From the NCBI RefSeq assembly GCF_037126465.1, contig NW_026999405.1, forward strand, positions 682,001 to 746,000: 64,000 nucleotides of DNA. Direction: 5' to 3'. Both the position numbers and the translations under genes were made by a program. The number at the start of each line of letters is the position of its first letter. Position 1 is the stretch's first letter. The notes below the pieces were generated by a model. It worked only from the letters and a program-made list of their open reading frames with translations, did not search any database and was not told where the DNA came from. Below are positions 1 through 64,000 of the stretch, one piece after another. The DNA is from Ornithodoros turicata (lineage: Eukaryota > Arthropoda > Arachnida > Ixodida > Argasidae).

Positions 1-92
1 CCTAACATCATAAAATTTAAACCTAAAACCTAGGAGCCCTAAAACGATGGCCCAGACCTGCTTGCAATGCCAGTGACAAGTAAGTAGGGTAA

Positions 93-316
93 GGTGGGGC
101 AAGATGAGACAGAAATCTGCAATTGAATATGAAATTTTTATTTTTCGTGTTTTTCAAGAAAAAAACTAGCAGTAGGCATATTCTCAGGGGTCTAGAACTC
201 CTGACCCGTAAATGGAGAATGGGCTTAACCGATCTAAAATAAGCGCAGAACAAGAAATTCAAAAATGCAGATTGTCTCATCTTGCCCCAGACATCGCGTG
301 GAGCAAGATGAGACAC
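93..316. repeat. MITE-like inverted repeat, GGGGCAAGATGAGACA termini
   Basis: A copy of GGGGCAAGATGAGACA near 96 is matched by its reverse complement near 273-290, and a further direct copy (GGAGCAAGATGAGACA) follows near 300-315. A degenerate reverse copy also occurs near 1,096-1,115. The arrangement looks like overlapping remnants of a short inverted-repeat element. No transposase is encoded and I cannot fix a target duplication. Confidence 0.5.
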
Positions 317-604
317 GCCGTGATAATGAGCTATACAAATTGGTTTTTGCGATCCAAGCAGGCAAAGTAAAGCCCGTACGTCCCTACGCAACTCCCTTGA
401 GCCCACCGCCCACATGATATGCACTAAAACCACACAGGAACGGTACTACTATTTTGCACTGCCGTTCTTTGCAAACACGACACCGCAAGTCTGTTGTGTC
501 GCTGGTCGCTCGCTTTTGTGTGCGTTTATGCTATGCTCGAAAAGCCTAGGCAATATGCAAAACAGAAATCTCTGATGAACACGCATAAAGCAACCTAATA
601 GTTG

Positions 605-697
605 GCTTATCGGTTTCTAAATTACATTAAATTTAAATTGCATTAAATCTATATTACATTACATTGAAATTGCATTAAATTTAAATTACATTGAATT
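605..697. repeat. AT-rich short tandem repeat
   Basis: Variants of the unit ATTACATTAAATTTAA and ATTGCATTAAATTTAA recur several times with imperfect spacing. It is simple AT-rich sequence with no coding potential. The stretch from here to about 1,980 holds no other feature I recognise apart from a short C-rich run near 1,110-1,126. Confidence 0.5.
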
Positions 698-1984
698 GTC
701 GCTCTTGCCCGTGCACATCATTATTATGAATTATCGGATGAATTATTTTTTTTCTCGAACACCGGGTAACCAGGGCCCATACTTGCATATATCTAGATCA
801 ATTAAGGAATAAAGAAATATGATGGAACTTACATTGACGAAATAAGCCTGCGAAACGCTTCTGCACAGATGACAGAAAAAGGAATGCAGAAAATCGCACC
901 TTTTTTTGCCTGTCGTTACACTCCAGGCGGAAGTAACCGATTGTTTTTCTCTTGAACGCAAACAGCAATCCGGACAATTCTCACGTGCAATAAAGCGGAC
1001 ATGCAGAGCCACATATGAGTAAGGTTTCATGCGCATGGAGCAGCGAGTCACTGAGACAGGCGGCGTCGACCAAAAAATGTCGTGTCATGCCCCGTGTCTC
1101 ATCCTGCCCCCCCCCGCCCCCTCCCCAGTCAATATCTTACACTTTACTTGCCTGCACTCCCAAATTTTATTCCAATGCCGAACCAAAAAGTCATTTTAAT
1201 GCGATGCTTTATACTGTAGGCAGCAATGATATTTTATTTCTTTTCTAAATTCGCCGGTTGAAAAACGTGAAACCCGCTGCGACAGACTACAACGCCGTCA
1301 ATGGGCGCGTTAAGCAGGCTCCCGAGCGCCATAATCCGGGTTCTCATGCAGGGCCGGCGATAGGTGTGGGGGGCGAGTAAGGCGACCGGCTTAGTCCCCG
1401 CAGTTGCATAGGCCCCGCGCACGAAGCCCTCAACGAGGGATTATTTTTTTAAATATCAAGTATGCACTTAATCGTGTGAAACAGGCCCCTCGATGTGCCT
1501 TTGCCTGAGGCACCGCACACCCCTAGCACCGGCTCTGTTCTCAGGGGAACGTATCCTTGGTGTCCTTTGTGCATATTGCGTTTGTGAGGCTATCCGGAGG
1601 CCGAGCGCCACAGCCGCTGAGCGCGCGCCACCTATCGAGCTTTCTTCTGTCGTCTGCTTTTAAGTAAACACAGCAGTAGACCATAGCAGTCCTGTGTAAT
1701 CGTATCACTATTTACCACCGATATCCGATGATTCCGAAAACACAAAGAGCACGAGCGGTTGCAACGTGTTGCAACGCTTGCGCCATTTCGAAATTCAGTA
1801 CACCGGAACACGCGTCACGCTCCGGAGCTGACCTCGCTCTTTCCCAGAGTTCCCAGAGTTTCTCCGGCTCCGAAGAAGGGGTGCCCAGGGTGCACCCGGG
1901 AACGTGCACCGGAAGTCACTCTGGAGGTGTTAAGTGATCCCCTCAAAGAGGGAACGTTCCCGGAGCACGAACCTAACGCGCCCA

Positions 1985-2400
1985 ATGCTCTCCCGACGGG
2001 AGGCCGGAAGAAAACAAGAACCTGACGCAACTTCCGTTGATCTCCTGATTGGTTGAGCACGTGCGGAATCCGCCAAAAAGCGTGCACAGCGCGGTCGACG
2101 AAAAGCGGCCGCCCCGCGCCGCGCTAGCTTTTCCGCGCACATTCTCCGCATGTGGGTACGCGGCTTAATTATGTAAGGCCGCGTACCCACATGCGGAGAA
2201 TCTGCGCGGAAACGCGAACGCGGCGCGGAAAACTCTTGCTGCTGTGCGGGAAAAGCCACCTTCGCTTGCCGCTTATTGGCGATGCGCAGTGCACGATTTT
2301 TAGCGGCATCCGCACATTATCTGCCAATCAGACGTTGGCGGATGTCGCGTCACACTGTTTTCGTTCCGGTCTCCCATGTGGTCTGGAGCACATTGATGAG
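1985..2400. repeat. Foldback element, about 0.4 kb
   Basis: The core at about 2,129-2,211 is a near-perfect palindrome: CTCCGCATGTGGGTACGCGG is answered by CCGCGTACCCACATGCGGAG across a loop of about 14 bases. Beyond the core the arms keep matching imperfectly. The segment around 2,040-2,080 pairs with 2,300-2,350, and 1,985-2,020 pairs loosely with 2,355-2,400. The GC-rich arms would fold into a long hairpin if transcribed. No terminal target duplication could be fixed. Confidence 0.65.
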
Positions 2401-2579
2401 CACGTCCTCCTGTTGACGACGCTATCAGCATGGCGTAGCGAAGTGAACGCTTTCCAACGGGCGATTTTATTGCAGAAATCAGATCATACCCGTGCTTGTA
2501 CGATAAATCAATGCCAACGTACAAGGATACGGTGCGAAAGAGGAGTATTTGGTCCGAAATCGGACTAAAATTTGGCATT

Positions 2580-3540
2580 AACGGACAGTAAGAAAAATTG
2601 TTCTGTGTGGCTGGTGTCAGATGATATAGTTAAAAACGAAAATGTTATAGGAAAGGAGTGTGAAAGGAAATGAAAGAACTGTGTGAAAGGTCGTTGTGTT
2701 AAGCATCAAAGAAGCGGTGCTGGAGCACCAAGCTGGAAGGATTAAGATTTAGTGAAAGGCTTAATTGGAGTTTCAGGGAGTATCCCTCAAAGGTAAGAGA
2801 TACACAACCGTAAACACAGAAAAGAAAACGACACTGCTGACGGGTTTGTGCAGTGCACAACCCAATTATACAGGCTAAGAAATGCATTCATCCAGAAACT
2901 CATTGCTGAACTTGTTTCAGCATCACAACAAACATCCCGGAACGTAGCAGGTATGTTAATATGCAGACAGAATTGTCCTTCCTAGACAGAGCAGATAGGA
3001 AATGCACAAGAAAGTTTCTTTCACAATTTTGCAATGTACAAATATTCATGCTCTAAATATATAGAGTACCTCTGCCGCATCAAGCTGTTCCAGCCCCAGC
3101 ACTAGCACAGCAGTGGGAGTTCTCAATTCGATGCGAGTTGGAGATTTTGGATGTTGCCCAGGTTTGCAAAACAAGAACGCATCACGCAGGATTCATATGT
3201 GAATGTATTGCACATCACCTTTCACAGAAATGACAATCACTCTTACTACTTTTTTGACACACCTCGAACATAATATGCTTAAATGTTGAGACATGATTCC
3301 ACAACAAAACAAAAGAGCTGTAGCACTAATCCAACTATTTACATGGCAACCACTGGGGAAGAACATTTGTAAAACGTTGTGTGATTATCCAGGTATGAAG
3401 ATGAACAGTATGAGAAGGTGTTCGTGCAGCCTGGTGCCGTTCTGCTATCATCACAGGAAGCAAGCGTCGCCGAGTGAGTGTGTTCTTGGGTGCTCGTTAT
3501 TCACCTGCATGGCCGGAATAATTAGCAATAACAAACAACG
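2580..3540. other. No recognised feature
   Basis: AT-rich DNA with no domain-bearing reading frame, no tRNA-like boxes and no obvious inverted or tandem repeat. Confidence 0.4.
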
Positions 3541-3561
3541 TTGGGCTAGTTGGTAAGCATA

Positions 3562-4175
3562 CGACATGGTAGAAAGCGCACAAAGACACGGACTATCAGA
3601 AGACGACAACACCATCGCAACTCACAACTCAATTTTAATGTCACCAAAAGACACAATCGGGCACATCGCGACGCCACCTACGGAAGCAAACTCATCCCAA
3701 AGAGAGATAAGTGGCCTCCATGCGCTGCTATCAAGGAAGAAAATCTCCCTCTCCGATAATGTTACCGACGACTGACTGACGCACTTAACGCCCATCTTAC
3801 TGATAGCATAGGCCTCTACTATTTCTCTAGTCAAGGCATGAGATGACACTGCAACAACTACAGTGTCTTGAAAAATCGGGTTGCACCCATATCTACTACA
3901 ATGCAGCGCAAGATGAACCAGAGGGTACCACCCTCTGGTTCATCTTGCGCTGCATTGTAGTAGATGTGGGTGCAACCCGATTTTCTTCCTTGATAGCAGC
4001 GCATGGAGGCCACTTATCTCTGTTTGGGATGACCCTAATTGAGGCTGTTGCTTCCGTAGGGTGGCGTCGCGATGTGCCCGATTGTGTCTTTTGGTCGCAT
4101 TAAAATTGAGTTGTGAGTTGCGCTGGTGTTGTCGTCTTCTACTAGTCCGTGTCTTTGTGCGCTTTCTACCACGTC
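3562..4175. repeat. Long foldback repeat, about 614 bp
   Basis: The outer arms pair GGTAGAAAGCGCACAAAGAC (near 3,569) with its complement ending near 4,170. Pairing continues through the CACAATCGGGCACATCGCGA segment on the left and its counterpart near 4,065-4,090. The innermost part, about 3,871-3,985, is almost perfectly palindromic around GGTACC. The left arm carries about 120 extra bases (roughly 3,745-3,865) absent from the right, so the arms are unequal. The arm sequence resembles terminal sequence of Penelope-like elements, by recollection only. Confidence 0.7.
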
Positions 4176-4208
4176 GGAATAATTAGTATGCTTGAATCCA
4201 TATGATGC

Positions 4209-4613
4209 TTGAATTCGATGCTTGACGCAGGGTGCCTTCAGCTGCACAAAAAAGGCCACAGGAAAGCTGTAGTGCAACAGGCAGGTATGTACAACAAATT
4301 GTGCTATACAGTTCCATTTAAATTGCAAGAAATTAATCCACGCCTCAGCGCTTCCAGCAAAGTTTTGCTTGTTCTTACTTCCAGGAACAAGAAATCAAAA
4401 CCAAGCAACCCAATTGACGAATCTATAGAGACGTTCTTAGATGCCTGTTCTCCTAAACTGCAGAGCATAGAAGCCGACAAAGATGAAAGCTATTACGTCT
4501 GTCAGTTTTTAGCTATGCGCCTGCGCGAACTAGACAAATCACAAAGAAGAGAGGCATTCCACAAGATAGAGGAAACCATGTATGAATTGGAGCTCAGGAG
4601 TGGCAATTTTTGA
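4209..4613 (+). pseudogene. Accessory gene of a PIF/Harbinger element, BESS-like 3' end
   Basis: The last exon probably runs from about 4,384 (after an acceptor ending CTTACTTCCAG) to the stop at 4,613. It encodes a serine- and lysine-rich linker followed by a leucine-patterned segment (YYVCQFLAMRLRELDK, then HKIEETMYELEL) that resembles the C-terminal BESS motif of MADF/BESS proteins. PIF/Harbinger transposons usually carry a second Myb/SANT or MADF gene beside the transposase, and this one converges on such a transposase whose stop lies at 4,738. An AATAAA is present near 4,718. The DNA-binding N-terminal half is missing, because the foldback repeat ends just upstream. Function is inferred from context plus the BESS resemblance; expression is unlikely. 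Confidence 0.5.
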
Positions 4614-5719
4614 GACATACTTATTACGTACTTCTGTCCTCTTTATGTGTCTCAGTGTTCTGCATAAACTAGATCTGTTACAATATCCAAGTGGATAAAG
4701 TGGATGTATCTGGTTTGTCAATAAAAATTACCTGGATTTATATGTGGTTATCTTGCCACGGCACTTTCCCCTCTGTTGAAAAGTACAGTGCAAGTCTGTC
4801 ACGCACTTCTGCAGCTGTCCTGTAATTAGATTAGTTCACGTGTTACACACTCTGATTATTTTGAATTCACTGACCTTTTTGAGTGACAGCCTACTCCTCC
4901 GAGGTCGTGCAGCGATACCAGCTGGCTGCCATCCCTTCGCCATGCGCCTTCACGTACATTTCCCATCGAGTCTTCGTAGTCAGTGTATCCTGAAATTGTA
5001 ACAGCACCCTTGCCCTAGGAAGAATATTTCTTTTAGCTGAAGAAATATATTCGCACCTGGTGGGTTGTACAGCATGGAGGATGCAGGCGATGTCTTTAAC
5101 ACAAAGTTGTGGAGGACGACGCAGGCTTTTATGATACTCTCCACATTTTCCGGCTTTGCCTTAAATGGTCGTCTCAGTATTCTCCAACGACTGGCTAAGA
5201 TGCCGAAAGAATTCTCTATGAGCCGTCTCGCTCGAGACAGCCGATAGTTGAATGCCTTTTGTTCATAACCACACGCAGCTGAAATGTCAGGGGATGTTGC
5301 ATTCATCACATCACGTAATCTTTATGCAAAATATGGTGGGACACAGTCTAAGAATGTGTAACCAAAACACATTTTTGTTCGTTGATCTACATACCTCTTC
5401 TTGAGTATGGCCTCATTAAAGACGTTGAGAGGGGAAAGGCCTCGTCCCCAACTATACAGTGATGAATTGGCCTAGCCGACCCAACATTCCTTGGTCCAGG
5501 GATTACAAATTAATTGTTCTGGAGCACTTGCAACAGCCGTGACCGAGAAAAGATGCCTGCATCGCTTTCACCTCCGAGGTGCCCCATGTCCACATATGTA
5601 AAGCTGCAACGAAGAGCAGAGTAGAGACACTTAGCCCATTGAAGAGAAAATTGGGTCCGTTTTTACCGGTACTGCGCATCACAGAGAGCGAGGAGCACGA
5701 CACTAAATGTCCCCTTGTA

Positions 5720-6116
5720 CACTGTAAACTTTTTCACACCTTTAAAGGTGTGCGCTATGCACATTCAACCTGGTTGCGTAACATTGCATCTCCAGGATGA
5801 TATTTTACAAAATTCTGAAAGCATTACTAAAGATCAAGTGTCAGTGCAAATCTTGCTTTCATTATGTATTGGATATCGTAGGTACGAGGTATGCATATAT
5901 GCATCGCTACCGATAATCGAGCACGCGCCAGTGTCTACAATACTGTTCAACAATGTTGAGATGTTGCAAGACTGAATTTTTGGAGGACAGACAACACTCG
6001 AGTAAAGAAAAATTGTGCGAAACCGTGCTCCGTTATGATGTTACCAAAATTACACCGAAAAAGGCGTACGCCATGCACGTTATTACACCTTTAAAGGTGT
6101 GAAAAGATTTAGAGTG
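5720..6116. mobile_element. 397-bp MITE (copy 1) inserted in the Harbinger transposase
   Basis: Termini CACTGTAAACTTTTTCACAC and CACTCTAAATCTTTTCACAC (reverse complement of the right end) flank the element, each followed inward by the palindrome ACACCTTTAAAGGTGT. TA is duplicated at 5,718-5,719 and 6,117-6,118. Removing the element with one TA rejoins the transposase codons in frame (N-Y-K-G), so the insertion site is proven by the host gene. A second copy lies at 52,397-52,794 in the opposite orientation. No coding sequence. Confidence 0.9.
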
Positions 6117-6561
6117 TAGTTATAATTTCTGGAGCCCGAGTTGGCAGGGCTCTCAATCATCACGTGTTTGCCATCTATGCAGCCGATGCAGTTAGCAAAA
6201 TTCCACCTTCTCTTCATATCCAATGCAATCTGAATGAAGTTGAGTACTAAACTGAAGAATGAATGAGTACTAAAATCAGCATTTCTTGCACAATTCTACA
6301 TGCATGCATGGTACAATAAATTGATTCATATTACCTGTCTCCACTCTTCAGTTGTTGAGGAAAAAGCAAGGTACTCCCCTTGAAAGCAATTCCATATTGC
6401 TTCCCACGTATCACGTACGATCCTGCCAACTGTGGTTCGTCCTACAAGGAAGTTGAACGAGGTGCTTCGGAAAGTGTCTTCGTTGGCGAGGAACCTACAT
6501 AAAGGACACATCTCATATGCTCTGACAGGACATAACTGTCATGCTCTGTCTTTATGTCGAT

Positions 6562-6676
6562 ATATAACCTTGAGTTTGGGGACAAAAGAGACAACCACGC
6601 ACATGAAACTTAGAAGCAGCACTGGCTTTGAGTTTCGTGTGCATGGTTGTCTCTTGTTGTCCCCAAACTCAGGGTT
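6562..6676. repeat. 115-bp inverted repeat inside a Harbinger intron
   Basis: The left arm ATAACCTTGAGTTTGGGGAC and on through GAGACAACCACGCACATGAA is complemented by the right arm ending TCCCCAAACTCAGGGTTAT. The loop is short, near 6,610-6,625. It lies within the intron between the first two recognised Harbinger exons and is probably a small foldback MITE. Confidence 0.7.
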
Positions 6677-7124
6677 ATTTATCTGCATTGTGCCTCACAC
6701 CAGCACGCTTGCCTTATCATCATGTCTGTCTTTTCTGTGTCTAAAACCAATTACACAACGTCCCAAACATCCTGATGATATGACTGAAGTTTTCACGGCA
6801 CACAAACAACGAAACCCCCAAAGTCACCGAGAGTAATTTTCACGTTAGGTGCCTTGCTCCACAATACCACAATAGTCCTACACATCGTGGTTGTCATCAT
6901 TGCCAAATATTTTATGCTGATTTGTAGAACTCAAACATGCCTGAGAGTCAGCGCCAATCGTTCACTTGCAGGAATCGCTCTCCTCCACCGTGCGTCCATC
7001 CGTTCGATGCTGCCTCGAACTAGCCCAGCAAAGTGTCAAATGCAGCAGGCGTCATTCGAAGGAAGCTAGTTGATGTGAAAAGAGAACGCCGTGTTTATAA
7101 TCACGAGCGCTAGCAACTGAAACT

Positions 7125-7401
7125 TGTGGAAACCTACGTTCCCACAACCTCGGGGCGTCAGCCCGTCCGTTCCGTGCGCGAAGGAACAACCAGCACAAAA
7201 GCAGATTCAAACGAACATACCAGGTTTATTCACCTTCAAACAGTCGAGTAACCAGAGCAACGAGCACTTCTTGGGGTGATTTTACCCCGGCCAAGAATGA
7301 CCTACAAGGCCAGGCTGCCTGCCTTAAATAAGAAAAAGGTCACGCCCCCGAGTTCGTAGCACGGGATGCCGGCATATCTGCCAGATAAGAAATCTGCCAC
7401 A
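7125..7401 (-). repeat. 3' LTR of the degenerate Gypsy element
   Basis: On the minus strand the segment begins TGTGGCAGATTTC and ends GTAGGTTTCCACA, giving short terminal inverted repeats TGTGG/CCACA. It contains AATAAA (reverse of TTTATT near 7,227-7,232). It is preceded by a purine tract at 7,402-7,425, as expected of a polypurine tract next to a 3' LTR. The partner 5' LTR is not present, so the boundaries rest on the terminal motif and the purine tract only. Confidence 0.6.
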
Positions 7402-9665
7402 ATCTTCCCCTCCCCTCCCCCCACTACAAGTCCATGAGGTCATCAAGGAGATCCTTTTCTGGGGCCGGCGGAGGTGGTGGCCCCAGAGGTGGAGGAGGAC
7501 CCTGTGGTTTAGCAAGTCCGTGAGCCAACCCAGGATCGGCTAGCAACTCTGGCCTAAGCAGTCTGATAGTGGCGAGAGCAGCGTTGACATCATTCGTTGT
7601 GCGGGCGGCCTCGGTCCGGGCTTGGTGGAGGGAGCCCCGTCTATGTGTAGTTCGGTGCACCCCGGGGACCAAGCAGACTGGGCACAAAAGCCTTCTTTCT
7701 TCTGCCGTCAGTGGCTGAAGCGGGTCGATAGGGTGTCGTTCGGCAAGAGTGTGGCCCAGAAATGGAGCTGGTGTCCGTGCCAAGTCGTCAACCCTTAGTG
7801 GTCGGGGCTTGCTGTTCCAGCGCGAGCACGACGCCCAGGTAACGGGCTGTCCGTTGTGAATTATAGTCCAAGTGGCCACAGAGTGACCCTGCGGGGCAGG
7901 ACCGGAACTGAGACGAGGGTCCCTACGAGAGGCGGAGCGGGAGGCGGAACGGCCAGGAGAGGCACGAGACTCCAGAGTCCTCCACTGTCGACGATGTTGC
8001 TGCATCTGCGAGAGAAGAAAGAGGGAAACGGTAAGAAGGCAGCTTCAAACCGTGGGCGCCTGAGAAGGCACCCCCCTAGAACAGACAACGGAAAACTGTG
8101 AAACAGAAATCACTAATAAAGCACTAAATCACAAGATGGAGATAGTGGCAGCTACGTGCGCCGCCTGCGGGGACGCAAGTCGTAACGACTGGACACAGGT
8201 CCGGGAACGGGATACAGGTCCAGGTCTTGGAGGAAGGGTGGTTGCAAATCGGGCTCCTCTCCGTCAGGATCTCGGAGGTGGTAAGACTTCAAGTCCGAGA
8301 TGTGAACTGGCCCAGTCTCTTAGCCGGTGTCGCAGCGGCGAAGCCTGTAAGTGAGGCCGGAGGAGCACGCACTTACCTCGAACGGGACATCCCACCTATC
8401 TGCAAGTCAAGCTGCAAAGCCTCGTGACGCATCACTTAGCGGGTGAGTCCGTCGAATGACGAGGTCACCAACGCTGTAGGTGAGGTCCCGACGTCCACGG
8501 TTTTACTGGTAAGCCTGGTCCAACCTTGCGACGTCCAGGTTCTCCCGAGCCGTCTGAGCTGCAATGTCCAGTCGACTCCAGAGGTCCTCAGCAAACCTTG
8601 AATAAGGACACCGGGTAGCACCATCCCGGAGGCCCAGAGCATTCTCCACAGGAAAAGGGGCTCTCGTCCCAAGTTTAGGAACGCCGGGGCGAACCCTGTA
8701 AATCTGTTGACCGTCGTCCGTGTAGCGAACGCCAGTTCAGCCAGGCTAAGATCCCAATCACGGTGGTGCTGACTAGTAAAAGCAACCAACATCATTTTCG
8801 GGTTCTGATTAACACGTTCGGTAATGTTAGCCTGAGGGTGATACGAGGAAGTCTTCTTATGCTGAATGCCTAAGACAGCGCAAGAATCTGAGAACACCTT
8901 ACTTGTAAAGTAGGTTGCGTTGTCGGTGATCAGCTGTGCGGGAAACCCGGACCGCCAAAAGGTGTCGAGTAGTCTTTCTCACACTCTCTGGGAAGTCAGC
9001 GCCCTGAGAGGAAACTGCTCAATCCATTTCGTGAAATGATCAGTAACCACGAACAAATACTGGTTACCTCTAGGACTACGGGGAAATAGTTCCATCACAT
9101 CTGCCAGGGTCTATTGCTCTGAACAGGCTGTAAGCGTCCAGGGGGAAACCACCACGAGGTTTTGCTCTCTGGCATACGGGACAAGTACGAACATACTTTG
9201 TTACATCCTGCCTCATTCCTGGCCATGTCGCAACACGACACAACTTTTCATAAGTTTTCCTGCCACTGCTGTGACCTGCCAAGGCCGAGTCATGAAAGTA
9301 ACGTATGAAAGACTTACGCAACTTCCGTGGCACCACGACTCTGAACGGGGATGAAGCGTCGTCCTCATCCGCCTGGGGCATGTATCTGAACAGGATGCCA
9401 TCCTCGCCCAGCAGATTGAAGTCGTGCCGTCCGTCAGTCGTCCCGGTGTCCGCTAGGCCTTGCTCAGCTATCCACTGCGACACCCGCTGACAAAAGCCGT
9501 CCGCTCTCTGAGCGTCTAGGAGCTGCTCTCTGCACACGACCGTGCCCCAAGCCGAAGATACGTCTCGTGCCATTTGTGCTGCTGCCAGAAGTTGAGAAGG
9601 CGCCTCGGTGCCTTCCTCTTCTCCTCCGGGCAGTGATTTTGTTTCGTGGATTTCGAAGATGTTCG
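7402..9665 (-). pseudogene. Degenerate Gypsy-type pol 3' part (integrase and C-terminal extension)
   Basis: Remnant of a Ty3/Gypsy polyprotein truncated at its 5' end, so no reverse transcriptase remains. From about 9,665 downwards it shows a linker, the zinc-binding H2C2 module (FHDSALAGHSSGRKTYEKLC, then CPVCQRAKPRGG) and the integrase core in shifted frames. Within the core are FVVTDHFTKW-like and LITDNATYFTSKVF-like stretches near 8,900-9,060, and SSYHPQANITERVNQNP near 8,800-8,850. The catalytic D, D, E positions can therefore be located, but frameshifts and stops separate them. A long proline- and arginine-rich tail (about 8,005-7,424) ends LLDDLMDL at the purine tract. The element cut the first exon of the Harbinger transposase. 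Confidence 0.75.
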
Positions 9666-9759
9666 AGCCATGGACGAACGCCTGAATGAAAGGTAAGCAG
9701 ACAAACGTATGATGCATGTCAGTGATCAGACGTTTAATAATGTCGCACAACTGTGTGCA

Positions 9760-10830
9760 TGGAGGTACGCCTTGTCCCGTATTACATCACTTGCTGCCGG
9801 TTATCAGTCATGATCTGGTTGATGATTCTGCGTGGCCTTACTTGTTGCGTTTTGTTCCGCTATTTGACTCTGTCTGATGTTTAAATCAAGTCGGAATAAA
9901 ATGACGCTATAGGTTCAATCGACTCGTATGGGTACGACCGTCACTTTAATCCTAATGACATTGCAGGGTATGAACTGCTTACGCTACTCAGCTAAGTTGG
10001 AATGGTAGACAAGCTGTCCTATTCCAGCCGAAACTCCATCGTCATTTATGATTGTTTTCACATACTGAAGTCCTCTGGCGAGTCAAAATATCACACCATT
10101 TCAAGAACAGACCATCTCCTATAACATATTAAAAATCTGCTGGCGTATTTATTCTTAAACGGGAAAAAACTCTAAAAAAACTAAACGGGAAGAAAAGCAT
10201 CCGCTCTGTGGGGTACCATAAAATTTTTTCTTTCACTGCTTGCTGTGGATCTTACTCCGCAAACTGACCAGGCGTCAAAACGTGACGTAACAGTCTTTGG
10301 AAACCTTTTCTTAAGGTCTCGCGCGCACTTCTCCCACAACAGAAAGTAAAAAAAAAATCTTTATTTCACTTGAAGTAGACGTTATTGCTGCACATACCTG
10401 AACAGAAGATATAGGCTCAAAGTAACAGTACCCGCCAGTGTCATGGATGTCTGGATGCCCTGGATGTCATGCCTCATTGTGCTTCACGTGCAGTGATTTC
10501 TTCTCCAACCGTATGTCCTCGGCGGTGAGCCCCAACGTATGCACTCTCATCCAGTTTTCTTTCATCCAGAGGAACGGGTGTGCGGGTGTCATAATATCTA
10601 CATTCAATAGGGGGATGCAAGCTAACCCTAGAGCTGCCTACCTTTTAAACCGTACTGCCACAGACGTCACATTGCCGTTTACCACGGGATGAGGCGAAAA
10701 GTGCTACGTGGACAAATTCACGCTTGTAGAGGCAAAGGTTAGCAATTGTATTTCCTGTTGTTCTATTGAGACGCGCTATAAGAGAATTAGTACAGTTTAC
10801 CAACCAGTTTACCAGTTAGAGTTGATCCAA
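9760..10830. other. No recognised feature
   Basis: Mixed-composition DNA between the Gypsy remnant and the non-LTR 3' end. Small open frames on both strands carry no motif I know. Confidence 0.4.
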
Positions 10831-10831
10831 C

Positions 10832-11285
10832 GCTCGCTTTCCGCATGCCACGAAACACCTCTCGTCAAGATGCTGCATTAATCCACCGAATGCGACTCGA
10901 TGTGGCCTTTACCGCTCAGTGGCGTTGCCGCTTGAGACAAGTTGACTCTCCCACCTGCTGCCACTGTGGTGCTCTTGAGGATCTGAAGCATATTCTTCTT
11001 CATTGCCCCCACTGCCAACCTTCCCGAACCGCACTCTCCGAGTCCCTTAGTCAGTTGGACTCTCGCCCCTTATCCCTATCGAAATTGCTTGGTCCCTGGC
11101 CCAATCCAGCCCAGCAACGATCTGCGCTCAAAGCACTTTTGACATTTCTGGACACCATCGGACTTGGCTCGTTATTGTGAACGAGCTCCTTATTTTATTC
11201 CCCACCTCCCCAGCAGCAATGGGGTAGAGTATCGCCTCTGGCGATGAACCTCCCCACTCTCCATCTCAAAATAAAGATTGCTTAC
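10832..11285 (+). mobile_element. 5'-truncated non-LTR retrotransposon, 3' end (copy A)
   Basis: The frame to the stop at 11,180 encodes the cysteine-rich tail that follows RNase H in many arthropod non-LTR ORF2 proteins. It shows RQDAALIHRMRLDVAF, then CCHCGALEDLKHILLHC with a C-x2-C-x8-H-x4-C pattern, and LLTFLDTIGLGSLL at the end. A short 3' UTR with an AATAAA (near 11,272) follows and the element ends there. The same tail occurs in decayed form on the minus strand at 54,390-54,800. The start is a typical 5' truncation, although I could not find a target duplication. Confidence 0.75.
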
Positions 11286-11465
11286 GGAGATTGCTCTAAA
11301 TAAACAAGTGGCGAATGGTGTGTACCGTAACTACCGTAACATTCTCATAACTCATGAGTCAGGCAACCAGAAACGACGACGAAGCTGGTACGAAGAGGCG
11401 GCTATGTGTACTCGCTGTAGAACTAACAGTAGAAGGCGAACTTCCTTCAAAGTGTGGTAATGGTA

Positions 11466-11619
11466 CAGTGCTGGACAAAAGTTTACGGAACACGCTCCCG
11501 CGCATTACCTAAGTTGCCTAGGTTACCTAAGTACATGTCTGAAAGTTCGGACAATCCCATTCGCTGCTATAGCGTGTCACTCGGAGGAAGGAATGCACTG
11601 GAACTTTATTCCAGCACTG
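11466..11619. mobile_element. Tc1/mariner-type MITE, CAGTGCTGGACAAAAG termini (copy 1)
   Basis: Starts CAGTGCTGGACAAAAGTTTA, ends CCAGCACTG, with TA on both sides (11,464-11,465 and 11,620-11,621). A relative with the same terminus and longer arms is at 20,889-21,101. TA target duplication and this terminus type fit Tc1/mariner. No transposase. Confidence 0.8.
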
Positions 11620-11628
11620 TACCTTACC

Positions 11629-11672
11629 ATGATCTCACTTGTCTCGCGACGTAAGCCACAATTATTATTACT
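11629..11672 (+). repeat. Ruka-like SINE 3' tail fragment
   Basis: ATGATCTCACTTGTCTCGCG followed by ACGTAAGCCACAATTATTAT closely matches the 3' tail of the full SINE at 53,841-54,116 (ATGATCTCAGTTGTCTCGCG, then ACGTAAACACCCAATTATTG). The tRNA-like head and the body are absent, so it is a 5'-truncated copy. Confidence 0.65.
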
Positions 11673-11839
11673 GTACCTTACAGATGGGATGTGAATGCGC
11701 TGACGTTTTTTTTTTTTTTCCCCGCCTGGGAAAATACACACGTGTCGACTTTCAAAATGTTATGAAAGAGGGTGTTGTCCACAAAGGCACATTTATTTTA
11801 CTTCCTAGAAGACTCCATGACAGGCAAGCCTGAGGGATG

Positions 11840-12555
11840 GGCAAAGACATATAAACAAAGCACAACACGATGGCTGAAAAGCCTCAAACGCTCAAAAGCT
11901 TTTAAGCCATAGTGTTGTGTTTTGTTTATGTGTTTTTAACAATTGCACAGGCTTCCCTGTCATGGAGTTTATCCACCAGCTGGCCTGCATCTACGCCATT
12001 CTGTCTGTTCCTAGAAGACCTCCAGCTAACGAATGAACTGCAGCAGAGTATTGTGACGGTTTTTGTTTTTCTGTTTGAAGGAAAAAAAAAACACCTGTAG
12101 ATTTTGATACGTTATGTGGGAGAGGATCTGTCCTACAAATGGCGCGACTTCTGTCACTTCCTAGACGCCCTCAGGTATGCGGAAATACTATCTGAAAAGT
12201 GTCATCTTCAATTTTTTTTCGTGAAGCGAACCTCCATATAGTAGTTTATGAACATAAATAATATCCGGCTCCTGAAATAATTCTAAATTGCCATAAAATT
12301 ATCGTAAACTTGACCAATGCGCTCCGTTCTTAAGCTCCTATACGACATCACAGGATTTATTCTCGTTCCGGTCTTCGGGAAGCTAGATGGACCCTTTCCC
12401 TCTAACACCGAACAAAGACAGCGCAGAAATGCCGTCTGTATGCGTCAGAAGGGATGAATGGCGCGGAATGGATAACACTTTTTCATGTTTGGGCCAAGTT
12501 CGAGGAGGCCCCCATTGCTCAAGAAAGCAAAGTCCCGAGGAAAAACGTTTATATC
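11840..12555. other. No recognised feature
   Basis: AT-rich DNA with a T-run near 11,707 and an A-run near 12,080. No conserved motif seen. Confidence 0.4.
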
Positions 12556-12558
12556 CTA

Positions 12559-12795
12559 CACTCTTAAAAATGAACTTCACCACATAGCACGCTCCTAGAC
12601 AACCACCATCCCGAATTACAACGTTCTCGCCCCTGATTTGTTGAAAACGGGAGGAGGAGCCTATTTTGTGTCGTGCATAATGGCACAAAATACGCTCCTC
12701 CTCCCGTTTTCAACAAATCTAGGGCGAGAACGTTGTCATTCGGGGTGATGGTTGGCTAGGAGCATGCTATGTGGTGAAGTTCATTTTTAAGAGTT
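12559..12795. mobile_element. CACTCT foldback element, copy 1
   Basis: Near-perfect hairpin of 237 bp. It begins CACTCTTAAAAATGAACTTC and closes with the complement, and the inner arms contain GAAAACGGGAGG and its complement around a short loop near 12,675-12,690. TA flanks both sides (12,557-12,558 and 12,796-12,797). No open reading frame of note. Belongs to the subgroup with GCCTATTTTGTG arms. Confidence 0.9.
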
Positions 12796-12920
12796 TACAT
12801 GCACACCCATAAGTACGAATTACGCATACAATTTGCAATGTAAAGGATAAATGAAATGTATATATACATTGTATATATCTTGAAAAGTTGGAGTTGGGCC
12901 GGACGGCTACGTAATTATAG

Positions 12921-13222
12921 TTGAAATAAATGGGAGACAGAAGACGAAAGTAGGGGAAGTAACAAAAAAGGGTTTAGTAAAACTTAGAAATTATAAAAGT
13001 TAGGGAGGATGTCAACGTTACGCGGAAGCTCCGCCTTCTTCGTCACGAAATAGATAATGGCCACATAGCTCGTGGCCACATTTAGCTATTTCGTCCCGAA
13101 GAAGGCGGAGCTTCCGCCGTAACGTAGACATCCTCCCTAACTTTTATAATTTTTAAGTTTTACTAAACTCTTTTTTGTTACTTCCTCTACTTTCGTCTTC
13201 TGTCTCCCATTTATGTCAACTA
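12921..13222. repeat. 302-bp foldback carrying hammerhead-like cores in both arms
   Basis: Outer arms GTTGAAATAAATGGGAGACA and its complement close a long hairpin with a loop around 13,050-13,085. The right arm contains CCGAAGA, a perfect GGCGGA/TCCGCC stem and GTAAC; the left arm has the same on the other strand. The right arm is followed by a T/A-rich tail like that downstream of the motif at 47,295. I interpret it as two head-to-head copies of a Penelope-like terminus. Confidence 0.65.
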
Positions 13223-13225
13223 CAT

Positions 13226-13272
13226 TGTATATATATATATACATATATTATATACTTATATATATACGTACA
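13226..13272. repeat. TA-rich simple repeat
   Basis: Run of TATATA with interspersed C and G bases directly after the foldback element. Simple sequence. Confidence 0.7.
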
Positions 13273-14113
13273 ATACAATATTCGCATGCATTTTTGTCAG
13301 CGAAATATAAGATGGTCGAGCTGCGCCTCTGGATTGTTTCGGCTGGAACGGCTCAGCTGCTCTTTCGGTTGAGTATTCGCAAACACAACGTTCGTCAAGT
13401 ACGTGTGTGGTAGAGCGTACAATCTTATCGCGAGATTCAGACAGCAAAGGTGAAAGGAACGAGAGGAATTTCTGCAGGTGCGCGATATAGTTTTGCTTAC
13501 TGTTCGGAGTCGAATTTGTCAGCTATTTAAGTGAAAACTACAGCTGCTCCGATGAAAGTTTAAAGCAAATATAATGTGGAATAGCCACCATGTTTTAGGA
13601 CACCATCATATAGAACTTGGATTTGTCATGACATGCATCAGCGTCATCTTCTCAGTTATTCTCAGTATACTTCAGTTCTTCATACTTTTCTGCTCTTCAG
13701 CACTGCTAAAACCTGGATGGTGGCGACCTTCTACGTTCGCCCGCAAAAATTGAAAGCCCGCCCCGGATTGGCGGTCAGGCGTCACGCGACACTGAACTAC
13801 GCGTAACGCATTTGTCACAGGTTGCTAATCACTATTACAATCTGTTTTGAAGAATAAAAGCCACTCTTGGAAATTGCGGTGTAAACATTTGTAACGTGTG
13901 AGAGCCGTTCTGGAATATCTGCGCGATGTGCGCCACCTGTCGGCGTTCCTCTCTCTTCGCGTCGTCTGCTCCTCTGTCATTAACGATCACGGAGTGAGTA
14001 GAGTGACCAGAAGATGGAAGTCGTGAAAGCCGCTTGGTATCATTTCTGTGTGCAAAACCTCGCATTCAGGAGATTTCTATGGATGTCCCATTTACGTTCT
14101 AGTGTTCCGGGAT

Positions 14114-14264
14114 CAGGGGCGGATCCAGGATTTCTCTGAGGAGGGGCTGCAGCCATGGACAGCATACTATAGACACGCGATCTAGGGTCAATTAAACACT
14201 ATGTGAAGGCAGAAATTGAGGAGGGGGTCAGGACCTCTGGAACCCCCTTCTAGATCCGCCCTTG
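14114..14264. mobile_element. hAT-type MITE, 151 bp
   Basis: Terminal inverted repeats CAGGGGCGGATCCAG and CAAGGGCGGATCTAG (reverse complement of the right end) enclose 151 bp. An exact 8-bp duplication TCCGGGAT lies at 14,106-14,113 and 14,265-14,272. An 8-bp duplication with a CAGGGG-type terminus is characteristic of hAT elements. Non-coding, so moved by a transposase from elsewhere. Confidence 0.9.
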
Positions 14265-14315
14265 TCCGGGATGCATAGCCGAGCCCCTTCGTCGATGAAG
14301 CGCACGTTGCAGCTG

Positions 14316-14564
14316 CACTCTAAAAACAGAACTTCACCGCATAGCACGTAGTGCGCCAATCATTGTCGCGAACGATAGGGTCATCGCTTCTGATTCGAGG
14401 AGGGGGGGGGGCGTACGCCTTTTTGTGGCAATTACCATATAGCCAATTTCCCACAAAAAGGCGTATGCCACTCTCTCTCCTTGAATCAGAAGCGATAACG
14501 CTATCATTCGTGGTAGTGGTTGGCTATGCAGTGTGCTATGCGGTGAAGCTCTGTATTTAGAGTG
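14316..14564. mobile_element. CACTCT foldback element, copy 2
   Basis: 249-bp hairpin with termini CACTCTAAAAACAGAAC and its counterpart ending GTATTTAGAGTG, flanked by a TG duplication (14,314-14,315 and 14,565-14,566). Inner arms carry GGCGTACGCCTTTTTGTGG, the second subgroup. A run of nine G residues interrupts the left arm. Confidence 0.85.
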
Positions 14565-14598
14565 TGGTCACGACCTGCCAAATAACATAACTAGCCTA

Positions 14599-14836
14599 CA
14601 CTCTTAAAAATGAACTTCACCACATAGCACGCTCCTAGCCAACCATCACCCCGAATGACAACGTTCTCGCCCTCGATTTGTTGAAAACGGGAGGCGGAGC
14701 CTATTTTGTGCCATTATGCACGGCACAAAATAGGCTCCTTCTCCCTGTTTTCAACGAATCAGGGGCGAGAACGTTGTCATTCGGGGTGATGGTTGGCTAG
14801 GAGCGTGCTATGTGGTGAAGTTCATTTCTAAGCGTG
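14599..14836. mobile_element. CACTCT foldback element, copy 3
   Basis: 238-bp hairpin very similar to copy 1 (GCCTATTTTGTG subgroup), flanked by TA (14,597-14,598 and 14,837-14,838). Only 34 bp separate it from copy 2. Confidence 0.9.
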
Positions 14837-15278
14837 TAGTTGTTCGAGATCGCAATAGATCGCCCGCGCCGTCGCCTCACGAATGCAGCATCTTGGGGTC
14901 CACAAATTTTGCTTGGCGCAGCAGTTTATTAAAATTAGAATGCCCAAAGATATACTCAATGTACAGCAGAGCTATTACGTATCTGAAGCGCCGAAACTTT
15001 CAGAAAATCACACAATTTTCATAGGGTGTATTCGCATGACGTCAAACGAAAGCGCTTGGCCGCAATCGTGGTGGCCACTTTTACAGAGCAGCTGCCGAGA
15101 TTATCTAAGGTTTGCTCGAAAACGAAGCCTAGAATTCTAGAATTGTGTGTTGAAATCCAGTCGCGTCCATCCCCTTCTTTTATCCCGAAGACATATCGTC
15201 ATTGTCGTTCTCACGTTTTCTTTTGCTAAAACTATGGTTGCCGCATGGAAAAATCGCGCAGTTTGTCATCTTCCAATA

Positions 15279-15490
15279 CACTCTTAAAAATGAACTTCAC
15301 CACATAGCACGCTCCTAGCCAACCATCATCCCGAATGACAACGTTCTCGCCCTTGATTTGATGAAAACGAGAGGCGGAGCCTATTTTGTGCCATTATGTA
15401 CGGCACAACATAGGCTCCGCCTCTCGTTTTCAACAAATCGGGGGCGAGAACGTTATCAATCGGGATGATGGTTGGCTAGGAGCATGCCAC
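15279..15490. mobile_element. CACTCT foldback element, copy 4 (3' end lost)
   Basis: The left half is intact from CACTCTTAAAAATGAAC, and the right arm matches until GGCTAGGAGCATGCCAC. There the outermost bases of the right terminus are replaced by unrelated sequence. Same subgroup as copies 1 and 3. Confidence 0.85.
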
Positions 15491-15499
15491 ATTACAACG

Positions 15500-17870
15500 T
15501 GACGTAGGTGAATACACTCAATAGGTTCGCCATTCACTTTACAGTCCTTCAAGTGACCGTGAGTGAAACAAAGAAGTTCACTCTTTCAGATGCTTTCGTT
15601 GTGGAAACTGGCGAATCTACCGAGAGCCTTAAAGAAACGCTAAACTGCAAAGATCCCGGCAAATGTAAGATTCCGCATCAACACAAAAGAAACGCCAGTC
15701 ATTGCTTGTGTTCGTTCGTGACTTTTGAGCGAAGGATGCCCCCCCCCCGCCCTCCATCTCAAGAAGCCCGATAATGCGAAGGGGCATCGGATTGGTCCTC
15801 TCAAACAATGTCCTGCGAAGATTGGACAAATCGCACGCGGAGGGGAGGCCTATTAGAAGGGTCTCCTCACTGTTGGTTGGCCTTCTTAAGAAGGGGAAAA
15901 GCGTAAAATGCAAATTTCGGCATTTTTCATTCCGGCGAGGGATGTAGGTTGTTGGTCACCCGAGAGTAAACGAACATATTGCCACCCAGCAGCTAACTCA
16001 CTGATTCATTTCAGGAGAGCCAAAATTCCGGGATAATTCGTCGCGGTCAGTTATGAAACCCTAGTGCCGGTTTACTCCGCGTTCATGTCAACGCCGAATC
16101 CGACGCGAAATAGTGAAGTTCTTCTTGTGCAGTTTGATGTAATGCATGGCAACAGCAGACGACTGACGTTGAGTGTATTCCGGAATTCCCTCTTTGGAAG
16201 CCGGAAAACACGTCACTCGGACAAGGCTAATCAGTGAACGCCCTTCTGCGCGGGCAAGTCCAGTCAGGGAGCAGCTGCAGGGGCGTCCGACCGACAGACG
16301 TGAAGGACGGCGTCTGCTGGACACGGAGTGCGAGACCGTATTCTCACTCAGCCCTGGGGGATATCCCTGTGCTTCGAGGAACTCTTCCATTGATTTGGCA
16401 ATGCCACTCCCTCACTGTGCGTACAGGAAGCGCTGTCAAAGCTACTGTCCCTGGAAGGATCCCTCAGGGCTGACTGCGAATATACGACAGTCTGTGAAAT
16501 GTTGTTTCTTGTTAGAGTCGAACATGTCCGCACAGCAAGGAGCAATGCCGCGTTCCTTGTAGCATGGTCGCGTCTTAACTCACAATGGGGACCAAAAGTC
16601 GGCGTATTTACCGAGGACTTCTTACTTAATATATCTCGGTGCGAACGCGAAGTAGACGACCTCGGAGACAATCGCCTGCGCTGTGCTGCCATTCGTGTGC
16701 CCTGCTGGCGTCATATTGGTGTTACGATCGCTGTGGCTTCCTTAGCCGCAGAGGAAGTGCGAATCTTTAAAACACGTTTATTTAATATGTAAGCTGTTTT
16801 CGGAAGACAAACCTGGCCAAGTTGACTGTAAAGGGACGAGCGAACATTACCTTATAGGTATGACACACACGTTTTCGGATGCGATTCCAAAGTGCAAAAA
16901 TTGTCTATTCGCGGAATGAAAGATGCATTTTGCATATGCATATCCAGAGGAACCTCCTGTTTTGAACAGGTCAGAAAGACAGAGCCATATCATTCTGAAC
17001 GACCTCAGACGATGTTATACGGTCAAGTACTTTTCTGCGCAGGTATACCAACCATTTCCCGCACAGTCTTACGATTTGCGGGTAGAAATGCAGTGTCGCT
17101 GTAGGTTGCGGGTAAACTCAGTGCAGTGCGGGTAATCCTGCTTTATGGTAAAGCAGGCTTAGTCGTGTATGGCTGTGGCTATGGTTAGGGCTATGGCTAT
17201 GGCGTCTATGGCTATGGCAGGGTTCAAATCGCTGCGTGAATGCCTAGGTGTTTTTTTCTGTCTGTCAAAGATCACTGTTGGCAAAGCCCCTGTGAAGTCA
17301 GCCCAGGGCTTCTAATCTCTTTTCCCGCAGACACGTTAATTTGAAAGCAAATACCAAAACACGGGGAGGTACGATTCATAAGGACCTCAAACTTCGTGAT
17401 GACGCTTCAGTTCTCACATGAATTATCCCAAAATAAGGCGAGCAATGGAGAAATGTCAATTGTGAATGACATCATGCAGCTCGTATGCGAAAGACACAAA
17501 TGTCGAAGAGCCTGTAGTTGCCGAAGATGATTTATTGAAGTTCGAACGTGGTGTCGCCATACAGGGCTCCCGTCAATAGCATTGGTGCTCACCTGGAGGT
17601 TCTGAGGTCTCTCGAAGGCTCAGGACCAAAGTCGCTATGTTACAGGACCTTCCGGATGTGCACAGTGCAAGTTTAACACGTCTTGGCCTTCGACACTTGT
17701 GAAGAAACTGTTCTTTCACGTACCACAACCCGTTACCAACTGGAAGGTACGTGGACGAGAGAATGTTCAAAAAAGGGGCTCATTATTACGTAACGACGAC
17801 ACCAGTACAAGGCTTCATCACACTGATTTAAATAGAATGGGCGTCTTCTAGTAAAACCAATGTGACGAAG
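15500..17870. other. No recognised gene; short hexamer repeat
   Basis: Apart from a GGCTAT-rich run at about 17,168-17,213 and scattered GCGGGT units near 17,080-17,135, nothing is recognisable. The open frames around 16,090-16,790 are present on both strands and look like a composition effect. A segment near 15,790-15,900 resembles pieces near 22,930-23,040 and 29,660-29,760 (ATTGGT...CTCAAACAATGT), suggesting an old repeat family. Confidence 0.35.
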
Positions 17871-17879
17871 GAATGCTGT

Positions 17880-18156
17880 TGTTTGAGCCTTGGATTGGTG
17901 TCGTCCATACGTAATAATTGAAGATTTACACGTAAGGTAAGGCCGCCCATATTTGTGTGGCTACGAGTTGCACGTGCCACAGGGTAAGACTGCGGATCAT
18001 TTCGATCACCTGGGGTTCTTTTGACGTGCGCCGGAAATCTCTGTGCTGGAAGCAATGTTTCCATCTCCCATATTGCTACCGTTGTCGGTAAGGATTGAAC
18101 CCGCGATGTAGTCCCCAGCAGGCCAACACGTTACCGACTGAGCTACCCGGGACGGC
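17880..18156 (-). mobile_element. tRNA-derived SINE, divergent, Ruka-related body
   Basis: On the minus strand the head reads GTCCCGGGTAGCTCAGTCGG (box A region) and CGCGGGTTCAATCC (box B region), as in pol III promoters of tRNA genes. Downstream the body has CGCACGTCAAAAGAACCCCA and a tail near CAATTATTACG. These match the order and spacing of GCACGTTAAAGAACCCTCAG and CAATTATTG in the Ruka copy at 53,841. The anticodon arm is degraded, so it is not a tRNA gene. Confidence 0.7.
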
Positions 18157-18159
18157 TAT

Positions 18160-19795
18160 GTTGTCCTCTCTCCCATCTTGGTTTTGTGCACAGAATCAGG
18201 CATGCGCATCATGAAGGCTATTGTACCATTGCTTTGTAACTGTGCGCTCGATTGCTAAAAAAAACTGCAACTATATTTATCCTAATTATTCGTTCCTTCA
18301 AGGTATTTATCGTACTCAGATACTAGAATTTGTACCCTGTATTTCAATAATTCGTTTACAAAATATCCAGCCCATCTACGTAAGCACATAAGCATGCTTA
18401 CGTTCATCCTTGTGCACACCTTTGTCTGTTTTTATTCCATCTGCGTATACTACGTAATTAGAATATTATACCATCAGTCGTACCTGTACCAACCAGAGGT
18501 TCTGCCGTTATGCGGCTTTCCCACATGCCGCCTTCCATCCAGGTGGCGTTTAAAAAAGTGGCCCCGAAATTTATTATGTTGGTGGTCACCAGGGATACTT
18601 GTTTCAATGGGGACTCCCAACATAGAAGGGTGAAATATAGCTTTCCATAGTATCGAATAATATCGACGTGTCATAGGCCAGACAAATCAAAATTTGGTGG
18701 AGGATTCGCATAGGGTACCCCCGCGTCGCGGAATGGACTGAACATCCCTTACAGTCTCGCTCAAGAGGTCGAGGGTAAAGTCGCTATATAAGGTTCTACT
18801 TGAGGGCTTTCAAAAGCGCATCCGTACCACAAACCTCTCTCACGCCCTACAAGTGTGTCACGACTATTCTATTAGTGCAACGCTTGTAGTTTCTGGAGCC
18901 GCCCCAAAGAAAGGACAAAAGAAACAAGGAATTTAATGTGCGTGCTGCGTTCGCTGCTTCTTCGACAAAGCTGAGGGTACCGTAATTTGAAATCATCGCA
19001 AAAAAAATGTACAAAATGCAGGTATACCTCCCTATGTTCCCGACAGCTGAGCGTTCGAGTGCCGACCGAAGAAAGTGGCTTACTTCATCCTATGGGGGAT
19101 ACGGCCGCCAATGCATCGAGGTAGGGAAAGCACGGGCAGACGAGAAAATGGACGACACAGACATCGCTGACGCATCTGAGCTGTGTCTCTGCCGTACGTC
19201 CTCCATTTTGGCCAAGTCGAGGCTATCCCCATCATGCGGCAGTCAGCTTGGAGCCACCATAGACCAGCTGCCCTGCGTCTGCGCTATTTCATCTGAATAC
19301 CAGTCTAGCAGATCCGTCACACCGCAAGAAGATTGGCAACTTATTTGTGGTACATAAGTAGCGCGAGAAAAATTTCGTACCAACTTATTCAAATGTGCCA
19401 TCCTCAGGGAGGGCAGGTCGAAATCCACACCCGTTCTATTGGGAAGGGGATGGAGAGATCAGCCCCGCATTTTCGCAATAGCACAGCGGAGAGCGTGCAA
19501 TCAGCGCTTTTGTTTCGGTTAAAACCAAATTCCTGAAAACCCCCATGTTCGTCTTTCATCTTTTTGCTTCTTGATGAGGAAAGCATGATTGCGCTACCTC
19601 CTCGGAAATTCCTGTGGTCTGCGCCAAAAACTCAGCTGGGACGTCAGATGCCCCCACGGGAACCGTGGCCACAGCAGCGTTTACGGCAGACTGCTAAGGT
19701 GGGAGGTAGGGTGGGCCTACCGACACGAACAAACGATGATTCCTGGACTTCCCATGTTGGTTCATAGGGTTTAGGTCCTTTTCTCACCTAGAGCT
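18160..19795. other. No recognised feature
   Basis: Small open frames occur on both strands, none with a domain. No repeats stood out on reading. Confidence 0.35.
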
Positions 19796-19796
19796 A

Positions 19797-20832
19797 CACA
19801 GGGTGTCCCAGGAAACGTGTCATTGAATTCTAATTTTAAAAAACTACGCTACCTATACGCTACGACCTTATGCGGTCAACGGCATTTGTTCTTACCAGGT
19901 TTTTGCCACCTCCTGATGTGCATGTCATGTAACGTTAGTATAATTATGTAAATTTTTCCGAAGTGAACTCGGAAATTTGCCAAGTGTTACTTTTTTACCC
20001 TATCAATATAAAGATCGTGCCCAAATTGCTCAAATCCATGATAATTCACGGTGATATTCAGGGTGTATCCTATCGTTAAAAATAGCCAAAAATCATGCGA
20101 AAACGCGCGAGGACCTTTTGAACGCAATCGCTGTCAGTCCGACAAAAGGAGGTTGGAAACCCAGCCCACACAGTGATAGTAGAAAAAGCGACAGTTCCTG
20201 AAATTGGAAGAGGGAAGGTATGGTCCCAGCCGAAGCCGGACGTGATAAACTATGTCTGTGTTATCTGTTTCTACCATGCCGGTGTGGGCTGGGTTTCCAA
20301 CCTCCTTTCGTTGGACTGACAATAGAGTTTTAGCAGACCGTTGATAACGTGGCTTGCGTCGAACCGTATCAACCGGAACGAATCAGTGGAGAAGATTCTG
20401 AGTCACGCACCACTGCGATTGGTTCCGATAGGCACGATAACTTTATCAACAACATACTGAAACTCATTAATGATGTCGCGCGCTATCCTCTGCGAGCTCC
20501 GTAGAGCAGGATTGTCGGCATTTTTTTCCGATACGATATTTCCTCAATATTCCTGTCAATTATCATTAATTTGAGTAAATTCGGCACGCCCTTCACATTG
20601 GTGGGGTAAAAAAGTGACCTTGGCAAACTTCCGAGTTCAGTTAGAAAAAATTTACATAATCAAACTTAGGTTACATGACTTATAATTAAAATTAAATTCT
20701 ACATAATTAAACTTAGGTTACATCAGGAGGCAGCAAAGACCTAGTAAGAACAAATGCCGTTGACCGCATGATTCTATGTGGCGTAGTCTTTTTTATTAAA
20801 ATTCAATTACACGTTTTCTGGGACACCCTGTG
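19797..20832. mobile_element. 1.04-kb inverted-repeat element, Tc1/mariner type, with nested hairpin
   Basis: Termini CACAGGGTGTCCCAGG and its near-complement GGGACACCCTGTG are flanked by TA (19,795-19,796 and 20,833-20,834). The arms keep matching inward: AACGGCATTTGTTCTTACC pairs with its complement near 20,739-20,767, and AACTCGGAAATTTGCC pairs with GGCAAACTTCCGAGTT. Near the middle, 20,131-20,319 forms a second tight inverted repeat (AGGAGGTTGGAAACCCAGCC and complement), probably a separate insertion. No transposase frame. TA target plus CAGGG termini suggest Tc1/mariner. Confidence 0.8.
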
Positions 20833-20888
20833 TATACATCGTATGCATGCCAGCAGGAATGCTAAATGATACGCAGACGACGAATGTA

Positions 20889-21101
20889 CAGTGCTGGACA
20901 AAAGTTTACAGAACACGCTCCAGCGCATTCCTTCTTCAGTGTGACACACTAGCAGCTAATGGTACCGTACGGACTTGCAAACAGGTGAGTGGCTTACCTA
21001 GGCACATGCCCGTAAGTCCGTACGGCCCCACTCGCCGTTAGCGTCTCACCCTGAGGAACGAATGCGCTGGAGCGTGTTCTGTAAACTGTTGTCTAGCACT
21101 G
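20889..21101. mobile_element. Tc1/mariner-type MITE, CAGTGCTGGACAAAAG termini (copy 2)
   Basis: 213 bp, TA on both sides (20,887-20,888 and 21,102-21,103). The arms pair over about 45 bases with a few mismatches and again around CCGTACGGACTT near the centre. Same terminus as the copy at 11,466. Confidence 0.9.
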
Positions 21102-21181
21102 TACAAAGAGCAAGAGAAGGGATTTATTTGTAAATAACCTATATGGTTGTTACAGTACAGGGGATGTCTTCATTTTAGCTC

Positions 21182-21245
21182 CTGACGAACGAAAAACTTC
21201 CGCTGCAACATAGACAGTCTACTTAAACTTTTAACTCAGCTGTAA
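21182..21245 (+). ncRNA. Degenerate hammerhead-like motif at a Penelope-type terminus
   Basis: CTGACGA is followed after 15 bases by GCAAC, then ATAGACAGTC and an AT-rich tail with AAATAAAC. The layout parallels the locus at 47,295. Stem II is poorly paired here, so activity is unlikely. Confidence 0.25.
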
Positions 21246-22258
21246 ATAAACAACCCCTTCTCTTGCCATTTGTAGCTTCTGCTGGTCGGTTCACGTGTAA
21301 TCCAGTATAAACTGACTATTCCCACATCTTTCTGCTTTGAAACGAACACTTTCCTTTTTCTTTTTTGTTGTTTTTTCGCTTGGCGGCTTCTCATTTTTCC
21401 TCTTGTTCTATTAGGCTAGCGCGACCTTGCAATCAACAACAACTGCGTACCGGCGTAGAGCCGCAGACGCAAGTTGTGATCGTCTACATGCAATGCCGGC
21501 TTGAAGCGGGAGTCATCGCTTAAATAATACCAACTTCGCCCGCGTGGCGGCGACACCGTAGCTGAAAGTTGCGGATTCCTTTACTTCTGTTTGCATCAGC
21601 AGGGAGACTCAAAATTTTTGAACAGACAAAACTACAAGGCAAAGAAAATGACCAAGGAAGGTACAAAAAAAAAGGAAATGAAGCAACAAGCAGCTGACAA
21701 CACAAATTATCAGACAACTGCTTCAAGGCCGTGTAGATTACGACAGAAAGGGCACAGACTGGATGGGCAGGCGTACCTTATTTTGCACCTTGTCCTCGTT
21801 TCCTTGCCTTGTCGGTTCAATAAATCATTTGTCTAGTTTCAGCTGTTCGTGTCCTGTTGTGAGCTTCAGCACGTCATCCACAAGGACATGATACACCAGC
21901 TTGCCTGCGCGTATGCAGTTTTATCCTTTAAACCGACAACTCAGAACCTTAGTTACTTAAACAGACGTCTAGGTTACAAGTGCAATACCCAAGAGACGTG
22001 CCTACTGACATGAGCATCCTGATGCTCAGTCAGTAGCGCATTGGTAAATCCCTGAGGACTTCCTGGTACGTCGTATTAATGGCGCCAGTTTTCGTGCACG
22101 TCCTGTTAAGGGTATGTTACTACGCTACTTCGCTCGCACCAGTGGACCGATAGCGCAATAGGCATAACTACTAAGAATCTCGGGAAACTATGAAACACCC
22201 TGAAGAAGCAGTCATGGGCCACAAACAGTTTCCTCTTTATGACAATGCCTCAAGCGAT

Positions 22259-22810
22259 TCAACCATCGTGGTAATGTTCAGTCACTTCTTCCTCATTTGT
22301 TTCCGTCTGTTCGTCCGCTGTGCCTTGCTCGTCGACGTTCCTTCTACAATCCATCTCTCCAGTTGCCCCCCTGACGATTGTTTCCGCTTCTTTCCTCGCC
22401 GTCGATCTCGTGATGACCGTCTTGCCCTGAATGGTCCGCTTGGTGACGGCCTTCAGGCGACGTGCACAGGCGAGTGTCTTGTCCTGGGTCGGTTTTGTAC
22501 TGGGATCGCTCGGTGGCGCGCTGGACTGTTCCTGAAAGGACTCTGTGCACTTTTGTGTCTCGGCTACCCGACGTTTTGCCGATCCTTCTACCCGTCGTGA
22601 GAAATTGGTGTCGTTGTCGAGAGATTCTTCGTCGTGCCGCCGTTCCACTCCAATGATGACCTCATTTGTTTCGTCACGGTCGAAGTTGTGGTATCCTGGT
22701 GAGCGAATGGTCGAAGGACACCTGTGTGGTAATTGAGGATACATAAGTTTTCCTGTTTTCGTCGTAACCCATGGAATACAATAAAAAAAAGGGCAATGAC
22801 CCAAGCACAT
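22259..22810 (-). CDS. Hypothetical open frame, 183 residues
   Basis: Open frame with a highly charged, Thr/Glu/Arg-rich translation, no hydrophobic segment and no motif I recognise. The opposite strand is also open over much of it, which lowers the chance that it is a real gene. No polyadenylation signal or splice sites were clearly linked to it. The surrounding 21,250-23,650 holds no other feature beyond the small inverted repeat at 22,950-23,010 (ATTGGTCTCCT and complement). Confidence 0.15.
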   Translation of the reverse strand: MCLGHCPFFYCIPWVTTKTGKLMYPQLPHRCPSTIRSPGYHNFDRDETNEVIIGVERRHDEESLDNDTNFSRRVEGSAKRRVAETQKCTESFQEQSSAPPSDPSTKPTQDKTLACARRLKAVTKRTIQGKTVITRSTARKEAETIVRGATGEMDCRRNVDEQGTADEQTETNEEEVTEHYHDG

Positions 22811-23656
22811 AGCCTGGAATCTATAATTAAATTTCTTTTCGCGGGATCAAAGATGTTGTTACTAACACAAAAGGCTTATCCATTGCGTCATTTATGAGCT
22901 CAAGGAAACCGAATTTACGCTTTTCCCCTCATTCTCGAGGAGGAAGACTACCATTGGTCTCCTAGAACCCAAACCTCACGAGAAATTGTTTGAGGAGACC
23001 AATCGGAGGCCTCTCCACATTGTCGCGCTTCGTGGCGAGGAGAGGACGAGGGGAAGTATACAAAGGCTGGCTATCATAATGGGATATCCTTGGTACTAAA
23101 AATCACACCAACGCGTGGACGAGCACGTCCATCAGATGCCCCAAACTTATCGCGAACCATTGTCAAATGACAGAAGCCTCGATATTGTGTCCTACAATTG
23201 AACCTCTGTATGCAATAAGGGGATAAGCCGAAAAATCCCAAACGAGGAAAGGGGCCTGATCTGTTTGCCCGTCCCATTGACATACATGCATTTCTCGTTT
23301 CTTACCCTCCTCTAGCGGGCCAATAAATTGCAATACGGCCCCAAATTTTCTTTGGCAGGTACATACTGGTGTGTAGATGTCATTGTAGCAAAAAGAAGAT
23401 AAGTTGACTTATCCCCTGATTGCATACAGAGGCTCAATTATCCAGTGCGATTTTCCAGTGTTTATTTAACGCATAACAAACAAGACAAATTTCGAAGAGC
23501 AAATAAAAGCTTTCAAAATCGGCGAATAAAACGATCTAGGCGACTTTGATTCGTGTGCCGTTTAAATCGCAACGTGAAAACTAAAATCACGACAAAGAAA
23601 ACGCTTGATGGATGAGCGCCAGGATTGCCCGCTAAAATGATGGTTGTCCAAGACCA

Positions 23657-23906
23657 CACTCTTAAAACAGAACTTCACCGCATAGCACGCTCCCGGCCGA
23701 CCATCATCTCGAATGACATCGCTCTCTCCCCTAATTTGCTGAAAACGGAAGGCGTACGCCATTTTTGTGACAATATATGTATTGCATAAGTGTCACAAAA
23801 AAGGCGTACGCCCCCCGTTTCCATCAAATCAGGGCAGATAACGATATCATTCGAGATGATGGTTGGCAAGGAGCGCGCTATGCGGTGAAGTTCATTTTTA
23901 AGAGTG
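23657..23906. mobile_element. CACTCT foldback element, copy 5
   Basis: 250-bp hairpin of the GGCGTACGCC subgroup with a CA duplication (23,655-23,656 and 23,907-23,908). The exact 2-bp CA flank shows that the family does not require TA. Confidence 0.9.
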
Positions 23907-24199
23907 CAGGCTCCACCACAACATCGCAATTTCGGCAACCAATTAAAAATTTTTAGAGGGACATATCACGCGCGTTTTATGTTGCGGTGTATTTGCGAGC
24001 AAGATCTTACATGACAGAGTACGTACGCTGCTTGTTTGTTGCTTTACGGTAACTTTAAAGAGGTTCGGACACTCCACACCGCACGAATATGCATGACATT
24101 CTCAGGTAAACATAAACAAGGCGCCATCACAACTTCTGGTGCCAACTTCTGGTGGAAGATTTCCGGTCCTTCCGCGACTAAAGACGCTCGGAACCAGCC

Positions 24200-24362
24200 A
24201 CCATGCAGAATGATATCTTTCACTTCCCTGATTTGTTGAAAATGGGAGACGTACGCCTCTTTGTGGCAATTTGAATTGCCGTAAAAAGGCGGATACGGCC
24301 CCCTGTTTCCTCAAATCAGAAGCCATAACTGTATCAACCAGCCTAGTGGTTGGCGCAGAGCG
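24200..24362. repeat. CACTCT foldback remnant (inner arms only)
   Basis: Inner arms are recognisable (CCTGATTTGTTGAAAATGGG, ACGTACGCCTCTTTGTGGCA and their counterparts), but both terminal CACTCT segments have decayed or been replaced. Confidence 0.6.
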
Positions 24363-24436
24363 TGTTTGCTGCGAAACCGGATGTCGTTTCGGCAACGAAC
24401 CGGAAGTGGTGCAGAAAGGCATGTATACAGGGGGCA

Positions 24437-25453
24437 ACCACCCAACTCATACCAAGACAACTCATGCCAGAACAACTCATACCAGGACAACTCATACCAG
24501 GACAGCTCATACCGAGACAACTCATACCACCAACTACATATGCCAACTTTTTCTCTTTTTTGCGGGAAGAGGGCTTGCTTTTGGGATAAGCTATTCAAAC
24601 TCAAAACTCACGCCACGCCCGGAAATGCCATCAGGAAAAAAAAGAGAGAGAGAGAGAGAGAGACAGACTTCGCTGATTCTGCAGGAAATACTCAGATGAC
24701 ATTTACCGAAGCACACTGAACTGCACTACAGTGGTTATTGAAGATCGGGAATTTTGAAATGAAATCAAATCAAAATTGTCCCACATTTTCGTCGTATGGA
24801 ATACGTCTGAGTTTGTGTATGTGTGTGTTTACTGAGTACATCTGGCTGGTCACAAGGCAACCAAGGCACAAGACAAGGCAACCAGCTAGCCGGTGATGTT
24901 AATGAATTTTCTTATGATAGGAGGCTTATCCCTCGATGACCTTAATTGTGGCTAGGCCGAGAAGCCGTTCGTGAAGAATCGGACCAATTTACTCGACGTG
25001 GAAGCTGTTGCTTAGTTCTTCCCACCGTTCTACTAAAGTTCTACCAGTGTGCATGACCATCATGAACAACGGGTTGCTAGTCCTTGACTGGCGCCTGACG
25101 CCCCAACGCATCGCGAAAACAACGCCTGGAGAAACGTGTCGGTGAACACCTTGCGATAGCATTGTAAAGGGCTGCAAAACGGATTGAGCCCAATGACCAC
25201 GTATTAGTGTTTTAGTGTCCCGTGCGACAATGAAAATGTGGGAGATTCTCGATTTGGCTTCTTTAGAGATAAAGTCCCCATTTCTTATTCCAATTGCAGA
25301 GTGCTTTAACTATTTTTCAGTGTCCGTCGGCAACTGTCATCTGTAGGACTGCTATATTTCCTTCAGTATAACTGCACATTATACGACATTTTTTCCTGAT
25401 ATGGCCTTTGAGTTGGGTGAGGTATGAGTTGTCCAGGTATGAGTTGTCCTGGT
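24437..25453. mobile_element. Inverted-repeat element with iterated 15-bp terminal units
   Basis: The left end (about 24,443-24,530) carries six copies of a 15-bp unit of the type AACTCATACCAGGAC. The right end (about 25,413-25,453) carries about three copies in reverse orientation, closing with GTATGAGCTGGGG. The outermost unit at each end shares the ACCC...CTCATACC context. The interior has a GA-microsatellite at 24,637-24,662 and no coding frame. No target duplication could be fixed, so the element status is inferred from symmetry. Confidence 0.5.
24637..24662. repeat. (GA)n microsatellite
   Basis: A short A-run followed by about twelve GA dinucleotides. Confidence 0.95.
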
Positions 25454-25459
25454 ATGAGC

Positions 25460-28400
25460 TGGGGTAGAGCCGACGACGAAGACTAGAACTTCAAGAACAA
25501 CGGCAGAACCATACTTTGTGCACTTGCACACTGCCTAGCTTACGCACGACGAGCGACCGACATCGCATCCCGAACAGACGAAAGAGAATAGCAAAGGGAG
25601 ACGATAAGACGTGCTCAAGACGGCATTACATGTTGCCGCCGCGTGGCGCCACCGGACCGTAACATTGCGAGTCGTCAGCGCTATTTGACATTGCTGTACT
25701 GATGCTACCTTGTTGATCTTACTACACCTCACAGAACACACAGTTGTGGCATGCAATAAAGTAACAAGTAGGAGTAAAGTAAAAAGTGGTGGTCATGCAC
25801 AACATGACAGTGTAGACAGATGATAAAGGGGACAGAATAGTAGGAGGAAAGCTACTTCTATGAGGACAATCGCTGTTCACCCTAGATAGTTGCCTACCAC
25901 GCGGGACCGTAATCTGAACACAATGGCGAAAATGTTTGCAGGATGGTCACACGTACGTACTTACACAAGAGCGGAATAAGTTCAGATTTCCGTCTGTCTT
26001 TCGTCACTAAACCAAGGGGATGAAACTCGCGAGTTGACTTGCGGACTAAAGTGAGGCGCTGCGAGCTTTTCGCGTCATCAAACGTCATGAAACGTCACAA
26101 TTTTTACGTCGAGTCGCGAGTTCTCAACCGTCACGAGTCCATTGGCTCCTGAGGCCGCTCCCCCGGTATGCGAGCGCTCATTGGTTGGTTTGAAATTATG
26201 AACTTTCCTTGGCGCGCTCAAGCCGGCGACACCGTGTCGGCGGTGCCGGAGCTACTCGCCGCAAAGTTTCGAAATGTGTTGGGTGCAGCAGGGACGCAAG
26301 CAAAGCATTTATGCCGGTACCGCGTTGAATGGTTTTTAGTGTCCTTCCCTAACATGTTGTCGATACCGACTCTGAAAAACTCGGTGCCTCATGGATACTT
26401 CTGCAAGTCAATTGAGTGGTAGAAAAGTGGAAGGCAGGTCCGCTTCGCTTGCTTGGTGCGACAACGATTCAAGAAGGACGAATACTGTGTTTTTCCGCTA
26501 CTCACTCCATGACAGGTAAGTCAGTTGCTATTCAATTTTGCCGCTTAGCATAACATAGCGCCGTACCTGTGGCATATACGCAGCATTTTGACAGGTAGAA
26601 TTATTGGTTTTCACGTTTCTGAACCCTATCTTTCGTGTTCAGGTATAAGCACGCAACTCATATCTGCTTCAGAATAGCATCTGCATGGATACAGTAGAAT
26701 GGATAAGACACTCCACTGGATGGATGCAGTGGTTGGATCATAATCTTTCGGCATAGCAGCTTCACAATTTCCTTTGTGACGGGTCAACCAGGCGCCTATA
26801 CACAAGCAGCAAAGGGATATGGACACGTTCTCTGTCATGCTGGATCTGTGAATGTGCGTGTCTGTGCAGCCAACATAGTGTTGTTCTACTGTGAAATCTT
26901 CCACGTGAGACATCAGCTATCAGTGAATGCAAAGTTGCTTCGGCATATCATTCGAACTTCAGAAACAATGTTCATATCATGTTCGTGTTTTGCACAGCTA
27001 CAGCAGACTTCATATTTGTGCTTTGGAAATACCTATCTCGAAAAATAAAGCACCTTGTGTAACAGAAACAGCCAACGCTTCCGCATTTTGTTATTTATTT
27101 CACTCGACGCGAACGGAGATCCACAACCACCCAGAACTGCCCAGAACCGCCAAAGCGGGGGAGAGGGAGAGAACAGATGGGAAAGGGAAAGCCTCGCCAG
27201 CGTCACAGGTCACCAAGGGAGACAAAAAAAGCAAAGCAAAAACTACTCAACCGACGTCCAACGATTGGCCGAACGCTTGAGGTCACGTGAGTTTTTCCCA
27301 ACAATAGAATTATACTACACGTTCATTGCCCTGACTAAACCACGATCGTCCCCAAGGAAAAGTGCGACCTCTAATACAGAAATCAGCGCTGTTTTAGGCA
27401 CTCTGTGCATCGAAGGATCCGTTGTTTACCTTTATGAAGGGCGTATATGGTTTCTCCGGCCAATCAGTAGCGTCCTAGAAACGTCACCGTGACGTCTTGC
27501 GCATTGACCTCGTGCACTTCCGGAACATATATTGTTAAATTCGTGATTTACGTACTCTTCCTTCGCAAAAGTCTTTGAATGTATATATTCCCGATGAGGC
27601 ATACTCAAAGGTTGTGACATATCAGTAATTAGCGCAGCCGTTAATTTTCATAATGATCTTTATTATTGGTGATAATAGGTTGACAGCGTAATTGCAAAGT
27701 TGTAGAACACCCCGCAAGAATAGATCACAGCGCTTTTGTCGTGCTCCAGTAAAAAATATTCAAAAATGCAAAATGTTCGAGCACTGCGCGGGTTTTGCGG
27801 CCACTTTCCCCTCTCCCCTTCTCGGTGTCAACTTTTCTTTGCACAACTGATATCACGCTGTTCCTGAAATCATGGAACAGCCCGCTTTGTCCCCAGGAGT
27901 GGTTGTAAGGGGAAATAGTCATGCCGTTTCTCAATTTACGTTATCGCGAAAACGGTGCCTTTCATTTTGTTCTCTCGATTATCTGGTTTGACCTGCTCAG
28001 CACCTCACCCCGCGATTTCATCTGGTACAAAATCACGCAATAGAACTACCAATCCGTAACTTCCAAAAACCACGCAAATAAAAAACAAAATCGCTGATTC
28101 CGCTGCTGGATAAGTGCGTACGTTTCACCAGGTTTGACAAAACAAAAAATAATGGTATGGACCAGGACGCTAAGAATCGGGGGTGCGCCATGCTTTCATG
28201 AACAGCCTTATTCAGTTGAGAAAGGATGACAGCGAGAGAGCGATAGGGAAAAGGGCCCGCAGAACTCGCGCAACGGTCGAAAATAGTGCAATTTCGCATA
28301 TTTTTTAATAGCGCACAGAAAAGCGCTGCGGTTTCGATTCTAGCCGACTGGACTCCTCAGGGTTGTGCTCTACAACTCTGCAAATTGCGCGGTCAACCTA

Positions 28401-28575
28401 GATTCACTTATTATGAAGATTAATTATGACAGGTGATTAACGGCTGCACTAATTACTGATACACAACCACCTATGAGTAAGCCCCATTGGGAATGGATAT
28501 ATTCAGCGACTTTTCGGAAAGAAAAACAAATCGCGAATTTAATAAAATTCTGGTAAGTCTTACGTAACGCTCTCT
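25460..28575. other. No recognised gene
   Basis: Contains a GC-richer stretch at 26,060-26,330 and two plus-strand open frames (26,776-27,048 and 27,055-27,492). An AATAAA lies near 27,044, at the junction of these two frames. I see no domain in either. They could be exons of an unknown host gene or chance frames. Confidence 0.3.
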
Positions 28576-28580
28576 GCATA

Positions 28581-28790
28581 CAGGGTGTTTGCTCTAACGT
28601 GTCCAGAAATTATATTTGAAGCGAGCGATAAAAGAAAAGCAAGTGTTACTTTTCCGCTACATGAATAGGAAACAGGTACTGCTTCACTAGTAGCACCTGT
28701 TTCTTAGTCAAATAGCTGAAAAGAGCGCTCGCTTCTCTTTTATCGCTCGCTTTAAATAAGATTTCTGGACACGTTAGAGCAAACACCCTG
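28581..28790. mobile_element. Mariner-type MITE, CAGGGTGTTTGC termini (copy 1)
   Basis: 210-bp hairpin. Termini CAGGGTGTTTGCTCTAACGT and the complement TTAGAGCAAACACCCTG are flanked by TA (28,579-28,580 and 28,791-28,792). The arms pair along almost the full length. A second copy is at 42,735-42,943. Confidence 0.9.
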
Positions 28791-28799
28791 TATAAAGCC

Positions 28800-30470
28800 G
28801 ACTGTTTGCAGGGATATCTCCAGGATTTACATCTCGTGTGTAGGTGCGCCACATGCAATGCCCCTAGCGGGAGAGGTGCGCATTTCTTTGGGGAATCGTA
28901 ATAGACGATTATGTGTCTCACTGCCATGCTGACCGTAGCGAACGTTGACATTCCGCGCGGTAAAATTTTAGACACACACGCATAAAGTATTTAATTTGTT
29001 TTATAAATGTTATTCACTTCAAAGGCGTATACAACAAATAAAAGTTAAATACGGTGATGTAGAAAAATGACGTCCTAAATCATCAAGTGAACGTTCCCTT
29101 GGCCTAAACTTACAAGCTCATAAGGCCTACCAGCATGGCATACCCCTGCGAAGACGCCGTCCGTGGCTGTCTCTCCCTCGCGGCCAACTTCAGAATGCCT
29201 CTGGCAGCAACAATATTTGAAGTGTTCGAAGGGAACAAAATGCACTTATGTGCCCCTATTTATCAATACTGTTATTGTGTGCACCTTACACGTACAAGGC
29301 TGTCAGAACAGGCACGGAGATGTAAAACAACGCGGATCGCGATATACGAATGAAATCAATTGAATGTGAACAGTCATGTACCTTTAGTAGCTTTTTTTTT
29401 TTTGCGTAATCCAATTGATTAGATAAGATTGGTTTGCTAAACGGGCTGCTGGTTCGTCCATCAGACGCAAGGCCCAAAATCGCACAAGGCGTAAAGGAAA
29501 GTGACTGCTACTTCATGTTCTGATCCGCGTCAATATATCATCACGTATGCATGTCGTACCCGTGTTTATATCCGCACATGTGCTGCATCTGCGTACGATA
29601 CTGTCATGCAACAATTTGTTTCGTATTCGAAAGCGGACGAACGCGGAGTCGCTTCCTCATTGGTTTCCTCAAACGATGTGCCCGATAATTGCGGAAGATG
29701 GTTTGAAGGGATCACTGAGAGGGCGCTGCGCACCGTTACCCTTCCTGAGAAAAGGGGAACTGCGAAAGCGTAACCTACGGCTGCGTTACGTTCTAAATTA
29801 CGAAAGAATTAACCGATGACTCCCGTTCCTTTTGTGTCGGTGTCAAGGTAACGGAATTTTTCAATCCGCGAAGAGATATTTTCGTACTTGTCTGCCCCTT
29901 TGAAAGCTATACGACGCTCCGCTCGATGAAGTTTCCCGCGTGGCATCAACACGTTGTCCATAGTCCAGTAAAAGCCACATCTGCAATCTGTCGGCGATTG
30001 AGCACACTCACACTTTAATGGGCCTTGTTTACTAGCGTAACGCAACATCATAGCGTTGACAGGTATCTCTATTATTACTGTTATTAAAAAGGGCTCTGGA
30101 GGGATTGGTGTCTATGGGTCTCAAATGTTACTGCGATCAGGTATATTCTGTACGCAATGCTCATTAGTTCGTATACCCACGTATTGCAAAGCAGGCAGAT
30201 GTACAATTGCGCGCTATTTTTCGCTGAGCGCCGACTGTGAGGTATCTAGAACGAGGAGTACCACGTCAAAATGACGAAACATCCCTCTGCCAAAGAAGAT
30301 GACGTATGGATTTGTAACAAGAATTGTACCGTTTGAAATCGTATTTTTGTCAGAAAGAACGTTGTAGAACATACAGTACAAGAGTCACAATCACACGGCA
30401 GCGCTATTATAACAGTCCCAACACTGCTCTGGTGTACACGCATCTGCGATCTAATCTGTACTGCTCCGCT
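28800..30470. other. No recognised gene
   Basis: Short open frames only. The segment 29,650-29,770 resembles an old repeat also seen near 15,790 and 22,930. Confidence 0.35.
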
Positions 30471-30473
30471 CTG

Positions 30474-30723
30474 CACTTTTAAAAATGAACTTTACCACAT
30501 AGCACGCTCCTAGCCAACCATCATTCCGGGTGATATCGTTCCCTTCCTTGATTTATTGAAAACGGGAGGCGTACGCCTTTTTGTGACACTTATGCAGAAA
30601 TGTTAATTGTCACAAAAAGGGCGTACGTCCCCCGTTTTCCACAAATCATGTGAGAGAACGATGTCACTCGAGATGATGGTTGGCTTGGAGCGTGCTATGT
30701 GGTGAAGTTCATTTTTAAGAGTG
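30474..30723. mobile_element. CACTCT foldback element, copy 6
   Basis: 250-bp hairpin of the GGCGTACGCC subgroup. The left terminus is CACTTTTAAAAATGAAC and the right ends TTTTTAAGAGTG. TG duplication at 30,472-30,473 and 30,724-30,725. Confidence 0.9.
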
Positions 30724-30748
30724 TGGCTGCCGCTACTGCAGAATATGC

Positions 30749-31129
30749 GCTCCTAAAAATGAACTTCACCGCATAGCCAATCGAATGACATCGTCACCTC
30801 CGATGATTTGCTGAGAAGGGGAGTTGTTCGCCTTTTTGCGACACTTATACACTGCATAAATGCCACACCAACAACTTTATTTGACGATGATGACTTTCAT
30901 CACCAGCTCTGCCCCACTACTGGCGGTGAATCGGAATAATATGAGAGTCATCACAGTAAGGACCGAAGTACATTAGAAGTACTTTTAAGGCAGATCGTTG
31001 GTGAGCTGGATGTACCTACGGGCTTAGGGAAAAGGCTCCCATTTTCGACAAATCAGAGGACAGAACGACTTGGTTCGGGTTGACGGTTGGCTAGGAATGT
31101 GTTATGCGGTTAAGTTCATTTTAGGAATG
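30749..31129. mobile_element. CACTCT foldback element, copy 7, with a foreign insert in its loop
   Basis: Diverged termini (CTCCTAAAAATGAACTTCAC and AAGTTCATTTTAGGAATG) and inner arms are recognisable at both ends. The loop is replaced by about 150 bases (roughly 30,868-31,020). On the minus strand this insert ends ATCATCGTCAAATAAAGTTG, i.e. with a polyadenylation-type signal. That suggests a 5'-truncated retroposon landed in the loop. Confidence 0.6.
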
Positions 31130-32040
31130 TACGTTCGGGCGAGGTGTATCTCTACGCGTCGCGGCCATGTCGGAACTTCCCTCGTACGATGTCACCTCGA
31201 CAAAGAAATGCGTGAAGGGGACGATTCCGTTCTATATTTTCTTCGACAATCGGGTACGCTGGAAGTGAGGTACCTTTCACCTTTCAAGGAGGGGAACCCG
31301 AGGCAGGGATGAAGAGACCATACAAGAAATTCTCAAACACAGCAAAAACTTTAATGCATCTGTGCCATATCCAAATACTTCCGGAGAGGAGGAACAGGAA
31401 GTAACTCTCCGGAGGTTTTTGGATATATAGGGCACAGATGCATTAAAGTTTTTGCTGTGTTTGAGAATTTCTAGTGTCGTCGTCTTCATCCCCTGTCTCG
31501 GGTTCCCCTCCTTGATCATGCACCAGCTTGTCAGCGCTTTGTCTCTTCTATCGAGGTACCTTTGACGTTTTTCTCTGCTTCAGAGGAAGGAAAGGTGAAC
31601 CTCCAAATTAGCAGCTTTATTCAAGTTTTAGTTACAAAGGACGAACCCCTTGCGTCACAGTCTTTCATACCGCGAACATAAATTTTTGCAGTCTACTGGA
31701 CTTTTAGCGCCTAACAGCGCTTTTACGAGTCGGATATAACTGAAGTATCTCGAAGAATATCCCAGACGGAAGCAAGTGAGTTTGATGGCTTTCATGCCCA
31801 TGTCAACATCACACAAGAATCATAATTCTGTGCATCTCCCCCGTATACTGAAAATACGCAACCACTAGAACTGGCATTCTTTCGTGGGACGGCAAACTCA
31901 AAGAATGGATATACTAAAGCACCGTGACTCGTGCAACGTTGTAGCGAATGAGGCAATTAAACATAATTGGACAAGACCCACCACAAGCCTCACAACGTAT
32001 ATTTCAATTGAATGATGGCAGATGAAGAAAATGCACCAGA
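31130..32040. repeat. Region with one foldback element (31,284-31,515)
   Basis: A 232-bp hairpin, TCAAGGAGGGGAACCCGAGG with its complement ending CCTCCTTGA, pairs along most of its length, including CTCAAACACAGCAAAAACTT and its partner. The rest of the stretch to 32,040 shows nothing recognisable. Confidence 0.7.
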
Positions 32041-32042
32041 GG

Positions 32043-32118
32043 GGGGATTGGAGCCCACACTCTGATTTCCTCTCAGAGATGAAACCAATTACGCCATGCT
32101 GGCTACACTATCTTCAAC
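32043..32118 (-). repeat. tRNA-like sequence, probable SINE fragment
   Basis: On the minus strand GTAGCCAGCATGGCGTAATT, then GGAAATCAGA and GGGCTCCAATCC, recall a degraded box A, anticodon arm and box B. Box B deviates from GGTTCRANNCC. It shares GGAAATCAGA with the tRNA-like sequence near 34,100. Confidence 0.35.
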
Positions 32119-32328
32119 GTACCAAGCCACACTGGAAACACGGCACACCATGAGAACAAACGTGAAGATTGCGAGCTGATTTTTTTTCTTGTTTCTTTTT
32201 ATTTTTTCATTTTTTTCCTCGTTCGTCTCGTGATTGTTGCTTTGCAATGTGTCGATACAGTCAACATCAGTTGCGAGCTAGCAGTCCCTCCCTCTGTTCG
32301 AATTCTTGCCCTTGTCTCTCGCTGCTTA

Positions 32329-33147
32329 TAGCGAATTCCACTGGTCGTTCTGGTGCACCGTAGAGCAGTGTAACACCCTCGCCACAATGAGGGGCGCTCT
32401 CCGCCAGTGCAACTACACTAATCCGCCCAGCGGAACATCCGAGAGGGTTTCAGTGCAGCGGCGCTGCCCCAAACAATCTTCAACGCCACCTATGTTGGCA
32501 GCTGTGCCGTTGACCAGGCAGGCAACATTGGTCAACCGCGAAAACCGAAACCGAGAACAGCATGGACGGTGTGTATCAACTGTGCTTGGATAATGACGAA
32601 GCGCAGCGTTTGCTTTTTTCAATGTGCAGCACAAATGGTAATTTGAAATAGCTGCATTCTCTACTTTTCGATATCTGTAGCGTTATGTAGCGTATGTTAT
32701 GTAGCGATATCTGTATAGCGTTATGTAGCTAGTTTTGCGTCCTGTCTCATTCGAGCACTAGGAACACGATGATACGTCATACATAGAGTTCGTTGTATAT
32801 GTTGTTCAAATACGCCGATCCTCCTTCGCTACTACTACAGCTATCTCTGCTGCTGTCACTGCTTTCGGAATCCTCAACGAGACCGAAAACCACTTCCATT
32901 TCGTCCGCCATGTTCATTCGAAAGAGGAGGAGGGACCGTCCGGAAGCGGGCGCACTCCCGTGTTCCGGTCTCCACCGCCGATTTTCTCCGTGCAGGCAGA
33001 GTTGCACTGGTGTTGCACTCGCCCGGTGTAGTCGCCCCGTAACGACCAGCGGAATGCGATGCGCTTTGCATTGAAACGACCAGTGGAACACGCGCGCGCT
33101 GGCCAGTGCAGGTTTTTCTGCACTAGAACGACCAGTGGAATTCGCTA
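32329..33147. mobile_element. PIF/Harbinger-type non-autonomous element, 819 bp
   Basis: Terminal inverted repeats TAGCGAATTCCACTGGTCGT and complement, with TTA duplicated outside (32,326-32,328 and 33,148-33,150), as expected of PIF/Harbinger. The right end contains three iterations of AACGACCAGYGGAA. Two short initiating frames point at each other: plus strand from 32,561 (MDGVYQLCLDNDEAQRLL) and minus strand from 32,914 (MNMADEMEVVFGLVEDSESS, an acidic serine-rich leader ending near 32,777). They look like the first-exon stubs of the two genes of a full-length parent. Confidence 0.75.
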
Positions 33148-33149
33148 TT

Positions 33150-34060
33150 AGTTGATATGCACACCCACTCACCTTCAACACACTACTTGTCCTTTTTTTT
33201 TCATAGTCCCATTTCATAGTCCCGTTAGACAGCTGAGGCGAGCCAATCAAAATGAGCAATATTTACGGCAATTTTGGGGCTCCCAGGGGCTTCGCCTGAC
33301 CTGCCCTGAGGGCCATGGGGAAACTTGACTCGATCTAAACCGTCCCAATCCCAGCGCACCTCCCTCCCTCCCCGGAAGAGTCACGATGCTACAGTATAGC
33401 CCAAGGAAGTGATATCTGAGAGTACTTCACCTGCTCGGTGCTGCTTTGCAGTCCGGAAACACAGAGTCATGCCGTCCAAGCAACACTGTGGATAAGGACG
33501 TCTTGCTTTCCAATGGAACGGATGCATTGTCGATGGCTACCTTCAGTGTGGGGTCTTCCACGGGCATTACGTTTGCTATATCGTCGACCTTCGAGCTCTC
33601 GCCTTTCCTCATCGTCGCCATTCTTCGCGGTCCCCAGAATTTTGCGATACCTAATAACACATGCCTTCAGCAGTGCACAGCCACCGGTGCCCCAGTGCTC
33701 TGCACGGGCTTGATGCGATATCATCGTCGTCTTTATTTTCATACAGCTGTCGGTGATCTGCGTTACAAAAGTCGTTCAACTGGAGGACTGCATCATTGAT
33801 GTATAGTCAGAGATCCGCGCAGCTCTAGCTCTGGAAACCGGTACTTTACCGGCGTCTCTATTTCTTTACAAAGTACAGCTGGTATTCCCGCGCTAACCAA
33901 AAGCGCGGTCTTCCTATTTCACGACATCGTGCTTTCTTATTGAGCTCAGAGACACACTACAAGATATCTCGATAAAAATCGGCAGGCGATCATTTAGAAT
34001 TCGACCCTTACATGGGATCGAGGTTGTCGAATGTGCAACAACTCAGGGAAAAGAGGCGCT
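33150..34060. other. No recognised gene
   Basis: Open frames on both strands at 33,427-33,800 share no motif with known families. Confidence 0.35.
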
Positions 34061-34140
34061 GACGCCAGGAATCGAACCTGGGTCTTCTGATTTCCGGTCA
34101 GATATGCTACCATCGAGGTTGTCTCAGGCGACTGCGCGCC
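33995..34140 (-). mobile_element. tRNA-derived SINE-like sequence
   Basis: On the minus strand CTCGATGGTAGCATATCTGA, a stem-loop TCTGACCGGAAATCAGA resembling an anticodon arm, and CAGGTTCGATTCCTGG (good box B with paired T-stem) occur in tRNA order. An acceptor stem is not convincing and related sequence continues downstream (CAACCTCGAT recurs near 34,020), so a SINE head is more likely than a functional tRNA. Confidence 0.5.
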
Positions 34141-34479
34141 AGGCGTTCTCCAAGCACTGGTCAGGTGAAGACATTCGGAAATGCTAAAAGCCACATCTAA
34201 TGACTGAAACAGCATCAAAAGGACAACGTAGCGGACACTAACAAGCTGCACTGCCGTTTTTGAGAGCCTGTCTGTGTAATCTCTGGTCATGCATTGCCTG
34301 TAGCTAGTACTTCGATAACAATCGGTTTATGGTTACAGCTTCAACCTGCGGCTACCGGTCGCTCAGAATCATACTCGACTACCTACCTATGCAATCTAAC
34401 TGTCCATGTATTACTGTGAATTAACATGGATCAGACCCATTATACTCCGGAGATTCGTTCGTTATACGACGTCGTTGAA

Positions 34480-35412
34480 TTCGCGATCGCCGCGGGTAGC
34501 GGATAAAATGCGGGTGTACCCACAATGCGGCCGTGGGTAATGTGTGTATACTCGCATTACCCGCACTCCATGACCAACTAAGTGATCCCTCTCTGTCACA
34601 CGTGAGCTCAGCAGTGCTCTATGTCGTTGGCCGTATAAATCCATGTGCCAGACCGCAGCAAGCAAGTGCTCTGGCGGGTGAGTTCGATTATTGATGCAGA
34701 CATACATGGCTTTCTGTTGAATTGCAGTTTTATTGGCATACGATTGAAGCCGTCCGAGACACGTAGCCAACTCTCAGAATTTCCATTGTTTTAAAATAGA
34801 AACAGCGGTATAGTGGACGAGAAACGTGATTTCGAGGAACGAAGCTACGGTGGCGTCGAATGAAAACATTCTTCACATCAAAAGGTTCACTTGTGTGTAC
34901 GATATCTATCAAGTCTCCATGATGTTATGTTACAAGAGCAATTCGGACATCACATAAAACGGACACGTGCTGCTGAAGGCATGGTGGCGAGGGGGGAAAT
35001 CGAACGCCCTGCGCAGGAAGAATGAGCTGTACTTTACATACCTACGGTACTTACAAAACAATAATTCATTAGTTATAGTTCCAGGAAATTGTAATTCAGT
35101 CGGATATTCAATCCCCAACACCGATGTCAATAACGAACAGAAGGAACGCATCCACTGATTTGGGGTAAGGCTGGTGAATCGTGCCCGCATCGTCATCTTC
35201 ATCACCCAGAGGGTGAACAAAAAAACGGGGGTTCGAGCTGGGGGCCGAGCGCGTGTATACCGCTCACTTCCCCGTGCGGGTCCCAATGCGGGAATGCGGG
35301 TATACAGACAGCACTGCGGGTGCTGGTCGCCCAGATTAAATTCTTGCGGGTGCGGGTCACACACGCGTGGGTACTGTGCGGGTGCGGGTCCAAGTTTGCT
35401 TACCCGCACTCG
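34480..35412. repeat. GCGGGT-rich repeat pieces
   Basis: Two patches (about 34,492-34,570 and 35,230-35,410) are rich in GCGGGT, partly in tandem (TGCGGGTGCGGGTC) and ending TTACCCGCACTC. A third lies near 17,080-17,135. They look like decayed copies of one inverted or tandem repeat family. DNA between them shows nothing recognisable. Confidence 0.4.
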
Positions 35413-35992
35413 CCTCTAGTTCTGCTTCCACCGTCCTTCACGAGGACCTGCATGTGTCAATGAGTGTGCGGACGATAAGGACCAAGATGAGGAAACTTGT
35501 GTCAGGCGCTCGTGAGGTCATTACCATATCAACTTTTCGCTCACCAATCTCCCGAGTGCTTGAACTCTTCACACCTACACAGAGACACAGATGGGAGAGT
35601 GTCATCCTATTTGGGAAGGAGCGACAAGCGAGGTGTGTCGGGTTAAGTAGGTGATGATGTTATGAGGAGACGCTGCTCAAATGAACAAACCCTAATGAGT
35701 GCTCTATGGGGAGAAAAACACGTTGTACGTTAAAGGGACTCGTAAATCCATAGAGAACATTTATGTTCTTCTGAATGTTTGTAACTTGAATACATTGTAA
35801 ATTCAGAATCAGTATATCAGAAGGGTAAGCAGCAGAAGTTACTTGAAGGCTTCATGCTGAAACGTGTGTGCGCAATACACTTGGGCTGTGGTGGGAGACA
35901 TCGTTGGTTTAATCATACAGGCAGGACAATTGCGGTCACATAGAACATGGAGCAGTGGCAGCATCCTGAAAACGACACATTTTCTCGTTATA

Positions 35993-36241
35993 CACTCTTA
36001 AAAATGAACTTCACCGCATAGCACGCTCCTAGCCAACCATTATCTCGAATGATATCGTTATCTGCCCTGATTTGTTGAAAACGGGAGGCGTACGCCTTTT
36101 CTGTGACACTTATGCTGTTCATAATTGTCACAGAAAAGGCGTACGCCTCCCGTTTTCAACGAATCAGGGCAAATAACGATATCATTCGAGATAATGGTTG
36201 GCTAGGTGCGTGCTATGTGGTGAAGCTCATTTTTAAGAGTC
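35993..36241. mobile_element. CACTCT foldback element, copy 8
   Basis: 249-bp hairpin of the GGCGTACGCC subgroup with TA duplication (35,991-35,992 and 36,242-36,243). The arms are very well paired over roughly 110 bases each. Confidence 0.9.
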
Positions 36242-36244
36242 TAT

Positions 36245-38665
36245 ATGAGTAGTCAAAAACAGACCGCTATACCTTCCCACATGTCTGGTTTTGTCGTTTG
36301 TAGGAATCGCTAATAGGGGCACAGCACTGGTTGGTCACATGTAAGCCACCACGCGAGAGGTGCCGATATCCCGATTACGCGATCAAAACCAAAAAGTCTA
36401 GAACCATGCACACTTCCCCATGCAAATACATAAGCCCACCGCGAGATACCATACAATGCCCATGAATCCACGTACAGAGTGATGTGAAATTATGTGTATG
36501 AATGAAAAAAGATGCCAACATACCTGTAACGCGGTGTCTCATAACTTTACTTCGATTTTCTGGCAGCTACCATGGTGTGCAATGCACCAGTTGCGTTTCG
36601 CTATTCCCATTGCTGCTCATTTCGCAAGCCGTCATGCAATTCCACGTGACCTCCAATTGATCAGTGAAAATTACACACGTCATGGACATTTATGTTCATC
36701 TCAGCACTAATCACGTTTTGAATGCTATAGAAGGAGAGATAATCTTCCTTTTATGTTTTGATATCTTGCTGCTTTGCTACTTTGGCTTCGGATGGTGTCT
36801 AGCAACGTTGGGTATCTCGTCTTTATGTGAACGAGCAGTTGCGGTTTACGGAGTGTTTTTCTATCGATTTTTGGTGCTATAACGTGCGAATTAGCGGACT
36901 TTAGCGTGCTCATTATTTTCCGTCGTTGTATTTCGAGCAGCGCGTGTTGTTCTGGTGAAAATTTAGTTGAATGAATCGTCACAGTCCCAACGTATATGGC
37001 GGTGTTGACCAAGGCCAAGTCAACCAAGCATTCTGGTGAGCTATGCTTTCGTAGACTGTCTCGCTTAGCATTTTGCTATCCACACATAGTTACATTTTCA
37101 TACGAGTAATTTCACTGAATCAAAACAGCCGAAATGCCTGTAATAGATGTAGCTCGGTATGTGTTAGTAGGTTTGTGCCGTTTGTAGTTCGTTGCGCGTT
37201 TATATAGAAACAACAAATTTATTCGAAATTAAGACGTCACCGTTACCGACGAGATACCGATAATGCCGCACCGTACAGCAGCATTTATTATTGTGAGCCA
37301 TATTTTATTTCTTAATATTTGTCATATTTGTTCAAAAATAAAAGTACAAGTCGGCGTACTTGAATTGACGTCCTTGAATTGCTTACGGCGAACATCTGCA
37401 AATGCTGTGCTTACGTGCCTTCGCGCATCATACTAGGCGCAAAAGCATATCTGATTAGAAAAATATTTCAAGAGGAAGTCATTTAAATACATTGTCATTT
37501 ATAGCTATTTCTCCGTTCCAGTCATGTTATGCGGCTACACGAAAGATTCCGAAAAAAAAAAAAAACATGGCTAATTTGATGTTGCTGCCTAAGGAGTCCT
37601 GGCCGAAGAGGTGAGCTGTTAAGATTGCAAACGTTATCACGCGGTTCTGTTGGGAAGTGAGAAATTGTGTAGCAGTGCACGAATCTTACTTCGTGCAATA
37701 CTTTCATAACAAAGGAATGAGAAAACGAAAGTCGTGCGTCCATCATTTCATGAATTGTAACGTATCACTATTTCATATTCACATGTTTCCACTAACTGAA
37801 TGAACTAATGCAACTAAATTCATCTCATGGGCATGCTCTGTGTTTACCTGGAAGTCACATTTTTAAGGCTTGTCAGTTTTTTCTCTACATGAAGATTTAT
37901 GTTAGCCTTGTATGAAATAGCAGACACGTATCAACACGTATGCAGCTTGTGCACATTAAAACCATCCATGTGGAGTCAAATGCCTGGTTTTTCTTTAAAT
38001 GTTGTAGCCTATTCACGGTTGCTCTTTGCTTCTTGCAGGTCTGTTCATTCCAGAAGCAAGAACTGTACCATTGTAAGGCAAGTGGAAATAAACTGACGTC
38101 AACTGAGAAAGGTGTTCTTTCTGGGCCAGTGCCTGTAGGATGACTCCAAAAAACGTCACAACAAAGGGAATGCTCATCTAGCTCTCCACATGCATACTAC
38201 TAGCCGTATAAAAATTAAAAACGATTGCTCCTTTTATAACATTAAAAATTAAGTAGGAGGTACTAGAAATAGATTTACAGTTACAGTTAGGGGTCAACAG
38301 TTCGGCAGTCAGCGCTGCCTTCAACAGGACTAAACTTGAAAATATAGGTGACAAGGGCTTATATACAAGGGAGAGGGGAAAGGGAGAGGAGAACAGTACA
38401 CGTGGAGCGGCGTTGGTGATGTTCCAGGAGCATTGTTGCTGGTCGTCCATTGAACACTCGCAGGAGCGTTGGCTGTCTCCCTGGTCGTCCGATTAACCTG
38501 AAACGACAAAAGGAGACGGCAGAAAGTACGGAAGAGGGTCGGGGGATTTGGTCTATGAGCTAAGGCTGCGAACTGTAGACAATATGCCGGGATCCTCGTT
38601 TATCGTGGACTGGAATTCCAGTCCACGTCAAGTCAATTAAGTCCATTCCAGTCAAGTTGAAATCA
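36245..38665. other. No recognised gene
   Basis: AT-rich DNA with short frames. A TTAAAGGGACT at about 35,734 resembles the termini of the TTAA-flanked elements further right, but I could not find a matching right end. A small palindrome GGACTGGAATTCCAGTCC sits at 38,609-38,626. Confidence 0.35.
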
Positions 38666-38672
38666 ATGAATA

Positions 38673-38848
38673 TGTAGTATCTGCAAAGCTACTAGAATAA
38701 GAATTAGGCTGGGTTCACGTTGGCAGAGCGTTTAATGACCAGCTCTCCGGGAACAGCTGCTGATCAGCTGTCGGCCAGCTGACGAATGCAAACAGCAGTT
38801 CACGAGCCTCGCTCCGTCATAGCTCGGTCGTCGTCGTTGTCTACATCA
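38673..38848 (-). repeat. 3' LTR of the intact Gypsy element
   Basis: 176 bp, identical by eye to the LTR at 42,193-42,368. On the minus strand it begins TGATGTAG and ends CTACA. The target duplication GAATA lies just outside at 38,668-38,672. A purine tract (AGGAGGGAGGAA on the minus strand) directly precedes it. The last codons and the stop of the pol frame lie inside it. Confidence 0.95.
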
Positions 38849-41800
38849 TTCCTCCCTCCTAAGGCTGTGAACCTGTAACGGGCAGGAGGTCTTCTTTGAC
38901 GGATAGGGTATCTCCGCGGAGGCTCTGCTGTTGAGTTTCCAGGTGGCTGTTGTGGGAAGACGACGTCGAGTGCGGGAGGCGCAGACGAAGCCTGGGGTCT
39001 CAAGTTGATGTCCATGGTCAGGCTCAAGGGAATCGTCCCAGGTTCCCGTGGACGACCTGAACACAGAGAAGCATTAGGCGACCCGACATCTGACGACACT
39101 CTACCCTTCAAGTGGTCAGCATGAACGCGGCGCCGTTTTCTGCCATCCAGTTGAACAGCATATACAACGTTGCCTTCACGACTGATGATCACACCTTTGA
39201 CCCAATGATGTTTACGGGTTGGATCTTTCACCCAAACCTTATCCATAGTGACAAAACTTCTTGTCACCCTTTTTGGAGAGGAGTGCGAAGACTGTCCTGA
39301 GTAGTCCTGTGTGGACGGGCGAACTAAATCTAGCTTGAACCTGAAAGGTCTCTTGTTAAGCAAGTCGCAAGGTGTTTTTCCGGTGGAGATGTGAGGTGAA
39401 GATCTGTACTTAGACAGAAACGTTCCTAGAGGGTCTTCCTCCCTTCCACATTTAGCGCGACGCAAGGCCTGCTTCATTGACCTGACGAAATTCTCCGCCT
39501 GTCCGTTTGATTTCGGGTGGTAGGGCGGTGTTAAGATGTGGCGGACCCCATAAGTCCCCAGGAATGACTTGAACTCCAAACTGGTAAACTGTGGCCCGTT
39601 GTCAGTAACCAACTGTTCAGGAAGGCCTTGACGCAGGAAAATTTCGCGAAAAGCGTTAATAGTGTCAATCGCGGTTACTCGACGCATTTTGATTATTTCC
39701 GGCCACTTACTGTACGCATCTATGACAATCAAGTAGTTGTCCTTCTCGTACTCTGCAAAGTCTGCGTGGAGTCTACTCCATGGGTGTTCCGGACGTTCCC
39801 AACGATGCAAAGGTACAGGCTTGGGATCGTCTCCGATGGAAGCACAGGACTCGCACGTTTTGACTGTAGCTTCTATGTCCTTATCTATTCCTGGCCACCA
39901 AACGAAAGATCTGGCAAGCATCTTCATTTTCGTTTGGCCTAGGTGTCCCTCATGAAGTACGTCCAAAATGCATTTGCGAAACTTGGTGGGAATGACTGTG
40001 CGCATTCCAAGCAAAATGCAACCGTGAGAAATAGAGAACTCACTCTGACGCTGAACATAGGCACGAAGTTCTGGCATGTCGACTGCAGCTGAATCGCCCT
40101 CTAGCAAGCGACGCTGAACTTCAGCTAGCACTGCGTCTTTCCTAGTCTCTTCTGCAATAGAAGTCGCCGTAACAGGTAAAACTGACATGACTTCTAACGA
40201 GACTACATTGACGTCTTCAAATTCAACAATGTTGTCACTGGATATTTGTCGTTGGAAATCATGATCCGGTCCAACGGCCAGCCTAGATAGTCCATCGGCG
40301 TTTCCCATTAGTTGTGTTGGTTTATACTGGATATCGTAGACGTGACCCATCATGATTAAAGCCCAACGTTGTAACCTGTTAGCTGCAGTAACCGGGATAC
40401 CCTTCTTCGGACCAAAAATGGTGGTGAGGGGTTTATGATCTGTAAACAACGTGAACTTCCTTCCCCAGAGGTATTGGTGGAACTTTTTTAAACCGAAGAT
40501 GATGGCTAGAGCTTCTTTCTCTATTTGAGCATAGTTCTTCTCAGCTACCGACAGAGTTTTCGACGCATGTGCAATAGGTTTTTCCTTCCCGTCAATCTTA
40601 TGATAGATGACAGCACCCAGACCTTCTGAAGATGCATCAGCTGCTAAATAGATCGGTCTCTTGGGATCAAAATGGGTCAAGGCGTCGACGGCTGTCAACC
40701 GCTGTTTAAGTCCATCAAAAGCGTCTATGCATTCCTCAGACCAGCACCAAGGCTTGTTTTTACGAAGCAACTTGTTTAGTGGTGCGGATAAATCTGCCAA
40801 TCCTGGTATAAACTTACTGTAGTGCTGCACCATGCCAAGAAATGCTCTCAGTTCTGAAACGTTGGTCGGCTCTGGCATGTTCAGAACTGCAGATACCTTC
40901 TTCGGTGAGGGGGAGAATCCGGTAGCCGACACCACTTGTCCAAGGTATTCTACCTCTTCTTGCAAGAAGGCGCATTTCTCCTCCTTCAGAACGAAACCAT
41001 ACTCTTGCAGCCTTAGAAAAACGGTCTCCAGATTTTTCTTGTGCTCATTATCGTCACAGCCAGTCACAATAATATCATCCAGGTAGCAGGCAACATGGTC
41101 TAAACCTGCTGTTATTTGCTCCATAGTACGCTGAAAGATCGCTGGGGCAGAAGCAATTCCAAACGGCATACGATTAAATTGAAACAAGCCTCTGTGCGTA
41201 GTAATCACCAACACTTTCTTAGCCTCTTCGTCTAATTCCATTTGCAGGTAGGCTTCGAAAAGGTCCAGCTTGGAAAATTTCTGGCCACCATTCAGCTTAG
41301 CAAAAAGTTCTTCTGGCCTCGGAAGTGGGTACTGTGTAACATCCAACTGTGGATTAACCGACACACTAAAATCTCCACACACTCTTACTGCTCCGTTCGG
41401 TTTCGGCACGACCACAATTGGTGTCGTCCAATCCGAGTATTCAATTGGCGTGAGCACTCCGTTCCTGACCTGCCTATCCAAATCCTCCTCAACCTGTGAA
41501 CGTAAGGCGAATGGTATAGGTCTCGGTTTAAAGAACTTGGGCGTTGCATCAGCTTTCAACTGCACGTGAACCTTAATCTTCTGGCACCTACCAAGTTCCT
41601 TCCTGAACAAGTCCTTATGCGACTGTAGAACAGTGGCAAAGGAACCCGGCAAGGAATCCACGGCTCCTACAAACAGCCCATTGAGATCGACTCCCAGCGT
41701 TTCGATCCACTCTCTTCCAAGGAGATTTGTGTGGGTAGATTCAGTAACTACTATCTCTAGTCGATGACTGCGTCCTTGATACGACACGTCAACTTGCCCT

Positions 41801-42180
41801 TGTCCCTTGAGAGCAATGCGATTCTGGTTGAATCCTTGCAAACTGTACTTGGGGTGACTAAGCTCAGGCTTCCCAAGTTTTAACCACGACTGGTGATCGA
41901 GCAGCGTGTGCTTTGATCCTGTGTCAACTTGTAGCTCTATATCTTGTCCTAAAATAGTGCAAAGAACGAACTTGCCATCTCTTTCCTCCGAGAGGAGTAC
42001 GTTCGTGACGGATTTTACTTTTGACTTCGCGGCCTTCGATCTACTCTTACACATCTTGGCAATATGGCCTCTCTTCTTGCAGAAACGACATTCTTCTAGC
42101 TTAAATCGACACGTGTTTTCGGCGTGATTAAAATTTCCACATCGGAAACATCTGATTGCTTTCGCCATCCTGATTGCCAT
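38800..42180 (-). CDS. pol: Gypsy nucleocapsid-pol polyprotein (protease, RT, RNase H, integrase)
   Basis: Uninterrupted 1,126-residue frame. Two zinc knuckles lie at residues 11-24 (CFRCGNFNHAENTC) and 31-44 (CRFCKKRGHIAKMC). The aspartic protease has its DTG at 86-88, and the reverse transcriptase has YLDD at 366-369. RNase H shows YLAADASSEGLGAV and DHKPLTTIFGPKKG. The integrase has H2C2 (HEGHLGQTKMKML, later CESC), LHADF (about 803), VTDNGPQF (about 860) and YHPKSNGQAENF (about 890), so D, D and E are all present. The C-terminal tail is basic, then ends within the 3' LTR. The first Met at 42,180 is 12 bp inside the 5' LTR, so translation of this truncated copy may not be natural. It would make cDNA and integrate it, given capsid in trans. 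Confidence 0.92.
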   Translation of the reverse strand: MAIRMAKAIRCFRCGNFNHAENTCRFKLEECRFCKKRGHIAKMCKSRSKAAKSKVKSVTNVLLSEERDGKFVLCTILGQDIELQVDTGSKHTLLDHQSWLKLGKPELSHPKYSLQGFNQNRIALKGQGQVDVSYQGRSHRLEIVVTESTHTNLLGREWIETLGVDLNGLFVGAVDSLPGSFATVLQSHKDLFRKELGRCQKIKVHVQLKADATPKFFKPRPIPFALRSQVEEDLDRQVRNGVLTPIEYSDWTTPIVVVPKPNGAVRVCGDFSVSVNPQLDVTQYPLPRPEELFAKLNGGQKFSKLDLFEAYLQMELDEEAKKVLVITTHRGLFQFNRMPFGIASAPAIFQRTMEQITAGLDHVACYLDDIIVTGCDDNEHKKNLETVFLRLQEYGFVLKEEKCAFLQEEVEYLGQVVSATGFSPSPKKVSAVLNMPEPTNVSELRAFLGMVQHYSKFIPGLADLSAPLNKLLRKNKPWCWSEECIDAFDGLKQRLTAVDALTHFDPKRPIYLAADASSEGLGAVIYHKIDGKEKPIAHASKTLSVAEKNYAQIEKEALAIIFGLKKFHQYLWGRKFTLFTDHKPLTTIFGPKKGIPVTAANRLQRWALIMMGHVYDIQYKPTQLMGNADGLSRLAVGPDHDFQRQISSDNIVEFEDVNVVSLEVMSVLPVTATSIAEETRKDAVLAEVQRRLLEGDSAAVDMPELRAYVQRQSEFSISHGCILLGMRTVIPTKFRKCILDVLHEGHLGQTKMKMLARSFVWWPGIDKDIEATVKTCESCASIGDDPKPVPLHRWERPEHPWSRLHADFAEYEKDNYLIVIDAYSKWPEIIKMRRVTAIDTINAFREIFLRQGLPEQLVTDNGPQFTSLEFKSFLGTYGVRHILTPPYHPKSNGQAENFVRSMKQALRRAKCGREEDPLGTFLSKYRSSPHISTGKTPCDLLNKRPFRFKLDLVRPSTQDYSGQSSHSSPKRVTRSFVTMDKVWVKDPTRKHHWVKGVIISREGNVVYAVQLDGRKRRRVHADHLKGRVSSDVGSPNASLCSGRPREPGTIPLSLTMDINLRPQASSAPPALDVVFPQQPPGNSTAEPPRRYPIRQRRPPARYRFTALGGRNDVDNDDDRAMTERGS

Positions 42181-42192
42181 CCTCGTCGCCAG

Positions 42193-42368
42193 TGTAGTAT
42201 CTGCAAAGCTACTAGAATAAGAATTAGGCTGGGTTCACGTTGGCAGAGCGTTTAATGACCAGCTCTCCGGGAACAGCTGCTGATCAGCTGTCGGCCAGCT
42301 GACGAATGCAAACAGCAGTTCACGAGCCTCGCTCCGTCATAGCTCGGTCGTCGTCGTTGTCTACATCA
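42193..42368 (-). repeat. 5' LTR of the intact Gypsy element
   Basis: Identical to the 3' LTR at 38,673-38,848 over 176 bp by eye. Followed on the right by the GAATA duplication at 42,369-42,373. Confidence 0.95.
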
Positions 42369-42549
42369 GAATATCCTGGTGTAGTATCCACAATAAGAAG
42401 CCTTGTTACCTAGACATCGATATCCCACTTCGCCTTTCTTGCCTTTCAGTTCCCTGTCTAAGCAGCACCCACCCTGCTCTGAAATTTCCCGATAAGCCAG
42501 AAAACGACCCACGGGTGACGACCTCACTCCTCAGAGAAAATTCCTGAAG

Positions 42550-42720
42550 CTGACGACCGCCAAGTGGCGCACCTGTACCAGCCCTGACGTCACTCCTAAC
42601 ACTTTAGTCCTGTCGAAACGTCAACCCTTCTTTTAAAAGTTTCATGTTATATTACGATCTTTCTGTTAGATTACCCACTAAATAAACTAATTCCTGCAGT
42701 CTGTCGTCCCCGTCTTATTC
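42550..42720 (+). repeat. Penelope-type terminus with hammerhead-like pieces
   Basis: CTGACGA with a short CCGCC/GGCG stem, then GTCGAAACGTCAACCC and an AT-rich tail with AAATAAAC. The same tail layout (RAAC, GTC-AC, T-run, AAATAAAC) follows the motifs at 47,295 and 21,182. The two halves of the core are about 60 bases apart, so a folded ribozyme is doubtful. Confidence 0.35.
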
Positions 42721-42734
42721 TTTTACTGTATATA

Positions 42735-42943
42735 CAGGGTGTTTGCTGTAATGTGTCCAGAAATTTTATTTAAAGCGAGTGATAAAACAGAAACGAGCGC
42801 TACTTTTCAGCTACTTGACTAAGAAAGAGGTGCTACTAGAGAAGCAGCACCTGTTTCTTGCTGAAGTCGAAGAAAAGTACGACTTGCTTTTCTTTTATCG
42901 CGCTTTAAATATAATTTCTGGACACATTAGAGCAAACACACTA
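42735..42943. mobile_element. Mariner-type MITE, CAGGGTGTTTGC termini (copy 2)
   Basis: Left terminus CAGGGTGTTTGCTGTAATGT after TA, right terminus ATTAGAGCAAACACACTA before TATATA. The last bases of the right end are mutated. Internally it matches the copy at 28,581. Confidence 0.8.
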
Positions 42944-42949
42944 TATATA

Positions 42950-43290
42950 CAGGGTGTTTCAAAAAATGTATCATTCGGACTTTATAAAAAAAAACGGGGC
43001 GACGGAAAAATACGGAGTAAACGGCATTTGTGTGGCAACTAAATTTGGTACCTTGCCAAAATATTTTCATTTTATTTTAATTAAAAGAAATTGAATTTCA
43101 TTAAATTAAACTCCAAAATTTCCCAAGTCAACCTCAGGTTTTTTTTTACAAAATTAGGGAGCCCGTAGCGAACTTAGTCAGATCCACCAAAAAATCCGCT
43201 CGATATTGCAAATGGAACTGCCCAAAAAAAGTCCCGAAATTGAGGTTTCAAAGTTTCGGGCATTCAACGGCGCACCAAATCAGTCGCAAA
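42950..43290 (+). repeat. One-ended CAGGGTGTTTC mariner-type fragment
   Basis: A second CAGGGTGTTTC terminus starts immediately after the previous element (TATACAGGGTGTTTC). The following 300 bases carry no frame, and no matching right end was found. Confidence 0.4.
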
Positions 43291-43309
43291 GATGTGCGGA
43301 GAGGAGGAC

Positions 43310-43490
43310 AACAAGTCACTGAACCTTTTCAGCGACTTCCATCTTTCATCATTGGGAACACTAGTTTATTTAATAGGGATAAATTAAAAGTTAAATGAAA
43401 AAGGGTCGAAGTTACGACAGGGGCACGTGTCGGGTGGCCAGTGGTGGGTGTCTTCGTCAGGACAAAAGATGCACAGCTGTTATAGAATGC
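43310..43490 (-). repeat. Penelope-type terminus, inverted partner of 47,250-47,400
   Basis: On the minus strand GTCCTGACGAAGACAC leads to CTGTCGTAAC, then TTCGACCC and an AT-rich tail ending TTAAATAAACTAGTG. The same order is found on the plus strand at 47,290-47,380. The TTAA-flanked element lies exactly between the two. Confidence 0.55.
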
Positions 43491-43822
43491 TTAAAGGGAC
43501 TATCGCATCCGGAGGCATGGGTAGGAAATGGTTACGAGAATGCTTGGCATCATTCGACAATCGATGTCACCGATTTTCACTGCTCAGAAATGTTTGTGTA
43601 TTAAATAAACGAGCTTTTTCGATCAGCGAAACCTCCGATGACATCATTGTGACGTAGAAGCCAACAGGACCAATGCGAGGGCGGCGCGCCGCCGGCGCCG
43701 TTCCCCCATTTTCTCTCGGAGACATCGTCTGCTTTGGAGATGGCGTCGTGCATGGCTACGTGTATGAAACAACATATTTCTTCGAAAGCGCTGTGAATGT
43801 CGCTCAGTGGTGAAATTTCAAC

Positions 43823-44149
43823 ATGTCGTTGAGTTCGGGAACGCGTCGTGGTGTTCCTAACGGCAAAAAATCGTCTGGGGCGAACCCAGAAATGACATTT
43901 CAGGAACCCAAGGACAGGGACGCCAAACGAAAGTTGGAAGCAGCAATCGCCGGCAGGCTTCTTGTTGTGGCAGAAGGATTGCACGTTCGGCACGTTTGTT
44001 CCTCCCAGTTTGCCGACGAAGCGTACGTGGAGGCGGACCTATTGCAATCCCGTATGGGAGTGTCAGCGAAATGCAAGAGGCTAAAGCCCTATGCTGTGCC
44101 CACGTTGTTCCATGAGCAAATGGACACCACCGACGTACCGGATGAGCAG
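43823..44149 (+). pseudogene. THAP-domain exon, zinc ligands degraded
   Basis: From the ATG at 43,823 the frame reaches a donor at about 44,149 (GATGAGCAG then GTAAGC). The translation follows the THAP pattern: GVPNGKKSS, NPEMTFQEPKDRDAKRKLEA, HVRHVCSSQFADEAYVEADL and finally RLKPYAVPTLF, the AVPTLF box being typical. Key zinc ligands are missing: the N-terminal cysteine positions read R-R and G, and the C-x2-H pair reads C-S-S-Q. THAP domains bind DNA and occur at the N-terminus of P-element and some Kolobok transposases. Later exons could not be assigned; a short exon may lie near 44,513-44,559. Confidence 0.7.
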
Positions 44150-45984
44150 GTAAGCATTTGTTTCCAGATGTTGTTTCCGAATGTACATCGGAATATGTAT
44201 AAACCGCGGCCGGCAATGATGTACCAGACCCCCTTAGGCCCCACTAGCACCTCACGTAATTTTTTGACGGCATCCCTCTAACTTTTCCGGTTGCAATATT
44301 CAAAAGATTATCAAATTATCTATTTATCAATTAAAGTTTAAGAAAAAGTTTATCCCATCTTTCTTTGCTCATGTAACACAGCATGCACTCACCATCATTT
44401 TTGTGAGCAAGAGAGAGCCAATGAGGCAGCTTTCCAACAGAATAGCCCCATTCGGCATTATACTTTTATGCATCATATTGTCCAACATCAGGTGCTCAAT
44501 TTCTATCTCAGGTGGAGAGAAGCAGCTTGATGGTAATGGTACAAGCAATCTGCTTCAGGTGGTGAGTATCACAAGCTTCTATTCATTAGGAAAGTTTAAT
44601 ATCTGTGTTCTACAGTGAGTCTGAGTACAGTGAGTACATTCTGAGTCAGAGTGAACGTTCATGTTGTGAAACCGGCAGCTCATGCGGAGTATCAGCCTCT
44701 ACGAGTGATATATATTGCTCACATACTGTGAAGGCTTGATGTTGTTATATAGCGAATTTTTATTTTTAGGTTCTAGTAGTGAGGCTTCCCCCTGCGTCAC
44801 ACACTGAATGAGCCAGAGAAACTAAAGTAAAAAACAGACCCTTTCCAGGGCCACCACATGTTTTATGCAGAGACAAACACTGCGTTATGAACCCTCCAAT
44901 ATGCACATTATTGTTTTTGGTCCAGCTGCAAACACTTTTCTGAATTGTGTTTGTGATTCTGATGAACTTTTTTAAAATGCAATTTTAGTAACTGGCTATG
45001 AACGGCGTCTAATGAACTATATATGCACACCTGTGACTTTTAGTACAATTCCAGTTACAGTGCACAGAGGACATTCCAAGGGTTCAAGAATATGGTGGTA
45101 TTGGGCTTTGATATGTGCATGATAGTAAGTTTTTTCTTGTTTCAGCACATCAAGCTTCACATCTGCACTGCTCGTATATTGTATAGAAGGAAAGACCCTG
45201 TTACCACCCTGTCAACATGAACCTAAATGCCAGCTCTCCGCCCAGCAACTGGAAAGATAGCACGGAGGAGGGAAATAAAATCTACTGGCATAATGTAATC
45301 AGCTTTTGTTTGACACATTTAATATTTGTATCATGTTCACAAAGCTTCCATGTACACAGGAGGAGATAAAACTGTGGTAATACACACATTGGCACTAACC
45401 TCTATCCTCCATTTAGAAATGAAGCGTAAATCCATGCTCAGGGCAAAACGCACCAGTTTCTTTTTTTTTTTCCCGACATAGGTGCAAAACGTGGTACAAA
45501 AGAAACCTCTCCATGGTGAAGCTGAAAGGTGGTATTCAAAATATGCATTACACAAGTACCACTGCTTGTCCTCGTCGTGTGATAACCTTGGTTTGTACTC
45601 CAGAATGATTTGCAATGAAAATTATTTACACATTCCGCTGTACTTGCAATATCTGACTACAAGTATCCACTGCTTGTGAGACATGCTTCTTGAACTGTTA
45701 CAAAGGGTTAAAACTTTCGAAACGGTCAGTGCATGCACATATGACTAACACTATGACCAGCATAACGGCTCACTAATTTGTGACTTCACAATGCAACATT
45801 TCTTCACCACATATGGTTATGAAAAGCAGGAACCATCGATAATGTTTTGATAGTGTACACAGTTACGTCTTCTCAATAGGAAACTAGCTTTTATGAACAT
45901 ACAAAAACAACAATGACAATAGCGATAAGTCCTACAATGGATATGCCTGGTCTGCATACAGTGACCCACTTGACACTTATGTGG

Positions 45985-46734
45985 CTCGTATGATCCACTA
46001 TATGAAATTGATGGGTACAGCGTCCTGATCCTGCGCACAGGACATCCTGGTATCCGCCTTCGGTTTCTTATGCCAAGGTACCCATAAATCCAGCTTGTGA
46101 AGAAACAATACGCAGTGAAGCGGAGGCGCCTGTGTAAAACAATAATAAAGAAGAAAAGTAATTATTTATTTGACTAAGAGCAGTAAAGTTTTAGTAAAGC
46201 ATTATCCATGTGCTCGGAATGAAATGGGAATGAAATCAAGCCATTTACGACGTATGAGAAGTGTTTTGACACTGTACCTACTGCAAGTCGCTCAAAAATA
46301 CGCGGCGGTCATCACGACAAAAGATGGGTGCGTCAACCAGCGAGCTCCCTCCGCAGACAAACGCCATTGAGGAGCAGGTGATCGGCGATACAACTATCCC
46401 TGCAATTGCCGAGGCAACCGACACCCTGTGTTCGTCAGGTTCCACTGGAGTACAGCGAGTGCAGAGGCATCTGTCATTTCCAAGTGGACAAATGTCAAAA
46501 TGTCCGGCAGTGCACAATCATCATGAGCGATCGGATATGATAGGCTTACCTGAAAGTGTCGTCGCCACCGGACGGTTCGTTTTCACTGCCTGCACTCTCA
46601 CTTGCGGCAGGGTCAAGTGGCAGATGGTCTGTGGAGTAAGGGTCGTAATCTAACACAATTTCTTCAACGCTGTAATCCCCAGAATCGCTTGGAAGCGACG
46701 CGACGTCACTTTCGTATTACGACGATTCCGACAT
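45985..46734 (-). pseudogene. P2X7 intracellular-domain-like (P2RX7_C-type) gene, decayed
   Basis: Exon 1 (about 46,734-46,550, donor GTAAGC) encodes an acidic leader, GDYSVEEIVLDYDPYSTDHL, with a TAA at codon 6. Exon 2 (about 46,520-46,280) shows RCLCTRCTPVEPDEH and, after a frameshift, SCIADHLLLNGVCLRREL. That matches the C-x-C-x2-C ... CI-x-DH ... CL order of the cysteine-rich P2X7 tail domain. Exon 3 begins at 46,129 after an acceptor (TTTTACACAG) and reads TAYCFFTSWIYGYLGIRNRR then IPGCPVRRIRTLYP, the conserved AYR-FT-W-GYLG-NR-IPSC-V-IR-YP end. The domain forms a zinc- and guanine-nucleotide-binding ballast in P2X7 receptors; here it stands alone without channel segments. Function in the transposon is unknown. 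Confidence 0.75.
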
Positions 46735-47294
46735 TACGCTTGGTGTCTGCTGGCCGCCTCGCATCCAGATGCCCCGCGGCCCCACCGATCAGCTGTGCGG
46801 GAAGAAGCGCTCTCATTGGCGCTGTTGAGCGTGACGTTATCAAGGCGTTGTGGAGAGACGGTGGAGAGGGACCTCATTATGCGTCGTCTGCTCTCTCGAT
46901 GTATTTCATTAGATTGCTCAGCACATACGCCACCTATTCACTTGGGGTTTTCGCGGCCCTTGTCAGATGTCACTGAGAAATATTGTGGTACTGAAGTTTC
47001 GGAATCGACCGAGATGGATGCGATAGTCCCTTTAAATCAATTTTTAAGCAATCTGTAACCGCTGTCTTGTGGTTTTATTTGGTTTCTGGGCTAAGAGTTG
47101 AGAAAATCGACGTGAGCTTCTTCGTCTTTGGTGTGCTTGCTTACTGTTTGTTTTTTTTTGTTTTTTTTTTTACATCTTCTGCGATGTCGACGGAGTCCAT
47201 TAAAGCTTTTTTTTTTTTTTCAGAGCAGTGCTGCCAGTCATTCTTTTTCTGAGTGGAAGCTTAGGTTTTCACAACAAGCTGTGCATCTTTCGTC

Positions 47295-47400
47295 CTGAAG
47301 AAGACAGTGCCACTGTCGCAACGTCGACGCTTTTTTTATTTAACTTTCAATTTTCGCCATATTAAATAAACTAGTGTTCTTAACTTCCCTAACATCTGTT
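47295..47400 (+). ncRNA. Hammerhead-like core at a Penelope-type terminus
   Basis: CTGAAGA, a perfect six-pair stem GACAGT/ACTGTC, then GCAAC and GTCGAC, followed by an AT-rich tail with TTAAATAAACTAG. Penelope-like retroelements are known to carry hammerhead ribozymes in their terminal repeats, with the core CTGANGA-stem-GAAA. Here GAAA reads GCAA, so catalysis is doubtful. The architecture recurs at 13,095, 21,182, 43,460 (minus) and 59,457 (minus). Confidence 0.4.
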
Positions 47401-47933
47401 GTCGACATCTTTTTCTTTCCACGGCCCTAAGGGCACCCTTCATGGCTTATAGCCTGCTGAATGTGTACTTGGCTACAACATCAGGTGGCTATGCAGGTTG
47501 TAATACACATTTTGACTCTTGCCCGTGATGAGACATCTTCGACCGTAATGACTACCTTGGCCGTATTGAGACTTTCGACCGTCATGAAACATCGGCCGTA
47601 ATAAGACTTCGGTCGTAATGAGATACAATCTTTTGTACCGAACATGGACAGATTTCTCCGCGACATCATATGTATCCTTTGACAATTTCGTCCGACGTAA
47701 GAATAAAACGGAGCCGCACAAACTTCAGCGAACTTGTTCTTATCGGTGCGTCGCAATCCAGGTTAATCAGCTGCATTTATAACCCACCAGGAAGTTGTCC
47801 AGAGCTGAGGAAAACAGAGAGCCAGAACGCTCTATTTCAAGTCTCCTGAACTCGAGGAGTCTTTGCTCGAATTCACTCGCGAGATCACTAAGCGTGCGGA
47901 TGAACCGGTCTGTTGCTGATGGCATTGAATGTA

Positions 47934-48150
47934 CAGCTTGGGACAAAAGTTTACGGAACACGTCACTGGCATATTTCTTCATCGGAGAGGTTTACTGCTA
48001 GATATCTGGAAGAGATCGAAAAAGAAACGGGTGACTGGCTATTCTATCCATCCCTAAGTATGTGTGTATCCGCTCCTGTTTGCTGCTAGGGGATCGCACC
48101 AATGGAGAACTGCGTGTCAACGGTGCTCTGTGAACTTTTGTCCCAAGCTG
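47934..48150. mobile_element. Tc1/mariner-type MITE, CAGCTTGGGACAAAAGTT termini
   Basis: 217 bp. The left terminus after TA is CAGCTTGGGACAAAAGTTTA, and the right end is CACAG...AACTTTTGTCCCAAGCTG. The right flank reads AA where TA is expected. Inner arms pair imperfectly. The terminus is related to, but distinct from, the CAGTGCTGGACAAAAG family. Confidence 0.8.
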
Positions 48151-48466
48151 AACCAATATTACAAATTGGCCATTTCGATTTTCGGTTTCATCGGTAACTC
48201 TCAACCCTCAATCATATGATTAGATGTTGGAAGTTCGACGATCCCCGTCTGTCTTTGCGTTACTTTTGTCATCTTTGCTGTTGTCGTGTACGAAATGGCT
48301 CTGTTCGTGTCTTATGTGGAGAGTAGGCTACAGGAAGGTTAGGGCAAGATTACCACAGTTCCGATAACTAACCAACGCAAGATAAACTTCACGAGTACAG
48401 GGCTCTGTCATAACGGCACGACCGTTCGTGAGGCTTGGGCCGATTTCTCTTTTCTCTCTCTCTCTC

Positions 48467-48596
48467 TGTAGAAACCTGACACATTGCCCATTCCGAAGAC
48501 GACGACCAATGGCTCCATCGCGTGATCCTTTTCTTCTCTTTACTGTTCTACCATTAAACGGGTTCATACCTAAGGCTCTCTGTCCTGTCTTCCACA
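48467..48596 (+). repeat. 5' LTR of the BEL/Pao element
   Basis: 130 bp, TGTAGAAACCTGACACATTG to GTCCTGTCTTCCACA. It differs from the 3' LTR by a single T/C. The flank on the left is CTCTC. Immediately downstream TGGTGCCGTGAACGAG is a plausible primer binding site. Confidence 0.95.
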
Positions 48597-48655
48597 TTGG
48601 TGCCGTGAACGAGAAGGCAACAGGGCTGTCATCATCGATCGTCCCTCACTCAGGT

Positions 48656-51600
48656 ATGGACCGCTCACACTTGATCAAACGACGCAAAGTCCTCCGAACG
48701 CAAGCCACTACGGTCGTCAACGAGCTCCAGCAGCTCATCGCTACCGATCCCCTCACTGATCGCTATGACATTGACGAGAACTGTTCACGCCTTCGCGAAA
48801 TCGACGATGCGTTACGCGAAGTCGACAATGCCCTCGCACCCCTTTTTACTGAAGAGGAATCTGAACAAGAATACGATAAACAGTTCGAGTACGAAGATAA
48901 GATTCGGAGAACCCTCTTTCGTGCCAACGTTTTCTTGACGGCAAACTACTCCCCATCACGGGCGCCTCCAGCTGCTCATACAGTTAATTCCTCTCAGAAT
49001 ACCAACGAAGCTCCTGCCATTCCTCCGCGTCGAACCCTTCGCCTTCCTACGCTTGATCTCGTCAAATTCGATGGACAGAAAGGCAAATGGCAGCAATTCT
49101 GGACTCGTTTCGAATCTATCGTTCATCACAATGTCACTCTCGCCGACGGCGATAAGATGAACTACTTGATGGCTGCCTTGGAAGGTCCCGCTGCAAACGC
49201 AATTAGTGGCTTACAAATAACGGCAGCGACGTATAACACAGCCATCAGTCTTCTCCGTGATCGCTTTGGGACCGACTCTGCTCTTATCGAAGATCACCTG
49301 AAAAGTCTTGCAGACGTCGAACCTGTCAAATCAAGCCGACAGGTCCCACAACTTCGTAGTCTGTACGACTCTGTTCAAGCGCACCGTCGTGGACTGGAAT
49401 GCCTAGGCGTTAGCATTAAATCTTATTCTGTGATGCTATATCCTATTCTACTGCGCGCGATCCCTACGGACCTCGCCTTACAATTTAAACGCGTTCTCGG
49501 CGAAAACACGGACACGGATCAGTCCACGGGGGATACGGATCAGTCGTCGCCACAGGACTTCCACACGAAAGCGCTTTCAAAGCTCTTAACGTTTCTGGGA
49601 AATGAGATAACTTACCGAGAGCAGGTCCACCATCACACGTTCCAAGCTCCTTCTGGAAATGGTGGTTTAAGGTTCGGATTTCAATCCCGATTCAAACAAA
49701 GCTCTCGTGATCCTTTGACGACTCTGCAGAGCACCACCAGACGCGAGAAGTGTATCTTCTGCAGTAGCTTGGCGCACCTTACCTCCGACTGTACCGTGAG
49801 CAAACCTCTTCAAGACAAGAAACGGATGCTAGCCGCTGAACGTAGATGCTACCGCTGTACCAAGCCGAACCACTCGGCTAAACTCTGCAGAGGCACCCCA
49901 AAATGTAAAACTTGCTCTGGTAGGCACGTATCCAGCATGTGTGACCCCTCATACCGTCCTCGTCCTAATGAAGCCACTCAGACCGTTAACTTGAAGGCTA
50001 CAGTAGTCCCGTCCAAACACAGAGTGCTTCTTCAGACCGCAACTGCACGCTGCCGAGGATCCACCATTGCCCTGCACGCGCGACTAGTCCTCGATGGCGG
50101 CAGCCAGCGAACGTTCATCTCGACCGGACTGTCCAATGCACTGCGCTGCAAGCATCTTCATACCGAAACTATCTCGATAGGATCCTTCGGGCACGCTGTG
50201 AGTCGCCCCCAGCCAGTCAACGTCGTCGAGCTTCATATACTCGGCAATTCATCGATAGAAGCACAAACCATCACTGCGCTGGTAGTCGAGCGAATCTGTT
50301 CGCAGGTTCTTGACGCTCCGTCAACGGAAATAACGGAAAAAATGAAGACGTATGGACTTGTGCTCGCTGATACTACCGCTCCAGACGATCCTGCCCCAAT
50401 CAGCCTGTTGATCGGCGCCGACCACTATTGGGATTTCGCCATCGGTCGAACGCACCACCTACACCAAGGAGTACAAGCCGTTGAGACCACTCTCGGCTGG
50501 ACGCTACAGGGACCCTATTCGCCAGCATATTCAGTCAAGACGACTAGTTGTCACCAAATCGCTGTGCTCAACACTGTATCCCAATGCTCAGGAGAGCTCC
50601 ACACACTACTGGATCGTATATGGACCTTGGACAGTATCGGCATCTCGGCGACCGAAACACAGAAAGACAGTCACGTACTGGAAGAATTTGAAGATTCCAT
50701 TAAGCTGGAGAATGGACAATATGTGGTGTCGCTACCATGGCGCGCAAACGTCTCCATGGAACCTAACCGACAAACAGCAGAGCGACGTTTGACGCAAGTC
50801 ACCAGGAGACTGTTGAAGTCTCCCGATCTAGCCGCCACGTACGACACCGCCATACGCGAATACCTACTCTCTGGTGTGGCAGAACGAGTATCGCATGATG
50901 CCCACAAAAACGACCAAGCTCATATTTACTATATGCCTCATCATGCCGTAATTCGGGAGGACAGGATAACAACCAAGGTCCGGATCGTGTTTGATGCCTC
51001 TTCGCATGACGACTTCACACGATCGCTGAACGACAACCTCGATCCCGGACCGAACCTCAACCCGAGCATACTCAGCCTACTCCTGAACTTCCGCCTCCAT
51101 CCTATTGCGTTAGTTGCCGACGTCCAAAAGGCTTTCCTTCAAATCGCCATTCGCCAGGAAGACCGTGATGCGCTCCGCTTCCTATGGTACTCTACACCAC
51201 CAACGTCGGATCAGCCATTGCCTGACGTCGAGACATGGCGCATGACAAGGGTGACGTTCGGGACAGCTCCCAGCACATTTCTCCTAGCAGCAACATTACG
51301 TCACCATCTCCGTTGTGTTGCGGAAGAACACCCCGCAGCCGTCGAGCAACTGACAGACGCCATCTATGTAGACGACGTCATAACGGGTGCAGTTAACGAA
51401 GAGGATGCCTGTCAGACGTGTCGAGAACTTCAGGACATCTTCGCCAAGGCATCCATGACATTGCAGAAATGGGGTTCCAACAGCGCAAAACTCCGTGACA
51501 TCTTCAAGAACGAGCCGAACGCCATTCTGATCAACAACACTACCAAAGTACTAGGAGTGACATGGGATCAAGAGAAGGACGTATTGTCACTGCCGATTAA

Positions 51601-52063
51601 GTCCCTGTCGCAAGAGCACAACCAGAACCCGGTATCCAAAAGGAAGGCACTAACGCTTGTAGCCGAAATCTACGACCCTCTAGGTCTCGTCATACCGTGC
51701 ACAGTAACCGGCAAAATTCTTCTACAGGAAACCTGGAAACGTCAACTCGCATGGGACGACAACTTACCGGAAGACCTACTGACGAAATGGCAGGCATGGC
51801 ACACCGACCTGCAACGTCTGAACGACATTCAACTGCCACGCTGCTACACACCAGGTGCATCTATCACAAACGGCGCCGAGCTCCACTTCTTCTCGGATGC
51901 AAGTCCTCTTGCCTATGGAACCGTTGCCTACATGCGTATCGTGAACGACACAGGTATAGTTACCACACACTTGCTCACTTCAAAGTCCCGGCTGGCTCCT
52001 CTCAAAACCTGGTCATCATCAAAGAACCTGGCGTCAACAGACTTTTATGGAAGTTGGGGTTAG
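48656..52063 (+). CDS. BEL/Pao gag-pol polyprotein, C-terminally truncated by deletion
   Basis: The likely start is the ATG at 48,656 (MDRSHLIKRRK), because upstream codons lie in the LTR and primer site. The gag region has the BEL capsid pattern (LDLVKFDGQKGKWQQFWTRF). Cysteine knuckles are encoded at about 49,751 (CIFCSSLAHLTSDC), 49,848 (CYRCTKPNHSAKLC) and 49,908 (CKTCSGRHVSSMC). The protease reads LDGGSQRTFIS near 50,090. Reverse transcriptase landmarks are LVADVQKAFLQIAI and IYVDDVITGA (near 51,363). RNase H begins FFSDASPLAYGTVAYM, then stops at LTSKSRLAPLK near 52,000. There the DNA jumps to the very end of the integrase tail (LVIIKEPGVNRLLWKLGLVE, ending RRAIQHIYKLE), which sits in another frame, so the fused frame ends with unrelated residues at 52,063. 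Confidence 0.9.
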   Translation: MDRSHLIKRRKVLRTQATTVVNELQQLIATDPLTDRYDIDENCSRLREIDDALREVDNALAPLFTEEESEQEYDKQFEYEDKIRRTLFRANVFLTANYSPSRAPPAAHTVNSSQNTNEAPAIPPRRTLRLPTLDLVKFDGQKGKWQQFWTRFESIVHHNVTLADGDKMNYLMAALEGPAANAISGLQITAATYNTAISLLRDRFGTDSALIEDHLKSLADVEPVKSSRQVPQLRSLYDSVQAHRRGLECLGVSIKSYSVMLYPILLRAIPTDLALQFKRVLGENTDTDQSTGDTDQSSPQDFHTKALSKLLTFLGNEITYREQVHHHTFQAPSGNGGLRFGFQSRFKQSSRDPLTTLQSTTRREKCIFCSSLAHLTSDCTVSKPLQDKKRMLAAERRCYRCTKPNHSAKLCRGTPKCKTCSGRHVSSMCDPSYRPRPNEATQTVNLKATVVPSKHRVLLQTATARCRGSTIALHARLVLDGGSQRTFISTGLSNALRCKHLHTETISIGSFGHAVSRPQPVNVVELHILGNSSIEAQTITALVVERICSQVLDAPSTEITEKMKTYGLVLADTTAPDDPAPISLLIGADHYWDFAIGRTHHLHQGVQAVETTLGWTLQGPYSPAYSVKTTSCHQIAVLNTVSQCSGELHTLLDRIWTLDSIGISATETQKDSHVLEEFEDSIKLENGQYVVSLPWRANVSMEPNRQTAERRLTQVTRRLLKSPDLAATYDTAIREYLLSGVAERVSHDAHKNDQAHIYYMPHHAVIREDRITTKVRIVFDASSHDDFTRSLNDNLDPGPNLNPSILSLLLNFRLHPIALVADVQKAFLQIAIRQEDRDALRFLWYSTPPTSDQPLPDVETWRMTRVTFGTAPSTFLLAATLRHHLRCVAEEHPAAVEQLTDAIYVDDVITGAVNEEDACQTCRELQDIFAKASMTLQKWGSNSAKLRDIFKNEPNAILINNTTKVLGVTWDQEKDVLSLPIKSLSQEHNQNPVSKRKALTLVAEIYDPLGLVIPCTVTGKILLQETWKRQLAWDDNLPEDLLTKWQAWHTDLQRLNDIQLPRCYTPGASITNGAELHFFSDASPLAYGTVAYMRIVNDTGIVTTHLLTSKSRLAPLKTWSSSKNLASTDFYGSWG

Positions 52064-52207
52064 TCGAACGTACGCTTCCAGGCTCTGACGGTAGAGTCAG
52101 AGTGTGCCTGTTACGAACCCCTGAGCAAAAGCTCATAAGACGCGCCATCCAGCACATATACAAGCTCGAGTCCTCAGGGCACCACGACACCTCGCCCGGG
52201 GGCAGGC

Positions 52208-52337
52208 TGTAGAAACCTGACACATTGCCCATTCCGAAGACGACGACCAATGGCTCCATCGCGTGATCCTTTTCTTCTCTTTACTGTTCTACCATTAAAC
52301 GGGCTCATACCTAAGGCTCTCTGTCCTGTCTTCCACA
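52208..52337 (+). repeat. 3' LTR of the BEL/Pao element
   Basis: 130 bp matching the 5' LTR with one mismatch (GGGCTCATACC against GGGTTCATACC). Preceded by the purine-rich CCGGGGGCAGGC and followed by the CTCTC duplication. Confidence 0.95.
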
Positions 52338-52396
52338 CTCTCACTCGGTGGCCACACGGGAGGCATAGCAACACTAGAGTCACTAAATAGAGAGCA

Positions 52397-52794
52397 CACT
52401 CTAAATATTTTCACACCTTTAAAGGTGTAACAGCGTGCATGGAGCACGCCTTTTTAGGTGTAATTTTGGTAACATCATAATGGAGCACGATTTCGCACAA
52501 ATTATCTTTACTCGAGTGTTGTCTGTCCTCCAAAAATTCAGTCTCGCAACATCTCAACATTGTTCAACAGTATTGCAGACACTTGCGCGTGCTCGATTAT
52601 CGATAGCGATGCATATATGCATTAGCTCGTACCTGCGATATCCAAGACATAATGAAAGCAAGATTTGCACTGACACTTGATCTTTAGTAATGCTTTCCAA
52701 ATTTTGTAAAATATCATCCTGGAGATGCAATGTTACGCAACCAGATTGAATGTGCATAGCGCACACCTTTAAAGGTGTGAAAAAGTTTGCAGTG
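52397..52794. mobile_element. 398-bp MITE (copy 2 of the family at 5,720)
   Basis: Opposite orientation to copy 1. Termini CACTCTAAATATTTTCACAC and CACTGCAAACTTTTTCACAC (reverse complement of the right end), both followed inward by ACACCTTTAAAGGTGT or a close variant. It is flanked by CA on both sides (52,395-52,396 and 52,795-52,796), whereas copy 1 is flanked by TA. The internal sequence is highly similar to copy 1 over its whole length. Confidence 0.9.
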
Positions 52795-53059
52795 CAGAGT
52801 AGCGACACTGAGCCACGCCGGAGAGCGAGACCGCCATCTTGGGTCCGGCGCGGCTGCGTCGCCTAGCAACGGGACGCCAATCTCCCCCTTCTCCGCCGGA
52901 GAACAACGTGCAGTCTAGCCAGCTCACAACCGAGGAAACCGGTTTTGGATGGAGGGGAGCTCAACATGGACGGCGCGTTCTTGGAAGAAGAAACCACGTG
53001 ACACGATCGGCCCAATCGAGGACACGGAACGGCGGCTCCGGCGCGGAAAAGTAATGCGA

Positions 53060-54165
53060 TACTCTGTACCCTTATTTAGTGACTCTAAGCAACACCAGGC
53101 GGGCCGCATGCAGCCCGCGAGCCACCATTTCGGCGCTCCTGACGTAACCCCAAATGAAGAAGTAACATGGCGTGAGATCGAGGATCGGGGAGACCACTCC
53201 ATATACGCATTTTAGGGAGCATCAGCGCATCCACTGGAGTAAGCGCCGGCTCCCGTGAGAAGGTGCCCCACATGCATGAAGATGTAGATTTCTTTCCGCA
53301 TGCGCAGTGCCTCGATCTCTGGCAAGAACTCACGCTGGAGCATAGTAGGGTGTCTCTCTCCAGTGATGGTGTCGCGGAAAAGGGGACCAACAATCCCTTG
53401 CCTCCACATCCCGCCCGACAGACCGATCTTTCGGGACTGCACAATGCATTGCAACGCCCAATCTGGATTGTTTGCGAACCAGTATCGGCAGTTATGGCGG
53501 TTTACGTGGCCACTAAGATGAAAGTTCGCCTCGTCGCTAAACAAAATAAACTCGAGAGTGAGCTGAGCTATCAGCAATGCACCGCAGCCCTCTGCTGCAG
53601 AACTACATACAGCGATCGCAATCTCCTGACCCCAGTTCGTGAAGCATTTCAAGTTTTTACGGAGAGAGAGAACAGTCTTTGAGTTTGAGCCCTGGCTGTT
53701 GACATGTCAGGACGGTCTTCGAACGTGCACAATACGGTGTTGGCGAGTTCGTCTGTTCGTTTTGTGTTGGGGTGATCATGCTTCTTGTTCCTTACAGAGC
53801 CTTCCTCGGTGAAACGCTTTGTCCACTTTCTTATGATGTGTACCGGCCTCGGTGGCTCAGTTGGTAGCGTGTTCGCCTTCTGATCCCGAGATCGCGGGTT
53901 CGAACCCGGCCGAGGACGCCAGCAACTTGGTGGCAGGGTACAAGTTGCTTAGACACGCCGTCTTCCGCGAGGGACGTTAACTACGGGGTGCCGTGTGATG
54001 AGCTTTCATCGCACGTTAAAGAACCCTCAGGTGGGCAAAAGCAATCCACAGACCGACCGCTGTGGCGTCGCTCATGATCTCAGTTGTCTCGCGACGTAAA
54101 CACCCAATTATTGATATTCTTATGATGTGGTCCGAGGGCACAGGGTGGTTCTACATCGCCGTCAG
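53060..54165 (-). pseudogene. Tc1/mariner (IS630-type) transposase, decayed
   Basis: Minus-strand remnant. The helix-turn-helix part reads HIIRKWTKRFTEEGSVRNKK (near 53,780-53,840), then STARAQTQRLF. The DDE part reads LEFILFSDEANFHLSGHVNR with the first catalytic Asp (near 53,540), then GMWRQGIVGPLF. At the expected second Asp (FMQDGA-type motif near 53,270) one base is missing, breaking the frame exactly there. Further on DLTPCYFFIWGYV (near 53,130-53,170) is the C-terminal signature. Several other stops and shifts are present. The Ruka SINE interrupts it at 53,841, and its upstream end abuts the poly(A) end of a non-LTR element at about 54,168. Confidence 0.8.
53841..54116 (+). mobile_element. 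Ruka-type tRNA-derived SINE, full length
   Basis: Begins TACCGGCCTCGGTGGCTCAG. Box A is GTGGCTCAGTTGGTAGC and box B is GGGTTCGAACCCGG, spaced as in a tRNA gene, so it should be transcribed by RNA polymerase III. The body has GCACGTTAAAGAACCCTCAG and the tail TCTCGCGACGTAAACACCC with CAATTATTGATA. An exact 13-bp target duplication TTCTTATGATGTG lies at 53,828-53,840 and 54,117-54,129. It interrupts the Tc1/mariner transposase pseudogene. Ruka is a SINE described from ixodid ticks; it needs a LINE partner for movement. Confidence 0.93.
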
Positions 54166-54167
54166 TT

Positions 54168-54942
54168 TCTTTTTTTTTTTTTTTCAGCAATTCTTAGCTT
54201 TGTGTACCTGAGCACTACGTATATGCTCTATCGGACAGTTAGGGGAGGGAATATGTTTATTAAAGATAAAGAGAGGGGGAAAGGTCAGACAGGCCAAGGC
54301 CGACTTGCTATTGCCAAAAGCGAAAAAAAAAGAAAGAAAGAGAAAAAGAAAAAAAAGAAGCAGAAAAGAGGGGACGATGGGGTGGCTGACGGGGTGGCTC
54401 AAAGGCTCTCAAGGTGGGGTGGCTGATGGGGTGGCTCAAGGCTCAAAGGCTGCTGAGCAGCCCAGTGTCCTTCAGGTAACACAGGAGGGCTCGGGTGACT
54501 GCCCACTGTCTGGAGTGCCGGACAGGTCCCAGCAGCGTCGCCATGGAAAGTTCCCTGTGGCCTAGGGAAGTGAGATTTGTGGCGAGGACGGCTCGGGGGC
54601 CGGCGTACCGCTTGCAGTGCAACAAAAGATGGCATATGTCGGCGACTGCAGCACATCAGGGACACATCTGGGACGTCCGTCTATCTATCTTTGAGAGGAG
54701 CAGCGGGGTCAGGGCAACATCGAGGCGTAGGCGATGGAGGATCGACTCCTCCTGTCGCGACAGCCGCTGGGAGAGGATGAGTGTCAGGCAGGCCGATGGA
54801 GTGAGAGGAATGGTGGTGGTCATTGTGGTGGCAGCTGCCCCGTGCGCGCCTCTCGCCGCAGCGTCAGCGCGGGTATTTCCCGGCAGGCCGATGTGGCTGG
54901 GGACCCATTGAAGCCACACGCTGTGGCCGGAGGCGGTGAGAC
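54168..54942 (-). mobile_element. Non-LTR retrotransposon copy B, 3' part (RNase H end, tail, poly(A))
   Basis: On the minus strand the part starts within RNase H (LTASGHSVWLQWVPSHIGLP, then GNTRADAAARGAH). It continues through SRQEESILHRLRLDVAL and the cysteine/histidine tail (CHLLLHCKRY) to LLCYLKDTGLLSSL near 54,443. A 3' UTR with purine/pyrimidine-rich repeats follows, then AATAAA and a run of about 16 A residues (plus-strand T-run 54,168-54,184). The same tail is in copy A at 10,832. The upstream half of RNase H lies 8.36 kb away at 63,302. Confidence 0.85.
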
Positions 54943-55205
54943 CCCTATTGAAAAATCCTACGAACTTTCTTACAAGATTAGAGCTTTCTTTTAGGAATTC
55001 TCACAGAGGATGTGGATCCCTACAGACATTCTTACAGAGAACATATTTTCTCACACAAAATCCTTTAAATGAACTTCTGATGGTGCATCTTAAGAGAAAT
55101 TTCAAGGATGGTTTTTGTGAGAAGAGATGCAGAGCTCTGTAAGATCTCTCACGGCTTCTAAGATCTGCAAGAGAACCCTTTCTAATAGAATTTCTCACAG
55201 CAACC
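54943..55205. repeat. Left subterminal repeat array
   Basis: About ten variants of a 10-bp motif (TTCTTACAAG, TTCTCACAGA, TTCTTACAGA, TTGTGAGAAG, TGTAAGATCT, TTCTCACAGC) occur in both orientations next to the left terminus. Confidence 0.7.
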
Positions 55206-55209
55206 CCAT

Positions 55210-55595
55210 CTGAGTCATGTGACAGACTGGCGCCGTGTTGCTCTCTCTACTAGTACTCTCTACTGTGTTTCACTCTCTCAGACTGGCGCCGTGCCTCAAC
55301 GAAAGATGATCTAGTAGACCGTGGCGTTCGTGGTGTTCGTGGTTTGACCGTTTGGCGCCGCCATTCAAACACATGTAGTGAACGGTGCAGGAGTCTGCTA
55401 CGAATACTCAATATGCGTCCACGTAAACTACATCGAAGACGGCATGGAAGCGATACTTCACGCAAGTTTATTACGGAATCTGAGACAACGACATAGGAAG
55501 GCCTCAACAAGAACATTAAACTGGCGTTTTGGCATGCTGAGGATAGCAGCGTGGCTGGAACCGGGCAGAAGTAAAAATGCGTGGAGGTAAGCTCA
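55210..55595 (+). other. Promoter-like region and possible first exon inside the 8.36-kb insertion
   Basis: AGACTGGCGCCGTG occurs twice (55,213 and 55,280) and TTTGGCGCC, an E2F-like sequence, near 55,352. A short frame from an ATG near 55,412 (MRPRKLHRRRHGSDTSRKF) runs towards a donor AG/GTAAGC near 55,589 but meets a TAG. It may be the decayed first exon of the insertion's own gene. This is guesswork from position. Confidence 0.2.
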
Positions 55596-56723
55596 GTTAT
55601 CTCATTCAACGTGGTGACTGCTCCTCAGGAGTACGCATTTCTAGAAGGCATTGCATTTGTGTAATTGCGTCTTGTAGAGGTTTACAGCTTTTTCTACTTT
55701 TGTGCAGAAACCGAGAGTGATCTTATTACGACTGGAAGAAAATATACCCATACCTCGTGTTTTGAAGTGCGAAAATTTATTTCAGTAGACCAGTTCCTCC
55801 CATTGTTTCGACTGGCCGCCGAATCCGTCCATGCATCGCGTCAACTGTAGTCAGTTTCATGGTGCTGTTTGCGTGAGGTGTTCGGTCTAACGTCCAAAAT
55901 TTTAAAATGATTGAGGTATCTAAACTAACGGTAAGGGTACGGTGATATCGGAAGTACTGTACTGAAGCTTCTAAAATTGTGTATTTAGAATATTGTTGAT
56001 CTCCCACTAGAGAAAATTATATCTCCCCCAGCAAACCATCAAATATCGTATTTGTTTACTAGTTGTAGTATCCTCCACGCCTCTTCATTTTTTGGTAGGG
56101 GTGGCAGATGGGGAAAGTACGACAAACACTTACGAATTATACAGAATGACATTTCTTGTCTTGCAATTTATGTGATGTGCATGGTCTTTATGAATTCATG
56201 CTGTATTTGTTTTGGTCTTGCTCGATTGTGTATTTGTATTGCACCTTTTTTACAACTTTCTTGCTCTGCAAGTCAAATTATGCTTTATGCTCTTAGACAA
56301 TCGCGTTTGTATGGTGACCCAAAATGTATGACTACTCTGGATGCATGACTACTATGCATCTTTATTTGAAGACGATTTTTTTCTGTTTTTACGGACTTAA
56401 AAGGACTCTGACCAGAAGTTCGACAAATATTTCGTTTGCATCTATTACGAAGGTATAATATGCCTCCAAGCCACACGCGAAATATTTTGGCTGTGCGCGG
56501 AGGCAAAGTTTGCCAAACAGGGAGCTGAAAACCGGCTTCGCTTTTCCCCCTCAACTCGCGCAATCGGGGCCGAAATCTAGCCTCTTTGCAGTGGACATCC
56601 GCCAATTTCCGTGTGCGTGACGAAATCACGAGGGCCACGTTTCATTGGGCGCCCGGACCGGAAGTTCTGTTGTTAGTGAGTTTGTGAGAGCGCCGGCATC
56701 CGTCCGGAAAGCGATCTTCAATA

Positions 56724-57836
56724 TGGACGTCGAAGGCAGAAATGCGGAGACTTCGAGCCCGGAACTTCTTTCTGACCTTTCTGCGATCGAGACATCGAGA
56801 AGAAAATTCTGCGTGCTGAACAGCTTGGTAGGCTTTCGAAACGTCGCCGATGCCGCGAATGCGAGACGAAGTTAGAGCTCTACGAGCATCAGTTACAGAT
56901 GAAGCAAACAGCATGAGTCGCCTGTCTTCAGGTAAGCGATGAGCTTTTTAACGCACACTGTGATCGAACATGTAAACGTTCTCAGAAATTTCATGTTCTG
57001 ATATCTAATGCGCACTTGCTGTTCATGGTGCCGGTGTGGCTGGTGTGTCATAATGCCGAAGGAGATCGAATGCTTGTGCTGCAAGGAGCTCGAAAACACT
57101 GCCGAATGACTGCAGTATGAGTGCATTACAACCCACAAAGATTTCCAACTTCTATTCTTCAATATGACTGTCCTGAAGGTCGCATATTGAACTCCGTGGG
57201 CAGCGCGAACCTATGAGCGACTGTATTCACAAGTAAGTCACATGTGTCCTTGTCGAACGACGTTAAAATTTGGGCGCCAAAAACTGGTTTGGTCGTGCAA
57301 TAGAGTCGTTAAAAACTCCAGTACAGGGCGCAGCACATAAAAAGGCTATACAGTACACGACTCTGAACTGGAGAAAACCAATATAGGCAATTTTGTAATT
57401 GTCAGTGTGCTGTGTCCTGAGTCACGTTTTTATGTATTGCCCTGTGCATAAGGTTTTAGCGTAGGTTTTTAGCGATATTGAGTGTTCTTGATTGTCGATT
57501 CAGTGAAAAGTAAAATAATTTTGGGTTCTAAAAGAACACAGCATGTGTAGTAATGTACAAGGTGTGGGCAGGTAAGCTGCAGTTACTCTCAGGTACATGT
57601 AGAAATGACAATGCACACACACTGTACTGTAACCGGCTACCTATTTGCCTAAACTATATTTTATGTACATCTGTGTAGACGATGCAGATACACTGCGTAT
57701 CGCCAGTTTGCAAGGTGAGTATGGCACAAGCTTGGAAAAACAAGATCATGGTCATCCCAGCCTGTGCAGTGAAGAGGGTCTGGCAAGCCTTTCCCACAGA
57801 AAATGCCACAGGCTTCAAGTACCCAAGGTCCTAACT
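56724..57836 (+). pseudogene. P2X7 intracellular-domain-like (P2RX7_C-type) gene 2, decayed
   Basis: A possible first exon runs from the ATG at 56,724 to a donor near 56,934 (CTTCAG then GTAAGC); its frame is broken. The second exon, about 57,029-57,226, contains the clear zinc signature CRCGWCVIMPKEIECLCCKE. It continues YECITTHKDFQLLFFNMTVL and ERLYSQ with two in-frame TGA codons, and ends at CAA/GTAAGT. The third exon starts near 57,678 after TCTGTGTAG. It reads RCRYTAYRQFAR, then after a stop and a frameshift NKIMVIPACAVKRVWQAFPT and GFKYPRS with a stop near 57,836. Order and residues match the P2X7 C-terminal ballast domain. The same gene type is in element 1 at 45,985-46,734. Confidence 0.8.
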
Positions 57837-57899
57837 GGGGGTACCTCTTCGCACAGCTCGTCTATCACATTTAAAATAATTCAGCATCTGTATTTAGGA

Positions 57900-59380
57900 T
57901 GATCTATAGCTCTCAGGATGATGCATGGTTCATGAGTTCAACATGTTGTGTTGAAACACAACACTAGTCCTTTTTAATGAGCCTTGCGGAACGATAGATG
58001 AGCACTCCTTTCGTGACATTGTGTACCATTGCTGCAGTGAACAATTTCTTGAGCAAGACTGATGAACGAACAAAAAATAGAGTCTTGTCTTCCAAATATG
58101 TGTGTTCCTTGTAACTTCCGTATTTGTTAAGTGACCCATGTTGATGTCCCCCCTCATGTAATGCCTGCAATGGCCTTTGAGATATATTCATAAATAAATA
58201 AATATCAAAACCGGAAAAAGATATAACACGTATCCTCTCTTTGTGTGAATGATACATAGACATTCTCAGAAGATTTGTACATAGTCACACTTTGCCTCAT
58301 TTTGCATAAAGCCTAGTTCCACCTCTTACATCATCTCCACATCTTCAATCTCCAAAGCAGTACAAGGCTAAAGTAATCAGCTACTACATAAAAAGAAGGA
58401 GGGGAGGAACACAAATGCTGACACATCTAAAATTCGAAGAAACCCTGGTACTTTCACGGGGCTACTCACGGCTCAGTGCTGGATCAGATCCCGATGGAAA
58501 ACAGCTTTTCTGAGCCTCAGTGATAGATTCCTTTGATTGCACTGACTGTGAGGCACATCTCATTGGCTTGGTGGCAAGTGGGCTTGCGTCTGATAGTAAG
58601 ATTTGGAAGAAAGGGAGCAAGGAACATCGCTCTACGGTCTTAAGGAGGATATCAACGTTACCTGTCAAGGTACAGCATTTCATGTTGCTTTCAGTAAGTA
58701 CAACACTCCTCATAGCAGTTACCATTCGTGTTGGGAAAGCATGCTGAATTTAGCTCAGGTAGTGCATCCAGAACTGTGAATCGGGTTCATAGAGAGCACC
58801 TGGTGAGAGGGACAGCAACAGTGTCCAGTAAAGACTCTCCAGGAATTTTGTGCAGGTTTGGGGGTCACACCTTTTAATAGTGTTGATGGAAAACAGGGTG
58901 TGTGAAACACTGACTTCTGGTAGATGAATTCTTGTTATTTATGACCAGGTACCCATGTTCTAGTAATCTAGAAAAAGCCTTGGCTCTCTTGGAGGAAATT
59001 ACTAATGAATCTGAGTGTCTTTTGTGGAAAGAGGTTGTAACTGCCTTTCTATCCACCCTTCTTAGTTGCCCTAGCAAAAGCAAATATGTAATACTGTACA
59101 CCATATCTGATGCTAGCACACTAATTGCTTTGAGTGTTCTCAGGCTTCTGAAATGGAGCTACCTCGTACATACGCTGTGCCATGTCGGCAAGAACATAAA
59201 TCAGACTGCCTTTACTTTTTAAATTGGCCCTTCAGTGCTTCATGTGACTGCAAGAATGGCACCCCCAAAACAATAGGCAACAAGAATGATTTCTGCAATG
59301 TATTGAGCTTTGTAAAACAACAACTTTATTTGAAAATATATTCCAAAAGCCGGGTGACAACCTCATAATGTAGCGTCCTT
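57900..59380. other. Unassigned interior of element 2
   Basis: Open frames at 58,462-58,747 and 58,932-59,222 have no motif I know. They may be further exons of the element's transposase, which I could not identify. Confidence 0.3.
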
Positions 59381-59384
59381 TACT

Positions 59385-60000
59385 GCAAACACCGCTGAAC
59401 ACAACGAATAAAAACAGAGCGTAAACGTTTTGTCGCCTATCCGGGAAGCATCATCAGTACAACAGAGGCCAAAGATGAGCACATCAGCCTATCTAAGAGG
59501 GAATCTTACACATCCGATAGGGGGCCACGGTATGTATTACAGGCTGAAGCATCACGCCTGATAAAGCAGGATTCTAAGAACTTTCTAGGGCCCCATCGCT
59601 AGTCATGAGCAAAGATTACTGCACCATCAAAATATATGTCCCTTAGAACAGCAGTGGTAGACTGATTCGGTCCTCTTTAGTTAAGCTAAGCATTAGTAGC
59701 CCTGGCAACTGGCTCTTTTAGTCTTGTCCCAAGTCTTTTGTCTATCTCGCCAATGTAGGTTGCATCACATTGTATGCACTCAACTTGATATGCACAGTCA
59801 AAATGCCTGATGGGCACAGTGCCCTCCAAATAGCGTATGAAATACGTTGGATGAAAGGAATGCGGACCACCGATTTGACTCCTTTGATGTTGTTTTTGAT
59901 TGTTCTCTGTTGGAGGGATGATGCCACCTGGATAGGCAATTAAACATTTACTCTCTTTATTCTTGATTGTTGTGTTAAGCCAGTGTTCTGAGTAAAGCAT
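59385..60000 (-). pseudogene. Penelope-like element 3' end with GIY-YIG domain
   Basis: On the minus strand a frame gives VRIPFIQRISYAIWRAL, the conserved stretch before the endonuclease in Penelope-like elements. A neighbouring frame gives YQVECIQCDATYIGEIDKRL and GTRLKEP, the start of the GIY-YIG endonuclease. The frames differ, so a shift separates them. The reverse transcriptase is missing. The end of the element near 59,424-59,457 carries CTGATGA and an ACAAAACG segment recalling a hammerhead core, in the position where Penelope elements carry it. Confidence 0.7.
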
Positions 60001-60298
60001 TTTACATTATGAACTTTGTTTGAATGATGATTAGTGGCGAGCTTCATACCCTGGGCCACTACTCTAACAATTGCTTGTGGTAGTGTGGCGAAATGGAATA
60101 ACGAGCCTTGTAGACAATTTACTTGGCAATATATTTATTTATCTCTCATAGGTTGAAGAACCCAGTGTGGTGTTACATAATGGAGGGGCACGTAATTATA
60201 CAAGACCGATCACCAAAAGGCCTTGCTTTTGACTAGATTAAAATGTGAAGCGATTGTAATATAACAAATGCTGCATGGTGGCGATATGATAGGTTCTC

Positions 60299-60700
60299 CT
60301 TACGAGTTGTCGCCGCAGTTACGGTTAGTTGAGAAACTGCATATCCAGGTAGCAGGATCAAATTTTAATTAGGCTACTTTGGCCAACACGCGAGCGTAGA
60401 GCACAGTGTCAAAAGCCCTTACAAAATAAAAAGAATACTACATCTACGTGGACCCAGAAATCAAGACAGTTTGAAATGCTGTGAACGAATGCCACTACGT
60501 TAGTTGTGCATGAATACCCTTTTCTAAAGCCATGCTGGAATTTAAAAAAAGAAATCGACATGGTAGTACATGATGTACTCCATTAGTTTACAGGGAACCC
60601 TAAAAAGTGGAGCTGGTTAATAGATAGAAGGAGCATAGTTGTCACCTCTTCTGAAGACAGGAATAAGCTTGAGACCTATGTCCTCGACTAAAGAACCTTT
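60299..60700 (-). pseudogene. Non-LTR retrotransposon reverse-transcriptase fragment
   Basis: The minus strand encodes QHGFRKGYSCTTNVVAFVHS, then VDVVFFLFCKGF in place of the usual VDAIFLDFSKAFD, so the catalytic block is damaged. Upstream pieces near 60,600-60,700 resemble the region before the fingers (KFQHGF preceded by a stop-containing stretch). Clade is Jockey/CR1-like by appearance. It is an inactive fragment inside TTAA element 2. Confidence 0.65.
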
Positions 60701-60989
60701 GACACAGATTAACGTATCTTCATTCCAGCTCTTTCACTTTCAGATGTTCATCTCTGTTGAGTGGTCTGTCATTCTTGTAATAGAGATTGGAATTGAAATG
60801 CAGGTGCATAAGGGATGCTCTGAAAGAAAAGTGTTTGGTTTTAGTCCTCTTAATGTTTCTGAAAACGAAAACAAACTTCACTGTGACTATTCTTCTGAAA
60901 TTAGCAATTCCAGGATGACAGCAAAAAAATATATCTTGCCATATCATTATATCCACCTGGCACTTCAATTGAATAATGGCAGTTGAAGA

Positions 60990-62370
60990 TGACGATGATT
61001 CAATTTAATGACGCATAAGCAACTCGGGCTATAGTGCGCCAAAACCATGGTAAAACTGTGAGTTGTTAAATATCAGACGATTATACTAAAATAATATACT
61101 TTGTTGGTTGGTAAATTGAGATATAGACAAAAACATGATATGATAAAAATAAGCAATTGAAGAAAAGGCAATTGTTGGCTTTGTGTGACTGATGTCGAGT
61201 TTGTCACAGTACGTGTTGAATAATAATGTACGCTGATACGCTGTAGCATATAAAGTACAATCATACACACGCTCAATATGTGGTGGATATGTGAAACCAA
61301 TATACACATACTTACATTTCAAACTTTCTTGAAAAAGGCAGTGTAAGTCTGTCGGATTTGCCAGACTCTATACAAAGCCAGTAAGCACAGTGTGGAATGA
61401 CTGATTCATCTTTTGAAGGCAGAGGTGCAGCTACCACGACGCTTCGTCATCTCAATGCTTCGGAGCGGCATAGCCTAGTAAGAAGCCATCAGAAGGATCT
61501 CATAACGATAACTTGGTCGAAAAAGTGGAGGGTTCTGTGGGATATGTAAGAAAGCATACGCGTTACACAACAGCTACGAGAATGATCGACTGCACCTGCA
61601 TGGTTTTCAGTACGTAGACTTGGAACTGAAAAATAAATGTGCTAACCTTGTTGATACTACTTTTCCGTCAGGACCACACGAGAGCACATTTGGTTTTTTT
61701 AGTTGAAGGTATCATCAGGCCCCTATGCTCCTTTGAGATGCAGCAGACAGAAGTTCGCTGAGGCGAGTGACTGCCGTTGCGGTTCGTCGCTTCGCAGCAG
61801 ATCAAGAACAGTACACCGCAACGATAGGTGAAACGTTCAGAATATGGTGACCAACTCCAACACCAACCCAATGACCCGAACAAAGACGATGAACCGGGAG
61901 TCACACAAGTTCGCAAGCTCTGCATACGGCATCCATTACAGCTGACCGGATACGGAAGCATATATCGAACGCCGTGTACAGATTGAAAAGAAAATCGTAG
62001 AAACTGTTGCAGGTGATAAATGCAGGGTATATTTTTCTTTTTGAGGCTCTGTAACAAAAACATATTAACGTAGAAATGCCATTTCATGAAGGAAATTAAC
62101 AGATATTGCGTGACCACGTGACGCGTTTGAGCCAATTGTGGGTGTTGCGAGTGGCCCCCGTGTTGACGTCATCTTGATGGTGGGCCGGGGTGGATATTCT
62201 ATATAAGCGTATGTTTTCTCGGTTTGACGCTAGGCGTGCTGCACTCGGATGAAGTCGAATGTTTAAAATTCGAGTTTAGAGAAACCGTGGGGTTTTAATG
62301 CGTGAATTTTCGCATGTGGAGTCCTTGTTGGGTGCTTTATCGACTACAAGTACGAAAGAGCTCCCACAGT
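60990..62370. other. Unassigned right part of element 2
   Basis: Small frames only. A TATA-like TCTATATAAGCG lies at about 62,198, facing the right terminus. No THAP-like translation was found here on either strand. Confidence 0.3.
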
Positions 62371-62452
62371 TTCTGGTCAGAGTCCCTTTAAGACATTCTG
62401 CTTTCGGAACCTTCTGCATGCTGAACATTCTGTACCAAACGTAAGAACGTAT

Positions 62453-63060
62453 AAACACCATGTAGATGTGTTTACGGTCTTACGTTTGGAACAGAAGGCG
62501 CAGACTACGGAAGGTGCATAAAGCAGAATGTGTTAGGTCCATAAAAAGAGCATGAAAATTAAAGCAGCGTTCGTTATTCTCATATTGGAATTGTATATGA
62601 CTCGCAATAATGATCTCTTCACGGCGATATGCCTTATCATAACTAAAACAGCTTATCCCGCGCAGTAGTCACCATTACCTGCGAGTATAAATTAATACTC
62701 CGACTGAACTGAGCGTGTGTATCACAATTGGGGTTTTCTGGCCCAGATTATGATTTTTATTGCACCATATGCCAGTATTCTAAAATGTGTGCTCCTTCAT
62801 CCAATTTCCGCACACACATGCTTTGCCTGCTTTTCCAAACAAGAGCATATGTAGCATCGTAATGTCACAATTGACATTATGACGTTCTTACTTTCTTTTC
62901 TTTTTTCTTTCAGATGCATATAAACGATATCTTAATGAGAGGCCCTCAGATCCACCGAAGGCTACAAGGCTGAGTTCTTTTGTTCTGCACATGCGATTTT
63001 TTTTTCGAACGATTTAAATAAAGAGTAAACAGATTGCACAGATTGTCACTTGGTGTAGAA
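62453..63060. other. No recognised feature
   Basis: Begins with a short imperfect inverted repeat (TACGTTTGG types near 62,435-62,490), otherwise AT-rich DNA between element 2 and the right subterminal array. Confidence 0.35.
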
Positions 63061-63079
63061 CATCGTTTCTTTACTGTCT

Positions 63080-63301
63080 CCTGCAAAGCTTATAAGAACA
63101 TTTGGATTGAGTCTTGTGAGAAACAAGCTATAAGAAGGTCTATGAGAAACCCTTAAGAGAAACTTTATGAGATCTCATAGAGATCCGATGGGAAATTCTA
63201 TGAGAAAACCTGTAAGAATTTGGGAAATAATCCCATAGAATTTCTCTTAGGATTCTGTAAGATGTTTCTTGTGAGAATTCCTGTAGGATTTTTCAATAGG
63301 G
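63080..63301. repeat. Right subterminal repeat array
   Basis: About a dozen variants of the left-end motif (CTTGTGAGAA, TCTATGAGAA, CTGTAAGAAT, CTGTAAGATG, TTGTGAGAAT) lead up to the right terminus of the 8.36-kb insertion. Confidence 0.7.
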
Positions 63302-63510
63302 ACGGCTGTATGTCGTGAGGGCCAGGGAGCAGATGTCTCTGACGATCTTGGAGCGAGGAGAAGATAATATTCGCAGCGCCGCCTTGCTGTCCGCAAGCAC
63401 AGTCCAGTTGGTTGGGGGCCTCGTTGATATAAGTTTCAGGGCTTCATTGATGGCGACGAGCTCTGTTTCGGTGGAGGATGTGTCGTGAGGAAGCTTGAGC
63501 GCGTAGTTAG
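63302..63510 (-). mobile_element. Non-LTR retrotransposon copy B, upstream RNase H part
   Basis: The minus strand encodes LPHDTSSTETELVAINEALK, then NWTVLADSKAALRIL and DICSLALTTYSR, the middle of RNase H with its catalytic Glu and Asp context. It breaks off at the insertion. The missing continuation is the frame that starts at 54,942. The N-terminal YTDGS block is absent, so the copy is 5'-truncated near 63,510. Confidence 0.8.
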
Positions 63511-64000
63511 TTGGCGCATTGTACGTAAGGTGAATGCTGTGGAAACGCTGGATATACAGGAAGAGCCAGCAAATGAGTACACAGTAAACAACGAGAGGAC
63601 AGTGAACGATGAAAGGAGAAAATTGCACCTTGAATCACCCGACGAGATTTGCAGACGATTGCTATGAAGAGAAAATCGTCTGCTTGGGTGCTTGCTGGCT
63701 GGCTTCATTCTCATAATAGGCGATTTCAGATATTGCCCTTGTGCTCCGTACGGGGGCCCTCCGTCGCCCAAGTCACGCGCATCGCGCAATGCGTCGTGGG
63801 AAATGGTTTACATTCGTGCTTGCTGCGTGTTGCTCGAAGTTGCGGGAGTTCCCCTAGAAGTCGGCCCAGGACGCACATTTCCCCAGGGCGTCAGTCGTGA
63901 CGTTGCCCACATACGTGAGGCCGACAACGGCAAGCCCTTTCACCATCACCACCACCACTGTGGGAGGTGAAGGAGAAACAAAACCGAAACCGTTTGCGCT
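63511..64000. other. No recognised feature
   Basis: GC-richer DNA with open frames on both strands and no motif. Near 63,938 a run of CAC units encodes six histidines in one frame, most likely a chance trinucleotide repeat. Confidence 0.35.

Follow-up and report, generated by a model that had tools for sequence, protein, structure and literature searches.

Whether genes resembling the tail of the P2X7 receptor belong to the host or to transposons is the question raised by a stretch of 64,000 nucleotides from the soft tick Ornithodoros turicata (hereafter the window). An earlier note on this DNA had placed two remnants of such genes beside the ends of two TTAA-flanked elements, and had proposed that at least some genes of this type ride on Kolobok-like transposons as passengers or serve them as working parts. 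The ballast domain of P2X7 has been identified with KolX, the accessory protein that is encoded by the Kol0 lineage of Kolobok (Kojima & Bao 2022, PMC9587614). Our analysis indicates that the two elements, E1 and E2, are almost certainly inactive nonautonomous members of two KolX-bearing, Kol0-like Kolobok families that have long relatives with a transposase; the label Kol0-like refers to shared features (TTAA, purine termini, KolX) and not to a transposase tree.

Two damaged KolX genes lie in TTAA-flanked elements

The features of the two elements are as follows.

43491..43494, no strand: TTAA target-site duplication left of E1
43495..47031, no strand: E1, 3.5-kb nonautonomous element assigned to Kolobok, with perfect 16-b TIRs at 43495-43510 and 47016-47031
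43823..44149, plus strand: THAP exon of the transposase in E1, ending AVPTLF, convergent with KolX
44707..44710, no strand: internal deletion junction in E1; ~5.9 kb with the DDE core absent relative to a 10.5-kb relative
45985..46734, minus strand: KolX pseudogene 1 in E1 (exon 1 46734-46550, exon 2 from 46470, last exon ~46143-45985)
47032..47035, no strand: TTAA right of E1
56397..56400, no strand: TTAA left of E2
56401..62387, no strand: E2, copy of a 6.0-kb nonautonomous family assigned to Kolobok
56723..57836, plus strand: KolX pseudogene 2 in E2 (exon 1 56723-56931, exon 2 ~57026-57232, exon 3 ~57677-57828)
58468..58683, minus strand: remnant of the C-terminal transposase exon in E2, convergent with KolX, 47% identical to the family-A exon (E 7e-16)
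62388..62391, no strand: TTAA right of E2
62392..62560, no strand: hairpin repeat apparently interrupted by E2, with the likely empty site preserved in the second arm of the hairpin

Both remnants were found where the earlier note had put them, except that the ATG of copy 2 is at 56723, one base before the proposed start. They read inward, as the note had stated, and start 297 b (pseudogene 1) and 322 b (pseudogene 2) inside a terminus. Pseudogene 1 has its ATG at 46734, a stop at codon 6, and frameshifts, and pseudogene 2 is damaged by frameshifts and in-frame stops. The ordered cysteine signature described by the note is complete in copy 2 (WCRCGWC, ECLCC, CITTH, TAYRQF, and IPACAV), but in copy 1 (CLCTRC, CIADH, TAYCFF, and IPGCPV) it is spread over different frames and its AYR-x-F motif lacks the R. 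Both copies are dead passengers and not working parts.

Searches with the Pfam family P2RX7_C (PF20478, cut-off 23.5 bits), a check that the note had recommended, gave 26.9 bits for the last exon of copy 1 and 22.4 bits, slightly below the cut-off, for the middle exon of copy 2; the other 8 of the 10 pieces were not matched. A six-frame Pfam search of both elements (12 frames) gave one P2RX7_C match below the cut-off (18.0 bits) and one chance match. When the pieces of copy 2 were joined, they matched the P2X7 tail in PDB chains (E 2.1e-7, residues 475-594) with seven cysteines aligned, the zinc-cysteine number used for comparison being that of PMC9587614; the domain in E1 is damaged. The closest protein to copy 2 was the O. 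turicata 'P2X purinoceptor 7-like' protein P0001 (51% over 100%, E 6e-48), and that to copy 1 was LOC135395652, P0005 (59% over 74%, E 6e-30). P0001 matched P2RX7_C alone in Pfam (71.1 bits), with no ATP-gated channel segment; nor was this segment seen in the six-frame scans of E1 and E2, which are a weak test. P0005 reached 15.2 bits, below the cut-off. An AlphaFold model of P0001 built from 5 sequences had a mean pLDDT of 42.7 and was left out of the evidence.

The TTAA on both outer sides of each element was confirmed. The TIRs of E1 are AGGGACTATCGCATCC; the termini of E2 are ARGGACTCTGACCAGAA, that is, AAGGACT on the left and AGGGACT on the right, in accordance with the ARGGACT type proposed before. 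Termini of the form 5'-RR / YY-3' are present (AG/AG in E1, AA/AG in E2), and AG termini occur in nearly all relatives, with the exception of AT in L031. Under one rule (TTAA-anchored, 14 b, ≤1 mismatch, <15 kb), 10 inverted pairs were detected in the window, E1 and E2 among these; none of 20 first-order Markov shuffles contained any.

A second full copy of E1, L048, is 97.8% identical over 1-3545 and lies between other flanks, with TTAA. The deletion junction of E1 was spanned at no fewer than 39 other loci, and E1 is an internal-deletion derivative of 3.5 kb. Its THAP exon is 80% identical to that of the 10.5-kb relative and scored 19.7 bits against Pfam THAP (E 0.0015), below the cut-off of 23.9; as a query of the protein collection it gave 227 candidates, 0 at E ≤ 0.01. 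The KP derivative of the P element keeps the THAP end, and the E1 exon was considered as a KP-like repressor. This was dropped as unlikely, because the first two zinc cysteines are gone in all three E1-type copies read.

For the E2 family, the left end was at TTAA in all 8 relatives (one with a TIR mismatch); the right end was found in 6, which span 6006-6036 b and have the TTAA duplication, and was not found in the other two. The search for an empty TTAA site, also suggested by the note, led to the other arm of the hairpin repeat, where the empty site for E2 is likely kept. In unanchored alignment the left flank of E2 alone is unremarkable, since 31 of 500 random pieces score equally well.

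Most KolX loci read have an element end, and many a convergent transposase

Stand-alone ballast genes have been described as regular members of animal gene sets, with a number below 10 in any one species and in some cases with shared neighbours (Rump et al. 2020, PMC7016195), and the genes in the window might accordingly be host genes that lie beside unrelated TTAA elements by chance. However, the single O. turicata genome had at least 232 and at least 223 matches, with different flanks, and a TTAA terminus was located upstream of KolX in 28 of the 32 loci read. In the E1-type loci L029-L040, which are the best-scoring matches, the E1 terminus was present in 12/12, with a near-fixed distance of 300-303 b from its TTAA to the ATG; because L033 and L034 have a flank in common, these two may represent a single insertion that was duplicated. 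In the other loci, L009-L028 (8 best matches and 12 hand-picked loci), TTAAAGGGTCYCTGACCRG-type termini were present in 16/20; none was seen at L026-L028, and that of L015 was degenerate. The sequence beyond the TTAA differed from copy to copy. Because the boundary repeats in this way, chance association is already refuted, and we give it practically no weight.

The transposase bears on the same point. Its exons were on the strand opposite to KolX in 14 of the 16 loci L009-L024, and none was seen at L015 and L022. Of the 44 listed P0005-like KolX exon-2 matches (≥58%), 28 were followed by a listed transposase-core match on the opposite strand, at most 10 kb downstream, and 0 by one on the same strand. 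For older KolX matches (33 + 19 + 28 listed; exon-1 matches and those beyond the printed list uncounted), a listed transposase lay no more than 20 kb away in 1/80, the transposase list containing best matches only.

Two relatives could be followed from end to end, and both have a THAP and DDE transposase. The first (L043+L041+L030) is bounded by TTAA on both sides and is 10.5 kb long. KolX lies at one end, and the opposite strand carries the THAP, D1, D2 (TDRH to FDVWH), and E (YGLEAFHS) exons, of which D2 has one stop. The second (L009+L042) is 14.2 kb long, with a THAP exon of 51.7 bits and D1, D2, and E exons, which likewise converge on KolX from the other end. The D1-D2-E pieces matched no Pfam family above the cut-off (MULE, 13.3 bits) and nothing in NCBIfam or PDB. 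What is left of the transposase in the window is the THAP exon of E1 and the C-terminal exon of E2; because no DDE core is there, the Kolobok assignment rests on TTAA, the termini, these two remnants, and the relatives. The proposal that such genes belong to Kolobok-like transposons was thus borne out by the TTAA terminus at most KolX loci and by the convergent exons of the long copies.

TTAA is also the target of piggyBac, some of whose elements carry a KolX-like protein. Against piggyBac, the first bases of the termini are purines (AG/AA), a feature stated for Kolobok and not shared by piggyBac (PMC9587614), the linked transposase shows THAP and, ahead of E, DVWH, and the cysteines of KolX are kept in P0001-P0004 bar one in P0002. 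No piggyBac domain was found in the Pfam scans made, and we consider this assignment very improbable.

KolX has been constrained between families. For families A and B (L012/L019, the KolX-bearing element L012 being on contig C127), pN and pS were 0.16 and 0.73 in exon 2, and 0.08 and 0.70 in exon 3. Some close pairs showed no constraint, with dN about equal to dS in L026/L027, as expected of decaying copies. When P0001 was sought in viral contigs, 1 stretch matched the pattern and 0 were confirmed.

Short copies and spread of the families

The E1 TIR had 910+928 matches genome-wide, and the E2 terminus at the KolX end had 340+365 (705); reversed-pattern controls gave 0 for both. The first 100 listed E1-TIR sites, all perfect matches on contig C1, formed 23 adjacent pairs of less than 20 kb, of which 16 were 702-726 b long with no listed KolX inside. 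Of the other seven, four (two of 10.1 kb, one of 6.0 kb, and a nested one of 2.0 kb) enclose a listed KolX, one of 3.5 kb contains the E1 junction, and those of 15.3 kb and 1.15 kb have no listed KolX. Since four of these seven enclose a listed KolX and a fifth has the E1 junction, the 702-726-b pairs appear to be MITEs of the E1 family. The earlier note had taken a usual lack of the gene between these TIRs as a sign of chance; this lack is nominally the case for the listed E1-TIR pairs, and we read it as the presence of MITEs. For 11 of the 16 KolX matches in the C1 stretch, the 2.5 kb upstream contained none of the listed perfect termini, imperfect ones being outside the list.

A 2025-b TIR pair around an open KolX on C1 suggested KolX-only elements of 2 kb. 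These were rejected, as the three copies L044-L046 remain similar beyond the inner TIR for the whole length read, and this TIR is most likely part of a short insert nested in the element. Lesions are shared in the small number of copies compared, namely one more copy of E2 and two more of E1 (one of these ends before codon 6): in them, the damage to KolX preceded the spread of both families.

Possible role of KolX

We propose that long relatives with open genes would supply the transposase, and KolX, in trans, and that the transposase would cut at the TIRs and insert at TTAA. Judging from its conservation, KolX in the long elements may be a kept, working protein, a two-zinc ballast domain whose most probable task is to partner the transposase or the transposase-DNA complex. 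Alternatively, KolX could be a cargo or decoy, for example acting on the host, that hitch-hikes and is dispensable for transposition. The spread of the E1 and E2 families with both genes already broken in the copies compared, and the frequency of 0.7-kb pieces with the E1 TIR (16/23 listed pairs), would fit such a role. But nonautonomous spread shows only that both proteins are dispensable in cis, KolX occupies a fixed position opposite the transposase and is under constraint between families, and a KolX-encoding Kol0 lineage has been published for vertebrates, annelids, cnidarians, and sponges (PMC9587614). We therefore favor the partner role and regard cargo as the less likely reading, though one to be taken seriously.

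The gene family annotated 'P2X purinoceptor 7-like' (P0001) is transposon-borne in one tick genome: an element of this kind (L012) is present on contig C127, which has the length listed for P0001. The same is probably true of P0003 and P0004, the Dermacentor proteins with this name. This bears on gene counts and on the search for tick purinergic targets. Near-identical copies exist with open KolX and transposase exons, which would allow direct tests of what KolX does in transposition and, through this, of the original function of the P2X7 tail.

Comparison with known systems

P elements are not known to encode KolX. The P element with its KP deletion derivatives combines a THAP and DDE transposase with small nonautonomous copies resembling E1 (PMC7776569), and the P superfamily has a C/DxxH motif in common with Kolobok (PMC9587614). 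Unlike Kolobok here, the P transposase has an internal GTP-binding domain, built into the RNase H fold, through which it uses GTP (PMC7776569). The P2X7 ballast binds GDP, and R546 and R578 of its GDP site, reported as kept beyond deuterostomes, are also found in P0001-P0004 and the E1 remnant; the R578 equivalent is lost in E2. By analogy, KolX might assist the Kolobok transposase in trans as a guanine-nucleotide and zinc cofactor, with nucleotide sensing placed in a separate protein that was later fused to an ion channel in vertebrates to give P2X7. This is a long shot: of the five residues that contact GDP in rat only two are conserved, and outside mammals it is unproven that the ballast binds GDP.

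XKol and T2-MITE of Xenopus (Zoological Lett. 2018, PMC6004289) also have a TTAA target with THAP and DDE; T2-MITE TIRs carry an AGGRR motif, and full XKol elements are 6.8-13.9 kb. They differ in TIR sequence, and 'KolX' has 0 occurrences in the article's text. The P2X7 C-terminal ballast and zebrafish nanor (Rump et al. 2020, PMC7016195) share the domain, including the seven cysteines of the E2 remnant; the channel part of the receptor is absent here, and where that study reported no large multigene expansion, this genome has hundreds of matches. The Kol0 lineage (PMC9587614) is like the present families in TTAA duplication, purine termini, and a DDE transposase with a separate KolX of P2X7 ballast fold, and differs in that the present host is a tick. 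The link of ballast genes to Kolobok, rightly drawn by the earlier note, had thus already been published (Kojima & Bao 2022) and is not new; what is new here is a chelicerate member, its scale, and the convergent anatomy.

KolX remnants in two TTAA-flanked elements

The earlier note described two P2X7-tail gene remnants, each reading inward from one terminus of a TTAA-flanked element. Both elements lie in the window's final third:

43495-47031, E1, 3537 b, bounded by TTAA, with 16-b perfect TIRs
56401-62387, E2, 5987 b, bounded by TTAA and inverted repeats

With up to 3 mismatches allowed, no further copies of the E1 or E2 TIRs were found in the window; the mean counts in shuffled sequences were 0.01 (E1) and 0.00 (E2). 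The remnant in E1 (copy 1) started 297 b inside the right end and that in E2 (copy 2) 322 b inside the left end, both in inward orientation. In both elements, KolX, the accessory protein that corresponds to the P2X7 ballast domain, was disrupted by stops and frameshifts. When ten pieces from both copies were scanned with Pfam, the last exon of copy 1 exceeded the P2RX7_C cut-off, but the middle exon of copy 2 fell about 1 bit short of it and the other 8 of the 10 pieces gave no P2RX7_C match. The joined copy-2 pieces aligned with P2X7 in the PDB (E 2.1e-7) with seven cysteines in register, and the best protein relatives of both copies were O. turicata proteins.

KolX loci in the genome and linkage to transposase

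Counted exon by exon, the O. turicata genome contained at least 232 KolX matches with P0001 and at least 223 with P0005, two KolX-like proteins of this species. We read 20 P0001-type loci at 10 kb each (8 best matches and 12 hand-picked) and the best 12 P0005/E1-type loci at 3.2 kb each. A TTAA terminus was present upstream of KolX in 16/20 and 12/12 loci, respectively (28 of the 32 loci read). The ATG of all 12 E1-type loci was 300-303 b downstream of TTAA, and these loci had 11 distinct flanks, L033 and L034 having one in common. Flanks beyond TTAA also varied between P0001-type copies.

Two long copies were read to both ends, one of the E1 family (10.5 kb, with one stop in the D2 exon) and one of family A (14.2 kb). 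In both, KolX was at one end, and the opposite strand carried Kolobok-type transposase exons (THAP, D1, D2 and E). Among the 44 closer KolX matches listed, 28 had a transposase-core match on the opposite strand within 10 kb downstream and none had one on the same strand; a single upstream match within 20 kb was due to a neighbouring copy. For comparison, the 20-kb regions on one side of the listed transposase loci make up about 0.16% of the genome. Of 80 more distant KolX matches listed, 1 had a transposase match within 20 kb, the transposase list covering the best matches. The TTAA termini and, in long copies, the convergent transposase support the reading that KolX genes belong to Kolobok-like transposons, an idea already published.

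The E1 and E2 families

E1 aligned with both ends of the 10.5-kb copy and lacked approximately 5.9 kb of its middle, including the DDE core. The deletion junction was spanned at 39 other loci (40 of 145 candidates scored): 38 covered at least 413 of 421 bases at 85-96% identity, and one covered bases 99-421 at 99%. Moreover, locus L048 matched E1 end to end (97.8%), with TTAA present and different flanks. E1 is thus one copy of a nonautonomous family in which KolX and the THAP exon have been retained. All three E1-type copies compared had lost the first two zinc cysteines of THAP (E1, L048 and L047, the last read in part), and a KolX stop at codon 6 was common to both copies extending that far.

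On contig C1, 16 of the 23 E1-TIR pairs among those listed were 702-726 b apart, which points to an abundant MITE within the E1 family. At L038 (C4:59208119-59211352), E1-family and E2-family copies stood head to head with one TTAA in common.

The E2 family is larger than the E1 family. Scoring 40 of 903 candidates gave 39 other copies of E2 at 99% or more over about 838 b. KolX-end termini numbered 705 genome-wide when up to 2 mismatches were allowed; the reversed pattern gave 0. The span was 6006-6036 b in 6 of the 8 copies checked; for the other two, the right end was not found in the 301-b search window. The KolX stops of the window copy recurred in another E2 copy, which matched it at 98.6% over 929 b. 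In the copies compared, both families spread with KolX already dead, presumably mobilised by proteins provided in trans.

E2 appears to have split one of the two arms of a hairpin repeat. The joined E2 flanks aligned gap-free, through the breakpoint, with the intact arm, and left of the TTAA, anchored, 13/17 bases matched. Only 3 of ~128,000 window 17-mers scored equally, two of them necessarily being the flank and the arm themselves. An empty TTAA site in that arm is likely for E2; the left flank alone, unanchored, was unremarkable (31/500 random pieces scored equally).

Other repeats in the window

A second short-element family of ~230-240 b had a TIR near AAATGAACTTCACC:

12564-12790, TTAA-flanked copy
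23662-23901, TTAA-flanked copy
30479-30718, TTAA-flanked copy
35998-36236, TTAA-flanked copy

A single TTAAAGGGACT end at 35730-35740 ran on as CGTAAATCC; the pair scan found no TTAA-anchored partner for it within 15 kb. Inverted copies of another repeat bracketed E1 (43356-43478 and 47277-47379), with 77% complementarity in a 47-b stretch and 93% in one of 30 b; the tail resembles Penelope-type ends. Further frames and pieces were as follows:

38800-42234 (-), long open frame, resembling a gypsy-type retroelement by eye
48386-52063 (+), long open frame, resembling a BEL/Pao-type retroelement by eye
54656-55000 (-), weak RNase H frame, 20.6 bits, below the Pfam cut-off
59686-60006 (-), inside E2, GIY-YIG (Penelope) end-like by eye, without Pfam support
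about 60350-60600 (-), inside E2, LINE reverse transcriptase-like piece by eye
63293-63634 (-), weak RNase H frame, 13.1 bits, below the Pfam cut-off

KolX function and comparison with known systems

Between families (L012/L019), pN and pS were 0.16 and 0.73 for KolX exon 2 and 0.08 and 0.70 for exon 3, with synonymous sites close to saturation. These substitution patterns indicate constraint on KolX between families; in decayed copies, such as L026/L027, none was seen. The simplest reading is that KolX acts together with the transposase. Because the P2X7 ballast has a GDP site, as described by Rump et al. (2020), and P-element transposase requires GTP (PMC7776569), one idea is that KolX might be a guanine-nucleotide cofactor of the transposase. 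Two of the five GDP contacts of the ballast were retained in KolX.

Among the open-licence papers searched, Kojima & Bao (2022) was the only one found on KolX or on the ballast together with transposons; for Kolobok with P2X7, one general review also came up. Neither the tick case nor the nucleotide-cofactor idea was found in these searches, judged partly by title; the one paper found for P2X7 and transposable elements in ticks concerns cGAS-STING by its title. Kojima & Bao (2022) report the ballast fold for KolX of Kol0 elements and trace the origin of P2X7 to a fusion with it. The observation is confirmed, and its transposon interpretation is right but already known. This analysis adds a chelicerate member and its scale, the convergent arrangement of its genes, and two nonautonomous families in which KolX is dead.
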